Part shown: in pieces, positions 1 through 64,000 of the stretch | Position numbering within the stretch: position 1 is the first letter of the stretch | Layout: each line of letters starts with the position of its first letter | Source of the DNA: Bradyrhizobium diazoefficiens | Lineage (GTDB): Bacteria > Pseudomonadota > Alphaproteobacteria > Rhizobiales > Xanthobacteraceae | DNA length: 64,000 bases | Direction: 5' to 3' | Assembly: GCF_016599855.1 (NCBI RefSeq) | Contig: NZ_CP067041.1 | Span: 4,650,001-4,714,000 of the forward strand | The notes under the pieces: generated by a model | Databases searched by the model: none | What the model was told of the DNA's origin: nothing | Seen by the model: only the letters and a program-made list of their open reading frames with translations | Made by a program: the position numbers and the translations under genes

Positions 1-360
1 AAGACTCTCGCCCGCTATAGGGACCTGGTCGTCGCTGCAGCGGCGCTTGCGGAATGCGATCAGCTTCCGCTCCTCGACGAACTTGCCGACGCCGTCCAAG
101 ATTTCCTCGAGCCGTTCGCGCCTTTGGCGCGGCGCGACGAGTTCGAGGAGCTCGCCGAAGGCCTGGGCGAGATCGGCCGGTATCTTTCGAAGCCAAGGAA
201 AGCCGCCGACGGAACGACCGTCGATCTGAACCGACTCTGGACCACTTGCGAGCAGCGCCGTCTGGAGTTCGACGAAACGACGGACCGGCTCGAGTACCGC
301 GGAGAAGACCCCGAATTCAGTTGGTATCTCACTTGGCCGCGCGTTTTCCTGTTTCCGCGG
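1..360 (+). pseudogene. 3' part of an unknown gene, cut off by an IS
   Basis: An open frame enters from the left edge in frame 1 and runs without a stop to the IS boundary at 360, giving about 120 residues rich in Leu, Glu and Arg with no motif I recognise. The start codon lies outside the window. Beyond 360 the frame reads only into IS sequence. Removing the IS pair and joining 360 to 52951 (one CGG copy kept) continues the frame without a stop into the WYL-like gene at 52942-53352, so this may be the N-terminal half of that protein. Function unknown; the join is inference. Confidence 0.45.
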
Positions 361-387
361 TGTCAATCGGCTTGCAAATTTGACCCC
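361..387 (+). repeat. Left terminal repeat of IS copy 1 (type a)
   Basis: 27 bp starting TGTCAATCGGC and ending TTTGACCCC. Its exact reverse complement is the right end of IS copy 2 at 52921-52947, not the right end of its own element. Confidence 0.9.
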
Positions 388-469
388 CGCATTGCCGCAT
401 TCAAAATGTTACTGGAAAACTGCTCGCCGATGATTGGGTCGGTGCCACCGAATTGGTTCGGTGGCCACT

Positions 470-2150
470 ATGGCGAGAAAGATCAGCATGGGCGCGCGGC
501 GCGAAGTGGTGTCAGCGGTGACGGAGCAATACCAGTCGGCCAAGCGGGCAGAAAAGGGACGGATCCTCGACGCGCTATGCGCGACGACGGGCTGGCATCG
601 CAAGCATGCGGTGCGCGCACTTCGGCCACGCGAGACGGTTGGGCCGGTCGAGGCACCGCAAGAGCGCAAGCGTAGATATGGCGCGACGGTCAAGGACGCG
701 ATGACGGCGCTGTGGGAGGCGTCGGATCGGGTGTGCGGCAAGCGGCTCAAGGTGATGATCCCGACCTTGCTGCCTGCTCTCGAGCAACATGGCCGATTGC
801 AGCTCGGCCAGTCGGACCGTGATCGTGTTCTGGCCATCAGCGCCGCCACCATCGATCGCCTGCTCGTCGATGTGAAGATTGCGGCGAGCGGCGGCAGGCG
901 GCGCCGTGCCGGATTCTATTCGGCGATCCGGCGCGAGGTCCCGATCCGCACGTTCAATGACTGGAACAGCCCGGTGCCCGGCTTCTGTGAGGTCGACATG
1001 GTCGCCCATGGCGGCACGTCGGTGGCCGGCTCGTTCATCCAAACCCTGACCATGGTCGATGTCGCCACCGGTTGGACGGAGTGCCTGCCGTTGCTGACGC
1101 GGGAAGGTTCGCTGGTCGTCGAGGCGATCAACCGCGCACACAGCCTGTTCCCCTGGCTGTTGCGCGGCGTGGATTTCGACAACGACAGCGCCTTCATGAA
1201 TGATGTCGTCGTGCCATGGTGTCGCGAACAGAAGCTCGAAGTCACACGATCGCGCGCCTATAAGAAGAACGATCAGGCGTTCGTCGAGCAGAAGAATGGT
1301 GCGGTCGTCCGCCGCCTCATGGGCTATGGCCGCTTCGATGGCGTCGAGACGGCGCGTATGATGGGCTGCCTCTATGCGGCGGCGCGGCTCTACGTCAACT
1401 TCTTCCAGCCGTCGTTCAAGCTGAAGGAGAAGCGTCGCGAAGGGGCTAAAGTGATCAAGCGCTATCATCTCCCATCGACGCCCTATGAGCGTGCATTGGC
1501 GCATCCCAAGGTCACCGCGGCCGTGAAGAAACGGCTCCGCGATCAGTATCGCTCGCTCGATCCGGTCGCGCTGTTGGCGGAGATTCGCGCAACCCAAAAG
1601 GAACTAGGAAATCGCGTCGATCGTCGTGCAGGACAGACGCGCGGCCTGCAACCCGCTCACATTAGCGCCGTGCCAGCGACCGCGGCGACGTTCGCGAAGA
1701 CGCTCGGCAAGACGGTGACGGTGGGCGAGCCGCGTGCCACGCATCGGCGAACCCGTCGGCCCTATAAGACCAGAGTTCGCATGCCGTCCAAGCTCGACCC
1801 GCATATTGCTGCGATCGAAGACTGGCTCGCGGAGCAGCCGCAGCTGACGGCGCTCGCAATTGTTGGCCGGCTGAGCGAGAAAATACCCCGAGGAGTTCGG
1901 GAAGAGACAGCATTCGATTGTGCAACGTCTGTTGAAGGCGCTCAGGCGGAGGGCTGCCGAACAGTTGGTCGCCCAGGGCCCGCTCGGCGACGCCACAACC
2001 GCTGCCCCATTGCCCGGGGTTGTGGACGGCTCGGGCTATGTAGGGCCCGACCCGCCCACAGCCCCTCTCGTCGAGCAAGCCGGGAAAACCATCTGGCGCG
2101 GCCAATCAATCGACATCCGATCGTCACCGGCAATCGCGCCTTCAGGGTAA
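470..2150 (+). pseudogene. Transposase of IS copy 1, frameshifted
   Basis: This is an integrase-core (rve-like) DDE transposase. The ATG at 470 matches the start of the intact copy at 51212. Catalytic-core landmarks are visible: EVDMVAHGG (first Asp), FDNDSAFMN (second Asp) and AFVEQKNG (Glu). At 1880-1883 there is a run of four A where the intact copy has three. This shifts the frame so the last ~90 residues are lost and the frame reads through the IS end toward 2560. The position homologous to the normal stop is TAA 2148-2150. It is probably not a functional transposase, though it could be mobilised in trans by the intact copy. Confidence 0.85.
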
Positions 2151-2173
2151 CATTCGCAGATGCGGCAATACGG

Positions 2174-2200
2174 GGGGTCAATATTGCAGGCCGAATGACA
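2174..2200 (+). repeat. Right terminal repeat of IS copy 1 (type b)
   Basis: 27 bp starting GGGGTCAATATTGC and ending GAATGACA. Its exact reverse complement is the left end of IS copy 2 at 51103-51129. Confidence 0.9.
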
Positions 2201-2560
2201 ACGTACCGTTACGGCGTTCGCAAGAAGCCCTTCCGGATCGTTCGCTCAGGTCACAGCGCTGCCTTCGCGGCCCTGAGGCAAGCCATGCTTCACCGCAAAC
2301 CCGTTCGGTTGAACTATTCGGGTAAAGAACTGGAGGTCTGCCCGTACATCCTCGGCCACGCTATGGGCGAGGAGCGAGCCTTCGCTTTGGAGGTGGACAG
2401 TGTCGGAAAGAAGGGATCAGGAGGCGCCAATTGGGTATGCCTGCGGATTCAGGCCGTGCAGGACGTTCGCCCTCTGGATCGCCCCTGGACCGTCGCCGTC
2501 TACCCCGGTCCGATTCAGCGCTGTGTCGACCAGGTGCATCTGGACGCAACTCGCCCGTGA
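2195..2560 (+). CDS. WYL-like small protein, copy 1, start supplied by the IS end
   Basis: The first in-frame ATG (2195) lies inside the terminal repeat of the IS, giving about 121 residues beginning MTTYRYGVRKK. The body (LRQAMLHRKPVRLNYSGKE and later VCLRIQAVQDVRPLD) resembles the beta-barrel of WYL-type ligand or nucleic-acid binding domains, but the match is by eye only. The native 5' end is probably lost, because the IS joins the gene at the codon before Tyr-Arg-Tyr. A second copy, about 90% identical, lies at 52942-53352. It sits upstream of, and convergent with, a DoxX gene in both places. It may be a C-terminal remnant rather than a complete gene. Confidence 0.55.
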   Translation: MTTYRYGVRKKPFRIVRSGHSAAFAALRQAMLHRKPVRLNYSGKELEVCPYILGHAMGEERAFALEVDSVGKKGSGGANWVCLRIQAVQDVRPLDRPWTVAVYPGPIQRCVDQVHLDATRP

Positions 2561-3160
2561 GGAAGAGAGCCTCCGAGCGAGCGCCTAGTCGCCAAGCCGG
2601 CGCTCGGCTTTCGTCAGGCTAGTTGCGCACGGCGTGGAAGAGGATTTAGCCTGGCGGACGCACTTCATCCCAAGTCCACGCCGCCAAGACGGAGACCATC
2701 GGTACCGGGTTGGACCTTCAGGCAGTCGCCTTCCGGAAGCGCTCTTCCCAAGGAAGCCTAAGCGTCCTCAGCGCAAAAGCCCCATCGCCAAGAAGGGCCT
2801 GGACGACGAGCATGATGGCCCAGACGAACGGCATCTCCCATCCGCCTTCCACGAACCAAAAGCTCTTGCGCACCATCCAGAAGTGGGTCGCACCCATCAT
2901 CATCGGAAGCGTGTAGAGACTGATCCATCTTGTGTAGAGCCCCAGCAGAAGCAGGATCGCAGATGCAAATTCCGCGCTGAGGGTGTAGGCCAGCACCCAC
3001 TCCGGATAGCCAGCCTTCAGAAGTCCATTCCACCACAGGCCGATCGGTTTGAGGATGAACTTTCCGTACAAGGCGGCGATGAACAGGCCGGCAATCGTGA
3101 CGCGGAGGAGGAAGGCGGCATAGGGCGCCGTGCGTTGATCAATCATGGAGCGCTCCTTGA
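2201..3160. repeat. Duplicated segment copy A (WYL-like gene plus DoxX gene)
   Basis: About 950 bp from the WYL-like gene through the DoxX gene and its upstream region is repeated at 52997-53950 in the same orientation, with about 90% nucleotide identity judged by eye. Each copy directly follows an IS of the same family, but the IS-gene junction differs: copy B keeps about 50 bp more upstream sequence. The divergence points to an old duplication or acquisition from a relative rather than a recent local duplication. Confidence 0.85.
2718..3146 (-). CDS. DoxX family membrane protein, copy 1
   Basis: A 142-residue protein with four hydrophobic segments (roughly residues 9-27, 50-72, 75-93 and 105-125). 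It has the DoxX pattern LLRVTIAGLFIAALYGKF near the N-terminus and LSAEFASAILLLLGLYTRW in the second segment. DoxX proteins are small quinol- or redox-linked inner-membrane proteins whose exact reaction varies. The ATG at 3146 has a purine-rich site just upstream (AAGGAGCG). The paralogue at 53510-53938 is about 94% identical. No redox partner gene is adjacent, so a specific function cannot be given. Confidence 0.85.
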   Translation of the reverse strand: MIDQRTAPYAAFLLRVTIAGLFIAALYGKFILKPIGLWWNGLLKAGYPEWVLAYTLSAEFASAILLLLGLYTRWISLYTLPMMMGATHFWMVRKSFWFVEGGWEMPFVWAIMLVVQALLGDGAFALRTLRLPWEERFRKATA

Positions 3161-3358
3161 AATGCTTCGAAGCGCCGTCAGTCTGACGTGCCCGCAGAGA
3201 ATTGCAACGGCCGCGGAAGGCTTACCGCCTCGGAGAAGCGCGATTCCATGCGCGTACAGAGTTGCCGACACGCCCAGGGCAGCCCATCACCGAAAGGACC
3301 GATCCCTTCACCAGGCGACGCCTGCTCGACCTCGCGAAGCGGTACGATGCGAAGGCGG

Positions 3359-3547
3359 TCAGCCGACGCGCCTTCTGGCCCTCCTCGCTTGTCCTCGTCC
3401 GTCCCTGATGACATCCCGGCCGCCTTCCGCTCGCATTCTTCCCCCAAGGCCGGTAAGGCGTTCGACCGTTTCCGGATCGGTGATCGATGCCGCGAGCCGA
3501 CGGCACTTTTCCGCCTGCGCCAGCAGTTTGGCTCTCTCGTCCTCCAT
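3359..3547 (-). CDS. Small conserved Rhizobiales-type protein
   Basis: A 62-residue reading frame starting MEDERAKLLAQAEKCRRLAASI. The segment QAEKCRRLAASITDPETVERL follows the pattern of very common short Bradyrhizobium proteins (AEECRRLA...DP...LL) whose role is unknown. After about residue 40 the sequence becomes Arg/Gly-rich and loses the family pattern, so the 3' end may be frameshifted. It is predicted soluble and helical. The confident part is residues 1-40. Confidence 0.5.
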   Translation of the reverse strand: MEDERAKLLAQAEKCRRLAASITDPETVERLTGLGGRMRAEGGRDVIRDGRGQARRARRRVG

Positions 3548-3690
3548 GGGACGACAACGACTGCTGCTCGCTGTGGTGCCAGCAGTCAGGGCGAGCCGGC
3601 TCGCAAATCGCGCAGCATGTGAGACCCAGTTCACACTGCACCTCCGCTCAGCCGCCTAAGGTGTCCTCTCCCGTTCTTCGGAGAAGACCG

Positions 3691-3849
3691 ATGATAGCCA
3701 CCTTGGCCAGAGTGTTCTCGCAAGCCACCCGCGCGAAAGTCGACGCCGAAGATCTGAAGATCGTCGCGATCTTCTGCGCCGCCGGCCTGCTGGTGTCCCT
3801 TGTGGCGACCATGGCTTTCGGCGCCACCCCGGGGCCGGAGCTGTTCTGA
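3691..3849 (+). CDS. Small single-pass membrane protein
   Basis: A 52-residue protein with a GGAG ribosome site 8 bp upstream of ATG 3691. Residues 1-23 are amphipathic and charged (ATRAKVDAEDLKIVAIF). A clear membrane segment follows at about residues 24-43 (IFCAAGLLVSLVATMAF) with a short C-terminal tail. The pattern is familiar from short uncharacterised membrane proteins of Bradyrhizobium. It stands alone between two broken small genes. Function unknown. Confidence 0.65.
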   Translation: MIATLARVFSQATRAKVDAEDLKIVAIFCAAGLLVSLVATMAFGATPGPELF

Positions 3850-4093
3850 ACGGCTTCCGGCGCTGGTCGCTCGGCTTACCGGCCGGCGCTCCTCCTTCTC
3901 GCGTCAAGCGCAGATTTGCGGTCGGCGTTGGCGTCGCTTCCGGGCTGGCGCTCGCCGGCCGCTCCTGGACTGAGGCCAACGCGGCCCAACAGAGCAGACC
4001 TCCCCGAAAAGGCGGTGAACCGCCCGAGTCTTCGGTTATCAAACGGCGATGGAGCGCCGGGATCACGCAGGCATTGAGTGCTGCCGGCGCGAT

Positions 4094-4259
4094 TTGGTTC
4101 CACCGCGGGCAGACCCGCATGCGCGCGACCGCGCCTTCGACATCGCCCGGCAGTATCCGCCACCGGGCCGCATCTCCGGATGAAGCAGTCGCGGAGATTC
4201 GCGACGTGCTGGTTTCGATCGGCGACACCTGCCCGGAGTGCCCGCCTGAGCCCGACTAG
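4094..4259 (+). pseudogene. Broken copy of the 50-aa DPHARERAFDI/IGDTCPEC protein
   Basis: Two frames together match the intact small gene at 38050-38202. The first reads DPHARDRAFDIARQYPPPGRIS; the second reads DEAVAEIRDVLVSIGDTCPEC. They are joined by a one-base excess near 4177-4181, where the first frame meets TGA. The protein family is unnamed and ends in a Cys-x-x-Cys pair that could bind metal. This copy has no good start codon and is probably dead. Confidence 0.6.
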
Positions 4260-4515
4260 GGCGGGTACTCATAAATCAGGCGTCTAGTTTGGGCGCTTCC
4301 AGATGTCCGCTCATCTCTCAACATCGGCACAAACAGCAGAATGGTTGAAGGTCGCCGAAGGGCCAATTGCGTCATTGGAGGCCCATTTCGGCGAGGTCCG
4401 GTGTAGCCCCAGCATCGGACATTGGAGCACTCGCTCCGGATCGACGCGATGGACCAACAGCGGACGTCGCTCGCGGGCATCTACGTCAGGCGCAAGGAAG
4501 CCAGTCACCCTATGG

Positions 4516-5733
4516 TCATACGTGCTGCTTTACGAAGTTCTTGAGTTCGCTGGAAAACCTCGGCGTTCCGGCGTCCTGTTCAAGCAGGAAGTGGTTTCTG
4601 CCCGGCAAAGCGACAAAGCGCGAATTCGGGATTCCAGCGGCGATCTCGCGTCCCAAGGCAATTGGAACGCGGACGTCGCCGCGGACATGCATTACCAAAG
4701 TCGGGGCCTTGACCAAAGGCAGCAGATGCCGGACGTCAAACTCGGCTACGCTATCCAGATAGCGCACGGCGCAATCTGGAGAAGCACTCAACCGCTGCAG
4801 TTCATTGAATGCATCAGCCTGCTCGCGCGTTGCGGTCGGCATCAACTGGGACGTAAACATCTGACGGAACGTTGGATCATCCGAGCCCCAGCCCAATTTC
4901 ATCAGAGTTCTCATCGCCGCCAGACGTTCGCGATCCGCAGCCGTGTTGTTGGGTCTCTTGTTGAGGCCGACGGCGTATCCGCCATAAAGGATCAAACACG
5001 AAACCCGATCCGGATTTCTTGCCGCATAGGCGATCGCGACGGAGACGCTTTGCGAAATTCCGAGCACCGGAAAGCGATCAAGACCAGCGGCATCGACGAC
5101 GGTCTCCATATCGCTGACCCATGCGTCGAAGGACATGTCGCTGGCATCCCAGTCCGATAGTCCATTGCCACGCGCGTCATAACGAACCAGCGAGTAGTCT
5201 TTTGCGAGATCGAGAAGTCGATGGCGGTTAATCGGCAGTTCCCAGTCGTACTCGAGATGGCTCATCCAATGCGCCGATAGCAGGATTGGCGGTCCCGAAC
5301 CGACCGTTGCGTAGGCGAGGCGGACGCCGTCCCGCGCTCTGCAATAGCGAACCTGCTGATTGAGATTGGCGTCCGCCAGGAAGTCATGCTGCCGAAATGA
5401 CGGCGTCGTATCGGCGCACCGTTCCTCTGGCTCGACGTCGCCAACAAACCGTACGCCTTTCCTCAACACGGTGCGAATCAGCCGTTGTTGATCGCCGTCA
5501 TCACCAATGGCGCGGCGTGCCGCATTGATCCGACTGATCAACGTGGATTCGGAAACGATCCGGCCATTCCAGACGGCGTTGAGTAGGTCGTCCTTACTCA
5601 CCACGCGATCGCGGTTCTCGATCAGATAGACAAGAAGATCGAACACCTGTGGCTGCACGGGGACGGCTTCGCTACGGCGGTGGAGCTCGCGGCGTTCGAT
5701 ATCCAACACACATTGTTCGAAATGGAGGCGCAT
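4516..5733 (-). CDS. Winged-helix (OmpR-type) DNA-binding domain fused to an alpha/beta hydrolase
   Basis: A 405-residue protein. Residues 1-100 form an OmpR/ToxR-type winged helix (PQVFDLLVYLIENRDRVVSK, then STLISRINAARRAIGD). Residues 125-405 are an alpha/beta hydrolase with the nucleophile elbow G-I-S-Q-S (Ser227), an acid in HVRGDVRVP (about Asp355) and the base in GRNHFLL (about His383). No receiver domain or membrane segment is present, so it is likely a cytoplasmic regulator that binds or hydrolyses its own effector. It is divergent from a methyltransferase gene, with a palindrome between them. The hydrolase triad appears intact, so catalysis remains possible. Confidence 0.85.
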   Translation of the reverse strand: MRLHFEQCVLDIERRELHRRSEAVPVQPQVFDLLVYLIENRDRVVSKDDLLNAVWNGRIVSESTLISRINAARRAIGDDGDQQRLIRTVLRKGVRFVGDVEPEERCADTTPSFRQHDFLADANLNQQVRYCRARDGVRLAYATVGSGPPILLSAHWMSHLEYDWELPINRHRLLDLAKDYSLVRYDARGNGLSDWDASDMSFDAWVSDMETVVDAAGLDRFPVLGISQSVSVAIAYAARNPDRVSCLILYGGYAVGLNKRPNNTAADRERLAAMRTLMKLGWGSDDPTFRQMFTSQLMPTATREQADAFNELQRLSASPDCAVRYLDSVAEFDVRHLLPLVKAPTLVMHVRGDVRVPIALGREIAAGIPNSRFVALPGRNHFLLEQDAGTPRFSSELKNFVKQHV

Positions 5734-5800
5734 GCGGCCGCCGTTTGCTCAATCGCTGCAATTTTGGCGACATATCAATCGAAAGTACATAGAAAATCAA

Positions 5801-5818
5801 TGCGGCGTACATGCCGCA
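5801..5818. promoter_or_regulatory. Palindromic operator candidate between divergent genes
   Basis: TGCGGC-GTACAT-GCCGCA is an inverted repeat with 6-bp arms and a 6-bp spacer. It lies 52 bp upstream of the methyltransferase ATG (5870) and 68 bp upstream of the divergent winged-helix/hydrolase start (5733). It is the obvious candidate site for that regulator. No experiment or second copy supports it. Confidence 0.45.
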
Positions 5819-5869
5819 CTTGCAGATCAGGACTAGGCTCGCGTCCATTCCGTCACCTGGAGATGCGTC

Positions 5870-6913
5870 ATGAACCAGCCGATTCAGTCGAACGCCCACG
5901 CGCCGAACGACACCGTAACGCCTGACGCCATCCTGCAGCTCGGCTTTGCGTTTTGGGGATCGAAGACGCTTCTGAGCGCGGTCGACCTTGGGCTGTTCAC
6001 ACTCCTCGCCGATGGACCGCTAACCGTGGAAGCGGTGACCGCCCGATTGTCGTTGCATCCGCGCAGCGTGCGCGACTTCCTCGATGCGCTGGTCGCGCTG
6101 GGTCAGCTCGAACGCAGGGAAAATCTGTACGCAAACACAGCTGCCGCCGCGGTATTCCTCGATCGGCGCAAGCCGACCTATGTCGGCGGCATCCTGGAAA
6201 TGGCAAACGCCCGGCTCTATCCGTTCTGGGGCGCGCTGAGCGAAGGCTTGCGTAGCGGCGCCCCTCAAAACGAGACCAAGGAAGGCCGCGACCTGTTCGA
6301 CGAGATCTATCGCGACCCAGCGATTCTTAGCGAGTTTCTCAAGGCGATGAGCGGCCTAAGCCTTGGTGCCGCGAACGCGATTGCCGGGAGATTTCCCTGG
6401 GCTGACTACAAGACCTTTGCCGACATCGGTACCGCGCAGGGCGCACTTCCTGTCACGCTTTCACGCGCGCACCCGCATCTTGGCGGAATCGGTTTCGACC
6501 TGCCGGTGGTGCGAGCGCACTTCGAGGCCTATGTGGCTCAATATGGACTAGCGGAGCGGCTTTCGTTCCGCGCAGGCGACTTCTTTGCCGACCCGCTGCC
6601 GGCGGCCGACGTGCTAATCATGGGCCGCATCCTGCATGACTGGGGCCTGGACAAGAAGCGGATGCTGATCCGCAAGGCCTACGAGGCGCTGCCCTTTGGT
6701 GGGGCGTTGATCATCTATGACAGCGTCATCGACGACGAGCGCCGACGGAATGTGTTCGGCCTGTTGATGAGCCTGAACATGCTGATCGAGACGCGCGAGG
6801 GGTTCGATTTCACCGGCGCAGATTGCATGGCCTGGTTTAAGGAAGCGGGCTTTGTCGAAACCCGCGTCGAACCGCTGGTGGGTCCGGATTCGATGGTCAT
6901 CGGTATCAAGTAA
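5870..6913 (+). CDS. SAM-dependent O-methyltransferase, acetylserotonin/caffeate type
   Basis: A 347-residue class I methyltransferase. Residues 20-110 form a winged-helix dimerisation domain ([22 protein letters not shown]). The SAM-binding glycine loop is [15 protein letters not shown] (about 177-191), followed by the acidic GFDLPVV. The [10 protein letters not shown] motif near residue 250 matches the catalytic-His region of plant-type and bacterial small-molecule O-methyltransferases. It is cytoplasmic. The substrate cannot be deduced; no biosynthetic cluster is adjacent. Expression is likely controlled through the shared divergent promoter region with the winged-helix/hydrolase. Confidence 0.88.
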
Positions 6914-7138
6914 GGCGTAATGCGGAACGGCTGCTCCGGGTCAAAGGCTGCCTTAGCCAGCTTGCAAGCGCTGTTCGCGTCACCCTCAGAAAGCAGACCT
7001 CGCGGCGCCCTGAGCTAGAGTCCGCCACGGACCAATAAATGACGAATAGGAGTGTGGCCCGGTCAGCCAATCCGTCGTACAATATCTCCTCGGTTGGGTT
7101 GCGAGCCATGGTGCAGGAGCGGCCAGTCCGGGTTGAGC

Positions 7139-7543
7139 GTGGCGGCCTATGTCGACGGCACCGAACGCACCTTCCTAGAGCGATATGGGGACTACTTCTG
7201 GTTCTCCATCCTGCTTCTCTCCGGTCTCGGTTCGGCCGGCGCCTGGTTGCGTCACTATCTGAAGCGCGACGAGCGGGAGGAAATCACCGAACTCCGCAAC
7301 AGGATCATGGCGATGATCTCGAAGGTAAGCGCCGCGCAATCGGTCGAGGAATTGCTGGGGATGCAGCGCGAGGTCGACGCCATCATCCGCGAAACGCTCG
7401 ATTGCCACGACGATGGCGCCATCGACGAAGAAGACCTCGCAGCCTTTGGCCTCGTGCTTGAACTGTGCGAGCATGCCGTTGCCGACCGCCGCGCGGCGTT
7501 GCAAGCGGGCACACCCGAACAGACCCGCCTGCGCGCGCGTTAA
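7139..7543 (+). pseudogene. C-terminal remnant of a TAXI-type TRAP solute receptor
   Basis: About 134 residues: FLERYGDYFWFSILLLSGLGSAGAWLRHYL is a single membrane segment followed by an acidic helical tail (EELLGMQREVDAIIRETL). As I know it, this is the extra C-terminal extension found on TAXI-family periplasmic binding proteins of Bradyrhizobium. The ligand-binding domain that should precede it is absent, and the sequence before 7139 shows no homology. A GTG at 7139 could start a short product, but it is most simply a truncated gene. Confidence 0.5.
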
Positions 7544-7691
7544 GGCAGCAGGCACCGGGGCTGCATCCTTCAGGCAACCGCAGCAGGCGGTACGCCGGAG
7601 TTTCAAAAGGAGCACGGTGTCGATATGAGGGATCGCGGCCTGGCGGCGAGGCTGGCGTTTTGGCCGCCAGGTCATCGAAGGGAGATGCCGA

Positions 7692-8330
7692 ATGAAGCGA
7701 ATCCTGTGTTACGGCGACTCAAACACTTATGGCGTGGCGCCGATGAGGGATATCGATGACGTGCGGCGCCTCGGCGTGGACGAACGGTGGCCCTGCGTGA
7801 TGGCCAGCAGGTTGGGGAGCGATTGGACCCTGATCGAGGAAGGATTGCCCGGCCGGACCACAGTCCATGACGACCCGATCGAAGGCGCCCACAAGAACGG
7901 CAAGACCTATCTGCAGCCATGTCTTGAAAGCCACTGGCCGCTCGACACCATCGTGCTCATGCTTGGCACCAATGACCTGAAGTGCAGATTCGGGCTGGCT
8001 CCCCAAGATATCGCCTTCGGCATCGGCGTCCTGCTCGACACGATCAGGTCGACCGTGCCGCCATGGACCGCGGCGCCAAAGCTGTTGTTGGTGTGTCCCC
8101 CGCACGCGATCAGCGCCGGCTGGTTGGCCGAGATGTTCGCCGGCGCCGACACGCGTGCCAAGCAGATGGCTCCGCTCTATCGCAGCCAAGCTGAACGCTA
8201 CGACGCGGCCTTCTTCGATGCAGCCACGGTCGCCAAGGTCTCGCCGCTTGACGGGGTACACTTCGATTCCGCCAACCACAAGGCCTTGGGCATTGCGGTC
8301 GCCGCCGTAGTCAAAAAGGTGACCGTTTAG
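7692..8330 (+). CDS. SGNH/GDSL family hydrolase
   Basis: A 212-residue enzyme with the blocks of the SGNH fold in order: GDSNTYG (nucleophile Ser10), a Gly-containing block II, GTNDL (block III, about residues 92-96) and DGVHFDSANH (block V with Asp and His, about 188-197). There is no signal peptide, so it is cytoplasmic. It has a good AGGGAG ribosome site before ATG 7692. Members hydrolyse esters, often acetyl groups on carbohydrates or aryl esters. The substrate is not predictable here and no partner gene is adjacent. Confidence 0.88.
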   Translation: MKRILCYGDSNTYGVAPMRDIDDVRRLGVDERWPCVMASRLGSDWTLIEEGLPGRTTVHDDPIEGAHKNGKTYLQPCLESHWPLDTIVLMLGTNDLKCRFGLAPQDIAFGIGVLLDTIRSTVPPWTAAPKLLLVCPPHAISAGWLAEMFAGADTRAKQMAPLYRSQAERYDAAFFDAATVAKVSPLDGVHFDSANHKALGIAVAAVVKKVTV

Positions 8331-8635
8331 GGGCGCGGCTTCCGTCGCCGGTGCACCCGGTTGAATCGAGCTTGTGCCGCACCGATGCCGCCTCAGGGAT
8401 TTCTGAGCTTCGACAACGACGCTCTCGAGCTCAACCTTGCGGGCGTATTCGAACTTGGGGGAGGTCTGCTGTCTGCTCAAAAGCGGATTTTCGCCGGCGC
8501 TACTTATGGGTCCGATTTGGCCCACGAGCAGACCAATTCTAACCTGGCTGCCGCGGGAGCGAATGCTCAAGCAAGAAACGCAGCATTTCACTCGGGGCGT
8601 CCGGTCGTCGCGGATCAAGGGCTGCCTCCCGAGGA
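8331..8635. other. Intergenic stretch with no gene seen
   Basis: About 300 bp between two converging genes. Short frames occur on both strands, but none has a recognisable motif or ribosome site. No clear terminator hairpin followed by T residues was seen. Confidence 0.5.
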
Positions 8636-9919
8636 TCAGGCCCTGGATAGGACTGCGATTGCATGATCGAGTTGAGGATCACCTGGACGCATGGAGACCG
8701 GGCCAGCTTGGACCTCGACCGTGGGAGCGACCCCTACGCCCTCCAGCCGCTCGCCGTCGACCTCCACGTCCCCGACCGCGAGCAACAGCAAGCCGCCGCC
8801 AATAAGGAATGCCGTCGCAGCGAGGACAGCTCCCTCGGTCCGGCTGCCGATGACCTCGCCAAGCCGATACTTCTTGAAGCCATAGGCAAGAATCTCCTTG
8901 CCGCTGCGGGTGCCACCGTTGACAAGCATGGCGACAGGCTTGCGCCACTTCACGTTCTCGAGTTCGCTGGCGCCATTGCGATCAGTGACCTGCATCGTCG
9001 GCGCCCGCGTGTTGAACAAATCAAGATACTCGGGGATCGCGCCGCCCCAGCCATCGCGCAGGTCCCAGATGAGCGCGTCGGCGTCGTTCAGCGGACTTTG
9101 CGATAGAAGATGCTGGAGCGTCCGCTGATACACGGAGCCAGCGTAGCACCAGACATGTACATACCCGATGCTTCGGCCGTTGGTCCGTATGATACGGGCA
9201 CTGGCCTTCAGGCCGTCCAAGAACATTTTGTTGGGCTCAATATCGACTGGGGTAACCGATATTTGCATAAACGCGCCGGCACGACGCAGCCCCAGCACAA
9301 CTTTCTTGCCGACCTTGCCACGGAATGACTGTACCGGCTGAAACGCTGCACCATCGGCGAGGACGATCACATCGCCAGCGAGCAGGCCGGCTCGTTGGGC
9401 TGACGTGCCTTCTATAACACCGGTAATCATGTTGCGACCCTGCTTGTCGAGACGCGAGAGGACGCCAATGCCGGGATAGGAGATACGGCCACTCGGAAAA
9501 ACACGTTCCAGTCCGCGCCGCCTTAACGCACCAGCAAAGATATCGGAAAGCTGGTAGTACTCTGGTTCGTACGGTGTGTAGTAGCGGGTGTGCGAAGCAT
9601 GCAGCTCGGAGAGCATGGTATAAATGACGCCGGCCAGCGCCTCTTCGGAACTCGCCCGCGTAGCGTCCGGCATGTAACGTTCCCGGACCGCCGACCAATC
9701 GAGCCCGTGTAGGTTCGGATCGTAGAACCGGTCTCGCACGGTCCGCCATACCTCCTCGAACGTGGCGATGCGTGCCGGCACGGCTTGGGATGTGGCCGAA
9801 TCCGCTGCTTCTTGCTGCTCGGCCCACAACACCGTTGGAGTCAGAGCTGATGCCGTGGTCATTAACGTGAGCCGTAAAAAGTGGCGGCGCGACGGTGCTG
9901 AATTGATTACCTTCTTCAT
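8636..9919 (-). CDS. S41 family C-terminal-processing-type peptidase, exported
   Basis: A 427-residue protein. The N-terminus SRRHFLRLTL plus a hydrophobic stretch ending near LWA is a twin-arginine-type signal (residues 10-33), suggesting export already folded. Residues ~45-130 are the N-terminal helical domain (TFEEVWRTVRDRFYDP). A PDZ-like domain follows (GVIEGTSAQRAGLLAGDVIVLADG, about 165-215). The S41 core includes the predicted nucleophile Ser in NGGTRSGKE (about residue 340), preceding YGFKKYRLGEVIG. It stands alone. It may process periplasmic proteins or peptides. Confidence 0.87.
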   Translation of the reverse strand: MKKVINSAPSRRHFLRLTLMTTASALTPTVLWAEQQEAADSATSQAVPARIATFEEVWRTVRDRFYDPNLHGLDWSAVRERYMPDATRASSEEALAGVIYTMLSELHASHTRYYTPYEPEYYQLSDIFAGALRRRGLERVFPSGRISYPGIGVLSRLDKQGRNMITGVIEGTSAQRAGLLAGDVIVLADGAAFQPVQSFRGKVGKKVVLGLRRAGAFMQISVTPVDIEPNKMFLDGLKASARIIRTNGRSIGYVHVWCYAGSVYQRTLQHLLSQSPLNDADALIWDLRDGWGGAIPEYLDLFNTRAPTMQVTDRNGASELENVKWRKPVAMLVNGGTRSGKEILAYGFKKYRLGEVIGSRTEGAVLAATAFLIGGGLLLLAVGDVEVDGERLEGVGVAPTVEVQAGPVSMRPGDPQLDHAIAVLSRA

Positions 9920-10010
9920 CGTGCAACCTTGCGATGGAGCTCGTCACTGCGCATCAGGTTGGAACGTGATGGTGAACAAGCTCTGGGCCAACTTTCATGG
10001 TGTTTGTGTG

Positions 10011-10037
10011 AATCGGCGTGGGGTCTCGGCGCCGATC
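10011..10037. repeat. 27-nt dispersed repeat, copy 1
   Basis: The segment starting AATCGGCGTGGGGT and ending CGGCGCCGATC recurs at 28513-28539 with one mismatch. Both copies border gene remnants (a methyltransferase tail here, a topoisomerase head there), so it is probably the residue of a mobile-element end. Confidence 0.6.
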
Positions 10038-10087
10038 GGCACGGCAAACCACTGACATCATTGATCTGGGCGGAGTCATTCCATCGC

Positions 10088-10303
10088 GCCGATCCACAAC
10101 AATGGTTACAGATGAAGATGAATGAATTCCGATACTACCACGGGGAAACTATGGAAGGGTTCGAAGCCGCGGAAAAAAATGGACGTGCCGAAGACATGAG
10201 GAAGGACATGTGCGCGCTCTTCGAGCGCCTGAACACCAGCCAGCGTGAGGGCGTTACGTCGATCCCGGCGGCGTTCTTGCGGGTGACGGTTACGGTACCT
10301 TAG
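10088..10303 (+). pseudogene. C-terminal remnant of a class I SAM methyltransferase
   Basis: About 71 residues beginning ADPQQWLQMKMNEFRYYHG and ending TSIPAAFLRVTVTVP. From memory this matches the C-terminus of a common Bradyrhizobium SAM-dependent methyltransferase. The SAM-binding part that should precede it is missing; upstream sequence in the same frame is unrelated and begins at the 27-nt dispersed repeat. A dead fragment. Confidence 0.5.
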
Positions 10304-10370
10304 CCGGTTTCCCCCGGTCGATATTCTAGCGATGGCCGGAACATCGAGCCCATACTTTGTCTTCCGGCGT

Positions 10371-12371
10371 TCATTGATGGATCTGCACTAGCTTTGCCGC
10401 CTTTTGGTAGATACCCCTGAGATCATCCACCAAATGAAATGCGTCGCTGAATTGGCCGAAGTTGTAATCAGGTCGCAAGTGTCTGAGACGCGCCCACTCA
10501 GCGTCGGCTTCATCCATTCGGCCTGCCGTCGCGAGCGTTAGGACCGCGATCGCTCGTGCGTGTATGTGCGCGTTGGGTTGCTCAGCGCCACGAATGGCAA
10601 ATTCAGCAGCTTCCTCGATTTTTCCCAGCCGCAGCAGCGCGAAAGTCCGCGCCCCATAGATTGCGAACAACATCGGATCCAAGGGGCTAAGAAGGGCTGC
10701 GGTGTCGGCGGCTTCGACAGCGCGCACGGGATCGCCGATTTGGCAATGCACCATGGCAAGGGAGTAATGAGCCGATGCATAGCTCGGGCTTAAACGCGTG
10801 GCCTGATCCAGTGCAGCAATGGCACCTTCGTGGTCTCGCCGCAGCCACAACGCGCGACCCATCGCCCAGTGTGCGGCTGGGTCGCTTGGGTCCGCCTCTA
10901 GTCCCTGTCCGGCCGTGCTAAGCGCTAAAGCGCTCTCTTGTTCACGTTCGTGCGTGTTCAGCACGAATGCATTCTGGAAGTGCGTAAAGGACAAGCCGGC
11001 GTAGCTTCGCGCGAAGGTCGGGTCGAGCGCAATCGCTTTGATGAAGAACGACTGCGCCTCGCGATTACTTTCGCTTGTGAAGCGGTACATGGTAGCGAGG
11101 CCGCGATGGTACGCCTGCCATGCGTCGAGCGAGGCCGGCGGCATAAGTAGCGCCCGGTTGCGTTCAATGATGTGAATCTCCGTATCGAGACCTGCAACGA
11201 TCTGCGCAGCCAACGAAGTTGCCGCCGAAAACGCGTCGGCGATATTGCATTGAAATTCGCCGGCCCAGAGGATACGGCCACTCGCGGGATCGACGAGTTC
11301 TGTTGTAGCCAGATATCTTTTTCGATAGCGCTGCAAGCGGCCGATCGCAATATATTGCGCATTCACGCGGGCGGCCGCAGCGGCCGACGATTGACTGCTC
11401 AATGCGGCTGCTGTGCTGCGGGCAATGATGTTGACGCTCCGCAGCTTGGCAATGCCAAAAATAACGTCGCTTGTGACGCTGTCGGCGTCTGTGGCTTCTT
11501 CTGGCGTTGCCGCTGAAAACGGCATCACAAGGAGTGTCGGCCTGCGCGTGCCCACCACTTGCTGAGGGCTCGGAGCATCGACGTTCCAGCTTTGCGGACG
11601 GGTCGCTTTAGTAGGTTTCGCATGCTCTTGTTGTATTTCCGCAAAAGCTGATCTGAGCGATGACGGGTCGATACCGTCACTCTGAAAACGCTTTACCGAC
11701 GCATCGATCTGCTGCCGGGCCTCGGCATAGTCCGCGCTGTTCATCAGGCTGCGAACAAGCTCTATGTGAGCCATTTCATCGAAGGGCGCCACTTCGATGA
11801 GCTCCCGCAGCACTTCGAGCCGATCTTCAGGCGGCAATACGGCGCTCAGGCGCTCAAGGAGCTGTTGGCGCAATTGACCAAAGCGGTGCCGTTGGCCCGC
11901 GAGCCAGTTCTCGAACGAGGGAGCCCTTTCGACCGAAAGCCCCTCGAGAAAGTCACCGCGGAACAGATCGAGGAGCGACCGTAGGTCGTCTGGTGACCCG
12001 TTCTTCAGCGTCGTTTGCGTATGGCGCGCAACCAAGAGGGCATCAACGTCGAGCGAGGCCGCTTCGATGTGAACCTGCTTGCGATCAGCGATCAGCCGCT
12101 TGGTTGTCGGCCCGTCGACTAATGGCCGCAGCTTGGAAAGGCACCAGCGTAATTCGCTTCGCGGGTCATCCGCGACATCCCAAAGGAGCTCGCACAGTTT
12201 TTCGCGGAAAATGGGCCGCCCTGCCATCGCGAGATAGGCAAGTAGAGCGCGGACCTTGCGCGAAGGCGGTTGGGGCAGCGGTCTTCCATTTTGGATGACC
12301 TGTAACGGTCCCAACAAAAGCACGCCGTCCGCCGACTGGCTCGCCATTTCCATGATCGCTCCAACGCTCAC
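10371..12371 (-). CDS. BTAD/SARP-like transcriptional regulator with TPR domain
   Basis: A 666-residue protein. Residues 15-100 form a winged-helix region (LLGPLQVIQNGRPLPQPP then RKVRALLAYLAM). Residues 105-250 are the bacterial transcriptional activator (BTAD) helical domain. The centre (about 290-410, PTLLVMPFSAATPEEATDADS) resembles the adenylate-cyclase-associated beta domain found in CadC/CyaA-like regulators. TPR repeats fill 420-640 (ADPSDPAAHWAMGRALWLRR; LSPSYASAHYSLAMVH). No membrane segment is seen. It is divergent from a LinB-like haloalkane dehalogenase 158 bp away and is the natural candidate for its regulator, though this is only positional inference. Confidence 0.85.
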   Translation of the reverse strand: MSVGAIMEMASQSADGVLLLGPLQVIQNGRPLPQPPSRKVRALLAYLAMAGRPIFREKLCELLWDVADDPRSELRWCLSKLRPLVDGPTTKRLIADRKQVHIEAASLDVDALLVARHTQTTLKNGSPDDLRSLLDLFRGDFLEGLSVERAPSFENWLAGQRHRFGQLRQQLLERLSAVLPPEDRLEVLRELIEVAPFDEMAHIELVRSLMNSADYAEARQQIDASVKRFQSDGIDPSSLRSAFAEIQQEHAKPTKATRPQSWNVDAPSPQQVVGTRRPTLLVMPFSAATPEEATDADSVTSDVIFGIAKLRSVNIIARSTAAALSSQSSAAAAARVNAQYIAIGRLQRYRKRYLATTELVDPASGRILWAGEFQCNIADAFSAATSLAAQIVAGLDTEIHIIERNRALLMPPASLDAWQAYHRGLATMYRFTSESNREAQSFFIKAIALDPTFARSYAGLSFTHFQNAFVLNTHEREQESALALSTAGQGLEADPSDPAAHWAMGRALWLRRDHEGAIAALDQATRLSPSYASAHYSLAMVHCQIGDPVRAVEAADTAALLSPLDPMLFAIYGARTFALLRLGKIEEAAEFAIRGAEQPNAHIHARAIAVLTLATAGRMDEADAEWARLRHLRPDYNFGQFSDAFHLVDDLRGIYQKAAKLVQIHQ

Positions 12372-12529
12372 TCCAACGATGGCGTCCTACAGTAGGAGGT
12401 CTTGGACATCGTGTGACCCCTCGGACGTTAGCACAGTTCGAGTTCCACGCGGAAGAAGAACGCCCAGCTTGATCAGCCATTTAGCAGGAGCGGCGCGAGC
12501 GAGGCCGCTTTCTGCCTGAGGAAGAACGA

Positions 12530-13402
12530 ATGATGGTATCTGCGGCATTTCCTTACAAGAAGCAACGACGCAAGGTCCTTGGCCGCGAGATGGCGTACGT
12601 CGAGGTGGGAAAAGGAGATCCCATCGTCCTGCTGCACGGCAATCCAACCTCTTCCTATTTGTGGCGCAACGTGTTGCCGCGTTTGGAACCGCTCGGCCGC
12701 TGCATCGCCCCTGATCTGATCGGTATGGGCGACTCCGAGAAGCTGCCTGACAGCGGGCCTAGTTCCTATCGATTCGTTGAGCACCGCCCTTACCTTGCCG
12801 CCCTACTTGAGGCGTTGAATGTGCGCGAGCGCGTCACCTTGGTCATCCACGACTGGGGTTCCACGCTCGGCTTCGACTGGGCCAACCACCACCGCGATGC
12901 CGTGCGGGGTATCGCTTACATGGAGGCGATGGTGGGACGGCAGTATTGGGACCACTGGGACAAATTCGGAATGCGGCCCGTCTTGGAGGCGCTACGCTCG
13001 GAAGCCGGCGAGCAGATGGTCCTGCAAGACAACTTCTTCATCGAGAAGGTGTTACCGGGGGCGATACTGCGCAAGCTTTCAGATGCTGAGATGACAGAGT
13101 ACCGTCGCCCGTTCGCCGAGCCCGGCGAGGGTCGACGGCCCACGCTGACGTGGCCCCGCGAGATCCCCATCGAGGGCGACCCCGCCGACGTGACCGCGAT
13201 CGTGGACGCGTATGCGGCCTGGCTGAAGACGAGCAATGTGCCAAAATTGTTCCTGAACGCCGAACCCGGCGGAATCCTAGCTGGCCGCAACGTGGTCGAG
13301 GAGGCCCGCAGCTTGGCTGCGCAGACCGAGGTAATGGTCAAGGGAGTCCATTTCGTCCAGGAGGATTCGCCGGACGAGATCGGCAGTGCCATCGCGGGAT
13401 GA
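12530..13402 (+). CDS. dhaA: Haloalkane dehalogenase, LinB-like subfamily II
   Basis: A 290-residue alpha/beta hydrolase that hydrolyses carbon-halogen bonds to alcohol plus halide. Residues line up with LinB numbering as I remember it: halide-binding Asn38 in HGNPTSSYLWRN, nucleophile Asp108 and halide-binding Trp109 in HDWGS, catalytic acid Glu132 in YMEAM, and base His274 in GVHFVQED. Long stretches such as GFDWANHH and AEPGG look LinB-type. The C-terminus stops at DEIGSAIAG. In the next frame it would read on as W-K-T-L-G, so a one-base loss near 13400 has probably trimmed the final helix. It is cytoplasmic, divergent from the BTAD regulator. Confidence 0.92.
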   Translation: MMVSAAFPYKKQRRKVLGREMAYVEVGKGDPIVLLHGNPTSSYLWRNVLPRLEPLGRCIAPDLIGMGDSEKLPDSGPSSYRFVEHRPYLAALLEALNVRERVTLVIHDWGSTLGFDWANHHRDAVRGIAYMEAMVGRQYWDHWDKFGMRPVLEALRSEAGEQMVLQDNFFIEKVLPGAILRKLSDAEMTEYRRPFAEPGEGRRPTLTWPREIPIEGDPADVTAIVDAYAAWLKTSNVPKLFLNAEPGGILAGRNVVEEARSLAAQTEVMVKGVHFVQEDSPDEIGSAIAG

Positions 13403-13469
13403 AGACGCTGGGTTGACCGGCACATGGACGGCTGACCCTCGGCGATTACAGGATCGACGGTGCGCGGCG

Positions 13470-14066
13470 ATGACGAACGAAGGGACAGTGACGCCAGATA
13501 GGATGAACGCCTTCTCCGACGGCGTGTTCGCAGTGATCATCACGATCCTGGTGCTGGAGCTGCGCCCTCCGAAGGAGGCGAGCTTCGGTGCGCTTCTGGA
13601 GCTGTGGCCGACCGCGATCAGCTACGCGATCAGCTACCTTTTCATCGCGATCGTCTGGGTGAATCATCATCACCTTTTGCGGTTTCCCGACGTCGCAACG
13701 CATCGCTTGATTTGGGGAAACTTCGCGCATCTGTTCGCCGTTTCATTGGTGCCGTTCGCCACCGCATGGATCGCGAGCGCCCGATTGGGTGCCGTTCCGG
13801 TCGCCTTCTATGCGGGCGACTTCTTTCTGGTCAATGTGACGTATCTGCTGCTGTGCTCCGAGGCCGTGGACAGGTCCGCACCCCACAAGGTTGAGCCGCG
13901 AGCTCGGTCGATGATGCGTATGCGTTCGTTGGCGACGTTGGCGGTCTTCGGCGCGGCCGGAGTCATTGCACTTCGCTATCCAATCGGGAGCATGGCGATG
14001 ATCTGCCTTTGCCTCATGCTTTACCTAAGCCCCGGGGCACCGGGCACCATACGTGAACTCAAATAG
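13470..14066 (+). CDS. TMEM175-family (DUF1211) potassium channel-like protein
   Basis: 198 residues from ATG 13470. The N-terminal RMNAFSDGVFAV carries the R-x-x-x-F-S-D signature of TMEM175/DUF1211 (Arg11, Phe15-Asp17). Five to six hydrophobic segments follow, including ISYLFIAIVWVNHHHLL. The family forms leak-type K+ channels in bacteria, with two six-helix repeats or a dimer of single repeats. It lies 67 bp after the dehalogenase and may be co-transcribed. No gating domain is visible. Confidence 0.85.
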   Translation: MTNEGTVTPDRMNAFSDGVFAVIITILVLELRPPKEASFGALLELWPTAISYAISYLFIAIVWVNHHHLLRFPDVATHRLIWGNFAHLFAVSLVPFATAWIASARLGAVPVAFYAGDFFLVNVTYLLLCSEAVDRSAPHKVEPRARSMMRMRSLATLAVFGAAGVIALRYPIGSMAMICLCLMLYLSPGAPGTIRELK

Positions 14067-14093
14067 CTTGAGAAATCTAAAGAGGACTATTCA

Positions 14094-14792
14094 ATGACAG
14101 TATCGAACAAGGCTCCGACTTTCGTACTCGTCCACGGAGCCTGGGCGGATGGGACGAGCTGGCACAGCGTGATTCATGCGCTTGAAGCCGCCGGCGCGAC
14201 CGCAGTTGCCGCTCCCATTCCGCTCACCAGCGTTTCGGACGACATTCGAGCCTTGGATCGTTGCCTGGCAAGGATCGAGCGGCCGAGCTTGCTGGCCGCG
14301 CACGCTTATGCCGGCGCCGTCATCTCGGGCTCGAAGAATGAGCGCGTCAAGGGCCTCGTCTTCGTCGCCGCTTTAGCGCCTGATGAGGGTGAGACCGTCG
14401 GCAAAGTGTTCGGCCGGGGAAAGCCGCACCCGAAGGCACCGCAACTGGCACCCGATGCTGACGGCTTTCTCTGGATGCCGGAAGGCGCGTTCGCTGCGGC
14501 CTTCGCGCAGAACGCAAGCCCCAGCGAGAGCGCCCTGTTCGCCGCCGTGCAGCGGCCGATTCATGGCGCCTGTCTGCAAGAGAAAAACCCAAGGCCGCTC
14601 TGGAAAACTTTGCCGTCCTGGTACCTCTTGGCGGAGCAGGATCGCATGATCAGCCCCGAGACCCAGGCGTTTATGGCGCAGCGGATGAAAGCCAAACTGT
14701 TGCGGCTCGATGTCGATCATACGCCGATATCGACGGCCCCTGACCGTGTAGTCGCTTTGTTGCTTGAGGCCGGCAAATCGGTCTCGGCTTGA
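14094..14792 (+). CDS. Alpha/beta hydrolase homologue lacking the nucleophile serine
   Basis: A 232-residue protein with an alpha/beta hydrolase fold (TFVLVHGAWADGTSW oxyanion region). The nucleophile elbow that should read G-H-S-x-x-G is H70-A71-Y72-A73-G74: codon GCT (Ala) in place of Ser. The acid (AEQDRMI) and His (DVDHTP) are still present. It has a clear AGAGGA ribosome site. It may be a pseudoenzyme or binding protein, or use a different chemistry. A single T-to-G change from TCT would explain the loss. It lies in a run of hydrolases and redox genes. Confidence 0.8.
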   Translation: MTVSNKAPTFVLVHGAWADGTSWHSVIHALEAAGATAVAAPIPLTSVSDDIRALDRCLARIERPSLLAAHAYAGAVISGSKNERVKGLVFVAALAPDEGETVGKVFGRGKPHPKAPQLAPDADGFLWMPEGAFAAAFAQNASPSESALFAAVQRPIHGACLQEKNPRPLWKTLPSWYLLAEQDRMISPETQAFMAQRMKAKLLRLDVDHTPISTAPDRVVALLLEAGKSVSA

Positions 14793-14831
14793 TTCTGTGC
14801 GACCGATCGAACGTGAAAAAAGGAGCGCCTG

Positions 14832-15689
14832 ATGAGTGCAATCAGATACCGTTCAGCCGAGGCCGGCGGCGTCAAAGTATTCTATCGCGAGGCACGGAAT
14901 GTCGGTGCGCCGAAGCTGCTTCTCTTGCACGGCTTTCCGACCGCGAGCCACATGTTCCGCAACCTCATTCCCCTGCTTGCCGACAAATTCCACGTCGTCG
15001 CACCGGACTTTCCCGGTTTCGGTCTATCCGACATGCCACCGCGAGAAAAATTCAAGTACACGTTTGAAAACATCGCTCGCGTAATCGAGCGCTTTACTGA
15101 GATCGTGGGCTTCGATCGCTTCGCAGTTTACGTCTTCGACTACGGTGCGCCGACGGGATTTCGATTGGCCGTTCGCCATCCCGAGCGAATCACGGCGATT
15201 ATCTCGCAGAACGGTAACGCCTACGAGGAGGGTCTCAGTGACGGATGGACGCCGATCCGGGCTTACTGGGAAGATGCGACGCCAGCGAACCGAAAAGCCC
15301 TTCGGGAATTCCTCACACCCGAGAGGACAAACTGGCAGTACACCCACGGTCTGCTCGACCCGACACTTGTGTCACCGGACGGCCAGAATCTCGATAATTA
15401 CTATTTGGCTCGTCCCGGCGTCGATGAAATTCAGCTCGACCTCTTTGGCGATTACAAGAGCAATGTCGCGCTCTACCCCTCGTTCCAGCAGTATTTCCGG
15501 ACGCACAACCCGCCGTTTCTTGCGGTGTGGGGCAAGAACGATCCGTTCTTCCTTCCGGCGGGCGCCGAAGCGTTCAGGCGCGATATTCCGAACGCACAAG
15601 TGCGCTTCTTCGACACCGGGCATTTCGCGCTTGAGACCCATTGCAACGAGATCGCGTCGGCCATTCGCGATTTTCTCCCGTCCAGGTGA
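14832..15689 (+). CDS. Alpha/beta hydrolase with aspartate nucleophile (dehalogenase/epoxide-hydrolase type)
   Basis: A 285-residue protein. HGFPTASHMFRN forms the oxyanion region. The elbow is VFDYGAPTGFRLA, placing Asp103 at the nucleophile position, as in haloalkane and haloacetate dehalogenases and epoxide hydrolases. The acid is probably in WGKNDPFFLP and the base is in DTGHFALETH. It lacks the Trp that follows the nucleophile in true haloalkane dehalogenases (Tyr here), so the substrate is open. It starts 39 bp after the preceding hydrolase with a strong AAAGGAG site, implying one transcript. Confidence 0.8.
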   Translation: MSAIRYRSAEAGGVKVFYREARNVGAPKLLLLHGFPTASHMFRNLIPLLADKFHVVAPDFPGFGLSDMPPREKFKYTFENIARVIERFTEIVGFDRFAVYVFDYGAPTGFRLAVRHPERITAIISQNGNAYEEGLSDGWTPIRAYWEDATPANRKALREFLTPERTNWQYTHGLLDPTLVSPDGQNLDNYYLARPGVDEIQLDLFGDYKSNVALYPSFQQYFRTHNPPFLAVWGKNDPFFLPAGAEAFRRDIPNAQVRFFDTGHFALETHCNEIASAIRDFLPSR

Positions 15690-15745
15690 GAAAGCGCGGG
15701 CAGAGTTTCGCTTCAAAGATCGGTCTTTTATCGAGGACAACTTTC

Positions 15746-15932
15746 ATGTCGAAGTCAGTTGCCATCGTCGCCGGCGCAAGTCAGGGCATCGGCCGGGCGA
15801 CCGCGATATGTCTTGCCCGAGATTTCTCGGCGCTAGTTAGCCGAGTTGATGTCGTTCCTTGTTTCACCCGGCGCACGCTGGATGACCGGTTCGACGCTGC
15901 GCATGGACGGTGGCGCGGTGAAATCGATCTAA
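15746..15932 (+). pseudogene. Short-chain dehydrogenase remnant with internal deletion
   Basis: The frame opens MSKSVAIVAGASQGIGRATAICLARDF, the Rossmann TGxxxGIG region of an SDR. After about 30 codons it meets a stop. In another frame the typical SDR C-terminus follows at once (FLVSPGARWMTGSTLRMDGG) and ends at TAA 15930-15932. The catalytic Tyr-x-x-x-Lys core, about 190 residues, is gone. The gene is dead by a large internal deletion. Confidence 0.75.
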
Positions 15933-16001
15933 ATCAGGTTGAAGCGAGCGCTCCGCGAGGCAGCCGCGCGGGGCGCCTGTCATCAGGAAAAGGAGACCAT
16001 C

Positions 16002-17423
16002 ATGCCGGAACATTTTGATGTCGTCATTCTGGGAAGCGGCCAGGGCGGCAAGTTGCTCGCCTGGCATCTTGGTCGTACCGGCAAGAGAGTCGCTGTCGTC
16101 GAGCGGCGTTGGGTTGGCGGCTCATGTCCGGCCGTCGCCTGCCTCCCGTCCAAGAACGAACTGTGGAGCGCGAGAGTCGCCCACCTTGTTCGCAACGCCG
16201 GCCGCTTCGGTACGCTTGCGGACGGGGTCCGAACCGATATGCCGCAGGTCCAAAAGCGCAAGCAGGACATGATCGATCGGGAGATCGCGTTTCATCTGAA
16301 GGCCTACAAAGAGAGCGGTGCCGAGCTCATCATGGGCAGCGGCCGCTTCGTCGGGCCCAGGACCATCGAGGCTTCGCTGAGCGACGGCGGCAAGCGTTTG
16401 CTCGAGGGCAAGGAGATCGTCATCAATGTCGGTTCGCATGCCGCCCTTCCGGACATTCCGGGCTTGCAAGGGTCACGCGGGCTCACTCACATCGAGGCGC
16501 TGGAGCTGGACCAGGTGCCGCCGCACCTGATTGTGCTCGGCGGCGGTTACACCGGCGTCGAGATGGCGCAGGCATATCGTCGCTTCGGCAGCCACGTGAC
16601 GATCATCGAGCCCGGCCCAAGGATCATGGGGCGCGAGGACGCGGATGTGGCGGAAGAGATGAGCCGGATTCTCAACCGTGAAGGTATCGACATTCTGGTG
16701 AACGCTGCTCCCTCGCGGATCGAGGGGCTGTCGGGCGAAGAGGTGACGGTCACGGTGCGGCTCGAAGCAGGGGAACGGAAGATCGAAGGCAGCCATCTGT
16801 TGGTCGCGGTCGGACGGATACCGAACACCGCCGGGATTGGCGTGGACAAGGCCGAAATCGCATTGGATGGGCGCGGCTTCATTCGCGTGAACGAGCGGCT
16901 GGAGACGACGGCCCCCGGTGTCTGGGCGATCGGCGAATGCGCCGGCAGCCCGCAGTTCACTCACGTCTCGGTCGATGATTTCAGGATCGTCCGCGACAAC
17001 ATGGCCGGCGGAAATCGCTCCACCCGGGATCGGCTCGTTCCGCATGTGATGTTCACCGATCCGCAGTTGGCGCGTGTCGGCTTGTCGGAGAACGAGGCGC
17101 GGCAGCGGGGCAGCACGGTACGGACGGCGAAGCTGCCGATGGGGAACGTCTTGCGCACACAAGCGACCGATGAAACGGACGGCTTCATGAAGGTGTTGGT
17201 CGGGGCGAATGACCGGATTGTCGGCTTCGCGATGATCGGATCGGAGGCGGGTGAGGTCATGGCTGCGGTGCAAACGGCGATGCTGGCCGAGATGCCCTAT
17301 ACGAGGCTGCGCGATGCGGCGATCGCTCACCTCACCGTCGCGGAGGGGCTCGGACCGCTCCTCTCAAACGTGCAGGCGCGGACGCCTGACCAAAAGGTGA
17401 CTAACGCGGTCGCGGCTTCATGA
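16002..17423 (+). CDS. Mercuric-reductase-like FAD disulfide oxidoreductase
   Basis: A 473-residue class I pyridine nucleotide-disulfide oxidoreductase. The N-terminal FAD loop is ILGSGQGGKLLAWHL. The redox-active pair is Cys42/Cys47 in GGSCPAVACLPSK, a variant of the usual GGTCxNxGCxPSK. The NAD(P) loop is VLGGGYTGVEMAQ and the second FAD site is GVWAIGECAG. The C-terminal dimer domain carries PHVMFTDPQLARVG and the His-containing AIAHLTVAEG. No N-terminal HMA domain and no C-terminal vicinal Cys pair are present, so Hg(II) reduction is unlikely. It has an AAAAGGAGA ribosome site. The physiological substrate is unknown. Confidence 0.85.
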   Translation: MPEHFDVVILGSGQGGKLLAWHLGRTGKRVAVVERRWVGGSCPAVACLPSKNELWSARVAHLVRNAGRFGTLADGVRTDMPQVQKRKQDMIDREIAFHLKAYKESGAELIMGSGRFVGPRTIEASLSDGGKRLLEGKEIVINVGSHAALPDIPGLQGSRGLTHIEALELDQVPPHLIVLGGGYTGVEMAQAYRRFGSHVTIIEPGPRIMGREDADVAEEMSRILNREGIDILVNAAPSRIEGLSGEEVTVTVRLEAGERKIEGSHLLVAVGRIPNTAGIGVDKAEIALDGRGFIRVNERLETTAPGVWAIGECAGSPQFTHVSVDDFRIVRDNMAGGNRSTRDRLVPHVMFTDPQLARVGLSENEARQRGSTVRTAKLPMGNVLRTQATDETDGFMKVLVGANDRIVGFAMIGSEAGEVMAAVQTAMLAEMPYTRLRDAAIAHLTVAEGLGPLLSNVQARTPDQKVTNAVAAS

Positions 17424-17579
17424 CGTGAACTCTCGTCGGCGTGGCTCACTTTCATGGCGAATTGAGCCCGTGTCCCGGATGCGCCTGGCCATGGGAAGGC
17501 ATCTCGAACTCGTCGCGTCTGCGTTGTGCAAGCGCTGACGACCAATAGTGCCAATAATCAAGCCAACAAGGAGAAAGCC

Positions 17580-18452
17580 GTGGGATTATCCTGGCAACAA
17601 GGTCCGCTCTCAACAGGGCCGGTCGGCAAGTTCATCGTGTCTGAACCGTTGCCCAAGAAACTTTTGTACGCCGAGCGACTGCGCAGGCGTATGCGTGTGC
17701 GCTTCGGAGGGCGTTGGATCGCCGAAAGCGAGAATGTACTTCTGTTGTTCGAGCCCGGCCGCTATCCGGTGGCCTACTTCCCGGAAGCCGACGTATCTCC
17801 GCAGGTACTGGAACGCACCGAGCATACGACCCAACACGCCGATCTTGGGCCCACGTCCTGGTATAGCGTCCGGGCGGACGAGCAGCACATCGCGGCGCGA
17901 GGGGCGTGGCAGCACACTGGCCTGCGCGCGCACGCCAGCGAGTTGCATGCACGCATTGCGTTCGCTTGGCGCGCCATGGACGCTTTCTACGAAGAAGACG
18001 AACGTATCCTCGGCCACGCCGCGGATCCATACCATCGCATCGACATTCGCCAGACCTCCCGCAATCTCGTGGTCCGCCATGGCGAACGGATCGTTGCTGA
18101 CAGCAAGCGCCCGCTGGTCCTCTATGAGTCCGGTTTTGCGCCGCGCTGGTACGTTCCACGCGAGGACGTCGATGAGACTGCTCTCACGCCTGTGAAACTC
18201 CAGACATTCTGCCCTTACAAGGGACTCTGCAGCTATTACTCGATTGACGACGCGCGTCAGGCAGCATGGTCGTATCCCCACGCCTACCCTGAAGTGCGCC
18301 GCATCTCGAATTTCGTGTCGTTCGAACCTGACATCGTCACTGTGCATCTCGATGCCACCCAGCTCCGACTTGAGCCCGGTCAGGCGGTGGTTCCACACGG
18401 CCCGGACCGCAACCTCGATCTCGCCGAGTTGGACCGCGCGGCGAGTGGCTAG
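17580..18452 (+). CDS. DUF427 (tandem) protein
   Basis: 290 residues from GTG 17580, chosen because AAGGAG lies 8 bp upstream. Two DUF427 beta-rich units are visible. The first is around VRFGGRWIAESENVLLLFEPGRYPVAYFP, the second around VVRHGERIVADSKRPLVLYESGFAPRWYVP, ending FCPYKGLCSYYSI. The family is widespread in bacteria and fungi with no firmly assigned reaction. It is followed 37 bp later by the MOSC-ferredoxin reductase gene, suggesting a shared oxidative function. Confidence 0.85.
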   Translation: MGLSWQQGPLSTGPVGKFIVSEPLPKKLLYAERLRRRMRVRFGGRWIAESENVLLLFEPGRYPVAYFPEADVSPQVLERTEHTTQHADLGPTSWYSVRADEQHIAARGAWQHTGLRAHASELHARIAFAWRAMDAFYEEDERILGHAADPYHRIDIRQTSRNLVVRHGERIVADSKRPLVLYESGFAPRWYVPREDVDETALTPVKLQTFCPYKGLCSYYSIDDARQAAWSYPHAYPEVRRISNFVSFEPDIVTVHLDATQLRLEPGQAVVPHGPDRNLDLAELDRAASG

Positions 18453-18489
18453 GTTGGCTTCCGGTCCCTCACTCAAGGCGAAGCAAGAC

Positions 18490-20253
18490 ATGCCTCGACT
18501 TCTGTCGGTTAATGTCGGCCTTCCGCGCGATGTCGTGTGGAAAGGACGGACCGTGCGCACCGCGGTCTGGAAAGATCCCATCCAAGGCCGTTGCTGGGTA
18601 AGCCGGCTTAATCTCGACGGAGACGGTCAAGCCGATCTCGGTGGTCATGGCGGCGAGCAGCGAGCGGTCTTTGTCTACCAGATCGAATCTTATCGCCACT
18701 GGGCGGAGCAGTTGAAGAGGACCGATTTCGTTCACGGGCAATTTGGCGAGAACTTCACGATTGAAGGATTGTCCGACGATGCCGTTTGCATAGGCGATCG
18801 CTTTCAAATTGGCGGCGCATTGTTCGAGGTCACCCAGCCTCGCGTGACATGCTATCGCGTCGGCATTCGCACGAACGAACCTCGCATGCCGGCTCTGCTG
18901 ACGTCCAGTGGACGGCCAGGCTTCTATTTCCGCGTCCTGCGGGAAGGCGAGGTCGGGGTCGGCGATGAAATCGTGAAGGTTGGCGAAGCCGCCGAGCGAA
19001 TGACCGTCGCCGAGATCAACGCGCTGCTCTATTCACCCAATCATCCGCGCGATCGATTGCAGCGCGCCTTGCGGATCGAGGCGCTTTCGCCAGGATGGCG
19101 CGGGTCGTTCGAGGCACTGCTGCGGAGTGAGACAAACGCCGACGGTAGTGGAAATGCGGGGCTGGTGCCGGCCGCCGCTGCGCATCCAGTGGCGCCGGGC
19201 TTTCAGCCGCTCAAGGTGGTGGCGATCGATCGGGAGTCTGCAGACGTCCTCTCGGTGTCGATGCGGAGTCGGGATGGAAAACCGCTGCCAGGGGCGCTGC
19301 CGGGCCAGTATGTTGTCTTGCGTCTCAGACGGACCAGCGGCAGCTCACCGCTCCTTCGCAGCTACTCGCTCTCGGGTCCGCCTTCGACGGAGAGTTATCG
19401 CGTCAGCGTGAAAATTGAGCCGAATGGGGCAGCGGGAACCTATTTGAGCGAGCATGTGCGCGTGGGCGATGTTCTCGATGTCAGCGCACCGCGCGGAACT
19501 TTTGTTCTGCAGTCTGGGAAGCGGCCCGTGGTGTTGCTGAGCGGCGGCATCGGAGCGACGCCGGTTCTGGCGATGCTGCACGCGCTGGCTGCGGCCCGCT
19601 CGGCACGGCCTGTGTTATGGCTGCACGCAGCTCGCGATCGGCAGCATCATCCGTTTGCCGCCGAAGTCCGGCGCCTCATGCCCCTGCTCACGCACGGGCG
19701 CCACTATGTTTGCTACAGCCGCCCGGACCAGCGCGACAAGATTGGCGGGGGTTTCGATGCTGCCGGCCGTCTATCTCGATCGCTCTTGGACAAGGTCGGC
19801 ATCGCGAGACAGGCGGATGTCTATATCTGCGGGCCCAATCGCTTCATGGCAGACATGAAGGAGGCGCTCGCAGAGTTAGGTGTGGCGCGCGAGCGCATTC
19901 ATACCGAAATCTTCAGTGGCGGCGAGCCGATGAACCCTGGTTTCGCCAGTACCGTGGCGCGGGCGCCCCACCCGCCCGAGGGCGACGCTAATTCCGGCCC
20001 GTTGGTCTCGTTCGCACGAAGCGGCATCGCCGCACATTGGAAGGCCTCCGGTTACCAAAGCATTCTTGAGCTGGCCGAGGCCTGTGACGTCCCGGTCCGT
20101 TGGTCGTGCCGGACCGGCGTTTGCCACAACTGCGAAAGCGGCCTTGTTTCGGGCGCGGTCGCCTATGGACCTGAGCCACTCGATCAGCCGGCCCGAGGCA
20201 ACCTCCTCATTTGCTGCTCACAACCCACGAGTGACGTCGTCATCGATTTGTGA
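18490..20253 (+). CDS. MOSC domain fused to ferredoxin-NAD(P) reductase and 2Fe-2S ferredoxin
   Basis: 587 residues from ATG 18490. Residues 1-155 are a YiiM-type MOSC domain (DGDGQADLGGHGGEQRAVF; GQFGENFTIEGL; a conserved Cys in RVTCYRVG). A 3-alpha linker follows (about 165-215). FAD binding is at LLRSYSLSGPP and NAD(P) binding at VVLLSGGIGATPVLAML. The C-terminal plant-type 2Fe-2S motif uses Cys540, 545, 548 and 576 (CRTGVCHNC...CCSQP). MOSC domains bind the molybdenum cofactor through Cys, so this is a self-contained electron-transfer chain to a Mo centre, perhaps reducing N-hydroxylated compounds. It is cytoplasmic. Confidence 0.88.
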   Translation: MPRLLSVNVGLPRDVVWKGRTVRTAVWKDPIQGRCWVSRLNLDGDGQADLGGHGGEQRAVFVYQIESYRHWAEQLKRTDFVHGQFGENFTIEGLSDDAVCIGDRFQIGGALFEVTQPRVTCYRVGIRTNEPRMPALLTSSGRPGFYFRVLREGEVGVGDEIVKVGEAAERMTVAEINALLYSPNHPRDRLQRALRIEALSPGWRGSFEALLRSETNADGSGNAGLVPAAAAHPVAPGFQPLKVVAIDRESADVLSVSMRSRDGKPLPGALPGQYVVLRLRRTSGSSPLLRSYSLSGPPSTESYRVSVKIEPNGAAGTYLSEHVRVGDVLDVSAPRGTFVLQSGKRPVVLLSGGIGATPVLAMLHALAAARSARPVLWLHAARDRQHHPFAAEVRRLMPLLTHGRHYVCYSRPDQRDKIGGGFDAAGRLSRSLLDKVGIARQADVYICGPNRFMADMKEALAELGVARERIHTEIFSGGEPMNPGFASTVARAPHPPEGDANSGPLVSFARSGIAAHWKASGYQSILELAEACDVPVRWSCRTGVCHNCESGLVSGAVAYGPEPLDQPARGNLLICCSQPTSDVVIDL

Positions 20254-20274
20254 ATCCTGAAAAGGGGTGAGGCG

Positions 20275-20730
20275 ATGAATGCAACCAGCACGGCCGTCGT
20301 GAAGTTCTCCGTCGAAGTCGTTACATTGCCGGTGAGCGACGTCGATCGCTCGCTGCGGTTCTATGTTGACCGGGCCGGCTTCACGCTCGATGTCGACTAT
20401 GCGCCGAACAACACCTTCCGCGTCGTACAGCTCACGCCGCCGGGATCAGCCTGCTCGATTCAAATCGGCAAGGGACTGACCAACGCGGCTGCGGGATCCG
20501 TTCGCAACACCTATCTCGTGGTCACCGATCTTGAGGCCGCACGGAGTTGCCTGATCGAACGCGGGGTCGACGTCAGTGCAATCCGGCACAAGGTCCCCAT
20601 CGATGCCTGGGATGGAAGGTTCGCACCCGGACCCGACCCCGCGCGCAGGGACTACGCCAGCTTCGCCAACTTCTCGGATCCGGACGGCAACAGTTGGGTG
20701 CTGCAGGAACGCGGCTATCGGAAACCCTAA
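20275..20730 (+). CDS. VOC (glyoxalase/bleomycin-resistance) family protein
   Basis: A 151-residue protein starting 21 bp after the MOSC-reductase gene with an AAGGGG site. The beta-alpha-beta-beta-beta halves are visible: VEVVTLPVSDVDRSLRFYVD and NTYLVVTDLEAARSCLIERG, ending FSDPDGNSWVLQER. The metal-ligand Glu/His positions are typical of VOC dioxygenases and glyoxalase-like enzymes, but the substrate cannot be read. It is probably the last gene of the DUF427-MOSC operon. Confidence 0.82.
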   Translation: MNATSTAVVKFSVEVVTLPVSDVDRSLRFYVDRAGFTLDVDYAPNNTFRVVQLTPPGSACSIQIGKGLTNAAAGSVRNTYLVVTDLEAARSCLIERGVDVSAIRHKVPIDAWDGRFAPGPDPARRDYASFANFSDPDGNSWVLQERGYRKP

Positions 20731-20896
20731 CGTGCCGTTCTCTGGCCCGCCGCTGACCGGCGAACACCGAGACGTCGGGTTGGCGCATCGGCGAAGTGGC
20801 GCCACGTCGCGCTGATATCCGCTCAGGCGGAGTACAGCGGCCACGATTTGTTCGGCGTGAGTCAGGAAGATCATCGTTTACACCGGTCTTTCCGCC

Positions 20897-21440
20897 CTAA
20901 CCCCGCGCCCGCCGCAGCACGGCTTGCAACCGTTCTCTTTCCTTTCCCCACCGGTCGTTCTCGGCCCGGGAGGGCTTCTCGAGAGCCTCGGCTTCGGCCT
21001 GGATCGCGCCGGTCCGCTTCGCGTGCTCGCGGTCGGCCCTGTCGAGCGCCGTCTGCGCTTTCGCCGTCGCCTTCTCGCGCCGCTCCCGCTCCCTCTGCGC
21101 AGCGATCTCCTCGCGCCGGCGCTCGGCTTCGCGCCGCTTTTGCTCCTTCTCGAAATCGGCGGCGGCCTTTCGGGCGTCACGTTCTCTGATGGCGGGAGCG
21201 GCTCGCTTCGCCGGCTTCGCCCGACGCCTTTCCCGGCTGGCCCCGTTCTGGCCGGATCCCAGATCCGACGGGGAGATGGGAGTGCTCCGCGAAACGCCCG
21301 TTCGAGCCCGCCTGCCTGAGCACCCCGCCCGGCCTGGACATCGTCGCGGCGATTGCCTCGGGGTCGTCCTCGCCGGTGGCCTTGACCGCCCCTGCGCGCG
21401 ACGCGATCGACGTTCTGCGGGCCGGGACGAAGGAACGGCC
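20897..21440 (-). pseudogene. Truncated, frameshifted paralogue of the coiled-coil protein at 46243-46863
   Basis: One frame reads DDPEAIAATMSRPGGVLRQAGSNGRFAEHSHLP, matching the middle of the intact protein at 46243-46863. Around 21270 the match moves to another frame, which then continues as a long Glu/Arg/Lys coiled coil (EKEQKRREAERRREE) to the end at 20897. The first ~40 residues of the family (KTYRTSLGFFDQAVAAPSMKAAL) are missing. It is a decayed relic, and it shows that this Ku-linked family was once present twice. Confidence 0.6.
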
Positions 21441-21479
21441 CTTGGCTCGAACAAAGGAACTGAGTGATATGAGGAGCAA

Positions 21480-21983
21480 GCGATGACGTAGCCCCTATCA
21501 ACAATTTCCAGCCGAGGTCTGCGAGAGGATGAGACGAGATGGAGGTTCGGTCTTCCCGGCGCATGCGAACACTGGTGACCCAAATGGCCCAATCGAGGCC
21601 TGTCCGCTAACGAGAACGCACGCGCGCTGATATCCATGGTGGCCCGGAGCAAATGCTCCAATCAAAGGCCGGATACATTGATGCAAGACCGCTTACCGCC
21701 AGCTTGGCAAAACCACTTGCAACGCACGGCCGGACCATACAAATGGGTCATAAGCGGCGATTACGCTCGGCCCGAGCTATGTCCGGTAAATCCTAGCAAG
21801 CCCACCTAGGCGCTCCAGCACTAATGCCACGAAATTTATTCGGCATGCTGCAATCTTCGCGAGAGAATGGCGACTGACTGAAAAAGCTAGTCGAAGGCTA
21901 AGCAACTTTTTGGTTTATTGCAAGATGATGTATTATCAAGCGTGTAGGCAATAGCCCACGAACCGCCTCTTGCGCCGATGCAA
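21480..21983. other. Intergenic stretch, AT-richer toward the right, no gene seen
   Basis: About 500 bp without a convincing reading frame. Base composition falls noticeably from 21,780 onward (AACTTTTTGGTTTATTGC near 21,905), marking the left edge of the lower-GC protease/hydrolase module. Confidence 0.5.
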
Positions 21984-22226
21984 TCAGATCATCACGCAAT
22001 AGATGGCCTCAAAACCCTGGAGCGTATCCTCGCCCCGCCGACGACAGGCTTCCGCTGCTTCGAGTGCGCACTTGCGGTAAGCCATCCAGGTAGTGCTTCC
22101 TCGCGAACCGAATTCGACCGTGCTGCGTAGAACGTCCAAGCTTGCCAAGGGATCTGTCAGCGGGTTCAGCGGGTTGCTCTCAACGATCACGCAACGACCG
22201 TTGAAGGCGGTAATCTCGACGTCCAT
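21984..22226 (-). CDS. Hypothetical 80-aa protein
   Basis: The frame reads MDVEITAFNGRCVIVESNPLNPLTDP and ends QGFEAIYCVMI. No motif, membrane segment or signal peptide is seen. Amino-acid usage looks natural rather than Arg-heavy like antisense frames elsewhere. It points away from the lipase gene at 22411 with a 184-bp gap. Whether it is real is uncertain. Confidence 0.35.
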   Translation of the reverse strand: MDVEITAFNGRCVIVESNPLNPLTDPLASLDVLRSTVEFGSRGSTTWMAYRKCALEAAEACRRRGEDTLQGFEAIYCVMI

Positions 22227-22410
22227 CTATTTCCGGGAGTTCGCCGCTGGCCTTCCATACGCCAGGATAAAATCGAACTCGCCGGAAAAAAAAGAAATCG
22301 GTTTTAGCGGTCGTAAGGTACAGCCTGGCTTCTCAGGACACATGTTCTGTATTATGCTGGAGATAGAATAAGGTACTGCATTGCATCCAAAGATTTAATC
22401 GGATTGATCG

Positions 22411-23907
22411 ATGTTCATCCTTCGATTGTTTCGACTAGCGTTGATTTGCGTGTTCGCATTAGGGACCGCCTCGATCTCGAGAGCCGACGGTCCACAGCGT
22501 CCGCTCGTTTTCATTCCCGGAATTCTGGGTTCCGAACTGACTGACGGTTCGGGAAACGTGATCTGGGGGAATAGGAATTCGTTATCGAACTACTCCAGGC
22601 TTGAGGTTTTACCCGATAGTGGTGGTAAGGGCCTGAAGGCCTCGGGCCTCATCTCCAGCATCAATGTCTTGGGCCCTTTTTGGACGATCCACCAGTATGA
22701 CGACCTTTTAGGACTGCTGCGGGATCTAGGATTTGAAGACGGCAAGACCCTCTTTCCTTTTCCGTACGATTGGCGCCTGAGCAATTTCGAGACGGCAAAA
22801 AGGCTCGAAACCTTCGTGACCAGCACTCCGGCCTTGAAGGACGGGAATTTCGACATCGTTGCCCACAGCATGGGCGGACTGGTCACCCGCATCTGGATGG
22901 CTGAGCATGGTGGTGCCGGCAAGGTGCACAAGGTGATCTACTTGGGCACACCCTTTCTTGGAAGCATGAACTCCCTCGACACGATCTCGAACGGATGGGG
23001 CTCTTTCGCCAATGTGGTGGCTGGTGGCTTGCCGACGATCCGACGCGTAACGCTTTCCTTCCCGTCTATTTACGAATTGTTCCCCGCCTATCCCGACTGC
23101 TGCAGAGAAGGGACGAAGGAGAAGTTCTCCCCCTTCGATATTCTCGACGCGAACAACTGGAAGAGCGGGTGGCTTCCTGACGAATACCGCCCGGGCGGAT
23201 CGCGCCGGCAGGTACTAGTCGACGGCCTCGCGAGCGCTCGTAGACTGAGCTCGATCATAGCGAAACCTCCGGCAGTTCACGAGATCAAGGTCACGGGCGA
23301 CATCCTCGACACCAAGTTGTGGCTATACACGGCCGACCGGGCGTCGAGTCCCGACCATTGGACCTTCACCAGCAGCCGAGGCGACGGAACAGTCCCAATC
23401 TGGAGCGCGGCCGCCACCTTCAAGAACCTTGAAGGAACGGATCCTTCTTTTGTAGAGCACTCGACCATCTTCGCCGACAAGTATGTGAGAAGCAGGATAG
23501 CGCGCGAGCTCGTACCGGGCGTCGCTCCGCCGGTCGCGGCGGCCACATTAGGCGAAGTGGTGACTTCGGACGGAGTCCGTCATCTCTCGAAAGTCCGCGC
23601 GAGGATCGAACCGCCCATTGTCGCACCCGGCAAGGATGCTGAAATTCTGGTTGAGCTGACTTTTGAAGAGAGCACAGCCATAGGCGCCATGATCCCGGTC
23701 GCGGAAATCGTCCGCGATGCGGCCGTCGATCCGATCGCGATTTCGGACGCCAGCTCCGTGGAAGATCTCGACAATCATCGTTTGAGCTACCGTGGCGTGC
23801 TGACCGCACCGGCGAAAGAGGACACGTTCGAAGTGAGAGTGACGATCGCCGACCAGGGCACGACGTCGGTCTATCTCATGGTTGCCGAAGAAACATCGAA
23901 AAAATGA
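22411..23907 (+). CDS. Exported LCAT-like acyl hydrolase/acyltransferase
   Basis: A 498-residue protein with a signal peptide (residues 1-25, cleavage near SRA-DG). RPLVFIPGILGSELTD is the LCAT/PGAP1-type oxyanion region. The nucleophile is Ser153 in AHSMGG, the acid Asp325 in SSRGDGTVPIWS and the base His350 in FVEHSTIF. Residues 390-498 form an extra beta-rich C-terminal domain. It likely acts on phospholipid or other acyl esters in the periplasm or outside the cell. It is followed 32 bp later by a lipoprotein gene in the same transcript, and faces two protease genes. Base composition is lower in GC than the catabolic genes. Confidence 0.85.
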   Translation: MFILRLFRLALICVFALGTASISRADGPQRPLVFIPGILGSELTDGSGNVIWGNRNSLSNYSRLEVLPDSGGKGLKASGLISSINVLGPFWTIHQYDDLLGLLRDLGFEDGKTLFPFPYDWRLSNFETAKRLETFVTSTPALKDGNFDIVAHSMGGLVTRIWMAEHGGAGKVHKVIYLGTPFLGSMNSLDTISNGWGSFANVVAGGLPTIRRVTLSFPSIYELFPAYPDCCREGTKEKFSPFDILDANNWKSGWLPDEYRPGGSRRQVLVDGLASARRLSSIIAKPPAVHEIKVTGDILDTKLWLYTADRASSPDHWTFTSSRGDGTVPIWSAAATFKNLEGTDPSFVEHSTIFADKYVRSRIARELVPGVAPPVAAATLGEVVTSDGVRHLSKVRARIEPPIVAPGKDAEILVELTFEESTAIGAMIPVAEIVRDAAVDPIAISDASSVEDLDNHRLSYRGVLTAPAKEDTFEVRVTIADQGTTSVYLMVAEETSKK

Positions 23908-23939
23908 AATGAAGGCAGCGGGGGCTGCAGGGGGCTTAA

Positions 23940-25136
23940 ATGCGAAGAACCTTGAGGAATGCGGTTTCGCTTCTCAGTGCGACCGCATTGCTAGGCTGCG
24001 CGACGGTACCGGAGCTCGAGCAGGATGGCGTCTCCATCTCGGACATCGTTCAGCGGGTGAAGTGCGAGCTCGCCTTCGCCATGCCGGACCCGCAGCCAGC
24101 GTACCCGACGGGTCGCTATCAATGGATGCGTGATTGGACCGCCAAGGTGGACCTAACCTTGATAACGAACAATCAGGCCTCACTCACCCCCAGCATTGCG
24201 GTACTTCATCAAATGCCTCCGGCCGTACTGACAGGAATAGGTACTTTCGGCCAGATGTTCGGCGTTTCCGCGGGTGGCGGCGTGGCGACGACGGCGATTC
24301 GGAACGAAAGCCTCAGTTTCACCGTCGCGTTCAAGGAGTTGAGAGCGGAGAGAAACCGTCTGGCGTGCGACCTGCCGAATGCCCCTGATCTTTATGGCAG
24401 GCTTGGATTGCAGGAGTGGATCGCGTCCGCATTAGCGCCTGTCGCAACCTCTCAGTTGCGCATCGGACATCATCCGCCCCCCAATGGAAAGTCACTTCCT
24501 GCTCCTCCGGTGCCGGTCGCTGCAGCGGAAACTCCGAAGCAGATCCTTCAACAAAAAAAAGCACTGGTGGAATTTTGGGATGGCGTGGTGAAGGACCATG
24601 CGAAGGCGGTGGACGACCATGCGAAGGCGGTGAATTCAGGGGCCGATCTCAAGGACATACAGATCGCGTACGACGAAGCCTTCATCGTGAACAGAGCTAT
24701 CGCGAAGACGGCCGCGGAGTATGGGAAGGCCGCGATCGCCTACAAGAACGCAAAGGCAGCCGACCCGAAGGATCCGGAGTTGGACGGCCTTCTCCAGGCC
24801 GCGAAGAACGCCAACGACGAGGCGGCGAAAGCCAAGCAGGACGTTGCGACGGCAATCGAGGGATTGCCTCACGATCCACCGATAGATTCGATCGGGCATC
24901 AGGTGCAGTTCGTCGTGCTGAGCAGCGCCAATGTTGCTCCCCATTGGAGCTTGGTCAGCTTCAAGGGGCCGTCAAATGCCGGTAACCTCGCCGCCGCGTC
25001 GAGGACGAACACTCATACTCTTATCATCGCCTTGGGCGCGCCGGCGGTGCCGGGTACCGTCAAACCAAGCGAGGAACAGATCCGTCAGCTCAACAATCAG
25101 CACCTCGACGCACTTCGTGCTCCTCTTGGCCAATAG
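23940..25136 (+). CDS. Lipoprotein with helical repeat region, unknown function
   Basis: A 398-residue protein. The N-terminus RTLRNAVSLLSATALLGC ends in a lipobox (L-L-G-C, Cys20), so it should be lipidated after cleavage by signal peptidase II. Residues 60-180 are a compact unknown domain. Residues 205-310 are Ala/Lys/Asp-rich helix with a short tandem (DHAKAVDDHAKAVN), probably a coiled coil. The C-terminus (about 315-398) is a predicted beta domain. I do not recognise the family. It ends 1 bp before the stop of the convergent subtilase gene, with no terminator between. Confidence 0.75.
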   Translation: MRRTLRNAVSLLSATALLGCATVPELEQDGVSISDIVQRVKCELAFAMPDPQPAYPTGRYQWMRDWTAKVDLTLITNNQASLTPSIAVLHQMPPAVLTGIGTFGQMFGVSAGGGVATTAIRNESLSFTVAFKELRAERNRLACDLPNAPDLYGRLGLQEWIASALAPVATSQLRIGHHPPPNGKSLPAPPVPVAAAETPKQILQQKKALVEFWDGVVKDHAKAVDDHAKAVNSGADLKDIQIAYDEAFIVNRAIAKTAAEYGKAAIAYKNAKAADPKDPELDGLLQAAKNANDEAAKAKQDVATAIEGLPHDPPIDSIGHQVQFVVLSSANVAPHWSLVSFKGPSNAGNLAAASRTNTHTLIIALGAPAVPGTVKPSEEQIRQLNNQHLDALRAPLGQ

Positions 25137-25137
25137 C

Positions 25138-27402
25138 TCAAGGCGCAGGAACGTAGTCGAGCACCGCGCTACCCGGAATGGAACTGGTGTCTCCGGTTTC
25201 AACGTCGCGAAACTCAAAGACGACCTGGTCAAGCATGGATTTGTCGCAGAACTTCCTTTCGAGGCCCGACGGTTTTGTGTCATCGTCGTTCGAGAACAGC
25301 AGGAGATCATTGGTACCGTTTCTGGCGACTTTTTTAACGGTATCGAAGCTCAGTTTGTCTCCCGCGCGACATTCGACCTCGCCGATGGTAGATCGGTTCA
25401 TGAGCCTTCCGTAGCGGATATTTCGCGATTTGCCGCCGCTCGGATCGGCAAGCTCCAATATGTCGTTGTCGACACTGAGTACCTTCACGATATTCAGGAT
25501 CCCGGAGGAGTAGACGTCGTCGCGAAGTTCCCAGTTGTAGTCCGAACCCATTTGGATGCGGGCCTTGACGAGCCCCGGCCGCCCGGCGAGTTTGGGGCTG
25601 TTCATCAAGAGTGCTGCAACGAACGAGACGAGCGGCGCCGAGAACGAGGTCCCAGTCTCGTTCCGTGCCACGATGCCGCTGGCACGTCCATCGCTATCAA
25701 GGCGCAATTCATACGACGGAACGGTGCAGCCCGGCGCCAAAACGTCGACGGCCAGGCCCTTGTTGGAGAAGAGTGCAAGCTTGCCGTCCGCGTCGTGCGC
25801 TCCCACGGAAACCACGGCGCCCGAGGTGGTATCGAGTGGGGCGCTCTTGCCGCCGAACGCGGCCGGATACACGGCATCTTTACCCACCAACTTGTTTCCG
25901 TCGTTTCCCGCGGCGACGACGAAGACGCGCCCTTTCCCCTTGTTGCTTACGATGTCATCCCATCCCGGGATCTTGTCGGTGGACGAAAGGCTCAAATTGA
26001 CGACGTTGAATTCGTTGCCCGCAGCGGCGGCGAACCTGAGCGCCTTTTCGATGTGCCCCGTGTTGATGCTAGGATTCACCGTATCGAGCGCCACGAGGCT
26101 TGCGAATCCAAGTCGCATCGGCAGGTGCACCACACGCCGCAATTCTTCGACCGGCCGACCTCCGAGCGCCAAAGCCGCAACCGATAGCCCGTGCGAACGA
26201 TGTTTGAAGACGATCGAAGTCGCACTTGAAGTGCGACCGTTTACGCCGCTGAGATTTACGCCGGCCCATCCCCCATTTCCCTTCACGCCGTCTTCGTTCT
26301 TGTCCCATTGCGGATCGGGATCGCTCATCTGATTCAGTCGATGGAAATAGAATGGATCGAAAACTAGTCCTGTAGAATCGGTTCTGATCGGATCGCTGAA
26401 GTCGAAGCCGGTATCGACGATCAGGATACGCCTTCCCTCTTGGTCTTGGTTTATTCCATTCAAGCTGGCCACTCGCAGAAAATCGCGCACGCTGTAGGGC
26501 CAGGAATCACCTTTGCGTTCGGCCGCTTTCGAGCAACTCTCTCCGAACTGTTGCACATCCTCGATTTCGGTAACGAACTTCAGTTGCCCTTCGATGTTCT
26601 GAAGTTGCGGGATCGCGGTGCGAACCGTATCTTCCGTCACGCCGGTTCGGATTGCAATGCGCACGTCCTTGGGTTCAACATCCGTGCCCGCCCTAGCGAG
26701 TTGGGTCAACGCCGGTACAGTCACCTCCTTGACCATGTTCGGCTTCGTAATCTGGGGATTGGCTGCCGCGATCTGAACGGCGTTGCGGCAAGAAGCAATG
26801 TCTCCTGGCAAGGAAGCATTGGGGGTTGAAGAGCAGATCGTTTTCCAAGCGGTATCATAGCTCTTGGAATTATCGGTGAACGCCGTTGCGTAGGTCTGCT
26901 GAACGTCTCTTCTGAGGGTAGGATCATTGACGACGCGCTCGAACACTCCGGTGTCGAACGGGACTGCGAGTTCCTTGGTAAGTTTTTCCACGCCTTTCGG
27001 AGCGGGCAAAGTAACGTCCTCTACGAACTTGCCGCACGCCGGGACTTCCAGGGCTTTTTGTTCGGGAAGCGCATGCAGGTCCCCGGGGCTCAGCCCCGCG
27101 TTTCTCTCGAGCAGTATCTTCTCATATACCGGGTGTATCTTGAAGTTGCCGGGTGGTCGGCCGCACTTTTCCGCGACGAATTGAGCGATATCCGTTCCCT
27201 TGGGAAAGACGACGATCTGCGGTGCGCCGAGTTCGGCCACCCCCTTGATCAGACCGACGTCCGTAGCCGTAGGTCGTGGGACGACCGCCACCAACTCACT
27301 CGGTCTGTTGGCTATCTTCAGACCGGCGGCCTGCAACGTGGATCCCGAACACCAAACGATGGCAACCGCCGCGATCGAGAGGCTATCTGCAATTCTCGGC
27401 AT
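25138..27402 (-). CDS. Exported subtilisin-like (S8) serine protease with large N-terminal domain
   Basis: 754 residues from ATG 27402, chosen because it begins a signal peptide (MPRIADSLSIAAVAIVW, cleavage near QAA). Residues 30-310 are an unknown Cys-containing domain or propeptide. The S8 core has Asp330 (ILIVDTGFDFSD), His404 (HRSHGLSVAALALGG), oxyanion Asn500 (VVAAGNDG) and Ser586 (GTSFSAPLV). About 110 residues follow the core. The start overlaps the end of the upstream trypsin-like gene by 20 bp, so the two are translated together. It probably acts in the periplasm or is secreted. Confidence 0.87.
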   Translation of the reverse strand: MPRIADSLSIAAVAIVWCSGSTLQAAGLKIANRPSELVAVVPRPTATDVGLIKGVAELGAPQIVVFPKGTDIAQFVAEKCGRPPGNFKIHPVYEKILLERNAGLSPGDLHALPEQKALEVPACGKFVEDVTLPAPKGVEKLTKELAVPFDTGVFERVVNDPTLRRDVQQTYATAFTDNSKSYDTAWKTICSSTPNASLPGDIASCRNAVQIAAANPQITKPNMVKEVTVPALTQLARAGTDVEPKDVRIAIRTGVTEDTVRTAIPQLQNIEGQLKFVTEIEDVQQFGESCSKAAERKGDSWPYSVRDFLRVASLNGINQDQEGRRILIVDTGFDFSDPIRTDSTGLVFDPFYFHRLNQMSDPDPQWDKNEDGVKGNGGWAGVNLSGVNGRTSSATSIVFKHRSHGLSVAALALGGRPVEELRRVVHLPMRLGFASLVALDTVNPSINTGHIEKALRFAAAAGNEFNVVNLSLSSTDKIPGWDDIVSNKGKGRVFVVAAGNDGNKLVGKDAVYPAAFGGKSAPLDTTSGAVVSVGAHDADGKLALFSNKGLAVDVLAPGCTVPSYELRLDSDGRASGIVARNETGTSFSAPLVSFVAALLMNSPKLAGRPGLVKARIQMGSDYNWELRDDVYSSGILNIVKVLSVDNDILELADPSGGKSRNIRYGRLMNRSTIGEVECRAGDKLSFDTVKKVARNGTNDLLLFSNDDDTKPSGLERKFCDKSMLDQVVFEFRDVETGDTSSIPGSAVLDYVPAP

Positions 27403-28246
27403 CTGGATCGACCCCGCAGATCTTGATGGCGCCCTCGGGCAGATTGAAGTCCGACCTGAACGAGCCCGCCTTTCGCAGGAAGCTCTGCACTTGCGGCGTG
27501 CGGAGGTCCACGAGGTACGACTCGGTGCTGAGATTCCCACGCGACGCCAAAGCCAGCATTTCGGGCTTGGCCTTGTCCGGCGAATAGCTCGCTCCACCGC
27601 TGTCGCCATGGCAGACCGCAGCTCCCGCCGTCTTGATGAGTTCTCTCATCGTGCGGCTCGGGTCGCTGGAAGCACCCGGCTGCGCAGGCCACTCGACCGA
27701 AGTCACGCCTTCCTGCAAAGCCTCGGTAATCTTTCCGTCTGCTTCCGTGCAGCCAAACCCGAGCAGGAACATCTTGTCCTTCGCGGAAACTGCAGGAGGA
27801 TTGTTTCTCACCCTCTCGAATTTCGCAGGATCGGGAGAAAGAGGTTTGGCAGCGATGCAGATTGCGACATCGGCCGTGCACCCGACTAGCTTTTGCGGTG
27901 CAATCTCGTTCGCACATACCTTTCCCCGATAGTCCGAATGAACGTGGCACAAAAGATCAGTGGTTCGATTTCCCCATAGTAGCTTTGCCGGCGATTTGTC
28001 GTCGACGCAGTGTCCCGCCGTCAAAACCACGTATGTTCCCACGATCGTGCTCGTACACCGACCATGATTGCCGTCGAACATCAGGGTAGCGGGCCAGTCC
28101 TCCTTCGTCGCGGGCTTGCCCCCAATGATCTGGACGTTGGCACCGTTCGTAGAGGGAATCGGCGCCATCATCCTCTCCTGGGATTGGGCGGCTGCCGTCT
28201 CGACCCACAAAACGAAAAAAAGCATCCAAAAACGAGAAGGCGACAT
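27383..28246 (-). CDS. Exported trypsin-like (S1) serine protease
   Basis: 287 residues from ATG 28246, where a signal peptide starts (RFWMLFFVLWVETAAAQ). The S1 triad is complete: His79 in LTAGHC, Asp126 in TADVAI and Ser216 in HGDSGG. An IIGG sequence at residues 41-44 after NVQ looks like the mature N-terminus of a chymotrypsin-fold zymogen, so cleavage there should be needed for activity. Several Cys could form disulfides. The gene overlaps the downstream subtilase by 20 bp, making that subtilase the obvious candidate activator. This is inference. Confidence 0.87.
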   Translation of the reverse strand: MSPSRFWMLFFVLWVETAAAQSQERMMAPIPSTNGANVQIIGGKPATKEDWPATLMFDGNHGRCTSTIVGTYVVLTAGHCVDDKSPAKLLWGNRTTDLLCHVHSDYRGKVCANEIAPQKLVGCTADVAICIAAKPLSPDPAKFERVRNNPPAVSAKDKMFLLGFGCTEADGKITEALQEGVTSVEWPAQPGASSDPSRTMRELIKTAGAAVCHGDSGGASYSPDKAKPEMLALASRGNLSTESYLVDLRTPQVQSFLRKAGSFRSDFNLPEGAIKICGVDPDAENCR

Positions 28247-28512
28247 GCGTAATAATCCGACTGAAAAACCAATGGCTACCACAGGTTGAAGGCGATCCAC
28301 AAGAAGCAGACCAATCGCTGGAGTTTACTTCCTGCGAGCAAAGCCTTCCGCGAATGCGTTCTGGCCTCGGGCCGCTCGTTCCCACCGCCTTTGTGCAATG
28401 AAGCAATCCATCGGATTGAATTTTGTTCTTGTTATGTTCTAATAACTAAACTAGGCTTTGGAGAACCAAGAGCGCCGTATACCACTTCTGCACGCGTGCA
28501 CACTTGAATGTT

Positions 28513-28539
28513 AATCGGCGTGGGGTTTCGGCGCCGATC
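28513..28539. repeat. 27-nt dispersed repeat, copy 2
   Basis: Same as 10011-10037 with one mismatch (CTC versus TTC in the middle). It lies just beyond the topoisomerase fragment. Confidence 0.6.
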
Positions 28540-28591
28540 AGCGAGCTAAGCGATTGATCCACTTCACGGTGTAGGGGTCACCCTTGGGCGC

Positions 28592-28687
28592 TTATTCACA
28601 CACATACCGCAAACCCGCGGACTCGGCGGCATCCTGAGGATCAACAATCGTTGCAGCAGTGTCGGTTGGCTCAAGCAACAAGGAATT
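28592..28687 (-). pseudogene. N-terminal fragment of a DNA topoisomerase IB gene
   Basis: 31 codons read LEPTDTAATIVDPQDAAESAGLRYVCE and then stop. From memory the segment DPQ(D/E)AAE(S/A)AGLRYV is the conserved N-terminal region of bacterial type IB topoisomerases found near Ku and PolX genes in Rhizobiales. The rest of the gene is absent; the 27-nt dispersed repeat follows after about 50 bp. The remainder of 28,250-28,975 shows no gene. Confidence 0.45.
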
Positions 28688-28975
28688 TTTCCTTTCAGGT
28701 CGCTTCAGGCGAAACGGCCCGAAAGGACTCAGGTTCCTCGAAGGCTAGGCGGCAGCCCAATTGTCGGGAATTTTCTTGTCGTTAGGCCGGACACGGGCAA
28801 CGAGCGGGTCGCGCCCGGTCGAGTGCTTCTCTGAGTTTCGTAGAGGCGAGCACGCCGTTCGCATGGTCCTCCAAAAGGATCCAACCAGCGTCGGAAGCAA
28901 ACGCCCTCGGCCCCGGCTGAAGACCCGGTTGCGTTCAGCGGCACGGAGCGCGGCGAAAGCGGAGCGCGGCACGGC

Positions 28976-29998
28976 TCAGCTCGCTTTACGATCCCGCGCC
29001 GCACCCTTTGGTGCGGCGCGCTTCTGCCGGCTGCGTATAGCGGTCGATTTTGGCGGGCGCTCGGCCGCGATGCTGCGCCGGAGTGCATCCATGAGGCTGA
29101 CTACGTTCTCGCGCGAAGGCTTCATAGCAGGGGCGTGCTGTGCTGACCGCTTCACCTGTTTCTTGCGCAGAATGCGCGCAAGCGCTGTCCTGTAATGATC
29201 CTCCAGCATCGCCGGATCGAATTCATCTGACTTCGTCCGGATGATGTGCTGCGCGAGCTTCATCATCTCGGCGGGAAGTTTCATTTCGGGGATCTCCCCG
29301 AAGTAATCGTCCGCTGCGCGCACTTCCTGCGCGAAACGCAGCGTCACGCCCCGAAGGCCGCGGTCCATCGGCTGGACCAGAAAATTCCGCTCGCGCGAGG
29401 ACAACACGACCCGGGCAAGGCCGATGACATCCTCGCGGCGCATCGCGTCGCGGATCACCGCGAACGATTCCTGACCGATGTCCCCACGCGGCACGATGTA
29501 GTAAGGCTTCTCGAAGTACCGCGCATCGATCTGCCCCGCCGGCAAAAACCTCTCGATCTCGATCGTGTGCGTATTCTCAGGTCGGGGACGTGGCGTCATC
29601 GCTTTCTCGTCGTCGTCATCATCGTCGTCGCCAGGCTCTTGGTCTTCCTGCTCGTGCAACTCGGTGGGCACCGTCGGCGGGCTTTCGCGGCGCGGTGCAT
29701 CGTTGATCTCCACCGCACCGGGCAGCGGTCGCTCGCTCCGCGCCTGCTCTAGGTCGCGGTCCTCGACCAGCAAGAACTCGTTCTCGCCGACCTGATAACC
29801 GCGCGCCTTGTTCGATGAATCCACCGCTTCGCCGGTAACTGAATCGACGAGCTTGTGCTTGAGGCGATGGCCGGTGCGTCGATTCACCTGCCGAAAGTAG
29901 AGCCGCTCCGCCGCCGAGGTCGCGGGGTAAAGCGCGACGGGGCATGAGACGAAGGAGAACTTTAGATAGCCTTTCCAAAACGCGCGAGAGGCGGGCAC
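28976..29998 (-). CDS. ku: Ku protein (non-homologous end joining), with acidic insert
   Basis: A 340-residue bacterial Ku. FWKGYLKFSFVSCPVALYPATS is the start of the Ku core. HKLVDSVTGEAVDSS and KGYQVGENEFLLVEDRDLE lie near positions 50-85, then ERFLPAGQIDARYFEKPYYIVP and a basic C-terminal tail. Unlike the second Ku (47133-48062), it carries a ~45-residue insert near residues 100-140 with seven consecutive Asp. Ku rings bind double-strand DNA ends and recruit LigD. No ligD lies in the window, so ligation must be supplied elsewhere. Confidence 0.93.
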   Translation of the reverse strand: MPASRAFWKGYLKFSFVSCPVALYPATSAAERLYFRQVNRRTGHRLKHKLVDSVTGEAVDSSNKARGYQVGENEFLLVEDRDLEQARSERPLPGAVEINDAPRRESPPTVPTELHEQEDQEPGDDDDDDDEKAMTPRPRPENTHTIEIERFLPAGQIDARYFEKPYYIVPRGDIGQESFAVIRDAMRREDVIGLARVVLSSRERNFLVQPMDRGLRGVTLRFAQEVRAADDYFGEIPEMKLPAEMMKLAQHIIRTKSDEFDPAMLEDHYRTALARILRKKQVKRSAQHAPAMKPSRENVVSLMDALRRSIAAERPPKSTAIRSRQKRAAPKGAARDRKAS

Positions 29999-30230
29999 CG
30001 GAGAACTCCAAAAGACGCAACGAGGTACAGAAGGAACTCCGACTCAACGGATGGAATAAGCCGGGGTTTCTCGGGCACAGCCCTTCCTCTCCGCTAAAAC
30101 GGCCCTGGGACAGGGTCTCGGCTTGGCGTCTACACCGCCTCCCACAGTGAAGGCCGTTGATAGCGTCCGCGCGACACCCGAGGAGACCGCTTTACCTTCA
30201 GGAGGCCTCTCGAGCCCACCTCGCGCCGGA

Positions 30231-30420
30231 CTAGCCCCGCGCGTGCTCCGGAGTACGCTGCAGGGTCGGGCTGCGGCGCAGCTGGCCACCTCTCACATGC
30301 TGGCACCGGAAGCATTTGAAACGTATCTCTTGCGTCGAACCGCCTTTCGGGAAAATTGGCCGCCATTGGCCACGCGCCGCACTGCGGGCATTTCACCAGC
30401 AGACTGTCCGTCTCGATCAT
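30231..30420 (-). pseudogene. Small zinc-ribbon protein, frameshifted
   Basis: From ATG 30420 one frame reads IETDSLLVKCPQCGAWPMAANFPERRFDA. A neighbouring frame then supplies IRFKCFRCQHVRGGQLRRSP, completing a Cys4 zinc ribbon (CPxC about 20 residues before CFRC). The frames are offset by one extra base near 30330. Ends at TAG 30231-30233. It is either a decayed gene or a sequence error. Metal binding, if intact, is the only inferable property. Confidence 0.5.
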
Positions 30421-30650
30421 CGCATCGGCTCCGCGGAGCCGAGCCCCATCGTCGGCCAACGACTTGACCTCGGTGGCGTTCCTGAAGCTGGTCCATGGCG
30501 GACCGGATCCTCGCCTCTCTCCGCCATGTCTGCGCGACGTGGTCGGTGCGGCGCTCGCAGCAGTTCTCGGCTGCAATCTGCGGCAGCCCGTTCAAGCGGC
30601 ACCGGGACCAGCGGCAAACTGGCGACCGCCGGCACCGCCCGAACTGGAGG

Positions 30651-30938
30651 TCACTTGCTCGGCGGCTTGACGGCCGGCCCGCTCTTGTTCCCGGGCAACC
30701 CCTTGATGTTCGACGTGTCCTGCTGCGCAGTCGTCGCATTCTGCTGGGTGCCCGACGAGCCGACGGTATCACCTGGCTTGGCGGCGGGTCCGTTCTTGTT
30801 TCTCGGCTGGCCAGCTATCCCCGCACCTGAATTCTGGGCGCTCGGCGCGCTGGAGACGTCCGGCTTGGTGGTCTGGGCAGTCGCCGCGTTTGTCGAAAGA
30901 GCGAATGCGATTGCAAGCGTACCTGCGATCATTTTCAT
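30651..30938 (-). CDS. Small exported Gly/Pro/Asn-rich protein
   Basis: A 95-residue protein with a signal peptide (MKMIAGTLAIAFALSTNAATAQ) and a low-complexity mature part with two related units (GQPRNKNGPAAKP and GLPGNKSGPAVKP). A strong GGAGGAAAG ribosome site precedes ATG 30938, and an EcfG-like promoter lies 56 bp upstream of the ATG. It belongs to a class of small periplasmic proteins induced in the general stress response of Bradyrhizobium-type bacteria. Molecular function unknown. Confidence 0.72.
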   Translation of the reverse strand: MKMIAGTLAIAFALSTNAATAQTTKPDVSSAPSAQNSGAGIAGQPRNKNGPAAKPGDTVGSSGTQQNATTAQQDTSNIKGLPGNKSGPAVKPPSK

Positions 30939-30993
30939 GGCGCTTTCCTCCGGTCATCCTGTTGGGCGTGCAGGGAGCCCTGCCGCGGGCGAG

Positions 30994-31021
30994 CAAACGT
31001 CCGGCGTGTGGCGCACGTTCC
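30994..31021 (-). promoter_or_regulatory. EcfG-type general stress promoter
   Basis: Read on the minus strand: GGAAC, 17 nt, then CGTTTG. This matches the alphaproteobacterial EcfG consensus (GGAAC-N16/17-CGTT). It is placed correctly for the small exported protein starting at 30938. Confidence 0.6.
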
Positions 31022-31062
31022 TTTCGGTCCATGAGCTTCGGCCGCGCGGCCGGGCCGCGGCC

Positions 31063-31377
31063 TTAGAGCAAGGTGACGGCCGATGCACGAACGATGATCT
31101 TGTCCTGCTGGAAGTCGGTCTCCAATCGCCGCCGGTAGCTGATCCACCAAGACTCATCGAGTATCTCCGTCAGGACTTCGAAAACGATGATTTCGTCGCG
31201 GACCGTCTTGTCCCCCTCCCGGGTCGTGCCCTGTGCGGGAGAACGGGTGAATGCCGTCAATCCGCCGAAGCGTTCAGTCAGTGTCTCGCGGAGCCTACAA
31301 AACTTCTCGGAATCGAACGGCCACCCTTCGTTGCCGCTCAGGGGAAGAAGTTTTTCGACCAAGTACATTGGAGACAT
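31063..31377 (-). CDS. Conserved hypothetical 104-aa protein
   Basis: The protein begins MSPMYLVEKLLPLSGNEG and ends FQQDKIIVRASAVTLL. The start at 31377 has AAGGAA upstream and lies 5 bp after the stop of a 34-aa membrane peptide gene, so the two are translationally coupled. The pattern (REGDKTVRDEIIVFEVL; DESWWISYRRRLETDFQQD) looks like a soluble alpha-beta protein. I know similar short genes beside each other in Bradyrhizobium genomes, without function. Confidence 0.65.
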   Translation of the reverse strand: MSPMYLVEKLLPLSGNEGWPFDSEKFCRLRETLTERFGGLTAFTRSPAQGTTREGDKTVRDEIIVFEVLTEILDESWWISYRRRLETDFQQDKIIVRASAVTLL

Positions 31378-31382
31378 TTCCT

Positions 31383-31487
31383 TCACAACCGCAGCATTCC
31401 GAAGATGAAAAGCAGCGCGACCGTGATGACGGCGGAGATCAGCAGAGAGCCGAAACAGCCCAGGCGGTTCGAAAAGAAGAAGAACAT
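31383..31487 (-). CDS. 34-aa membrane peptide
   Basis: It reads MFFFFSNRLGCFGSLLISAV, continuing hydrophobic and ending FGMLRL. It has one membrane helix with N-terminal Phe run and a Gly-Cys pair. It is conserved in style with tiny Bradyrhizobium peptides that share the MFFFFSNRLGC opening. It is coupled to the 104-aa gene 5 bp downstream. A weak EcfG-like box (GGAAC-N17-GGTT) lies about 50 bp upstream. Confidence 0.65.
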   Translation of the reverse strand: MFFFFSNRLGCFGSLLISAVITVALLFIFGMLRL

Positions 31488-31571
31488 ATGACCTGTCGCG
31501 AAGGATTGGATGCCACGCCAACCAGCCAAACCCCACAAGCGTTCCGGAATGCGGTCGCGCTCCCGCCCTCG

Positions 31572-31787
31572 TCAGTCGTCGAGAAGTGTGCCGATCAGTT
31601 GGAGCAGTGCCTGGTGCTCGGGGCCCCCTCCGCCCGTGCGAAGGAATTGACCGACCTCCGTCAGCGAAGTCCGCCCGCCGGAGCTGCGGTTCGGCTCGTG
31701 CTCCACCATCGGCACACCGGATTGCGGATCCCGGACCAGCCGCCAGATGTCACCATTGGCGCTTTCGTAGAGAACTCTCGCGATCAT
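31572..31787 (-). CDS. Small conserved protein (ARVLYESANGDIW type)
   Basis: 71 residues starting MIARVLYESANGDIWRLV. SSGGRTSLTEVGQFL and GPEHQALLQLIGTLLDD complete a compact domain that I recognise as a common Bradyrhizobium small soluble protein of unknown role. The frame can extend 19 residues upstream, but the family starts at this Met. An EcfG-like promoter precedes it. Confidence 0.65.
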   Translation of the reverse strand: MIARVLYESANGDIWRLVRDPQSGVPMVEHEPNRSSGGRTSLTEVGQFLRTGGGGPEHQALLQLIGTLLDD

Positions 31788-31794
31788 GCCGTTC

Positions 31795-31819
31795 AACAAA
31801 TTTGGCCTAGCGGTGTTCC
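31795..31819 (-). promoter_or_regulatory. EcfG-like promoter, one mismatch
   Basis: Minus strand GGAAC, 16 nt, TGTT (consensus CGTT). It lies directly upstream of the small gene starting at 31787. If used, the transcript starts close to or within the first codons, so a leaderless or slightly later start is possible. Confidence 0.35.
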
Positions 31820-31933
31820 CGATAACCGGCCCGGTAAGAACCAATGCTCAGGCGCGGCGTTGAGTCTCCGATATCGGACGCTTTTGACCATTTCCGTGCC
31901 CACGCGATCCGAGCCCTTTGGAAGGCTCGCGCG

Positions 31934-32077
31934 ATGCCTCGCGGAAGGATGAAGCACCTGCAGATCTTGGTAGCGCGAGTGTACCACCTGCTCACCCAGG
32001 AGGCCGCATACGGCCCGAACCTACAGCATCTGGACGAGTTTCGGGCAGCGCAGAAGCTCGAGAAGTCGCTCGACTGA
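31934..32077 (+). CDS. Small conserved protein, 47 aa
   Basis: It begins MPRGRMKHLQILVARVYHLLTQ and ends RAAQKLEKSLD. It is predicted all-helical. The phrase LARxVYHLL...LxxxDxFRAAQKLEK looks like a conserved short family, judged from memory. It has a weak GGAAGG site upstream. No function can be given. Confidence 0.45.
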   Translation: MPRGRMKHLQILVARVYHLLTQEAAYGPNLQHLDEFRAAQKLEKSLD

Positions 32078-32197
32078 TGGCGTCGCGATCAACCAGCCGG
32101 TGGACGTGCGACGGCTTGGCGGCCGCAGCGATGATTTCCCGACTGGCTGCGCAGGTACAAGCCTCTCGACGAAACAAGGCCCGAGAGGAGGCGTTGA

Positions 32198-33879
32198 GTG
32201 CCGGCCGCTGACACCCAAACTGTGGCAAGGCTCCTACGAGAATACGCGCAGCGAACCGCGCTACGCGGGGGCAATCCGTACCGCGCCAAGGCTTACTCCC
32301 GCGCTGCAGACAGTCTCGCCGCCCTCGCCATTCCGCTCCACGTCTTGATCGAAGAAGGCCGGCTCACCGAGATTCCCGGCGTCGGAGATGCGATCGCGGA
32401 CATCATCACCAAATTGCACCGGACCGGGAGCCATCCGAGCCTGGAGAAGCTCCGGAAGGAAGTCCCGGATGGCGTCCTTGAGATGCTGACCGTGCCGGGC
32501 CTGCGTGCCGACAAGGTGCTGCGGCTCTACAAGGATCTCGGCATCGCGTCGCTCGCCGAACTGGAGGCGGCGGCCAAGGACGATCGCATCAAAAAAGCCA
32601 AAGGACTCGGCGCGGCGCTGCAGACCAAGATCCTGCAGAACCTGGCAATCGCCAAGAGCGGCCAGCATCAGCTTGCACATCCACCGCGCGGCCGCCCTGC
32701 TCGAGCACGCCAAGGACTCGCTCCACAGCGCCCGCCCCGACCTCAAGCGCCTCACCATCGCCGGCGACTTCCGACGGGGTTGCGAACTCGTCGGCGACCT
32801 CTCGATCGTGGCCGAGTGCCCCGCCGGCAAAAATCCATCGCGGGCCTCAGATGCGGAGGGACTCCAGGTCCACCTCGCCGACCGCAAACACTTCGGCGCC
32901 GCGCTCCTCTTCGCCACCGGATCGGCCGCGCACCTCGACGAACTGCGCAGCCTGGCCGCCGAGAAAGGAATGCGGCTGGAGGCGGACGGCCTGCACAACG
33001 GCCGGAGCGCGGTCGCGACGGACGAGACGGAGATCTATCGGGCTCTGGGTCTGCCCTACATCGATCCCGAACTTCGCGAGGGGCGGCGAAATCGAGCGGG
33101 CGCTGAAGGGCAAGCTGCCGAAGCTGATCACCGACAAGGATTTGCGCGGCATACTTCACTGCCACACCGATGCCTCGGACGGTACCGAAACCCTGGACAG
33201 GATGGCTAAGGCAGCGCGCCAGCGAGGGTTTGAGTATTTCGGCGTCGCCGACCACTCGAAATCCGCCCACTACGCCGGCGGCCTGTCGGTGGAGCAGATC
33301 GCGGAGCAGCACCGGGAGGCGGACCGCCTGAACAAGCGCTTCGGCAAGGATTTCAGGATCCTGAAGGGTATCGAATCCGACATCCTGGCCGACGGCTCGC
33401 TCGACTATCCCGCCGAGGTGCTGGATCGGTTCGACTTCGTCGTCGCCAGCATCCACGGACGCTTCAAGCTCGACAGGAAGGCACAGACCGAGCGGCTGCT
33501 GCGGGCCATCTCCGACCCGCATACCGCCATCATCGGTCACATGACCGGCCGCCAACTGCAGCGGCGGCCCGGCTACGAAATCGATGTCGAGAAGGTGCTG
33601 CGCGCCTGCGCCAACCACGACGTCGCCGTCGAGATCAACGCCCACCCATGGCGGCTCGACCTGGACTGGCGCTGGCACCAGGTCGCACTCGATCTCGGCT
33701 GCATGATGAGCATCAACCCGGACGCTCATTCCATACCCGAACTCGATCACATGCACTGGGGCGTCGAGATGGCCCGAAAGGGCGGCGTGCCGGCGAAGCG
33801 GGTGCTAAACGCGATGTCTCTGGCGGACATCACGCGATACCTTCGTCAAAGGCGCCGGTCTTTTGCGCGGGCAGCCTAA
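32198..33879 (+). pseudogene. polX: PolX-type DNA polymerase/PHP nuclease gene with two frameshifts
   Basis: GTG 32198 follows GAGAGGAGG. Frame 1 gives the helix-hairpin-helix region (EIPGVGDAIADIITKLH). After an extra base in TT near 32673, frame 2 gives fingers/palm (TIAGDFRRGCELVGDLSIVAEC). After an extra G in GGGG at 33080-33083, frame 3 gives a full PHP domain (ILHCHTDASDG, ADHSKS, ASIHGRF, INPDAH) to TAA 33877. The joined protein would be ~560 residues. The palm metal motif is D-L-S instead of D-x-D, so polymerase activity is doubtful even without the frameshifts, while PHP phosphoesterase ligands look complete. The frameshifts could be sequencing error. Confidence 0.82.
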
Positions 33880-33886
33880 TACGCCG

Positions 33887-34443
33887 ATGCCAGATCTCGC
33901 GCTGGAAGGCAGCGTCTTGGCGGTATCGGCCCATTGTAGGCACCATTTCAGCAAGATCCCTCAGAAGGGTATTCTGCTCGTCCAGGGCCATGGCGTTGAG
34001 TGGGATGCGCACGCCGGCGCTTTCGTCAAACACAGGTATCTCGCCCGACGGCAGCCGCGCCTGGCCAATTTGCGCCAGGTGCATCTTATCCCGTCCGAGC
34101 TTTTCGAGGCGCTGCGGTCGGAGGGCTACGACGTAGGTCCGGGAGAGCTCGGCGAGAACATCGCCACGATAGGCTTGGAGCTTGAACGGATGCCGCTCGG
34201 GACGCGGATTCAGTTGGGGCCGAGCGCCATCGTGGAGCTCACGGGTCTCCGGACCCCTTGCGCACTCATCGATCGGTTCCGGTCGGGCCTCAAAGGGCAC
34301 CTGCTCTCTCGTCGGCGGCGACGGGTCCCCCGTTCAGGTGCGGGGTGATGGGCGTGGTCAGAACCGGTGGATCGGTCGCCCCCGGCGATACTGCGCGCGT
34401 GTCGACGCCTGACGAGCTCTGGACGGCCCTTCCGCCGCTGTAG
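33887..34443 (+). pseudogene. MOSC domain protein with 3' frameshifts
   Basis: ATG 33887 lies 7 bp after the PolX stop. The first ~140 residues are a good MOSC domain (GHGVEWDAHAGAFVKHR; NLRQVHLIPSELF; GELGENIATIGLELERMPLG; VELTGLRTPCALIDRF with the cofactor-binding Cys). From about 34300 the family match jumps to a second frame (GDGSPVQV) and then a third (CGVMGVVRTGGSVAPGD) ending 34443, implying two small indels in a G/C-rich run. A shortened 153-aa product could still be made. Confidence 0.7.
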
Positions 34444-34572
34444 CAGTGGTGCACAACGGCGGAGCGGTCGTCTGCGAACCAGAGTGCCTCCAGATGTGGA
34501 TGGAAAGCCCTCGATCTTGCCGCGGTTCCCCGGCGAATCGACCCTTGAAAATGCGCGGCTGGACATCCATGT

Positions 34573-34601
34573 ACCATCCGATTGGATGGTCACGGGATGG
34601 T
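34573..34601. promoter_or_regulatory. Operator candidate: three GGATGGT half-sites before the RHH gene
   Basis: ACCATCC-GATT-GGATGGT is a perfect 7-bp inverted repeat (34573-34590). A third direct GGATGGT follows after 4 bp (34595-34601). It ends 6 bp before the ATG of a ribbon-helix-helix regulator, the usual arrangement for autoregulation by such proteins. Confidence 0.6.
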
Positions 34602-34607
34602 AGAGCT

Positions 34608-35027
34608 ATGACTGACAACGTCCGCGAACTTCGACCAAAGCTCCCTGATACGGAGAAAATCACGATCAATCTTGGTTATGTCGACCTTGGTCAGGTCGAT
34701 CTGATGGTGCAGGAGGGGTTCTACTCCAACCGCACAGATTTCATTCGGACGGCAATCCGTAACCAGCTCGAACGTCACGCGGACGTGGTCAAGCAGTCCA
34801 CCGCGCGAAAGAGTCTGGACCTCGGGCTGCGGAACTACAGCCGCGAAGATCTCGAGGCGGCCCGGCGCGCCGGTGAGATGCTGGACATCAACGTCCTGGG
34901 CCTCGCCACCATTGCGCAGGACGTCACGCCCGAGCTCGCTCGCGCCACGATTGCCTCGATCACCGTACTGGGAGCCTTGCACGCCAGTCCGGCGGTCAAG
35001 TCCGCTCTCGCAGACAGAACGAGGTGA
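34608..35027 (+). CDS. Ribbon-helix-helix (CopG-type) transcriptional regulator
   Basis: 139 residues from ATG 34608. Residues 20-60 (KITINLGYVDLGQVDLMVQE then SNRTDFIRTAIRNQLERH) form the beta-strand plus two helices of an RHH DNA-binding domain. The C-terminal half (about 75-139) is helical and Ala-rich and may sense a ligand or mediate oligomerisation. It lies 4 bp before the PHB-depolymerase-like gene, so it probably regulates that gene and itself through the GGATGGT sites just upstream. Confidence 0.8.
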   Translation: MTDNVRELRPKLPDTEKITINLGYVDLGQVDLMVQEGFYSNRTDFIRTAIRNQLERHADVVKQSTARKSLDLGLRNYSREDLEAARRAGEMLDINVLGLATIAQDVTPELARATIASITVLGALHASPAVKSALADRTR

Positions 35028-35031
35028 GGCG

Positions 35032-36195
35032 ATGCTGAAACAGGACATCGTTCGCGAAGCCACACGGCTTACCCGCGCCGGCCAGCTCGTTGAAGCCACC
35101 GCACTCCTCCAGCGCATGCTTCGCGGCGAGAACGCACCATACGCCACCGCGCTCACCCCCATCCGTCCCGCCCCTGCGGGAAGAGAGCCGCCGACGATCG
35201 AAGCCAAGGCAAACCCCGCAGGAACGAGGCCTCCGCGGCGCGTGCTCCGCACCCCGGCGGATCTCGCCAAGAACCTTCCCGGGTTCGGACCCGGAGGGCC
35301 GCTACGGCGCGCCCCGTCCACGGCGGACATCGTTCCAGTCGGCGCCAGATTCATCGAAGGCAACTACGCCAATGCGGCGGGAAGCCGCGCCTACCGGCTC
35401 TTCATTCCCAGCGGCTACCATGGACAGGCCATTCCGTTAGTCGTCATGCTGCACGGCTGCACGCAGTCGCCGGAGGACTTCGCCGCCGGCACGCGCATGA
35501 ACTTCATTGCGGAAGAACAGACCTGCTTCGTCGCCTATCCCGCGCAGCGCGCCGACGCGAACCAGGCGAAATGCTGGAACTGGTTTCGTCCGGGCGACCA
35601 ACAACGCGGCGGAGGCGAACCCTCGCTCATCGCCGGCATCACCCGCCAGATCATGCGCGACCATTCGGTCGACCCAGAACGCGTCTACGTCGGCGGACTG
35701 TCGGCTGGCGCCGCGGCCGCCGCGGTCATGGGTGCCAGATACGGCGATCTCTACGCGGCGATCGGCATACATTCCGGATTAGCCTGCGGGGCCGCCACCG
35801 ACCTTCCCTCAGCGCTGGTCGCGATGCGGCAAGGCGGCGGCCCCGAAGAAATGCCGGGCGGCCGCCCCGTTCCGACGATCGTCTTCCATGGCGATCGCGA
35901 CGCCACCGTGCATCCGGACAACGGCGGCCGAGTCGTTCGCCAGTCGATCGGCGCGACGAGCACGAAGACGAAAATACATCGCGGGCGGGTACCTGGAGGG
36001 CATGCCTACACCCGCACCGTCCATACCGACGCCGGCGGGTGCGCAATCCTCGAGCACTGGGACATCCACGGAGCCGGACACGCATGGTCGGGAGGCAGCC
36101 CCGCCGGCTCCTACACCGATCCAGACGGACCGGACGCGACGAGAGAAATGCTGCGCTTCTTCCTCGAGCATTCGCTCCCACAGAGGCGAAGTTAG
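35032..36195 (+). CDS. PHB depolymerase family (LpqC/PhaZ-like) esterase
   Basis: 387 residues from ATG 35032. Residues 1-100 are a helical and Pro-rich region without a signal peptide, so the enzyme is probably intracellular. The catalytic domain has LVVMLHGCTQSPEDFA (oxyanion), Ser224 in GGLSAGAAAA, an Asp in HGDRDATVHP (288/290) and His350 in GAGHAWSGG. The family cleaves poly-hydroxybutyrate oligomers, feruloyl or other esters. A helical N-terminal region could bind PHB granules. It is co-transcribed with the RHH regulator. Confidence 0.87.
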   Translation: MLKQDIVREATRLTRAGQLVEATALLQRMLRGENAPYATALTPIRPAPAGREPPTIEAKANPAGTRPPRRVLRTPADLAKNLPGFGPGGPLRRAPSTADIVPVGARFIEGNYANAAGSRAYRLFIPSGYHGQAIPLVVMLHGCTQSPEDFAAGTRMNFIAEEQTCFVAYPAQRADANQAKCWNWFRPGDQQRGGGEPSLIAGITRQIMRDHSVDPERVYVGGLSAGAAAAAVMGARYGDLYAAIGIHSGLACGAATDLPSALVAMRQGGGPEEMPGGRPVPTIVFHGDRDATVHPDNGGRVVRQSIGATSTKTKIHRGRVPGGHAYTRTVHTDAGGCAILEHWDIHGAGHAWSGGSPAGSYTDPDGPDATREMLRFFLEHSLPQRRS

Positions 36196-36280
36196 AGCCG
36201 TTGTCGCGCAGACGAAGGCTACGTCTCGCTTCCCGTTGGTCGAATGAGAATGGTGGGACCTGATTACCCGGGCAACGCAA

Positions 36281-36315
36281 GCGCCCCGCCGCTGGCTACA
36301 TCCAGGGCGGGGCGC
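36281..36315. terminator. Strong GC hairpin between convergent genes
   Basis: GCGCCCCGCC pairs with GGCGGGGCGC across a 15-nt loop, between the esterase stop (36195) and the end of the convergent stress-protein gene (36341). No T-run follows, so it would act as a bidirectional hairpin or as a Rho-assisted 3' end. Confidence 0.55.
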
Positions 36316-36340
36316 GATTCTCGTCGGGGTTGTCGGGCTC

Positions 36341-36964
36341 TTACCTTCTGGCGCCTGCTCCGTAGAGTTCTCGCTCACGACGGATATCGTCCACGGCGAG
36401 CGGCGGACTGGCCGCATCGAACCCGGTCCATCCCGACTTTTGCCAGGCGGCACTACGCTCCTGAAGGTTCACCGAAGATTCATGGAGCAGGGCATCCAGC
36501 CGTGAGCGGTCCTGTTCGGAGACGCGCGCGGAGACCAGCGTCCCTCCACGGCGAATGCCTTCGGCGTATCGCGAGGCATCCTCTTTCGATATTCCAGCTT
36601 CGGTCAGAGCGCCGATGATGCCGCCCGTCGCGGCACCCGCCGCAGCGCCGACCGCGGTCGAGGCAAGCCACCCCGCAGCAACCACCGGGCCCAGACCCGG
36701 GATCGCCAGCAATCCAAGGCCGGCCAAAAGGCCGGCTGCGCCGCCCAGCCCTGCGCCGATGCCCGCGCCCGTGCCCGCGCCTTCGGCTCGATCGTCAACG
36801 CCGTCGTGGTCGCGATCGACCTTGCCGCCGGGGCTGTACCAGTTGTCGGAATTATTGGCGACGAGGCTGATGTCCGAGTGCGGAACGCCGGCGGCCTCGA
36901 GGCGAGTGACGGCGCGCTCCGCATCGGAATAGTTGTCGTACAGGCGAGAAATAGTGGTGGTCAT
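36341..36964 (-). CDS. General stress protein (YflT/DUF1269-like) with glycine-zipper
   Basis: A 207-residue protein. Residues 1-45 match the YflT-type domain (ISRLYDNYSDAERAVTRLEAAGVPHSDISLVANN). Residues 65-130 are a long Gly/Ala-rich zipper (GAGTGAGIGAGLGGAAGLLAG), probably membrane-inserting. Residues 135-165 are a second YflT-like unit (GISKEDASRYAEGIRRGGTLVS). The family is associated with general stress regulons. It lies 16 bp before the end of the exported gene upstream (36981) and is likely in one operon with it. Confidence 0.8.
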   Translation of the reverse strand: MTTTISRLYDNYSDAERAVTRLEAAGVPHSDISLVANNSDNWYSPGGKVDRDHDGVDDRAEGAGTGAGIGAGLGGAAGLLAGLGLLAIPGLGPVVAAGWLASTAVGAAAGAATGGIIGALTEAGISKEDASRYAEGIRRGGTLVSARVSEQDRSRLDALLHESSVNLQERSAAWQKSGWTGFDAASPPLAVDDIRRERELYGAGARR

Positions 36965-36980
36965 GATGGGATGCTCCTGC

Positions 36981-37301
36981 TCACTTGGAGGCGTTTACGT
37001 TGCCCTGGAAGTCGATGCTCACGTCGGTTTTGGTCCCGGCTTTGTCGGCCTTGCCGCGCCAGACACCATTGTTGTCTTTCTGGAGACCCGAAACGTTGGA
37101 ATAGCCGGCGGCCTCTATCCTCGACTTGGCTTGCCCTTCCGTGAAGCTGTTGCGGCCCGCCACCGGAGCGTTCGAGTTCTTCTGGTCCGAGCTGTTTACG
37201 GCTTTGTTGCCAGGCCCGCTTTGGGCTGGTTGAGCTTGAGCATTGACGTGAGCCGATCCCATCAGCATGAGAGCGGTTAGAATCGCAAATGAGCGCGGCA
37301 T
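36981..37301 (-). CDS. Exported PepSY-like small protein
   Basis: A 106-residue protein with a signal peptide (FAILTALMLMGSAHVNAQA). The mature C-terminal half NSFTEGQAKSRIEAAGYSNV then GVWRGKADKAGTKTDVSIDFQGNV has the layout of a single PepSY/BON-like alpha-beta unit. It is periplasmic and probably binds or inhibits a protein partner; unknown function. A purine-rich GAGAAGGAAA site precedes ATG 37301. Confidence 0.75.
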   Translation of the reverse strand: MPRSFAILTALMLMGSAHVNAQAQPAQSGPGNKAVNSSDQKNSNAPVAGRNSFTEGQAKSRIEAAGYSNVSGLQKDNNGVWRGKADKAGTKTDVSIDFQGNVNASK

Positions 37302-37390
37302 TATTTCCTTCTCCGGCGTTGATTGTGTCGGTCGACAACAGCCGGAGTCCTAATTGGTTGCTATGCGGGCGCGGACAGCTTGCCGCGGCG

Positions 37391-37615
37391 CTACTTCTGA
37401 GGTGCCGGCGCCTGGGCGTTCGAGTTGTTCGGGTTCTGCTGCTTGTTTGCTTCGTGATGCCCGATCGCGCAACCAGCCGCTGCACCCAGTTTGCCGTGTC
37501 CGGCCATGTGGCCGGCGACGCCGCCGACGATGGCGCCCTTGATGCAGCCTTTGGCTTCCGCCGGCGAGATGGAGGCGAGTGCGAGAACGCACGCTGCGGC
37601 CAGAATTGCTTTCAT
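37391..37615 (-). CDS. Small exported glycine-zipper protein
   Basis: A 74-residue protein with signal peptide MKAILAAACVLALASISPAEA and a mature part containing GAIVGGVAGHMAGHGKLGAAAGCAIGHHEA, a Gly-zipper with several His. The tail is Asn/Gln/Pro-rich. It is likely an envelope-associated peptide. It has GGAGAACACC upstream of ATG 37615. Confidence 0.72.
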   Translation of the reverse strand: MKAILAAACVLALASISPAEAKGCIKGAIVGGVAGHMAGHGKLGAAAGCAIGHHEANKQQNPNNSNAQAPAPQK

Positions 37616-37730
37616 GGTGTTCTCCCAGATTTCGAATGGTCCTGCAGATCAAGTCGCCGGAGCGGCCGCCGTTCCGCGAACTGCTGCTCTAGCAGGAGGA
37701 ACGCCCGACGATGATCCGAGCTTGAGGGAC

Positions 37731-37949
37731 ATGGACGTCCCATCGCCGGAAATGCGCCGCGTTCTGCGCCAAGCCCGCCTGTACGGATACCTCCAGGCGC
37801 GCGAAGGCAGGCTGTTTCATCCCGGCGGCAACAAGGCCCTGTGCCGCATCGCGACGGCGGAAGCGATGGAGCGGGCTCGATGGCTGAAACGGCAAGCCGG
37901 CCGCTATGAGATCACGCCCGAGGGCTCATCGGCGGAGGCGCTAGATTGA
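37731..37949 (+). CDS. Hypothetical 72-aa protein
   Basis: It begins MDVPSPEMRRVLRQARLYGYL and ends YEITPEGSSAEALD. Predicted soluble, helical, basic in the middle; the layout (helix, short hairpin, helix) could be a winged-helix-like fold, but no family is recognised. Start choice is by the first Met after GAGGGAC. Confidence 0.5.
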   Translation: MDVPSPEMRRVLRQARLYGYLQAREGRLFHPGGNKALCRIATAEAMERARWLKRQAGRYEITPEGSSAEALD

Positions 37950-38049
37950 TGGCCAACTCTATTCCCTGCCTTCCGCAGCGCGGTCTCGGGCTTCTCCTTG
38001 TGCCGCGCCCAACGAATCTCCTCAGCCCGCTCGCGTTCGGCACGGCTGG

Positions 38050-38202
38050 ATGAACGACTGGGCCGACCCGCATGCGCGCGAACGCGCTTTTGACATCCCA
38101 CATCGAAATCCGCCGGCGGGCGTGTCTCCGGAGGAAGCAGTCGCCCAGATCCGGGACATCCTGGATTCGATCGGCGATACCTGCCCGGAGTGTGAGCCGT
38201 AA
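38050..38202 (+). CDS. 50-aa protein ending in IGDTCPEC
   Basis: Starts MNDWADPHARERAFDI and ends with DSIGDTCPECEP. The terminal Cys-Pro-Glu-Cys could bind a metal. The same family is present as a broken copy at 4094-4259, supporting that this short frame is a real gene. Function unknown. Confidence 0.6.
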   Translation: MNDWADPHARERAFDIPHRNPPAGVSPEEAVAQIRDILDSIGDTCPECEP

Positions 38203-38417
38203 TGTCCTTAACGACCAATTTTCCTCAATGCGTCTGACGGGGATCAGCGAGCGACGCCATCTCTGGCTAGGCGAAGCGATAAGCCCCACTTCGCCGACGC
38301 CGCCCTGTATTCTGGCCTGGCTTGATAGCGCCGTGTCCACGACCGAATGTACGGTTAAGCGAACAAGGATTGCAGGCGATCCAGGGCAACATTGGCTACG
38401 GCGCCGTCGTGATCGGC

Positions 38418-39323
38418 TCAGTTTGTGTACTTGTTCTGCGTCGCGTCGATCGGGCCGTCGAAGGCCTGCTTTAGGCGGATGATTGCGATCGTGATATCGG
38501 CGATGAACCGGTTGTACAAAAACAGGAGGCCGGTCAGTCCCGCGATCTGTTCGGGCCATAGCTTGTCGGTCATGTCGCGCCAAGCAATACCGCCGGGCTT
38601 GTCGAAGCCCTTGACATGCTCTCGCGCGATTTTGCGTATGCGCCGCGCGGTCTCGTCATATTCGGCGGTAAGCGCAACGGGTGCGAGCGAATCTTTGAGC
38701 GCTATCTCCAGGTAATCCGGCCACACACCCAAGACGCGATAGTCGCTCGCAGCACCGTGGTGCAAAAAGGCGTCGCGAATGTCTCGAAGCAACACTTGTG
38801 TTCGTTCGGGAGCAGCGTCGGGGTCGATCAGATGGAATTTTTCAACTCCTTCGGGGAGGCCGTAGGGAATGAGTTCGGCATCCCGCCCTTGAAGCAGTTG
38901 TTCATTCCGGCCGCCGGCGTTTCGTTCGTGCCAAGCTTCGTTGAACGCCGTGATCAGGATCAGATATTTCGGATTCCCGTAGTTGAGCAGATCGAGCGTC
39001 GCCTTCAACTTTGCGATTTCCGTCTCCTTCCATCCCAATTTCAGCAATTTCGGAGTTGGGTTGGGCATAGCAGGTCCCGGAACGATCGAATTGAGTCGAA
39101 CCAGATCCGCTCCGTCTTCCGCGTAGCGGGTAGAAATCTGTGGTTTCAAGACAGCCCAAGCATCGGGAATGAACTGCGGAAATTGGGACATGACGCGGAT
39201 AGCGAAAGCCACCCAAGGAACACGTAGAGTGCTATGGATGTCCTCATAGATAGCGCCGAGTTGGCCCGAGGCTTGGTCGTAATCCACCTGCGGAAATTTT
39301 GCCAATACCGAGTGCTTAGCCAT
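38418..39323 (-). CDS. dehI: 2-haloacid dehalogenase, DehI family (group I)
   Basis: 301 residues from ATG 39323 (GGAAGGAG upstream). Strong DehI family features: YEDIHSTLRVPWVAF, then LNYGNPKYLILITA with Asn117 (equivalent of DehI Asn114 by my alignment from memory), and HHGAASDY with Ala192 and catalytic Asp194 (equivalents of Ala187 and Asp189). Ala at that position marks the DL-type enzymes that attack both isomers. Reaction: 2-haloalkanoate + H2O to 2-hydroxyalkanoate + halide, in the cytoplasm, without covalent intermediate. It is the last gene of the sigma54-driven operon. Confidence 0.92.
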   Translation of the reverse strand: MAKHSVLAKFPQVDYDQASGQLGAIYEDIHSTLRVPWVAFAIRVMSQFPQFIPDAWAVLKPQISTRYAEDGADLVRLNSIVPGPAMPNPTPKLLKLGWKETEIAKLKATLDLLNYGNPKYLILITAFNEAWHERNAGGRNEQLLQGRDAELIPYGLPEGVEKFHLIDPDAAPERTQVLLRDIRDAFLHHGAASDYRVLGVWPDYLEIALKDSLAPVALTAEYDETARRIRKIAREHVKGFDKPGGIAWRDMTDKLWPEQIAGLTGLLFLYNRFIADITIAIIRLKQAFDGPIDATQNKYTN

Positions 39324-39503
39324 TCGGATCGTCTCCTTCCGTTCTCGTTCCCGTATTTGCGATGCGCGCTCGTATCGTCTTGATGGGCCGCGTCGGACCA
39401 ACGCCATCCCGGCAACCCGGCGCGAACGGATGCCATCTGTTGTATTGCCCGTGCAAGGGAAGAACGCCCTTCAGCGGAGATGCGTGGTGCCAGCCTGATG
39501 TCA

Positions 39504-41177
39504 TCAGTCGAGGTCGGTGATGTCGCGATCCTTGGTCTCGGGCACGGTGAGGAGGCCGATGATGAAGGTCGCGGCTGCGATAACGATCGGGTACCAGAGC
39601 CCGAAATAGATGTCGCCGGTCTGGGCGACCATGGCGAAGGCGGCGGCCGGCAGGAGCCCGCCGAACCAACCGTTGCCGATATGGTAGGGCAGCGACAGCC
39701 CGGAATAGCGGATGCGGGCCGGGAAGAGTTCGACCAATGCCGCTGCCATCGGTCCGTAGACCATGGTGACATAGATTGCGAGCACGAAGAGAAGCCCGAT
39801 GATCGATAGAACCTGAGCGCTCGAAAGATCGAAGACATGGGTCATCCTGACCGTGCTGGGGTCGCCGGCCTTCGGGTAGCCCGCGGCCTGAAGGGCCGCA
39901 GTGACGGCGCTTCGGGATTCTCCGAGCTTGCCCGCCTCGAAGGGCACGGCCGTGCCGTTGACGACGACGCGCACCGGCTCGCCCGCCGGAGCGGCCTGCC
40001 GGTCGTAGCGGACCGAATTCTGGGCGAGGTAGGCGCGGGCGAGGTCGCAGGGCGTCGTGAAGACGCGGTTGCCGACTGGGTTGAACAGGTCACCGCACTG
40101 GGCCGGATCGGCGGCAACGGTGACCTTGACTGTCTCGAGCGCGCGGGCGAGCGCCGGGTTGGCGCCCTCGGTGATTGCCTGGAAAATCGGGGAGTAGGTC
40201 ACCGCGGCGAGAAGGCAGCCGCCGATGATAATGGGCTTGCGGCCGACCTTGTCGGAGAGCCAGCCGAAGACCACGAAAAAGCCCGAGCCGAGGAGGAGCG
40301 ACCAGCAGACGAGCAACGTCGCGGTGAAACCGTCGACCTTAAGGATGCTCTGCAGGAAGAAGAGCACGTAGAATTGGCCCGTGTACCAGACGACTGCCTG
40401 GCCGGCGACGAGACCGAAGAGCGCTATGAGGGCAATTTTGATGTTCGACCAACGGCCGAAGGCCTCGGTCAGCGGTGCCTTCGACGCCTTGCCCTCAACC
40501 TTCATCCGCCGAAACACCGGGGACTCGTTGAGTTGCATGCGGATCCAGACCGAGATGCCGAGCAGTACGGAAGAAAACAGGAAGGGCACCCGCCAGCCCC
40601 AGACCTGGAAGGCCTGCTCGCCGACGACAGTGCGCGTCCCGAGGATCACGAGGAGCGAAAGAAAGAGGCCGAGCGTCGCCGTTGTCTGGATCCAGGACGT
40701 GTAAAAGCCGCGTCGGCCTGGCGGAGCGTGCTCGGCGACGTAGATCGCGGCGCCCCCATACTCGCCGCCGAGCGCAAGGCCCTGGAGGAGGCGCAGCATG
40801 ATCAAGCCGATCGGCGCCCAGATACCGAAAGTGGCCGAGCCCGGCAGGAGGCCGACCAGAAAGGTCGATAGCCCCATGATCAGGATGGTTACGAGAAAGG
40901 TGTATTTCCGGCCGACGAGGTCGCCGACGCGCCCAAAGACGAGCGCGCCGAAAGTGCGGACGAGCGAGCCTGCGGCAAACGCGAGTAGCGCAAAGATCGC
41001 CTGCGTCGCCGGCGGGAAGGCACCGAAGAAGGTCGCGCCGATAATCGCGGCGAGCGAACCGTAGAGGAAGAAGTCGTACCACTCGAAGACGGTGCCGAGA
41101 GATGAGGCGAAGATGATCTTGCGCTCCTCGCGCGTGACGCCCACGGTTTCGCGGAGTGGTATGGCAGTCGTGGTCAT
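39504..41177 (-). CDS. MFS haloacid permease, Deh4p/metabolite:H+ symporter type
   Basis: A 557-residue transporter of the metabolite:H+ symporter family with 12 membrane helices: FEWYDFFLYGSLA in TM1, the loop motif GRVGDLVGRKYTF after TM2, RLLQGLALGGEYGGA in TM4. A large loop of about 110 residues near 365-475 (DPAQCGDLFNPVGN) sits late in the protein, as I recall for the Burkholderia haloacid permease Deh4p, which has similar length. Function: uptake of haloacetate or halopropionate with protons. It lies between the aldolase-like and dehI genes on the same strand. Confidence 0.87.
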   Translation of the reverse strand: MTTTAIPLRETVGVTREERKIIFASSLGTVFEWYDFFLYGSLAAIIGATFFGAFPPATQAIFALLAFAAGSLVRTFGALVFGRVGDLVGRKYTFLVTILIMGLSTFLVGLLPGSATFGIWAPIGLIMLRLLQGLALGGEYGGAAIYVAEHAPPGRRGFYTSWIQTTATLGLFLSLLVILGTRTVVGEQAFQVWGWRVPFLFSSVLLGISVWIRMQLNESPVFRRMKVEGKASKAPLTEAFGRWSNIKIALIALFGLVAGQAVVWYTGQFYVLFFLQSILKVDGFTATLLVCWSLLLGSGFFVVFGWLSDKVGRKPIIIGGCLLAAVTYSPIFQAITEGANPALARALETVKVTVAADPAQCGDLFNPVGNRVFTTPCDLARAYLAQNSVRYDRQAAPAGEPVRVVVNGTAVPFEAGKLGESRSAVTAALQAAGYPKAGDPSTVRMTHVFDLSSAQVLSIIGLLFVLAIYVTMVYGPMAAALVELFPARIRYSGLSLPYHIGNGWFGGLLPAAAFAMVAQTGDIYFGLWYPIVIAAATFIIGLLTVPETKDRDITDLD

Positions 41178-41239
41178 AGGTGTTTCCTCTGGATCTGTTG
41201 TTGATTGATCGAAGCGCAGTGATGGAGCAGCTTGCCGAT

Positions 41240-42340
41240 CTAGTAGCTCCCATTCCCGGCGGTTCTCGAAGGCTTCTGGCTCTTCGAATCGTCCCGCCCG
41301 GGAAGCGCACGGAGCGCGTCAGCGACAATCTTCAGGGCATCATCCACATCGCTCTTTGCGATGTCGAGATAGAAGACCGCCCGTACGGCATCGACACCCG
41401 AGGGCAGCATCCATAGGCCACGACAGTGGGCCTCATCGACGAAACCGCCGGCGTCGACCTCGGTCAGCCGGTAGCGGACGATATTGGTCTTCACCGTCGT
41501 TGGGTCGATCTCGACGCCATCGAGCTGTGCCAGTCCTTGGGCAAAGCGGCTCGCCAGCGCATGGGTGTCGCCCAGCCGCGAGCGATGGTTCTGGACCGCA
41601 TAGAGGGCGCCGGCCGCGATGATCCCGGCCTGTCGGAAACCGCCGCCGAACTGCTGCTTGAAACGACGCGCCCGGGTGATGAAGTCCTCAGTCCCCACTA
41701 GGCAGGAGCCGACAGGCGCGCCAAGCGCCTTTGATAGGCAGACGCTGATCGTATCGAATGGTCTGGCATAGTCGGCCTCTGAGATGCCGGTCGCTGCAGT
41801 GGCGTGCCACAGGCGCGCGCCATCAAGGTGCAGCATCAAATCATGCCGGCGGCCGGCGGCCACGACCGCGTGGATTGCCTTCAACGGCCAGACGGCGCCG
41901 CCGCCGATATTGTGGGTGTTCTCTAGACAAAGTAGACGCACTGGGGCGGCGACCGTCGCAGGAAAGAACGGGTGGGAAACGCCCATCGCCGCATCGACGT
42001 CGCCCGCGGTGAAGATCCCCCGGACACCGGGAAGAAGGCGTGGAAGTACCCCAGAGAATGCAGCTGGGGCGCCGCCTTCCAGGATGTAGACGTGGGCATT
42101 TTGGTCGACCAGCACCGCGTCACCCGGTTGAGTGTGGGCTCGGATGGCGACCTGGTTGGTCATAGTGCCGGTCGGCATGTAGACCGCGTCCTCCTTGCCC
42201 AGAAGGTCAGATACCGCGCGCTCCAGTGCCTTGACGGTAGGATCATCGCCATAGACGTCGTCACCGACATCTGCATTGGCCATAGCTCGTCGCATCTCTG
42301 GGGTGGGACGGCTACACGTGTCGCTGCGAAGGTCGATCAT
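41240..42340 (-). CDS. ltaE: Low-specificity threonine aldolase-like PLP enzyme
   Basis: 366 residues from ATG 42340. Fold-type I PLP enzyme of the beta-eliminating lyase family: LRSDTCSRPTPEMRRAM at the N-terminus, GDDVYGDDPTV, HLDGARLWHA with the PLP-binding Asp, and the Schiff-base Lys204 in VCLSKALGAPVGS. Threonine aldolases split threonine to glycine and acetaldehyde. The gene lies 29 bp after a haloacrylate-hydratase-like gene and before the haloacid permease, so its real substrate may be a halogenated or hydroxylated amino acid; that is speculation. Confidence 0.85.
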   Translation of the reverse strand: MIDLRSDTCSRPTPEMRRAMANADVGDDVYGDDPTVKALERAVSDLLGKEDAVYMPTGTMTNQVAIRAHTQPGDAVLVDQNAHVYILEGGAPAAFSGVLPRLLPGVRGIFTAGDVDAAMGVSHPFFPATVAAPVRLLCLENTHNIGGGAVWPLKAIHAVVAAGRRHDLMLHLDGARLWHATAATGISEADYARPFDTISVCLSKALGAPVGSCLVGTEDFITRARRFKQQFGGGFRQAGIIAAGALYAVQNHRSRLGDTHALASRFAQGLAQLDGVEIDPTTVKTNIVRYRLTEVDAGGFVDEAHCRGLWMLPSGVDAVRAVFYLDIAKSDVDDALKIVADALRALPGRDDSKSQKPSRTAGNGSY

Positions 42341-42369
42341 GGCGTGCTCCTTGGTTTTGCAGGAATCTG

Positions 42370-44013
42370 CTAGATCGGCGCGTCCGCAAAACGCGGCATG
42401 CCCTCCACGACGCGCACCACCTGCTTCTTGAGCCAGGCGTCGCTCGTCTGCGGGAAATCCGACCGGGCGTGGGTGCCGCGGCTCTCGGTCCGGCGCAGCA
42501 TCGCTTGGCGCATGCAATCGGAGAGCATGATGCCACGCTCGACGCGCAGAACCTCCTGCATTTCGCGGTACCCGTTCCAGCCGAACCCGCGCACCTCGTC
42601 GCGCAGCACGACAAGGTGTATCCCGGCCTCCTCGAGGCGGCCGCGGTCACGGATAGGGCCCAGTGCCATCTGGTTTGCGTGGCGCAGCTTCGTCATGGCT
42701 TCGGCGACCCGCGCCGGCGCACCAGCCTTGCGCTCCGGCGGCAAGAGCGAGGCATTGGTGCGGGTGGCATCGCCGTTCAGCGACCGCGCCGCGTGCCGAC
42801 CGGCGATGCGGCCGAAGGTGATCGCCTCGACGAGCGCCGTGCCGCCGTGGCGGTTGGCGCCATGGACGCCGCCGGCGATCTCGCCCGCCGCGTAGACCTT
42901 CGGCAGGCTTGTCCGGCCATCCACGTCAACCTTGAGGCCGCCGATCGTGTAGTGGGACGAGGGCGCAACCTGCACCGGTCGCTCGTGGAAATTCGGGATG
43001 AACCTCGACAGGAAGGTTCCGGTGAGCGAGTCCGGTGCCCAGTCCGCGGACTTGGTCTCACGGAAGTCGACGAAGATGCGCCGGCCCTCGACGATCTCCG
43101 ACTGGATAAGCGCCGAGAGCTGGTCCCAATTGTGCAGGTCGGCGAGGTACTGAGAGGCCTCGCCGAGGTGTTTGCGCAGCACGTTCTCGCCCTGGTCGTT
43201 GACGAGGGTCGAGAGCTTCGGGAAGTCCGGGTAGAGAAAGATCGGCGGGATGCCATCCTCGCGCACAGCGAGCGGGTAGAACTGGATGAACTCCAGGTCG
43301 ATGAGCGCGGCGCCCGCCTCTGCGGCCATGCCGTGGCCATCACCGGTCAGCGTCTCGGGGGTGTCGGTGAACTCGTAGAGGCCCTGCAGCCCGCCGGTCG
43401 CCAGGATGACAGCGCGTGCCGCGACCGTGACGGACTTGCCGTCGACGAGCGCGCCGACCGCAGTGGCGCCGGGCTCGAGCACGAGAGCGCTGCCCCTCAG
43501 TCGGGTGATCTTGGGCGAGGCCTTCACGGCCTTACGCAGTTGCGCGTAGAGCGCTGTGCCGTGGGTCGACGAGAACTCCATCATAAGTCCCGTCATGTCC
43601 TCGACGCTGTCGCGCCCCTGGTCCTCGGTGCCGAAGCCCGATAAGAGCTCGCGTCCGCTCTTGCCGAGCGCACGCCGCGCGCGCAGACCCCGCTCAACCC
43701 GCTCGACAGGAATGCGATAAGCCGCGATCGCCTCGCTCATCTCCTTCGGGGCCTCATCGACAAGGCGCCTCAGGAGCGCTTGGTCGCACACCCCCTTGCC
43801 CGTCACCTCGGCCATGGCTTGGATGAGCTGGTTGCGGGTGAAGCCCTCATGCGCCGCATAGGTCAGAAATCCGGTCGAGATGGCGGTGCTCGGCGGACGG
43901 CCGTCGCTGAGCAGGACCACGTCGCAACCCTCTTCGCTTGCGGTCAGCGCGGCAGTCTGACCCGCACAGCCCTCTCCGACGACAAGTACATCCGTGAATA
44001 AGATTTCCGCCAT
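42370..44013 (-). CDS. FAD enzyme of the fumarate reductase/aspartate oxidase fold; 2-haloacrylate hydratase candidate
   Basis: 547 residues from ATG 44013. The FAD loop is DVLVVGEGCAGQTAAL and the second FAD site is VYAAGEIAGGVHGANRHGGTALVEA. The C-terminal helical domain has MQEVLRVERGIMLSDCM. No iron-sulfur or membrane subunit gene is adjacent, so it is not a respiratory complex. From memory, 2-haloacrylate hydratase of Pseudomonas sp. YL is a 547-residue FADH2-requiring flavoenzyme of this fold that adds water to 2-chloroacrylate to give pyruvate and chloride. Same length and haloacid operon context support that call; an aspartate-oxidase-like role is the alternative. Confidence 0.75.
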   Translation of the reverse strand: MAEILFTDVLVVGEGCAGQTAALTASEEGCDVVLLSDGRPPSTAISTGFLTYAAHEGFTRNQLIQAMAEVTGKGVCDQALLRRLVDEAPKEMSEAIAAYRIPVERVERGLRARRALGKSGRELLSGFGTEDQGRDSVEDMTGLMMEFSSTHGTALYAQLRKAVKASPKITRLRGSALVLEPGATAVGALVDGKSVTVAARAVILATGGLQGLYEFTDTPETLTGDGHGMAAEAGAALIDLEFIQFYPLAVREDGIPPIFLYPDFPKLSTLVNDQGENVLRKHLGEASQYLADLHNWDQLSALIQSEIVEGRRIFVDFRETKSADWAPDSLTGTFLSRFIPNFHERPVQVAPSSHYTIGGLKVDVDGRTSLPKVYAAGEIAGGVHGANRHGGTALVEAITFGRIAGRHAARSLNGDATRTNASLLPPERKAGAPARVAEAMTKLRHANQMALGPIRDRGRLEEAGIHLVVLRDEVRGFGWNGYREMQEVLRVERGIMLSDCMRQAMLRRTESRGTHARSDFPQTSDAWLKKQVVRVVEGMPRFADAPI

Positions 44014-44046
44014 ACTGCACCTCGCATGCGTTTCGCCACGAGGGCC

Positions 44047-44063
44047 TCGCAAGGGACGTGCCA
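44047..44063 (-). promoter_or_regulatory. Sigma54 (-24/-12) promoter
   Basis: Minus strand TGGCACG-TCCC-TTGCG, an almost perfect RpoN box with exact 10-nt spacing between GG and GC. The predicted start of transcription is about 12 nt downstream, leaving a short leader before ATG 44013. It fits the neighbouring sigma54 activator. Confidence 0.85.
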
Positions 44064-44136
44064 CAGCAAGATCATTTGCGTTTTCAGTGATTTGCGCAGA
44101 AGAGCGCGAGGGTCGCCCGTCTGGGGAGGATCAATT

Positions 44137-44164
44137 CTGACCGGGTCAGGTTCAAATCTGACCC
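44137..44164. promoter_or_regulatory. Upstream activator site (enhancer) for the sigma54 regulator
   Basis: CTGACC-G-GGTCAG is a 6-bp-arm palindrome. Its right arm (GGGTCAG) also forms an inverted repeat with CTGACCC after 8 bp. The group sits 75-100 bp upstream of the -24 element, the usual place for enhancer-binding proteins, and just downstream of the regulator gene. Confidence 0.65.
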
Positions 44165-44199
44165 AGGCTAAAGATGGCCGAGCGCCTTAGGCTATCCGC

Positions 44200-45879
44200 T
44201 CAATGGCTTAGGGGTCTTCGCGCTTCTCGCAGGCGCCTCTTCACGGTGGATTCGCTGACACCAAGATGCGTGGCCGCCCGACCGATCGAGCCGAAGCGCT
44301 CGACGGCGGCTCGCACGGTTTCGACCTCATGGCTGCGCGCGGCGGCCCTCAAAGGCTTGTTCGAGGGCAGCTGGCGCCCGTCCTCGACAAGGAGATCGCT
44401 GGGCAGGGTCTCGAGCCCAATCTCCTCCTCGCGTGCGGTGACGGCGAGGCGCTCAACGACGTTGCGCAGCTCTCGCACGTTACCCGGCCAAGCATAGCGC
44501 AGAAGACGCTCCATCACCGCTCCGGAGAAGCGGCGCGCGAAGCCGTACCGATCGTTGACCTCCTGTAGGAAACGGTGTGTGAGGGGCGCGACGTCCTCCG
44601 GCCGGTCCCTCAGCGGGGGAATATCGATTGGCACGACGCTCAAGCGATAGAAGAGATCCTCGCGAAATGTCCGCTCGCGCACCATGGATCGGAGGTCGCG
44701 GTTGGTCGCAGCGATCAGCCTGATGTCCACTTTGACCGTCCGGGTGCTGCCGAGACGGGTGAAGGCCCGATCTTGGAGCACCTGCAGTAGCTTTACCTGC
44801 AACGGCGCCGGCATCTCGCCGATCTCGTCAAGGAACAGGGTGCCACCATGGGCGGCCTCAAAAAGGCCCGCCTTGCCCTCTTTGCGGGCGCCCGTGAAGG
44901 CGCCGCGCTCGTAGCCGAAGAGCTCGGATTCGAGGAGCTCGGCGGGGATCGCACCGCAGTTGATCTTGACGAAGGGCCTATCGCGCCTCGTTCCCTCGGC
45001 GTGGATCAGGCGGGCGACGACGTCCTTGCCAACACCGGATTCCCCCTGGATCAGCAGCGTGGTGTCGACCCGCGCCAGGCGCAGGCCAAGATCAATCACT
45101 GCCTGCATGGCAGAGCTCGACCAAGTGGCGCGATCGGTGCGCCGGCTTTCCCAGCGCAGTTGCTCGAGTTCGGAACGGGTGCGGGCCAGATCAGCCTCAG
45201 CCTCGCTGAGGCGCTGCTGCAGGGCGACGAGTTCGGTCAAGTCGCGGGAGTTGATGATGACCTTGCGGACATTACCGCGCTCGTCGAAGAGCGGGATACC
45301 CGTTGCCAACACGCTCTTACCTGACTTGGTGCGCTGCACCGCCGATTGTCGCTGCTTGGTGGTGATAACCTTCCAGGTGATCAGGGGTTTGATGTAGCCG
45401 AGTCGCTCCAGCTCGCGCGCGTCGCGGCCGATGAAGTCGCGGGCGTTAAGGCCATAGGCTCGCTCGAATCCCTCGTTAAGCCAAAGCGAGCGTCCACTTC
45501 CGTCAGCGACGTAAATACCATCAAAGCAGTTGTGAAAGATCTCCTGAAAGTCGGTGTGGAGTTCGCGCAGCTCCCGCAGGTCCGGGTCTTTCGGATCCAT
45601 GTAGCTGAACGGCACGAAAACGACGATGTGCCCATCCTGCCCACGACCGGTCACGTCGACATAAAACACCGCGTCGCCGATGCTGACCCACACTGGTTCA
45701 CCCCGCTCGAGCGCGTCTGCGAGTCCGACCGTGCCCGGGAAGGCCTCAGCCAGTTCCGCCAAGGAAGCATAGGCTCCGGCGAACAAGCTCCGCAGGGTGT
45801 GGTTCATGAACGCGATGACCCCGTTGCGAATGCTCATCACGCCGATCGGCAAGCGATCCAAGATATTCAATTCGGTCAT
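44200..45879 (-). CDS. Sigma54-dependent activator with PAS sensor domains
   Basis: 559 residues from ATG 45879. Residues 5-95 and 110-220 are PAS-type sensor domains ([45 protein letters not shown]). The AAA+ domain has Walker A GESGVGKD (279-286), GAFTGA (326-331), Walker [10 protein letters not shown] (345-353) and the R-finger region. A Fis-type helix-turn-helix occupies 525-552 ([16 protein letters not shown]). It belongs to the same class as DehRI/DhlR, known activators of haloacid dehalogenase genes. It lies just upstream of the haloacid operon in the same direction. PAS domains probably bind the haloacid or acrylate. Confidence 0.9.
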
Positions 45880-46085
45880 GAACCTATCTTGGCTGACATC
45901 AGCTCGCCTTGCCAGCGTGATCGGTCGATTTGCTCGTCCCAGAAGCGGATGAGGCCGGAAAAGCGCGCCTCCACCCTCGACGGACTCGAGGTATTCCTCG
46001 CTGGTCTGTCCTGGCGCGCGCTCCATAATCCAGTCGTCCCGTACGAGTTCGTCCTCATGCGCATCGGACGTCTTCTGGGGCGACG
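45876..46085 (-). pseudogene. Small gene coupled to the sigma54 regulator, frameshifted
   Basis: One frame reads MERAPGQTSEEYLESVE and a second continues [31 protein letters not shown], whose TGA overlaps the regulator's ATG (ATGA). Such overlap suggests translational coupling. The frames meet in a G-run near 45970-45980. I do not recognise the family. Either the N-terminal part is broken or the shorter 62-aa frame from 46064 is the true gene. Confidence 0.4.
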
Positions 46086-46242
46086 CTCTCGTCCGTGCCG
46101 GCCCTATCCATCGCGAGCGCAACCGCCCGCTCCATGGCATCGACTTCCTTCGGCACGCGGCCATCGCGCACGATCGCTCCTCCAAGATAAAGCCGGCGAT
46201 AGGCCGACTTCCGCTGCCTGGCTGGTCGCTGCCGCGTCGCCG

Positions 46243-46863
46243 TCAGTTTTCGTGCGGCCGTCGCTCGGCGGCGTCGAGCTTCTTTCGCTCCTTCTCCCAA
46301 CGGGTCTCTTCGTTTTGAGCTCTCCTTTCGAGAGCGTCGCGCTCGCTCTGGATAGCCGCGGCCCTCCTCGCATGCTCGCGCTCGGCCTCGTCCAAGGCTG
46401 CCTGCGCCTTCGCGACGGACTTCTCCCGGCGCTCGCGCTCCTTCCGCCTGCTGGCTTCCTCCTTCGCCCGTTCGCGTTCGCGGCGCCTCCGCTCCCGTTC
46501 GTAGGCGACAGCGGCCTTCCGCTCCGCCGCCTCGTTGAGTGGTCGCGAGTGAGACTTCTTCGGTCTACGGCTGGCCGGCTTGCGGGCAACCTTGGACGGC
46601 TTTCCCTCCTCGCCCACTTCGAATGGAAGATCGGAATGCTCCGCGAAGCGCCCGTTCGATCCCGCCGGCCGCTTCAGCACCACACCAGGCTTCTCCATGG
46701 TTGCGGCGACGATCTCTGGGTCGTCCGTTTGGGTCGCCACACCCTGGTGGAACAGATTGCTGTCCGCGCCCCATGCCTCGAGGGCTGCCTTCATCGACGG
46801 CGCGGCAACCGCCTGATCAAAGAAACCTAGCGACGTCCGATAGGTCTTGAGCTTCCTTGCCAT
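46243..46863 (-). CDS. Ku-linked protein with long charged coiled coil
   Basis: A 206-residue protein. The N-terminal globular part reads KLKTYRTSLGFFDQAVAAPSMKAALEAWG and NLFHQGVATQTDDPEIVAATMEKPGVVLKRPAGSNG. From about residue 90 it is a Lys/Glu/Arg coiled coil (ERERRRRERERAKEE). Third gene of a three-gene operon behind ku, with gaps of 20 and 24 bp. A broken paralogue lies at 20897-21440. I know of such genes near rhizobial Ku loci but not their function; a structural or DNA-end bridging role is only a guess. Confidence 0.72.
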   Translation of the reverse strand: MARKLKTYRTSLGFFDQAVAAPSMKAALEAWGADSNLFHQGVATQTDDPEIVAATMEKPGVVLKRPAGSNGRFAEHSDLPFEVGEEGKPSKVARKPASRRPKKSHSRPLNEAAERKAAVAYERERRRRERERAKEEASRRKERERREKSVAKAQAALDEAEREHARRAAAIQSERDALERRAQNEETRWEKERKKLDAAERRPHEN

Positions 46864-46887
46864 GAAGGGTGCTGGCTCGCAGCTCTC

Positions 46888-47112
46888 CTAGCGCCGGCGG
46901 GCGAACCAAACTCCCGCCAGGAACGCGACGAGGAGCGACTGCAGGGGGGCCTTTACGGTCGCCTCGCGCAGCCGGTCGACCCAGCGCATCGCGGCTTCCT
47001 GCGAGGGCGACTGCGCCGGTCGTCGGCCCGCTCCGGAAGTCTGCTCGATACCGCCCCGATCGTTCGTCAGCCCGGAGGCTTCCGTCATTGCCGGGGCTTC
47101 CTTCATATCCAT
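46888..47112 (-). CDS. Small C-tail-anchored membrane protein
   Basis: A 74-residue protein, acidic and disordered at the N-terminus, with one hydrophobic helix at the very end (LQSLLVAFLAGVWFARRR) closed by arginines. It starts 20 bp after the ku stop and precedes the coiled-coil gene, so it is in the ku operon. A tail-anchored inner-membrane protein is the best reading; function unknown. Confidence 0.65.
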   Translation of the reverse strand: MDMKEAPAMTEASGLTNDRGGIEQTSGAGRRPAQSPSQEAAMRWVDRLREATVKAPLQSLLVAFLAGVWFARRR

Positions 47113-47132
47113 GAGGCTCTCCTACGCCGGCG

Positions 47133-48062
47133 TCAGGCCGATTTCCGTTGCGGCTTGGCGGCAGGCTTCTTCGCCCCGGCCTCCTTCGCCGGCTTCTTGC
47201 CGGCGATCGGCATCAGCATTTCCTTCTGTCCGGCCGCCGCCTTACGCGCCTTCTTGGTCGCTTTCTTCGGAGCCTCGGTTTCCGCCGTAGCGCCGCCGAC
47301 GCTCCGCCGCAGCGCCTCCATCAGGTCGACGACGTTGCCGGTAGCAGGCTTCTCCTTCGGCGTGATCGGCTTGCCGGCCCGCTTCTGGTTGATGAGCTCG
47401 ACCAGCGCGCTTTCGTAGTGGTCGTCGAACTTCTTAGGGTCGAACCGCCCGGCCTTCTGGTTCACGATATGCTTCGCGAGGTCCAGCATGTCCTTGGTGA
47501 CCTTCACGTCCTGGATCTCGTCGAAATACTCCTGTTCGCTACGGACTTCGTACGGGTATCGCAGCAGCGTGCCGACCAAGCCCTTGTCCATCGGCTCGAG
47601 CGCGATGATGTGCTCGCGGTTGGTGAGCACGACCCGCCCGATCGCGACCTTGTCCATCTCGCGGATGGTCTCGCGGATCACCGCGAAGGCGTCGTGCCCG
47701 ACCTTGCCGTCCGGACGCAGGTAGTAGGGCCGGATCAGGTAGCGCGGGTCGATGTCGGTTCTGTCCACGAACTCGTCGATCTCGATGGTGCGCGTGGATT
47801 CCAGCGCGATCTCCTCGAGCTCCTCCTTGGTGACCTCGATGAACTGATCCTTCTCGAGCTGGTACCCCTTGACGATCTCCTCGTTCGGCACCTCGTCGCC
47901 GGTATCGGCGTCGACCTTGAGATACTTGATGCGATGCCCGGTCTGCCGGTTCAGCTGGTTGAAGCTGATCTTCTCGGACTCGGACGTGGCGGGGTACAGC
48001 GCCACTGGGCAGGTGACCAGGGACAGTCGCAGGAAGCCTTTCCAGTTGGCGCGCGGGGCCAT
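47133..48062 (-). CDS. ku: Ku protein (non-homologous end joining), canonical
   Basis: A 309-residue Ku without the acidic insert of the copy at 28976-29998. NWKGFLRLSLVTCPVALYPAT, KYLKVDADTGDEVPNEEIVKGYQLEKDQFIEV and DPRYLIRPYYLRPDG are conserved core segments. The C-terminus is strongly Lys-rich (KKATKKARKAAAGQK), a DNA-binding extension known in several bacterial Ku proteins. First gene of an operon with a membrane peptide and a coiled-coil protein. Rhizobia often carry several Ku with different LigD partners; none is encoded here. Confidence 0.94.
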   Translation of the reverse strand: MAPRANWKGFLRLSLVTCPVALYPATSESEKISFNQLNRQTGHRIKYLKVDADTGDEVPNEEIVKGYQLEKDQFIEVTKEELEEIALESTRTIEIDEFVDRTDIDPRYLIRPYYLRPDGKVGHDAFAVIRETIREMDKVAIGRVVLTNREHIIALEPMDKGLVGTLLRYPYEVRSEQEYFDEIQDVKVTKDMLDLAKHIVNQKAGRFDPKKFDDHYESALVELINQKRAGKPITPKEKPATGNVVDLMEALRRSVGGATAETEAPKKATKKARKAAAGQKEMLMPIAGKKPAKEAGAKKPAAKPQRKSA

Positions 48063-48229
48063 GTACGCAGAACTCCGGGTCGAAGCGGCTCGGATTCAAG
48101 ACGAACGAGCGTGGCCGGTTCCGACATTGCCGGCCGCCATCGCGAGATTCATCCGTCGCCGGCCGCAGCGCCATGGGAATTCGGGAGAGGGTCTCTTGAC
48201 TCTTTGGAACGAACCGGGAACATAATCCG

Positions 48230-48439
48230 ATGAAAGCCGCTTCCGACCAGTCCGATCCTGCCGCCCACGACCTTGAGGCGGCCGCCGACCAGGCGATCGC
48301 GGCCTGCGGCGGCGACGCGCGGGAAGCCGTGAAGGCGCTCATCGTGGCCAACGACTTTCTCGAGGCCCAGATCGATGGGCTCCGGAAGAAGGTATCGACA
48401 GGCTACGCGCGGGGACGGCTCCCGGAGACGCGAGGATAG
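48230..48439 (+). CDS. Small conserved protein (DLEAAADQAIAACGGDAREAV type)
   Basis: A 69-residue, mainly helical protein reading HDLEAAADQAIAACGGDAREAVKALIVANDFLEAQI. I recognise the pattern as a very common Bradyrhizobium/Rhodopseudomonas small soluble protein without known function. It is divergent from the ku operon. Confidence 0.7.
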   Translation: MKAASDQSDPAAHDLEAAADQAIAACGGDAREAVKALIVANDFLEAQIDGLRKKVSTGYARGRLPETRG

Positions 48440-48452
48440 AGAGGTGAACCAG

Positions 48453-48701
48453 ATGACTGACGTGACCTATTACGTCGCTCTACCGTTCGTTTTCTCCGAC
48501 GACGGCGTGGCTGCCGGCGAGGCGACGGAATGCCTGAGCGCTAATGCCGCGGTCATGCGGGCCGAGGCGTTGTCTCGGAAGCCCGGCAACGCCGGCGCCA
48601 TCGCGTTCTCCCGGACCGGGGACCCGTCCGGCGGCGACTTCGGTGACGCCAAGCTGATCCGGAAGTTCGGCGACGTGCCGGACGACCTGAGCGCACTGTG
48701 A
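48453..48701 (+). CDS. Small conserved protein, 82 aa
   Basis: Starts MTDVTYYVALPFVFSDDGVAAG. The layout strand (YYVALPF), turn, helix (NAAVMRAEALSRKPG), strand (GAIAFSRTGDP), Asp-rich end fits a tiny alpha-beta domain common in rhizobia. It lies 13 bp after the previous small gene and 21 bp before the nucleotidyltransferase, so these are likely one operon. Function unknown. Confidence 0.65.
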   Translation: MTDVTYYVALPFVFSDDGVAAGEATECLSANAAVMRAEALSRKPGNAGAIAFSRTGDPSGGDFGDAKLIRKFGDVPDDLSAL

Positions 48702-48722
48702 TGCCCCTTCTGGGAGGCGTAC

Positions 48723-49043
48723 ATGAGGCTGACGGAAGGCGAACGTGACGCGATAGTGCTGCTGACGCGCCAGTTCTTCGGCGCAGGCGCAGTCGTGCGG
48801 CTGTTCGGCTCGCGTCTCGACGACGACCGTGACGGGGGCGATATCGACTTGCATATCGAGGCCGAAACCCCGGCAGCGGCGACGTTGCGGAACGAACTAG
48901 GGTTTGCGGTCGAATTGAAAGATCGAATTGGAGACGTGCCCGTGGATGTGATCGTCCGGGCCCCTGGATATTGGCCTCGCGGCATCGATCAAGTGGCGCT
49001 GGGATCTGGCGTCGTGCTTTCGGCGCCGTTCCGGACGGCCTGA
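48723..49043 (+). CDS. Minimal nucleotidyltransferase (MNT-type)
   Basis: A 106-residue protein with the polymerase-beta-superfamily motif G29-S30 ... G39-D40-I41-D42 (LFGSRLDDDRDGGDIDLHIE) and a later third carboxylate in VPVDVIVRAP. Such short proteins usually pair with a HEPN protein as an AMPylating antitoxin, but no HEPN gene is adjacent, so it is an orphan. It could also be a house-keeping nucleotidyltransferase-like fold. Confidence 0.75.
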   Translation: MRLTEGERDAIVLLTRQFFGAGAVVRLFGSRLDDDRDGGDIDLHIEAETPAAATLRNELGFAVELKDRIGDVPVDVIVRAPGYWPRGIDQVALGSGVVLSAPFRTA

Positions 49044-49071
49044 GCACGCTCCGACGGGCGGCGGCTTCGGT

Positions 49072-49239
49072 TCACTCGTCGCTTGGGCCGGCCGCATCTC
49101 TCGGATCGAGCAGGCTCAGCGCCGTCTCGATCTGGACGAGTAGCGCCTGGATTTCCTCTCGCTCGTTCGGCCCAGGATCGCTCTCCAGTCGCTCCATGAG
49201 CACCTGCTTCCGCGCGAGCAGCTTTGCGACGGTCGACAT
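49072..49239 (-). CDS. Small helical protein, 55 aa
   Basis: It begins MSTVAKLLARKQVLMERLES and ends AAGPSDE. It forms a helical hairpin (KQVLMERLESDPGPNEREEIQ) familiar from short rhizobial proteins. GGGAGGTGCG precedes ATG 49239. It overlaps no other gene and its residue usage is natural. Confidence 0.6.
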   Translation of the reverse strand: MSTVAKLLARKQVLMERLESDPGPNEREEIQALLVQIETALSLLDPRDAAGPSDE

Positions 49240-49461
49240 CGCACCTCCCATTTTTGAGCACCTGAAGACGAATTGGTACGCCGACCACGAACTTGCCAGT
49301 CAGCGCCCCGAGGAAATCCCGTCTGTAAGGCCTCCAAGAGTATAGGGGACAGGACGACAGCCGACCCTCGCGTCCCGCAGATCCGATGCGCCTTTCGCCC
49401 AGGAACGACAGCGCTTTTCGCTGGTTCGCCCTCCGCAATAACAGCCGATCGCGAGGCGTCG

Positions 49462-49824
49462 GTGCGCATACTTCTCGTCGAGGACGATCCCCTGATCCGC
49501 GAATTCGTGGTCGAAGCGCTGCGCGAGGCAGGCTACCAGGTCGTCCACGCGAGCACGGGGGAGGAGGCGCTTGCCTGGTGCAGGCGCCAGTTCGCCGACG
49601 TGCTGGTCACAGACGTCGTGCTGCCGGGCAAGATCGACGGCTGGCAGATCGCCGAGCGATGTCGCGAGCACGATCCGGGGATCCCCGTCATCTACGCGAG
49701 CGGCTTCTCGCCGGCGCAGCCTCGTCCGGTACCTGGCAGCCGATCCCTGACCAAGCCCTACGCACCGGATGAGATGGTGCGGTTGGTGAGAGAACTCGAC
49801 GAAGAAAGACGTTCGCCGAGCTAG
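49462..49824 (+). CDS. Single-domain response regulator (CheY-like receiver)
   Basis: 120 residues from GTG 49462. A full receiver domain: acidic pair in LLVEDDP, phospho-acceptor Asp51 in VLVTDVVLPG, Ser80 in IYASG and Lys98 in LTKPY. No output domain follows. Such stand-alone receivers end phosphorelays or act by protein contact. No histidine kinase is nearby. The longer upstream frame lacks homology, so GTG is preferred. Confidence 0.82.
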   Translation: MRILLVEDDPLIREFVVEALREAGYQVVHASTGEEALAWCRRQFADVLVTDVVLPGKIDGWQIAERCREHDPGIPVIYASGFSPAQPRPVPGSRSLTKPYAPDEMVRLVRELDEERRSPS

Positions 49825-49862
49825 ATGCATGCGCCGCCGGCGCCGGCAAATCGGGAAGTATC

Positions 49863-49887
49863 GGAACCTTTGAAGCAGGGTCCCGTT
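49863..49887 (+). promoter_or_regulatory. EcfG-type general stress promoter
   Basis: GGAAC (49863-49867), 16 nt, CGTT (49884-49887): exact match to the alphaproteobacterial EcfG consensus, 36 bp upstream of ATG 49924. Confidence 0.65.
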
Positions 49888-49923
49888 GGCAGTGACTACT
49901 TTGAACCACTGAGGAAGACCGAT

Positions 49924-50151
49924 ATGAAGAAGCTGATCGTTTGCGGAGCGCTTGCCGCGTTCGCTCTCGGCACGCAGGCTGCGAGCGCCGCAGAGTTCTA
50001 CATCGTGCGCGATGCCACCACGAAGAAGTGCACGGTGGTCGACAGCAAACCGACGACGACCACCACGACGGTCGTCGGCGACGGCGTCTACAAGACCAAG
50101 ACGGAAGCCGAATCCGCCGTCAAGACCACGAAGGTGTGCACCGAACAGTGA
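49924..50151 (+). CDS. Small exported stress protein, 75 aa
   Basis: Signal peptide KKLIVCGALAAFALGTQAASA, then a short mature domain with two Cys (KKCTVVDSKP and TTKVCTEQ) that could form a disulfide. A Thr-run lies in the centre. An exact EcfG promoter precedes it and a hairpin terminator follows, so it is a monocistronic stress-induced periplasmic protein. Function unknown; the FYIVRDATTKKCTVVD pattern is common in rhizobia. Confidence 0.75.
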   Translation: MKKLIVCGALAAFALGTQAASAAEFYIVRDATTKKCTVVDSKPTTTTTTVVGDGVYKTKTEAESAVKTTKVCTEQ

Positions 50152-50159
50152 CGAATGAG

Positions 50160-50177
50160 CGGGCCGAACCCGGCCCG
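50160..50177 (+). terminator. Hairpin after the small stress gene
   Basis: CGGGCC-GAACCC-GGCCCG: 6-bp GC stem, 6-nt loop, 8 bp after the stop at 50151. No T-run. Confidence 0.45.
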
Positions 50178-50207
50178 ATGTGGAGCACCTGAAGAGGAGG
50201 AGGCCTA

Positions 50208-51102
50208 GAGCAGATTCTGATCAGGCGCGATCATAACCGGCAGCGGTGAAGAAGTTCAGACACTGTTGGGGGGTGAAGGCGGCAACGGCTGCGGCGATGG
50301 CGTCGAACAAGGTCTCGATTGATCTGGCAGCCGCCTTTCGAAGGGCTGCTTTGAGCTTGGCGAAGGCCATTTCGATCGGATTGAGGTCGGGGGAATAGGG
50401 CGGCAGATAGAGGAGGCGGGCACCTGCCGCCTCGATTGCGATGCCGACCTCGGCGCGCTTGTGTGCTGCGAGATTGTCCATCACCACGATGTCGCCCGGC
50501 TTTAGCGTCGGTACGAGAACTTGGGTCAAGTAAGCCTCGAACGCCAAACCATTCATGGGACCGTCGAGGACCATTGGCGCAGTCATGCCGGTCGCCCTGA
50601 GCGCGCCGACGAAGGTGGTCGTCTTCCAATGGCCGTGTGGGATCGCTGCGACACAGCGCTGGCCGTAAGGTGAACGGCCATAGAGCCGCGCCATCTTGGT
50701 CGAGGCTCCCGTCTCGTCGATGAATACCAGCCGGTGGATGTCGATCTCAGGCTGAGATGCCTTCCATGCCGCGCGTTCAGCGGCCACGTCGGGCCGATCC
50801 TGCTCGCTGGCGTGCAAAGTTTTTTTTGAAGGTGATGTTGCGGCGATCGAAGAACCGCCAGACCACGCTCGGCGCGAAACGCTCGCCGTGGACTTTGAAG
50901 AGATGGTCGGCGATCTCGGCCAGCGTCATGTCAGGCGTAGCCCCGACCAGGGAGAGGATCTCTGCAGCATGCCCCTCGATCCGGGCCGAACGCCGGTCTC
51001 CGCCCTGTGCTCCCGCCTCACAAGTGCCGGTGCTTCGCCACTCGCTGACCAGTTCGATCGCTGTTGAGGGCGCCACGCCGAACCGGCCGGCAGCGCCCCG
51101 AC
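50208..51102 (-). mobile_element. IS630-family element, truncated by IS copy 2
   Basis: The left end is placed just after a TA dinucleotide (50206-50207), the target preference of IS630/mariner elements. The right end is lost: the transposase reading frame is cut by the IS that begins at 51103. The missing part does not reappear after that IS (52948 onward), so this is not a simple insertion but a rearranged junction. Confidence 0.75.
50221..51102 (-). pseudogene. IS630 transposase, two frames, N-terminus removed
   Basis: The upstream frame has a helix-turn-helix (SRGAAGRFGVAPSTAIELVSEW) and the downstream frame the DDE core: [19 protein letters not shown] and [14 protein letters not shown]. 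The frames join at a run of eight A (T at 50820-50827), the usual place for programmed frameshifting in this family, so the shift itself may be natural. The first ~20 residues are replaced by IS sequence, so the product is probably inactive. Confidence 0.8.
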
Positions 51103-51129
51103 TGTCATTCGGCCTGCAATATTGACCCC
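51103..51129 (+). repeat. Left terminal repeat of IS copy 2 (type b)
   Basis: Starts TGTCATTCGGCC and ends TATTGACCCC; exact reverse complement of 2174-2200. Confidence 0.9.
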
Positions 51130-51211
51130 CGCATTGCCTCACTAAAAATGTTACCGGACAACTTCCCTGTCGAGTCTGGGGCGGAGCTGCCGAATCAGTT
51201 CGGTGGCGGCT

Positions 51212-52897
51212 ATGGCAGGGAAGATCAGCATGCGCGCAAAGCGCGAGATCACATCCGCGCTGGCCGAGCGTTATCGGTCGAGCGGGCGGCTCGAGAAGGG
51301 ACGGATCCTAGACGAGCTGTGCGCCGTTACAGGCTGGCATCGCAAGCATGCGGTACGTGCACTTCGGCCACGCGGGACAGTTGGGCCGGACAAGGTCGAG
51401 GCACCGCAAGAGCGCAAGCGTAGATATGGCGCGACGGTCAAGGACGCGATGACAGCGCTGTGGGAAGCGTCGGATCGGGTGTGCGGCAAGCGGCTCAAGG
51501 TGATGATCCCGACCTTGCTGCCTGCTCTCGAGCAACATGGCCGATTGCAGCTTGGCCAGTCGGACCGTGATCGTGTTCTGGCCATCAGCGCCGCCACCAT
51601 CGATCGCCTGCTCGTCGATGTGAAGATCGCAGCGAGCGGCGGCAGGCGGCGCCGCGCCGGATTCTATTCGGCAATCCGGCGCGAGGTCCCGATCCGTACG
51701 TTCAATGACTGGAACAGCCCGGTGCCCGGCTTCTGCGAGGTCGATATGGTCGCCCATGGCGGCACGTCGGTGGCTGGCTCGTTCATCCAAACCCTGACGA
51801 TGGTCGATGTCGCCACCGGCTGGACGGAGTGTCTGCCGCTGCTGACGCGGGAAGGTTCGCTGGTCGTCGAGGCGATCAACCGCGCACAGGGCCTGTTCCC
51901 CTGGCTCTTGCGCGGCGTTGACTTCGACAACGACAGCGCCTTCATGAACGACGTCGTCGTGCCATGGTGTCGCCAACAGAAGCTCGAAGTCACGCGCTCG
52001 CGCGCGTACAAGAAGAACGATCAGGCGTTCGTCGAGCAGAAGAATGGTGCCGTCGTCCGCCGCCTCATGGGCTATGGCCGCTTTGATGGCGTCGAAACGG
52101 CCCGCGTGATGGGGCGCCTCTATGCGGCATCACGACTTTACGTCAACTTCTTCCAGCCGTCGTTCAAGCTGAAGGAGAAGCGCCGCGAAGGGGCTAAAGT
52201 GATCAAGCGCTATCATCTCCCATCGACGCCCTACGAGCGTGCATTAGCGCATCCCAAGGTGACCGCCGCCGTGAAGACACGGCTGCGCGATCAGTATCGA
52301 TCGCTCGATCCGGTCGCGCTGTTGGCCGAGATTCGCGCAACCCAGGACGAACTCGGCAATCGCGTCGATCGTCGTGCCGGACAGGCGCGCGGCCTGCAAT
52401 CCGCTCACACGAGCAACGCGCCGGTGACCGCGGCGACGTTCGCGAAGACGCTCGGCAAGAGGGTGACCGCCGGCGAGCCGCGTGCCACGCACCGGCGGAC
52501 TCGTCGGCCCTATAAAACCAGGGTTCGCATGCCGTCCAAGCTCGACCCGCATATTGCTGCGATCGAGGGCTGGCTCGCGGAGCAGCCGCAACTGACGGCG
52601 CTCGCAATTGTCAGCCGGCTGAGCGAGAAATACCCTGAGGAGTTCGGAAAGAGACAGCATTCGATTGTGCAACGTCTGCTGAGGGCGCTCAGACGGAGGG
52701 CTGCCGAACGGTTGGTCGCCCAAGGCCCGCTCGGCGATGCCACGACCGCTACCCCATTGCCCGGGGTTGTGGACGGCTCGGGCTATGTAGGGCCCGACCC
52801 GCCCACAGCCCCTCTCGTCGAGCAAGCGGGGAAAGCCATCTGGCGCGGCCGATCAATCGACATCGGATCGTCATCCGCAATGGCGCCATCAGGGTAA
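51212..52897 (+). CDS. DDE (rve-type) transposase
   Basis: 561 residues from ATG 51212. Residues 1-60 are a helix-turn-helix region (KGRILDELCAVTGWHRKHAVRAL). The integrase core has CEVDMVAHGG (Asp), GVDFDNDSAFMN (Asp) and QAFVEQKNGAVVRRLMGYGR (Glu). A basic C-terminal part (ATHRRTRRPYKTRVRMPSKLD) may bind the ends. Size and single-gene layout resemble the integrase-catalytic transposases often filed under ISNCY or similar groups; exact family is not certain. It is probably the active source for both IS copies. Confidence 0.88.
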   Translation: MAGKISMRAKREITSALAERYRSSGRLEKGRILDELCAVTGWHRKHAVRALRPRGTVGPDKVEAPQERKRRYGATVKDAMTALWEASDRVCGKRLKVMIPTLLPALEQHGRLQLGQSDRDRVLAISAATIDRLLVDVKIAASGGRRRRAGFYSAIRREVPIRTFNDWNSPVPGFCEVDMVAHGGTSVAGSFIQTLTMVDVATGWTECLPLLTREGSLVVEAINRAQGLFPWLLRGVDFDNDSAFMNDVVVPWCRQQKLEVTRSRAYKKNDQAFVEQKNGAVVRRLMGYGRFDGVETARVMGRLYAASRLYVNFFQPSFKLKEKRREGAKVIKRYHLPSTPYERALAHPKVTAAVKTRLRDQYRSLDPVALLAEIRATQDELGNRVDRRAGQARGLQSAHTSNAPVTAATFAKTLGKRVTAGEPRATHRRTRRPYKTRVRMPSKLDPHIAAIEGWLAEQPQLTALAIVSRLSEKYPEEFGKRQHSIVQRLLRALRRRAAERLVAQGPLGDATTATPLPGVVDGSGYVGPDPPTAPLVEQAGKAIWRGRSIDIGSSSAMAPSG

Positions 52898-52920
52898 CAT
52901 TTGCAGATGCGGCAATACGA

Positions 52921-52947
52921 GGGGTCAAATTTGCAAGCCGATTGACA
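52921..52947 (+). repeat. Right terminal repeat of IS copy 2 (type a)
   Basis: Starts GGGGTCAAATTTGC and ends GATTGACA; exact reverse complement of 361-387. Confidence 0.9.
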
Positions 52948-53352
52948 CGGCTTGGCATTACGCAGGCTGCATCATTCAGTCCCTCCTTCGCGGCGTACCG
53001 TTACGGCGTTCGCAAGAAGCCCTTCCGGATCGTTCGCTCAGGTCACAGCGCTGCGTTCGCGACCCTGAGGCAAGCCATGCTTCACCGCAAGCCCGTTCGG
53101 TTGAACTATTCGGGTAAGGAACTGGAGGTCTGCCCGTACGTCCTCGGCCACGCCATGGGCGAGGAGCGAGTCTTCGCTTTGGAGGTGGCCAGTAACGGAA
53201 AAAAGGGATCAGGAGACCCCAATTGGGTATGTCTGCGGATTCAGGCCGTGCAGGACGTCCGCCCTCTGGATCGCGCCTGGACCGCCGCCGTCTACCCCGG
53301 TCGAATTCAGCGCTGTGTCGACCAGGTGCATATGGACGCAACTCGTCCGTGA
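52942..53352 (+). CDS. WYL-like protein, copy 2 (5' end in the IS)
   Basis: The frame opens with TTG inside the IS terminal repeat and reads LGITQAASFSPSFAAYRYGVRKK before the shared body. It keeps about 16 more native residues than copy 1. The body again has LRQAMLHRKPVRLNYSGKE and VCLRIQAVQDVRPLD. The native N-terminus is missing and could be the partial gene at 1-360. A likely product from the IS start would be 136 residues. Confidence 0.5.
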   Translation: MTRLGITQAASFSPSFAAYRYGVRKKPFRIVRSGHSAAFATLRQAMLHRKPVRLNYSGKELEVCPYVLGHAMGEERVFALEVASNGKKGSGDPNWVCLRIQAVQDVRPLDRAWTAAVYPGRIQRCVDQVHMDATRP

Positions 53353-53950
53353 GGAAGAGCGCCTCCTAGCGAGCGCCTGGTCGCCAGCCCGCGCTCGACA
53401 TTTCTTGAGGCTGTTGCCCACCGCATGGAAGGGATTTAGCCGTGGCGGACGCAGTTCATCCGAAGTCCACGCCGCCGAAGACGGACACCATCGCTACCGG
53501 ATTGGATCCTCAGGCGGTCGCCTTGTGGAAGCGCTGTTCCCAAGGGAGCCTTAGCGTCCTCAGCGCAAAAGCCCCGTCGCCAAGAAGGGCCTGAACGACG
53601 AGCATGATAGCCCACACGAACGGCATCTCCCATCCGCCTTCCACGAACCAAAAGCTCTTGCGCAACATCCAGAAGTGGGTTGCACCTATCATCATCGGAA
53701 GCGTGTAGAGGCTGACCCACCTGGTGTAGAGACCCAGCAGAAGCAGGATCGCGGACGCAAATTCCGCGCTGAGGGTGTAGGCCAATATCCACTCGGGATA
53801 TCCTGCCTTGAGAAGTCCGTTCCACCAGAGCCCGATCGGCTTGAGAACGAACTTGCCGTAGAGGGCGGCAATGAAAAGGCCAGCAATCGTGACGCGAAGC
53901 AGCAAAGCGGCATAAGGCGCCGTACGTTGGTCAATCATGGGAGCGCACCT
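52997..53950. repeat. Duplicated segment copy B (WYL-like gene plus DoxX gene)
   Basis: Partner of 2201-3160, same order and orientation, about 90% identical by eye. Homology stops just upstream of the DoxX start on the right side of both copies. Confidence 0.85.
53510..53938 (-). CDS. DoxX family membrane protein, copy 2
   Basis: 142 residues, four membrane helices, nearly the same sequence as the copy at 2718-3146 (for example LLRVTIAGLFIAALYGKFVL and GGWEMPFVWAIMLVV). Substitutions are conservative (Phe/Leu, Met/Ile, Arg/His), suggesting both copies have been under selection. Its genomic partner in both places is only the WYL-like gene on the opposite strand. Confidence 0.85.
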   Translation of the reverse strand: MIDQRTAPYAALLLRVTIAGLFIAALYGKFVLKPIGLWWNGLLKAGYPEWILAYTLSAEFASAILLLLGLYTRWVSLYTLPMMIGATHFWMLRKSFWFVEGGWEMPFVWAIMLVVQALLGDGAFALRTLRLPWEQRFHKATA

Positions 53951-54023
53951 TGAAATGCATCGAAGCGTCGTGAGCGTGGCCCATCGGCACCAATTACAAG
54001 CCGCCCGATATGGCCGCGGACAT

Positions 54024-54470
54024 CTACTTCTGAGGCGGCGGCTTGGGCATAGCCGAAATCAGGCGGATCTTGAGCTTGCCACCTTCGGTCACGTAGGTAG
54101 CGGTCCAAATACCGCCCGTTTCGATTGGCGCGCCGCTCTGATTCTTCCCGGACAGCCGGTAATTGCCGATGGCGAGAGCCATGTCGGAGCCCAGGGGCCA
54201 CGCTTGGTCGACGGTGATCTCCTCGTGGTCGAATCCGGCCTTGAAGGCGCCCTGATAGAACTCCGCGATGTCGGAGCGCGGCCCTGCCGGATTGACGTGA
54301 ATGCCGCCCGTCGCGAACAGCGCGGCGATGCCGGCGCCGTCGTGCTTATTGAAGCTCGCCGCATACTCCGACGCGACTGCTTCGACCTTCTGCTTCGGAT
54401 CGTTCTCGGCGGCGACCGCAGGCAGCGACAAGGCCGTCAGGAAAATGCATGAGAGGCAGGTCCGCAGCAT
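54024..54470 (-). CDS. Exported SnoaL/DUF4440-like protein
   Basis: 148 residues from ATG 54470. A signal peptide (MLRTCLSCIFLTALSLPAVAA) is followed by a cone-shaped NTF2-like domain: VEAVASEYAASFNKHDGAGIAALFA, then GGIHVNPAGPRSDIAEFY, and a strand-rich end GIWTATYVTEGGKLKIRLI. NTF2-like proteins bind small hydrophobic ligands or act as isomerases. It is periplasmic. The 460 bp upstream of it show no gene. Confidence 0.8.
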   Translation of the reverse strand: MLRTCLSCIFLTALSLPAVAAENDPKQKVEAVASEYAASFNKHDGAGIAALFATGGIHVNPAGPRSDIAEFYQGAFKAGFDHEEITVDQAWPLGSDMALAIGNYRLSGKNQSGAPIETGGIWTATYVTEGGKLKIRLISAMPKPPPQK

Positions 54471-54933
54471 CGCAATTCCTCCTCGAAAATTCGTTGTTCT
54501 GAAATCCGTCCCCACCGGGAAGTTCATCGATCTCACATCAATTCGGAAGCGGGGGCAACCGATTCAGGCGTTGCGGCGCAACATCTCTCAGCGCGCATCG
54601 ATCATCTCGGAAGGCCGATCCCTTCCTGAAGAACGTCGGGGGGCCGTACCGACAGAGCCGAAGGAGGCTGCGCGCAGCGCGAGACTAGGGCAAAGCGTAG
54701 GTTTCGTGGTCCACGGACCGAGTACCCTTCGCGACGTGAGCCAATCTCAGACGTGCGCTCGGCAACTCGAAAGTCCGCGCTTCTCCGCGATGCGCCACCC
54801 GCGGATCGGCTGAAACGAAGCAACTTGAGCCGAAGACGCCGTGTATTGCGCCTATTCCGCATATCTCTCATCCGATGCCTTCGGCTTGTTACGGCTTGGC
54901 CGGATCTTCCGGAGCGGCGCACCTTCGAAAAGC

Positions 54934-55463
54934 ATGTTTCAGGACGATTTGGCCGCAATGGCCCAAACATTGAGCCGGTGGGCCGACTACCGGATTCTGC
55001 GGCGTCTGGTCGCCAGACCCGCGTACGTGCCGACACCTGGACAGGACGTCAGGATCGGTGTCCTGCTGGACACCGAGACGACCGGCCTCGATCACGCCAG
55101 GGACGAGATCATCGAGCTCGGGATGGTCAAGTTCGACACGCGGAGGACGGCCGCATCGCCGGCGTCCGCGACGCGTTCTCCGCCTTCAACGAGCCGAGTG
55201 CGTCGATCTCCGCGGAAGTGACGGCACTCACCGGCATCACCGACGAAATGGTTGCCGGACACGAATTCGACGATGCCGCCATCACGGCCTTCGCCGAAGA
55301 CGCGGTCATTGTCATCGCGCACAACAGCGGGTTCGACAGGAAACTCGCCGAGCGCTATTGGCCCGTGTTCGAACACAAGGCCTTCGTGAAGGCCCCGCTC
55401 GTAGACATTCCCATTCATCCACCGCCTCGCGCATGGCTTTGGAACCACGGCTGGATAGACTAA
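54934..55463 (+). pseudogene. DEDD 3'-5' exonuclease (PolC/DnaQ-like), frameshifted and truncated
   Basis: From ATG 54934 the first frame gives an N-terminal helix and exo I motif (VLLDTETTGLDHARDEIIELGMVKFD). Near 55138-55142 the match moves to another frame (DGRIAGVRDAFSAFNEP, LTGITDEMVAGHEFDD, then exo II AHNSGFDRKLAERYWPVF). The exo III region with its His and Asp is absent; the end reads unrelated residues before the stop at 55463. The gene is dead in two ways. Confidence 0.72.
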
Positions 55464-55756
55464 AAACCTCCGTTTGGAGATCAGGCAAACATAGGGGCGG
55501 TTTCGTACACAGCGTGATCTATCATACGTTTGATCAGCCTCGCCCGAGCTGGACGCCAGAATCGCTGTCGGCGCCTCAAGACTCGATTGTCGTTTCGCGT
55601 TCAATCGGAGTCTCCGTGTCGGAATAGGGCAGACATTTCAGACGGCGCTTTCCGCTTCCCCGGAGTCAATGCTGGTTCCAACGGAGTCAGTTGGCCGCGA
55701 TTACGCTTCCATCGGAGTCCCTTGGCGCATGCTCCGTCAGCGGTTGTGCATTATAG
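55464..55756. other. Spacer with four GGAGTC repeats
   Basis: GGAGTC occurs at 55607, 55662, 55683 and 55714. No gene is seen. Spaced short repeats of this sort occur inside transposon ends, so it may be an IS remnant. Confidence 0.4.
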
Positions 55757-55793
55757 TTGACAATTGCGAACGTTTTGTGTACTACAATACACA
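55757..55793 (+). promoter_or_regulatory. Promoter and operator candidate of the toxin-antitoxin pair
   Basis: A -35-like TTGACA and a -10-like TACAAT are separated by 20 bp, longer than ideal. Over the -10 region TGTGTA-CTACAA-TACACA is a 6-bp-arm palindrome reaching the A of the toxin ATG (55793), a typical antitoxin-binding site. Confidence 0.5.
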
Positions 55794-56083
55794 TGCTCGA
55801 GGTCCGCCAGACAGACACCTTTACGAGTTGGCTCCGGGCGCTCAAAGACGCAAACGCCGTTGCGCGGATTGCCGCCCGCATCCGCCGCCTCGAACTTGGC
55901 AACCTGGGCGATGTGAAACCGGTTGGCGAAGGCGTCAGCGAGCTGCGGATCGACTACGGGCCCGGGTATCGCATTTACTTCATTCAGCAGGGCAATACCG
56001 TAATTATCCTGCTCTGCGGTGGCGACAAGCGGACCCAGAACAAGGACATCAGAGCCGCCAAGCGGATGGCGAAGGAGGTTTGA
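55793..56083 (+). CDS. RelE/HigB-type toxin (addiction module killer, Gp49 family)
   Basis: A 96-residue basic protein with the pattern of HigB-like mRNA interferases: FTSWLRALKDANAVARIAARIRRLELGNLGDVKPVGEGVSELRID, then YRIYFIQQGNTVIILLCGGDK. The Tyr/Arg pair in GPGYRIYF and the Lys near the C-terminus are the usual functional residues. It is placed before its antitoxin, the order characteristic of hig-type modules, with one base between stop and next ATG. Confidence 0.87.
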   Translation: MLEVRQTDTFTSWLRALKDANAVARIAARIRRLELGNLGDVKPVGEGVSELRIDYGPGYRIYFIQQGNTVIILLCGGDKRTQNKDIRAAKRMAKEV

Positions 56084-56084
56084 T

Positions 56085-56444
56085 ATGCCCCTTAAGACAA
56101 CCAAGTTCGACGTTCAGGACTACCTTAAGACGCCGGATCAGCAGACAGCCTATCTGGAAGCAGCGCTCGAGAGCGATGATCCTTCCTTCATTGCTGCCGC
56201 TATCGGAGATCTAGCCAAAGCTCGGGGAGTTTCGAACTTCTCCCGGGAGACTGGATTGAGCCGCGAAGCGATCTACAAGACATTTCGCGTGGGCGGCAAT
56301 CCAACGCTTGATACATTAAGCAAGGCGACGAATGTTCTTGGCTACAAACTAACTCTCGTGCGGAAAGATCGGATCGTTGACTCGTTAGTTCGCCGCCCGA
56401 GCGGCCAGCGCGCTACGGCAACCAAGGCAAAGAAGCGTGCTTGA
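56085..56444 (+). CDS. HigA-type antitoxin (helix-turn-helix)
   Basis: A 119-residue protein: an N-terminal extension (FDVQDYLKTPDQQTAYLEAALE), then a helix-turn-helix (FIAAAIGDLAKARG; SNFSRETGLSREAIYKTF) and NPTLDTLSKATNVLGYKLTL, the form of addiction-module antidote proteins. The Lys/Ala tail is disordered. It should bind the upstream palindrome and repress both genes. Start AGGAGGTTTGATATG overlaps the toxin end. Confidence 0.87.
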   Translation: MPLKTTKFDVQDYLKTPDQQTAYLEAALESDDPSFIAAAIGDLAKARGVSNFSRETGLSREAIYKTFRVGGNPTLDTLSKATNVLGYKLTLVRKDRIVDSLVRRPSGQRATATKAKKRA

Positions 56445-57297
56445 GGCGCGGACGTGACCTGGCTGGATGCCGCTGATGGAAAGCAGCCTAGCCGCCAGGA
56501 AGCGCTCCAGTCATCTCCAGGAGCTTTCTGAGATGGAGCGCCGCACGGCGGAGGGACCGCCTTGCGGGCCTGCGGCCACCCGCAGGGGCGATAGACTCCG
56601 ATTGAAGCAGAAAGGCCCAGATCGAACGAGAAACGACATCGATAGTTGCGGCAGGCCGACACTTCTTCGGAGATGCCTCATTATGCGAGAACTGGCCCCT
56701 TTGATTTATGCGAGATGTCGTTTCTGGTTGGATCTGAGTCTTTCGCGCTCTATTCGAGTCTACGCCAGCAAATGACGAAGCCCTCTTTTGGGCGTAGCAT
56801 CCTTTGGGGACCGAATTTGTTCGGGCGTCCTTTAGGGCAACGGAGAGATATCCTGGTCGTCCGCCCGCTGAGGTCTCTGATGGCTTGCTCTATTGCCGAG
56901 GTCCTCGATCGCATTCTTCACGAATGGAGTCATAGATGAGCAACGAACCAAGCTCTGATAAGCCCGGCGGAGTCTGGAATTGCTTCGGCTGTCCTTCGGA
57001 GATCCGGACCGACAACAGTGAATTGGTCAGCAGCGTATCGAAAGAAGAACTCCTGCAGTCGTTGGTCGTACAGCCCGGAGCCGCGGCCGCGGCGCCTTCT
57101 TCCGGTTGACCCCTATCGAGGTGACCCCTGCTCTGTCGCATGCTGACCTCTAACGAAGATCCGGGATGTCCCCGCCGAGCCATCCTCAGCGACAGGAGGT
57201 GTCCACGAGCGAAGATGAAATCCGGCACTGTCTGCTCGGCAGGAGGGCGCGAGTTGCTCAATGATATGCCCCGCTCGGGGAAAACGTTGGCCGGAAC
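56445..57297. other. Intergenic stretch, no gene supported
   Basis: 853 bp. Frames present on both strands lack motifs and look like out-of-frame or random translations. AT content rises near 56,690-56,800. It lies between the toxin-antitoxin module and an integrase fragment and may contain an old junction. Confidence 0.4.
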
Positions 57298-57624
57298 ATG
57301 AACCGAAATCGACGTCTCGGTGCGCTCTGGCTTGGTGTACTCATCTCCGAGCGAGGAGCCGCGGACGGCACGATCGAGGCCTACGAAGATGACTTGGACT
57401 GCTATTTCCGTTTCCTTGCCGGCCGAGCGAAAGACCTCGCTGAAGTCAGCAGCGTCGATATCGCCGATTACCTAGCATACCTCGATGGACGGGGTTATGC
57501 CCGCACCACCATCGAGGGGCGCCGCGCGGTCATTAGAGCCTTACATCGTTTCCTTCATGCGGAGCGAATCACCTTCCGCGACTGCCAGACGCGCGCGGGC
57601 TGGGTCATCGGGATCGGCCCCTGA
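57298..57624 (+). pseudogene. N-terminal fragment of a XerD-like tyrosine recombinase
   Basis: About 95 residues of the SAM-like (core-binding) domain: LGVLISERGAADGTIEAYEDDLDCYFRFL, then SVDIADYLAYLDGRGYARTTIEGRRAVIRALHRFLHAE. The catalytic domain with Arg-His-Arg-Tyr is absent; the frame ends in unrelated residues at 57624. The antisense nuclease gene overlaps its end, marking the deletion junction. Confidence 0.7.
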
Positions 57625-58454
57625 TAAGTGTTGGCCGGCAGCCAGAAACCTGCGCGCATTTACCGGATCGCCGCGAGCGGCGGCGGATCTTGCTGCTCGC
57701 AGTAAGATGGTTCGCCGCAGACCGGATGACGGGGCTACGCCCTTGACGTCGATGATTTCAGCCGCAAGCTGCGCCAATTCATCTTTTTTACTTAACTCAG
57801 GGAAGACGGAACGTTGAAGGGCTCGTTCATAGCGGTGCGCGACGTCACGTTCGATTGCTTCAGCGAGGCCCTCATCAAGAATATTGGATTTCGGCTGAGT
57901 CGCATGATCTACGCCTGCTGGAATGATGATGTTCGCTTTTTTCAATTCTTCGACAACGCGCTCGGCGACCTCACCTGGCATTGTACGCTTCATTTGCCGA
58001 AGCGCGATAATATCGAAATGCTTTTCCTTTATTTCAGGAAAACATCAATGCGGCGCGTGAGTTCACGCCAGCCAAAAACAGTTACGCGAAAAAGCCCCTC
58101 TTTGGCATGCGTCTCGGAAATCGCATTAACGTGGTCCGTGACGGCGACGTCGTTATCCGCAGTGGTCGCAATAATGTATGTGTTGAGGGTGGGACGGAAT
58201 TTCTTGGCTTCCTTGATTTCCGCATTAATTTCCGCAATCGTCAGCTTGGTCGGCGGCCAAATGCGTTTTCCTTTGCATTGAACACCGGAGTCGGCGCCAT
58301 TTTGCTTTCCGTAAATGTCGATGCCCTTTTGCCGCTGGCCGCTTCGCCCGTAGCGGACGAGTTCTGGGTCCTTCCAGATGCGTGAAAAGAGATCGGCGCA
58401 GATCTCCTCGAATTTTTCCCAGCTTGCCGGCGGGTGAAGTTGTTCGTCAGACAT
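57541..58454 (-). pseudogene. PD-(D/E)XK restriction-type endonuclease, one frameshift
   Basis: From ATG 58454: WEKFEEICADLFSRIWKDPELVRYGRSGQRQKGIDIYG and GVQCKGKR form a PD-(D/E)XK nuclease (Asp46, Gln59-x-Lys61) as in Mrr-type and effector nucleases. At 58039-58042 the minus strand has four T where five would keep the frame. The shifted frame then continues EKHFDIIALRQMKRTMPGEVAERVVEELKKAN and a helical C-terminal part to 57541. Joined length is about 300 residues. It is defence-type. The N-terminal nuclease domain alone may still be made. Confidence 0.7.
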
Positions 58455-58605
58455 GGACCCGACTGTTTCGACTCATTACCTGGGTTCTAGGGTAGACCTA
58501 AAGAACATTTTGAGAACAATTTCAATGTTTTGGCGAAGATTGGAGTTCTTCAACCCATCGAAAAAGAGGACATCTATGAGGACTTTAATCAGCTCAATTT
58601 CTTAG

Positions 58606-59875
58606 ATGAATCTTCCGTATGCATATGAGATATTTATGCTTATGACAGAATACTCAAAGGACAAAAAAGAGGACATTTCTGCGGCTCCAGATCGCGGCGA
58701 GGCGGTTTTTTCAATGGAACCGCTCCTCATTAGAGAGGATTCTCGCCATCGGGGCGGGCTGACCGATTTGGCGGTCGAGCTCGTCGCCAAGTCGGCCGGT
58801 TTCAAGAGAAGCTTGCCGCAAAGCCTGCTGGGCTCTTTGGCTGATCTCGTCCGAGCCATGAACTGCTACTACAGCAACCTCATCGAGGGTCACGATACGC
58901 ACCCGGTCGATATCGAACGCGCCCTGAAAAACGACTATAGCGCCGATCCCAAAAAGCGCGATCTTCAGCTCGAAGCCAAGGCACATATCGTGGTGCAGCG
59001 CTGGATTGACGAAGGCAATCTTCGCGGTCGCGCTGTGACCACGGACGGCATCCGGGATATCCACCGTCGCTTCTGCGAACATTTACCCGACGCGATGTTA
59101 TGGATCGAGGAGCCCGACACAAAAGAGCGAATTCGCGTTGTGCCCGGCGAATTGCGGCTGCGCGACGTCAAAGTGGGACGTCATATTGCCGTCAGCCCAG
59201 GCGCTGTCCCACGCTTTCTTGCTCATTTCGAGAAAACATACAGCGGTGTTGGAAAGGCTGACGCCATTTTGGCCACCGCCGCCGCGCATCATCGCCTTTT
59301 GTGGATTCACCCCTTTCTCGACGGCAATGGCCGGGTCACGCGGCTGATGTCGCACGCAATGCTGTTGGACGGTCTCGATACTGGCGCCGTTTGGTCGGTG
59401 GCTCGCGGGCTTGCTCGAAGTGATGGCGCATATAAACAGCATCTCACCCAATGCGATCTTCCGCGGCGCAATGACTTGGACGGTCGAGGCAACCTTAGCG
59501 AGGAAGCACTCGCCTCGTTTACGCGTTTCTTCCTGGAGACCTGCATAGATCAAGTCAACTTTATGGACTCGCTGATGCAGCCAGATCGGTTGCGTACGCG
59601 CATATTTCTATGGGCGGAAGAGGAAACGCGCCTCAGCAAACTTCCACCGAAAGCGGGCGCTGTGGTTGAAGCTATCCTCTATCGCGGCGAACTCCCGCGC
59701 GGCGATGTCGCCAATCTTCTCGATCTCACACCACGTCATGCCCGGCGCATCGTTTCGGAACTTCTTAGCCGTGGCGTCCTAACCTCAAAGGGATCGCGCG
59801 ATCCATTGCTGCTAGCCTTCCCCGCCACCCTCGCCTCGCGCTGGATGCCTGGACTATTTCCGGAGCACACGACGA

Positions 59876-59883
<8 letters not shown>
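58606..59883 (+). CDS. Fic family protein (AMP-transferase), class II
   Basis: A 425-residue protein. The Fic active site is HPFLDGNGRVTR with catalytic His235 (residues 235-246). An N-terminal inhibitory helix S90-N-L-I-E94-G is the (S/T)xxxE(G/N) motif whose Glu blocks ATP, so activity should be self-restrained. A C-terminal winged-helix-like region (LPRGDVANLLDLTPRHARRIVSELLSRGVL) is common in this class. It lies next to a nuclease gene and overlaps a partner gene by 8 bp. Likely a regulator of, or a toxin against, a cytoplasmic target. Confidence 0.87.
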
Positions 59884-60505
<622 letters not shown>

Positions 60506-60746
60506 ATGCACAACCCGATCCAGATCTCAGACCCTGAGATTTGCTCGAACTTCGACTTCGACCAGTCGATCATATCTTTGGTTTGAGACCATCCATCCAT
60601 TTGAAGACGGGAATGGCGCATCGCGCGGGCGATTGCGGATACCCCTTCGGGACGAAGCCTCGATTCGTGGACTACCGAATTAAACGTCGCGGTTTGTGGC
60701 GAGATCACATAGGTAAGAAAGTTGCGCTTTTTGGTATCGAGCAGGA

Positions 60747-61001
60747 TTATTCGGAGCGCATCGGCTCGGCGGAACGCGCGTCACGGCCATGTCCGAGTGC
60801 CTCGACATCGGCATTGGTGAGGCCGATCTTCCGGCTCATCTCCGAAAGCGCGGTGCCGAGCCGCAGCCGGCCCTCGGGACGCACGGCGGCCTCTAGAATG
60901 GCGCGCATTTCCGCTTCCGCGCTGCGATTGTGCTGCGACGCACGGACTTTCAGGGCGCGATGCGCCTCCTCGGAGAGGTTGCGGATGATGACAGCGGCCA
61001 T
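60747..61001 (-). CDS. FitA-type ribbon-helix-helix antitoxin, toxin lost
   Basis: 84 residues from ATG 61001: AAVIIRNLSEEAHRALKVRASQHNRSAEAEMRAILEAAV is the RHH DNA-binding part. The C-terminal tail ALSEMSRKIGLTNADVEALGHGRD and the end EPMRSE are typical of FitA. Right after the stop, a PIN-toxin start remains only as IILLDT before unrelated sequence, so FitB is deleted. The antitoxin is an orphan and may still repress its own promoter. Confidence 0.78.
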   Translation of the reverse strand: MAAVIIRNLSEEAHRALKVRASQHNRSAEAEMRAILEAAVRPEGRLRLGTALSEMSRKIGLTNADVEALGHGRDARSAEPMRSE

Positions 61002-61659
61002 GATAGCATCCTCCGGGGACTGATCGCGATGAGTTATTGATAGCATTTTTCAAGGGTGATCGCGGTGGTCAAGCGCCGGCGCGGGAAGTTTAACAATGAG
61101 CGCGGCTGCCCCGACGGCTCCATACCAACCATCCGCGGATAATCCGATTTTTCCATCACCCCCAAACCCAAAGTCCGGATAACCGTTAGTTGCTGGCCGC
61201 CGCCAATCAAACCTGGTTGCTCGGCTCTGCAGAGCGGCACGTGCTCGCATTAGTGTCCTGGCGTAACCCCCGTTTTGAAACTTTGTTGTTATTTTCACCA
61301 GTTGTAAATTTTTCCAACCCCCTAAACTGAATCTATGGGATGAGCGCACTCCCGCCGTCGCGGGCCGCGCATTGCATCGCTATCGTCAATGGAGCGTCAG
61401 AGGATGGTGTCGGTCTGCAAAAATACTTCACCGATGTGGCGGGTTTGCACGCGCATCCGTTCGTTAAGGAGACCGGCCTGAAGTGAAGTAAAAAGGTATC
61501 GAATTCGACACGAGAATTCGTCTGCGAGTGTCTAGTGCGCCTACGACACCCTGCCGACCGTGCCGGCCCGCGGCATTCGTTCGATATGCAACTTGCAGCC
61601 TCAATCCGCCTTTCTTGAATCCGACCCGGCGTTCGATCACTTGGACCTCGAACAAGGTC
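61002..61659. other. Intergenic stretch, no gene supported
   Basis: About 650 bp upstream of fitA and downstream of the AraC-type gene. Frames here lack motifs. The piece near 61,240-61,340 is AT-richer and may carry the fitA promoter region. Confidence 0.4.
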
Positions 61660-62667
61660 CTAGATAGTTGGGTCCGGCTCTGCTGTCTTCGAAGCCTTCG
61701 TACCAAGAGGCGCGGTCGGCCTTGCGAAGATGTCCCGACCGGTCGGCTCCTGCAGCTTGCGCCACTGCGCCGGCGTGACTCCCATGTGGCTCTTGAAGGC
61801 GCGCTGGAACGCGGCTTCGGATTGATATCCCACCGCCTCCCCCACGGCGCCCGTCGAAAGAGATGACTTCCTCAACTCGTTTGCAGCCAGCGTCATCCGG
61901 ATGTCGATCAGGAGATCGGAGGCCGATCGCCCGAGGTTTTCCTGAAACTGGCGGGCTACCGTGGCACGCGACATGTTGCAAAGGCGGGCGAGGTCGGGAA
62001 GCGACCAGGCGCGGGCGGGTTCGGCGAACATGGCAGCCACGGCGGGCGCCAGACGCGGATGACCTGCCAACGCCAACAGGCCACGCGGTGCATCTTCGGC
62101 TTCGCTTGCGAGCCGCAGCACAAGCGCGAACATCGCGGTCGACAGCGCGTTCAGCATCGCGCGCCCCCCGAGACGGTCATCCGCCGTCTCGCCGCGCAAC
62201 AGCGCGACCAGGCCGGTGAGTTGCGTAGCATTTTCTCCTCCGTCGTTACCACCGGCATGCACGACCAGACGAGGCGGCAGATAACTGCGAACGAGGCGGT
62301 CGTGCGGGGGCGCGATAGCAAAATGTCCGCACAACAGGTCCAGCCGCTCGCCCCTGCCGGCGTTCTCGCTGATTACGAGATTGAGCTCTTGGCGGTTTCG
62401 TGCCGGCTTCGGCCGTGCGCCGCTGCCGTCATGCATGACATGCCGTGGGTTGCCCGGCAGCAGCAGGATGTCGCCGGTCTCGAGCCGCAGCGGCTTGCCG
62501 CCGGCCGGATCCTCCAACACGGCCGAGCCGCCGACGACCGCGTGATAAGGGATCTCGTTCGCTTCGCCCGGACCCTGATCTATTCGCCATGGCTCGCCGT
62601 AGGAGCAGCGCAAGTCCAAACGGCCGCGCACCGGCATCATCTCGAACAACCTGCTGAGCCAGTCCAT
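61660..62667 (-). CDS. rclR: RclR-like AraC-family regulator of reactive chlorine response
   Basis: A 335-residue regulator. The N-terminal cupin domain opens MDWLSRLFEMMPVRGRLDLRC with Cys21 at the same number as the HOCl-sensing Cys of E. coli RclR. Cys113 in DLLCGHF aligns with RclR Cys89 (my alignment from memory). PGNPRHVMHDGSG is the cupin loop. Two AraC helix-turn-helix units lie at ~230-310 (LPDLARLCNMSRATVARQF; VGEAVGYQSEAAFQRAFKSHMGVTPAQWR). It is divergent from the AhpD-like and RclC-like genes it probably controls. The last ~25 residues are an extra tail. Confidence 0.85.
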   Translation of the reverse strand: MDWLSRLFEMMPVRGRLDLRCSYGEPWRIDQGPGEANEIPYHAVVGGSAVLEDPAGGKPLRLETGDILLLPGNPRHVMHDGSGARPKPARNRQELNLVISENAGRGERLDLLCGHFAIAPPHDRLVRSYLPPRLVVHAGGNDGGENATQLTGLVALLRGETADDRLGGRAMLNALSTAMFALVLRLASEAEDAPRGLLALAGHPRLAPAVAAMFAEPARAWSLPDLARLCNMSRATVARQFQENLGRSASDLLIDIRMTLAANELRKSSLSTGAVGEAVGYQSEAAFQRAFKSHMGVTPAQWRKLQEPTGRDIFARPTAPLGTKASKTAEPDPTI

Positions 62668-62803
62668 CGCGATCTCCCCCTAGCGAGCCGACATGAGACG
62701 ATATGGCATATTTCTGCGTTTTTGCGACATTCAAAGCCTCATATGGGGCTCTTATTGTCACTCCGCAATCGTTCACCACCCAACCGACCAAGGAGTGCCA
62801 AGC

Positions 62804-63340
62804 ATGTCCCGTCTTTCAGTCCCCAATCTCGAATCTGATACCGGTCCGTCAGGCCAAGTCTATGCCCAGATCAAAAAGGCGATCGGCAGCGTGCCGAATA
62901 CCTTCGCGGCAATCGCTGCCCATGGCCCAGCCGCCCTCAAGGCCATCCTCGCCGCCGACACTGTGCTCGCTGCTGGATCGCTGTCGAAGCGCGACCAGGA
63001 AACCATCAAGCTGATTATTTCCGAGGTCGCGGGTTGCGACTACTGCGTCGCCGCGCACAGCCTGCTCGGCAAGCTCGCGGGCCTGAAGCCTGACGAGTTG
63101 AAGAACATCCGCGAGCGCCGGGTGACCGGCGATGAGAAGCGCGACGCGTTGATCCGCTTCGTCCGCAAACTCGCGCAGTCCAGCGGCACCGTCAGCGACG
63201 AGGAGTTCGCCGCGATCAAGGCCGCCGGCTACAGCAACGCCCAGCTGGTCGAGATCAGCCTCGCTTTCGCGACCACCGTCTTCACTAACGTCTTCAACCG
63301 CATCAACGACACCGAGATCGACTTCTCCGCCGTCGCATGA
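62804..63340 (+). CDS. AhpD-like carboxymuconolactone-decarboxylase family protein
   Basis: 178 residues from ATG 62804 (AAGGAG 10 bp upstream). Helical AhpD fold: FAAIAAHGPAALKAILAADTVLAAGSLSKRDQETIKLIISEVAGCDYCVAAH with the redox pair Cys78-x-x-Cys81 and His85. Such proteins act as small peroxidases or adaptor thiol enzymes. Position between an RclR-type regulator and an RclC-type protein suggests a role in detoxifying hypochlorite or its products. Confidence 0.87.
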   Translation: MSRLSVPNLESDTGPSGQVYAQIKKAIGSVPNTFAAIAAHGPAALKAILAADTVLAAGSLSKRDQETIKLIISEVAGCDYCVAAHSLLGKLAGLKPDELKNIRERRVTGDEKRDALIRFVRKLAQSSGTVSDEEFAAIKAAGYSNAQLVEISLAFATTVFTNVFNRINDTEIDFSAVA

Positions 63341-63386
63341 AGCGATGCTGCGATCAGTCAGATCTCCAGCAAAAAGGATCACGACC

Positions 63387-63890
63387 ATGAGTACGCTCTC
63401 TATTACCGCTCAAAACCCGATCGTCCGCGCGCTGTACCGGTCCGGCCTCCTCGCCGAGGATCTCGACTATCACGTCGTCCGGGCCTCGATGGTCATCATG
63501 TTCCTCTTCTTTGGTTATCAGAAGTGGTTTCCGTACGAGTTCGAACGGCTGGTTCCGTTCATCAGCAACGGGCCGCTGATCTGGTGGCTCTATCCGGTCT
63601 TCGGCCACGCGGGCGCAAGCTACTTCCTGGGCGCCTCTGAGTTTACCTTCGGAGCCCTGCTGCTCGCGGGATTCTGGGACAAGCGCCTCGGCGTCCTCGG
63701 CGCTCTCGGCTCGACGGGGACCTTCATTGCGACCGTAACCATTATCCCCTTCATGCCGGAGGGCTGGGACGTGGCTGCGGGCGGCTTTCCTGCGATGACC
63801 GGCAACGTGCCTTTCCTGATGAAGGACGTCGTGCTGCTCGCGGTCTCGCTCTACCTGCTGAGACAAGACGTGGTTCGCCTGACGCGGTAA
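63387..63890 (+). CDS. rclC: RclC/YkgB (DUF417) inner-membrane protein
   Basis: 167 residues from ATG 63387 (AAAAAGGATC upstream). Four membrane helices; the DUF417 pattern MVIMFLFFGYQKWFPYEFERLVPFISNGPLIWWLYPVFG is close to RclC of E. coli (IGLLKFVPYEA, PFVANSPLMSF). GLLGxL-type helix and FPAMTGNVPFLMKDVVLLAVSLYLL follow. In E. coli RclC is part of the hypochlorite-resistance operon but its chemistry is unknown. It lies 46 bp after the AhpD-like gene in the same transcript. Confidence 0.87.
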   Translation: MSTLSITAQNPIVRALYRSGLLAEDLDYHVVRASMVIMFLFFGYQKWFPYEFERLVPFISNGPLIWWLYPVFGHAGASYFLGASEFTFGALLLAGFWDKRLGVLGALGSTGTFIATVTIIPFMPEGWDVAAGGFPAMTGNVPFLMKDVVLLAVSLYLLRQDVVRLTR

Positions 63891-64000
63891 TGCGCACTCC
63901 CGCTGATGGCGTTGCGTCGCCGGCGAGCTTCACGCTCGCCGGCGATTGCGCGTCTGGCCGCGAGCTCTCCCAATGGCGCTTTCCTGCAACATTTGTGGCA

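Follow-up and report, generated by a model that had tools for sequence, protein, structure and literature searches.

A cluster of five genes in Bradyrhizobium diazoefficiens reads best as a DehR-type, sigma54-controlled and haloacid-responsive catabolic unit, as in Pseudomonas sp. PP3, a reading to which we give a probability of roughly 60%, mainly because of the kinship of its regulator and because of DehI. The genes stand on the minus strand and in a single direction, in the order activator, flavoprotein, PLP-dependent aldolase, MFS transporter and DehI (Table 1), inside the window, which is the whole stretch of 64 kb that was analysed; the source genome is a single contig of 7,100,878 bases. 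A previous interpretation of the DNA letters (the sequence-only reading) had described an activator, an upstream site, a promoter and four downstream genes, and all of these parts were found, with the family of each gene confirmed by Pfam. It had also called the pathway complete, which overstates what the aldolase and the transporter show. Comparison with other sequences establishes the kinship of the regulator, the conservation of the promoter and upstream site, and the sequence family of DehI.

How would such a unit work? The DehR-type activator would use its N-terminal part to sense a haloacrylate or a short 2-halocarboxylic acid, would bind the upstream repeat and, with sigma54 RNA polymerase, would open the promoter in front of the flavoprotein gene. 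The flavoprotein would be made first, and most likely dehalogenates a 2-haloacrylate-type acid by reduced-flavin hydration. The aldolase and a presumed uptake permease would be transcribed next, and DehI, probably reached by read-through, would hydrolyse both enantiomers of 2-haloacids (chloropropionate, chloroacetate) to hydroxyacids.

Table 1. Genes and regulatory elements of the cluster (window coordinates).
Feature	Position	Strand	Basis
Activator: PAS-AAA+-HTH sigma54 activator, DehR-type	44200-45879	minus	Pfam Sigma54_activat, AAA lid, PAS; GAFTGA
Putative upstream activator site, two overlapping inverted repeats	44136-44164	minus	repeat analysis, conservation
sigma54 -24/-12 promoter TGGCACGTCCCTTGC (TGGCACG-N4-TTGC)	44049-44063	minus	motif match, conservation in Dyella flava
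Flavoprotein: FAD_binding_2, 547 aa, candidate 2-haloacrylate-acting enzyme	42370-44013	minus	Pfam, fold comparison
Aldolase: PLP-dependent threonine-aldolase-type, GntG family	41240-42340	minus	NF041359, Pfam
MFS transporter, metabolite:H+ symporter type	39504-41177	minus	Pfam, NCBIfam
DehI: DL-2-haloacid dehalogenase by sequence	38418-39323	minus	PF10778, DL-DEX chain matches

The regulator, its relatives and the promoter region

The activator combines a PAS domain, an AAA+ domain with GAFTGA and a C-terminal HTH, the architecture of a DehR-type sigma54 activator, and the source genome has one sigma54 gene. In the accessible part of PMC4899344, DehR controls dehE of Rhizobium RC1 and the proposed model has chloropropionates as inducers. 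Where are the relatives of this activator found? In the plasmid collection 677 records match it at E <= 1e-60, and five of the best 25 were inspected. The best three of the 677 are a few genes away from haloacid dehalogenase genes bearing a sigma54-type promoter, which makes the activator kin to regulators near 2-haloacid dehalogenase genes. First comes the pYS1 regulator of Burkholderia cepacia (59.2% over residues 6-449, the N-terminal part included), followed by those of Polaromonas JS666 (52.6%, residues 100-553) and Xanthobacter dioxanivorans (48.7%, residues 96-551). The latter two are divergent from a row of DUF485, cation acetate symporter and 'haloacid dehalogenase type II', but they align with the activator from residue 96-100 onward only, which counts against the haloacid-unit reading. 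So does the arrangement on pYS1, where the regulator is divergent from dehI and an IS5 lies between the two; this regulator is also shorter (460 aa), with GAFTGS replacing GAFTGA. Near the lower plasmid matches from Priestia (37.5%) and Aureimonas (43%), the inspected stretch has no dehalogenase.

In a tree of 11 regulators, the window activator and its Dyella counterpart are joined with support of 99/99. The three dehalogenase regulators are set apart from four flavoprotein-unit regulators with support of 74/65 only, and the window and Dyella pair has no clear place among the dehalogenase regulators, a further point against the haloacid-unit reading. Three Leisingera loci (L003-L005) have a regulator with an identity of about 43%, which is oriented divergently to the flavoprotein gene. 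At 8100-9794 of both L003 and L004 this protein keeps the sigma54-activator architecture but has lost GAFTGA, and because that motif is missing it probably no longer works with sigma54; this, too, speaks against a haloacid unit. The pattern TGGCA[CT]-N5-TTGC is absent from the three Leisingera loci, and there is no match to the activator in 19.5 kb of a further flavoprotein-bearing genome (G301).

The near-perfect promoter proposed in the sequence-only reading holds up: it lies 35 bases upstream of the flavoprotein ATG and is conserved in Dyella. Its motif has 21 copies in the 7.1-Mb genome versus 6 for the same pattern read backwards. A -24/-12 motif stands upstream of the target genes in five of five cases, namely the window, Dyella (TGGCACGTCACTTGC), pYS1 dehI (TGGCACGGGCCTTGC), Xanthobacter (TGGCACGGCGGTTGC) and JS666 (TGGCACAGTCCCTGC, picked up with a looser pattern). 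The putative activator site consists of GGGTCAG-N8-CTGACCC overlapping CTGACC-C-GGTCAG. Here the earlier proposal of a 28-bp palindromic site stands in part: the site is present (44136-44163), is kept in Dyella and partly on pYS1, and occurs in one place genome-wide at no more than three mismatches, but the palindrome by itself is not significant, since an equally long arm arose in 85 of 500 shuffles. Upstream of pYS1 dehI, 17 of 22 bases match those of the window, as good a match as that seen in 1 of 2000 shuffles. The ungapped match in Dyella is weak, at 13/22 (462 of 2000 shuffles) or 16/26 (80 of 2000), and conservation becomes visible in a gapped alignment, in which both promoter and upstream site are kept. 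From the repeat centre to the -24 element there are 90 bases in the window, 87 in Dyella and 69 on pYS1. The intergenic regions of JS666 and Xanthobacter contain no clear copy of the repeat, which counts against the haloacid-unit reading. Between upstream site and promoter lies the block CAAATCACTGAAAACGC (44078-44094, minus strand), with 16 of 17 bases kept in Dyella; a role in bending or as a second binding site is possible. Taken together, the activator's plasmid kin near haloacid dehalogenase genes and a promoter region like that of pYS1 dehI argue for a DehR-type unit, and they strengthen the proposal of haloacid control by sigma54.

DehI and its place in the cluster

DehI starts with an ATG at 39323, behind AAGGAG; the query used was a 302-codon piece with one extra leading codon. 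It matches end to end the chains 4n2x (E 3.8e-167) and 3wj8 (E 1.7e-165) of DL-DEX Mb from Methylobacterium sp. CPA1, keeping the active-site Asp and deviating at scattered positions, and it matches the DehI PP3 chain 3bjx at E 2.5e-66. The name DL-DEX Mb for 4n2x follows the available text of PMC8554231. Against PF10778 the protein scores 32.3 bits (cut-off 28.9), and the six-frame genome search 25.8, under the cut-off. The Ala-Ser-Asp active site of DL-type enzymes, pointed out in the sequence-only reading, is indeed there and lines up with DL-DEX Mb and DehI PP3, chain 3wj8 having Asn at the Asp position; D-specific HadD has Asn-Ser-Asp instead. According to the part of PMC5780510 at hand, Asp189 of DehI is catalytic, and Asn203 of HadD is not conserved in DL enzymes. 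DehI is predicted to be a DL-2-haloacid dehalogenase.

Does DehI belong to the same transcription unit as the genes before it? The gaps between flavoprotein and aldolase and between aldolase and transporter are 29 and 62 bases, and 180 bases (39324-39503) separate the transporter from DehI. The GC content of dehI is 0.557 versus 0.63-0.67 in the other four genes, and its GC3 0.647 versus 0.73-0.85, from which the gene appears to have been separately acquired. With this difference in base composition and the gap, a single transcript from the flavoprotein through DehI is plausible at most. A scan of 37900-46300 for sigma70-like promoters and terminator-like sites remained at chance level (1 promoter-like site versus 1.4, 5 terminator-like sites versus 5.5); it put neither a sigma70-like promoter nor a terminator-like site in the gap before DehI, and one terminator-like site (39629-39612) within the final part of the transporter gene.

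The best-surviving alternative, which we nevertheless regard as unlikely, is that of two adjacent units: a regulator-flavoprotein operon, perhaps with aldolase and transporter, for a non-halogenated or otherwise different substrate, and next to it a dehI that was acquired independently and has a promoter of its own. The base composition and the 180 bases before DehI agree with it, and so do the settings of DehI elsewhere. Among 295 family genomes DehI is found in 14 at E <= 0.001 and in 6 at an identity of at least 79%, the source genome being included in both counts. Surroundings of 16-18 kb were examined for the five other close copies, whose dehI genes have a GC of 0.54-0.60, and the contexts differ from that of the window. 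One (L033) has an SSF symporter and a HAD-type hydrolase a few genes from dehI; in L036 the neighbours of dehI are a CoA ligase and an SSF symporter, with an identical ORF layout in L037; in L034 it lies by an MFS and a TetR gene, and L035 is laid out alike. No close relative of the activator occurs in these 16-18 kb; L034 and L035 do encode, about 6 kb from dehI, a protein of 47% over 262-270 residues of the AAA+ part that falls far from the activator in the tree.

The flavoprotein, in turn, occurs with no close DehI in any of the five other genomes checked that carry it, three Leisingera genomes having partial matches of 26-29%, and the five other genomes with a close DehI have no close flavoprotein (best E 1.3e-35, 33%). 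Both results count against the haloacid-unit reading, as does the neighbourhood of the Leisingera L003 flavoprotein (about 58%), where ABC-transporter parts and RidA-type, creatininase, GATase and amidohydrolase genes, and not dehalogenases, suggest nitrogen compounds. Since the carriers of flavoprotein and of DehI never overlap elsewhere among the genomes checked, their combination is local there. In Dyella the regulator-flavoprotein pair recurs by itself, and the aldolase, the permease and DehI seem to have been added to it locally. Against two separate units stand the gap lacking a sigma70-like promoter and an activator whose type accompanies haloacid dehalogenase genes elsewhere; with such kin, recruitment of dehI is likelier than its chance landing.

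The flavoprotein, the aldolase and the transporter

The flavoprotein shares its domains and fold with fumarate reductase, succinate dehydrogenase and L-aspartate oxidase (model mean pLDDT 71.1); it has the fumarate-reductase-type FAD fold that we take 2-haloacrylate hydratase to have. Its size, 547 aa and 59.2 kDa, compares with what we assume to be 547 aa and about 59.3 kDa for the 2-haloacrylate hydratase Caa67YL, and the label 'haloacrylate hydratase' fits. The protein may represent an uncommon branch among proteins with the fold of fumarate reductase and aspartate oxidase, an assignment less certain than that of DehI. Close relatives at E <= 1e-90 were found in 2 of 385 class genomes and 1 of 398 phylum genomes (the source genome counted in both), and four of nine flavoprotein loci in named genomes reach 58-86% identity. 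Plasmid records give 445 matches, none of at least 60%; the best 40 of them lie at 27.6-30.3%, and every named feature among these 40 is an L-aspartate oxidase. Viral contigs contain no relative of the flavoprotein and none of DehI. In Dyella flava the flavoprotein follows the same regulator and promoter while the other three genes are absent from the locus, which ties the flavoprotein itself to sigma54 control.

Might it instead be an aspartate-oxidase-like amino or hydroxy acid oxidase or dehydrogenase, a partner of the aldolase in converting beta-hydroxy amino acids, and no hydratase? The fold would allow this, being common to fumarate reductase and aspartate oxidase, and the top NCBIfam score goes to an L-aspartate oxidase model, although far below its cut-off, as all of the best 25 models listed score below their own. 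A RidA-type gene near the Leisingera L003 flavoprotein and the aldolase adjoining the flavoprotein here point the same way. The active site does not. In an alignment of eight, the columns of residues 246 and 296, which we take to be those of the catalytic His and Arg in SdhA and aspartate oxidase, are occupied by Tyr246 and Trp296 in the window and in its three close relatives from Dyella, Leisingera L003 and G301, all four of which keep His354 and Arg388. The two columns read His and Arg in two relatives from the source genome (L012, L013), Tyr and Arg in the more distant L006 (32%), and Asn and a gap in L015. Because Tyr and Trp replace the dicarboxylate-site pair, function as an aspartate oxidase or succinate dehydrogenase is held unlikely. 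As the regulator, moreover, is of the dehalogenase-linked kind, we find the oxidase explanation quite improbable. Least credible, indeed little more than a long shot, is a single pathway, controlled by a sigma54 switch that senses haloacids, for the breakdown of a halogenated beta-hydroxy amino acid such as a chlorothreonine or a chlorovinyl analogue. In it the permease would import the compound, the aldolase would split it into glycine and a halo-aldehyde, and oxidation of the latter would give either chloroacetate, to be used by DehI, or 2-chloroacrylate, to be used by the flavoprotein.

The aldolase scores 347.7 bits against NF041359 (GntG family, cut-off 230), its best solved chains are L-allo-threonine aldolases, and at E <= 1e-80 it is found in one of 295 family genomes, the source genome. 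The transporter scores 331.8 bits against TIGR00883 (cut-off 443.45), the metabolite:H+ symporter family to which the haloacid permease Deh4p presumably belongs. It had been described as an MFS haloacid permease, but 204 of the 295 family genomes, among them the source genome, have a homologue at E <= 1e-100, so it is not specific to haloacid gene sets. Among the matches listed, these homologues run from 73 to 63% identity, and the source genome has a second one; in the three genomes whose surroundings were examined, ATP-synthase-type ORFs are close by, as judged by eye from the first residues.

Other genes of the window deserve mention. A haloalkane dehalogenase of the LinB kind (12530-13402, plus strand; best chain 7pw1, E 1.3e-118) lies about 25 kb from DehI and could feed haloacids upstream in a longer pathway, and a second alpha/beta hydrolase (14832-15689, plus) bears a distant resemblance to haloalkane dehalogenases and epoxide hydrolases (best E 8e-23). 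Integrase-core-like proteins (434-2560 and 51203-52897, plus; rve, just below the Pfam cut-off) and a DDE transposase (50221-50817, minus) flank the region, which suggests a mobile or variable stretch. Two Ku-domain genes (28976-29998 and 47133-48062, both minus) and a Fic-domain protein (58606-59883, plus) were also seen.

Comparison with known haloacid systems

Pseudomonas sp. PP3 offers two systems for comparison, the DEH element (dehI, dehRI) and the dehII cluster (dehII, a cryptic dehI, dehP, dehRII), in which dehRI and dehRII are sigma54-dependent activators accompanying dehI and dehII, and dehP is a putative permease (PMC12060670, as far as its text was accessible). They share with the window a DehI-family dehalogenase, a sigma54-dependent activator and, in the second cluster, a putative permease, whereas the gene list in that portion of the source is without flavoprotein or aldolase; PP3 was compared via the DehI chain 3bjx alone. 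On pYS1 the regulator is 59% and DehI 41% identical, with the same promoter motif and a similar upstream site, but beyond the divergent, IS5-interrupted arrangement, the 16 kb annotated there are without flavoprotein, aldolase or MFS. Dyella flava (L002) has the regulator at 88%, the flavoprotein at 86% and the promoter and upstream site, whereas its 21.6-kb locus has no aldolase, MFS or DehI match and its genome no DehI match. Caa67YL of Pseudomonas sp. YL is a flavin enzyme, as is the window flavoprotein, and the accessible part of PMC6100074 lists it alongside DL-DEX for that organism; the corresponding part of PMC8554231 lists DL-DEX YL and cites a title on Pseudomonas YL dehalogenases induced by 2-chloroacrylate and 2-chloropropionate.

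What, then, is new? The sequence-only reading had held that haloacid and haloacrylate pathways under one RpoN promoter were undescribed. This has to be narrowed, as sigma54 activators with dehI or dehII and a permease are known (PMC12060670) and both enzymes are already listed for Pseudomonas YL (PMC6100074), each in the part of the source available. With sigma54 control known, and both enzymes known from one organism, what was not found is only their presence in a single operon: DehI together with a haloacrylate hydratase and an aldolase did not turn up in the literature searched, which covered few subscription journals. The type of control is a known one; it is the combination of genes that seems to be new.

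The same type of regulator and the same promoter motif stand before dehalogenase genes on plasmids and before the flavoprotein in Dyella and in the window, a candidate link, at the level of regulation, between haloacid metabolism and a branch of flavoproteins about which little is known. If the cluster did serve a halogenated beta-hydroxy amino acid, the flavoprotein would be the founding member of a clade of dehalogenating flavoenzymes, with Tyr246/Trp296 as its mark. Should the protein be a haloacrylate hydratase, the locus would give genetic access to a dehalogenation reaction that has seldom been studied.
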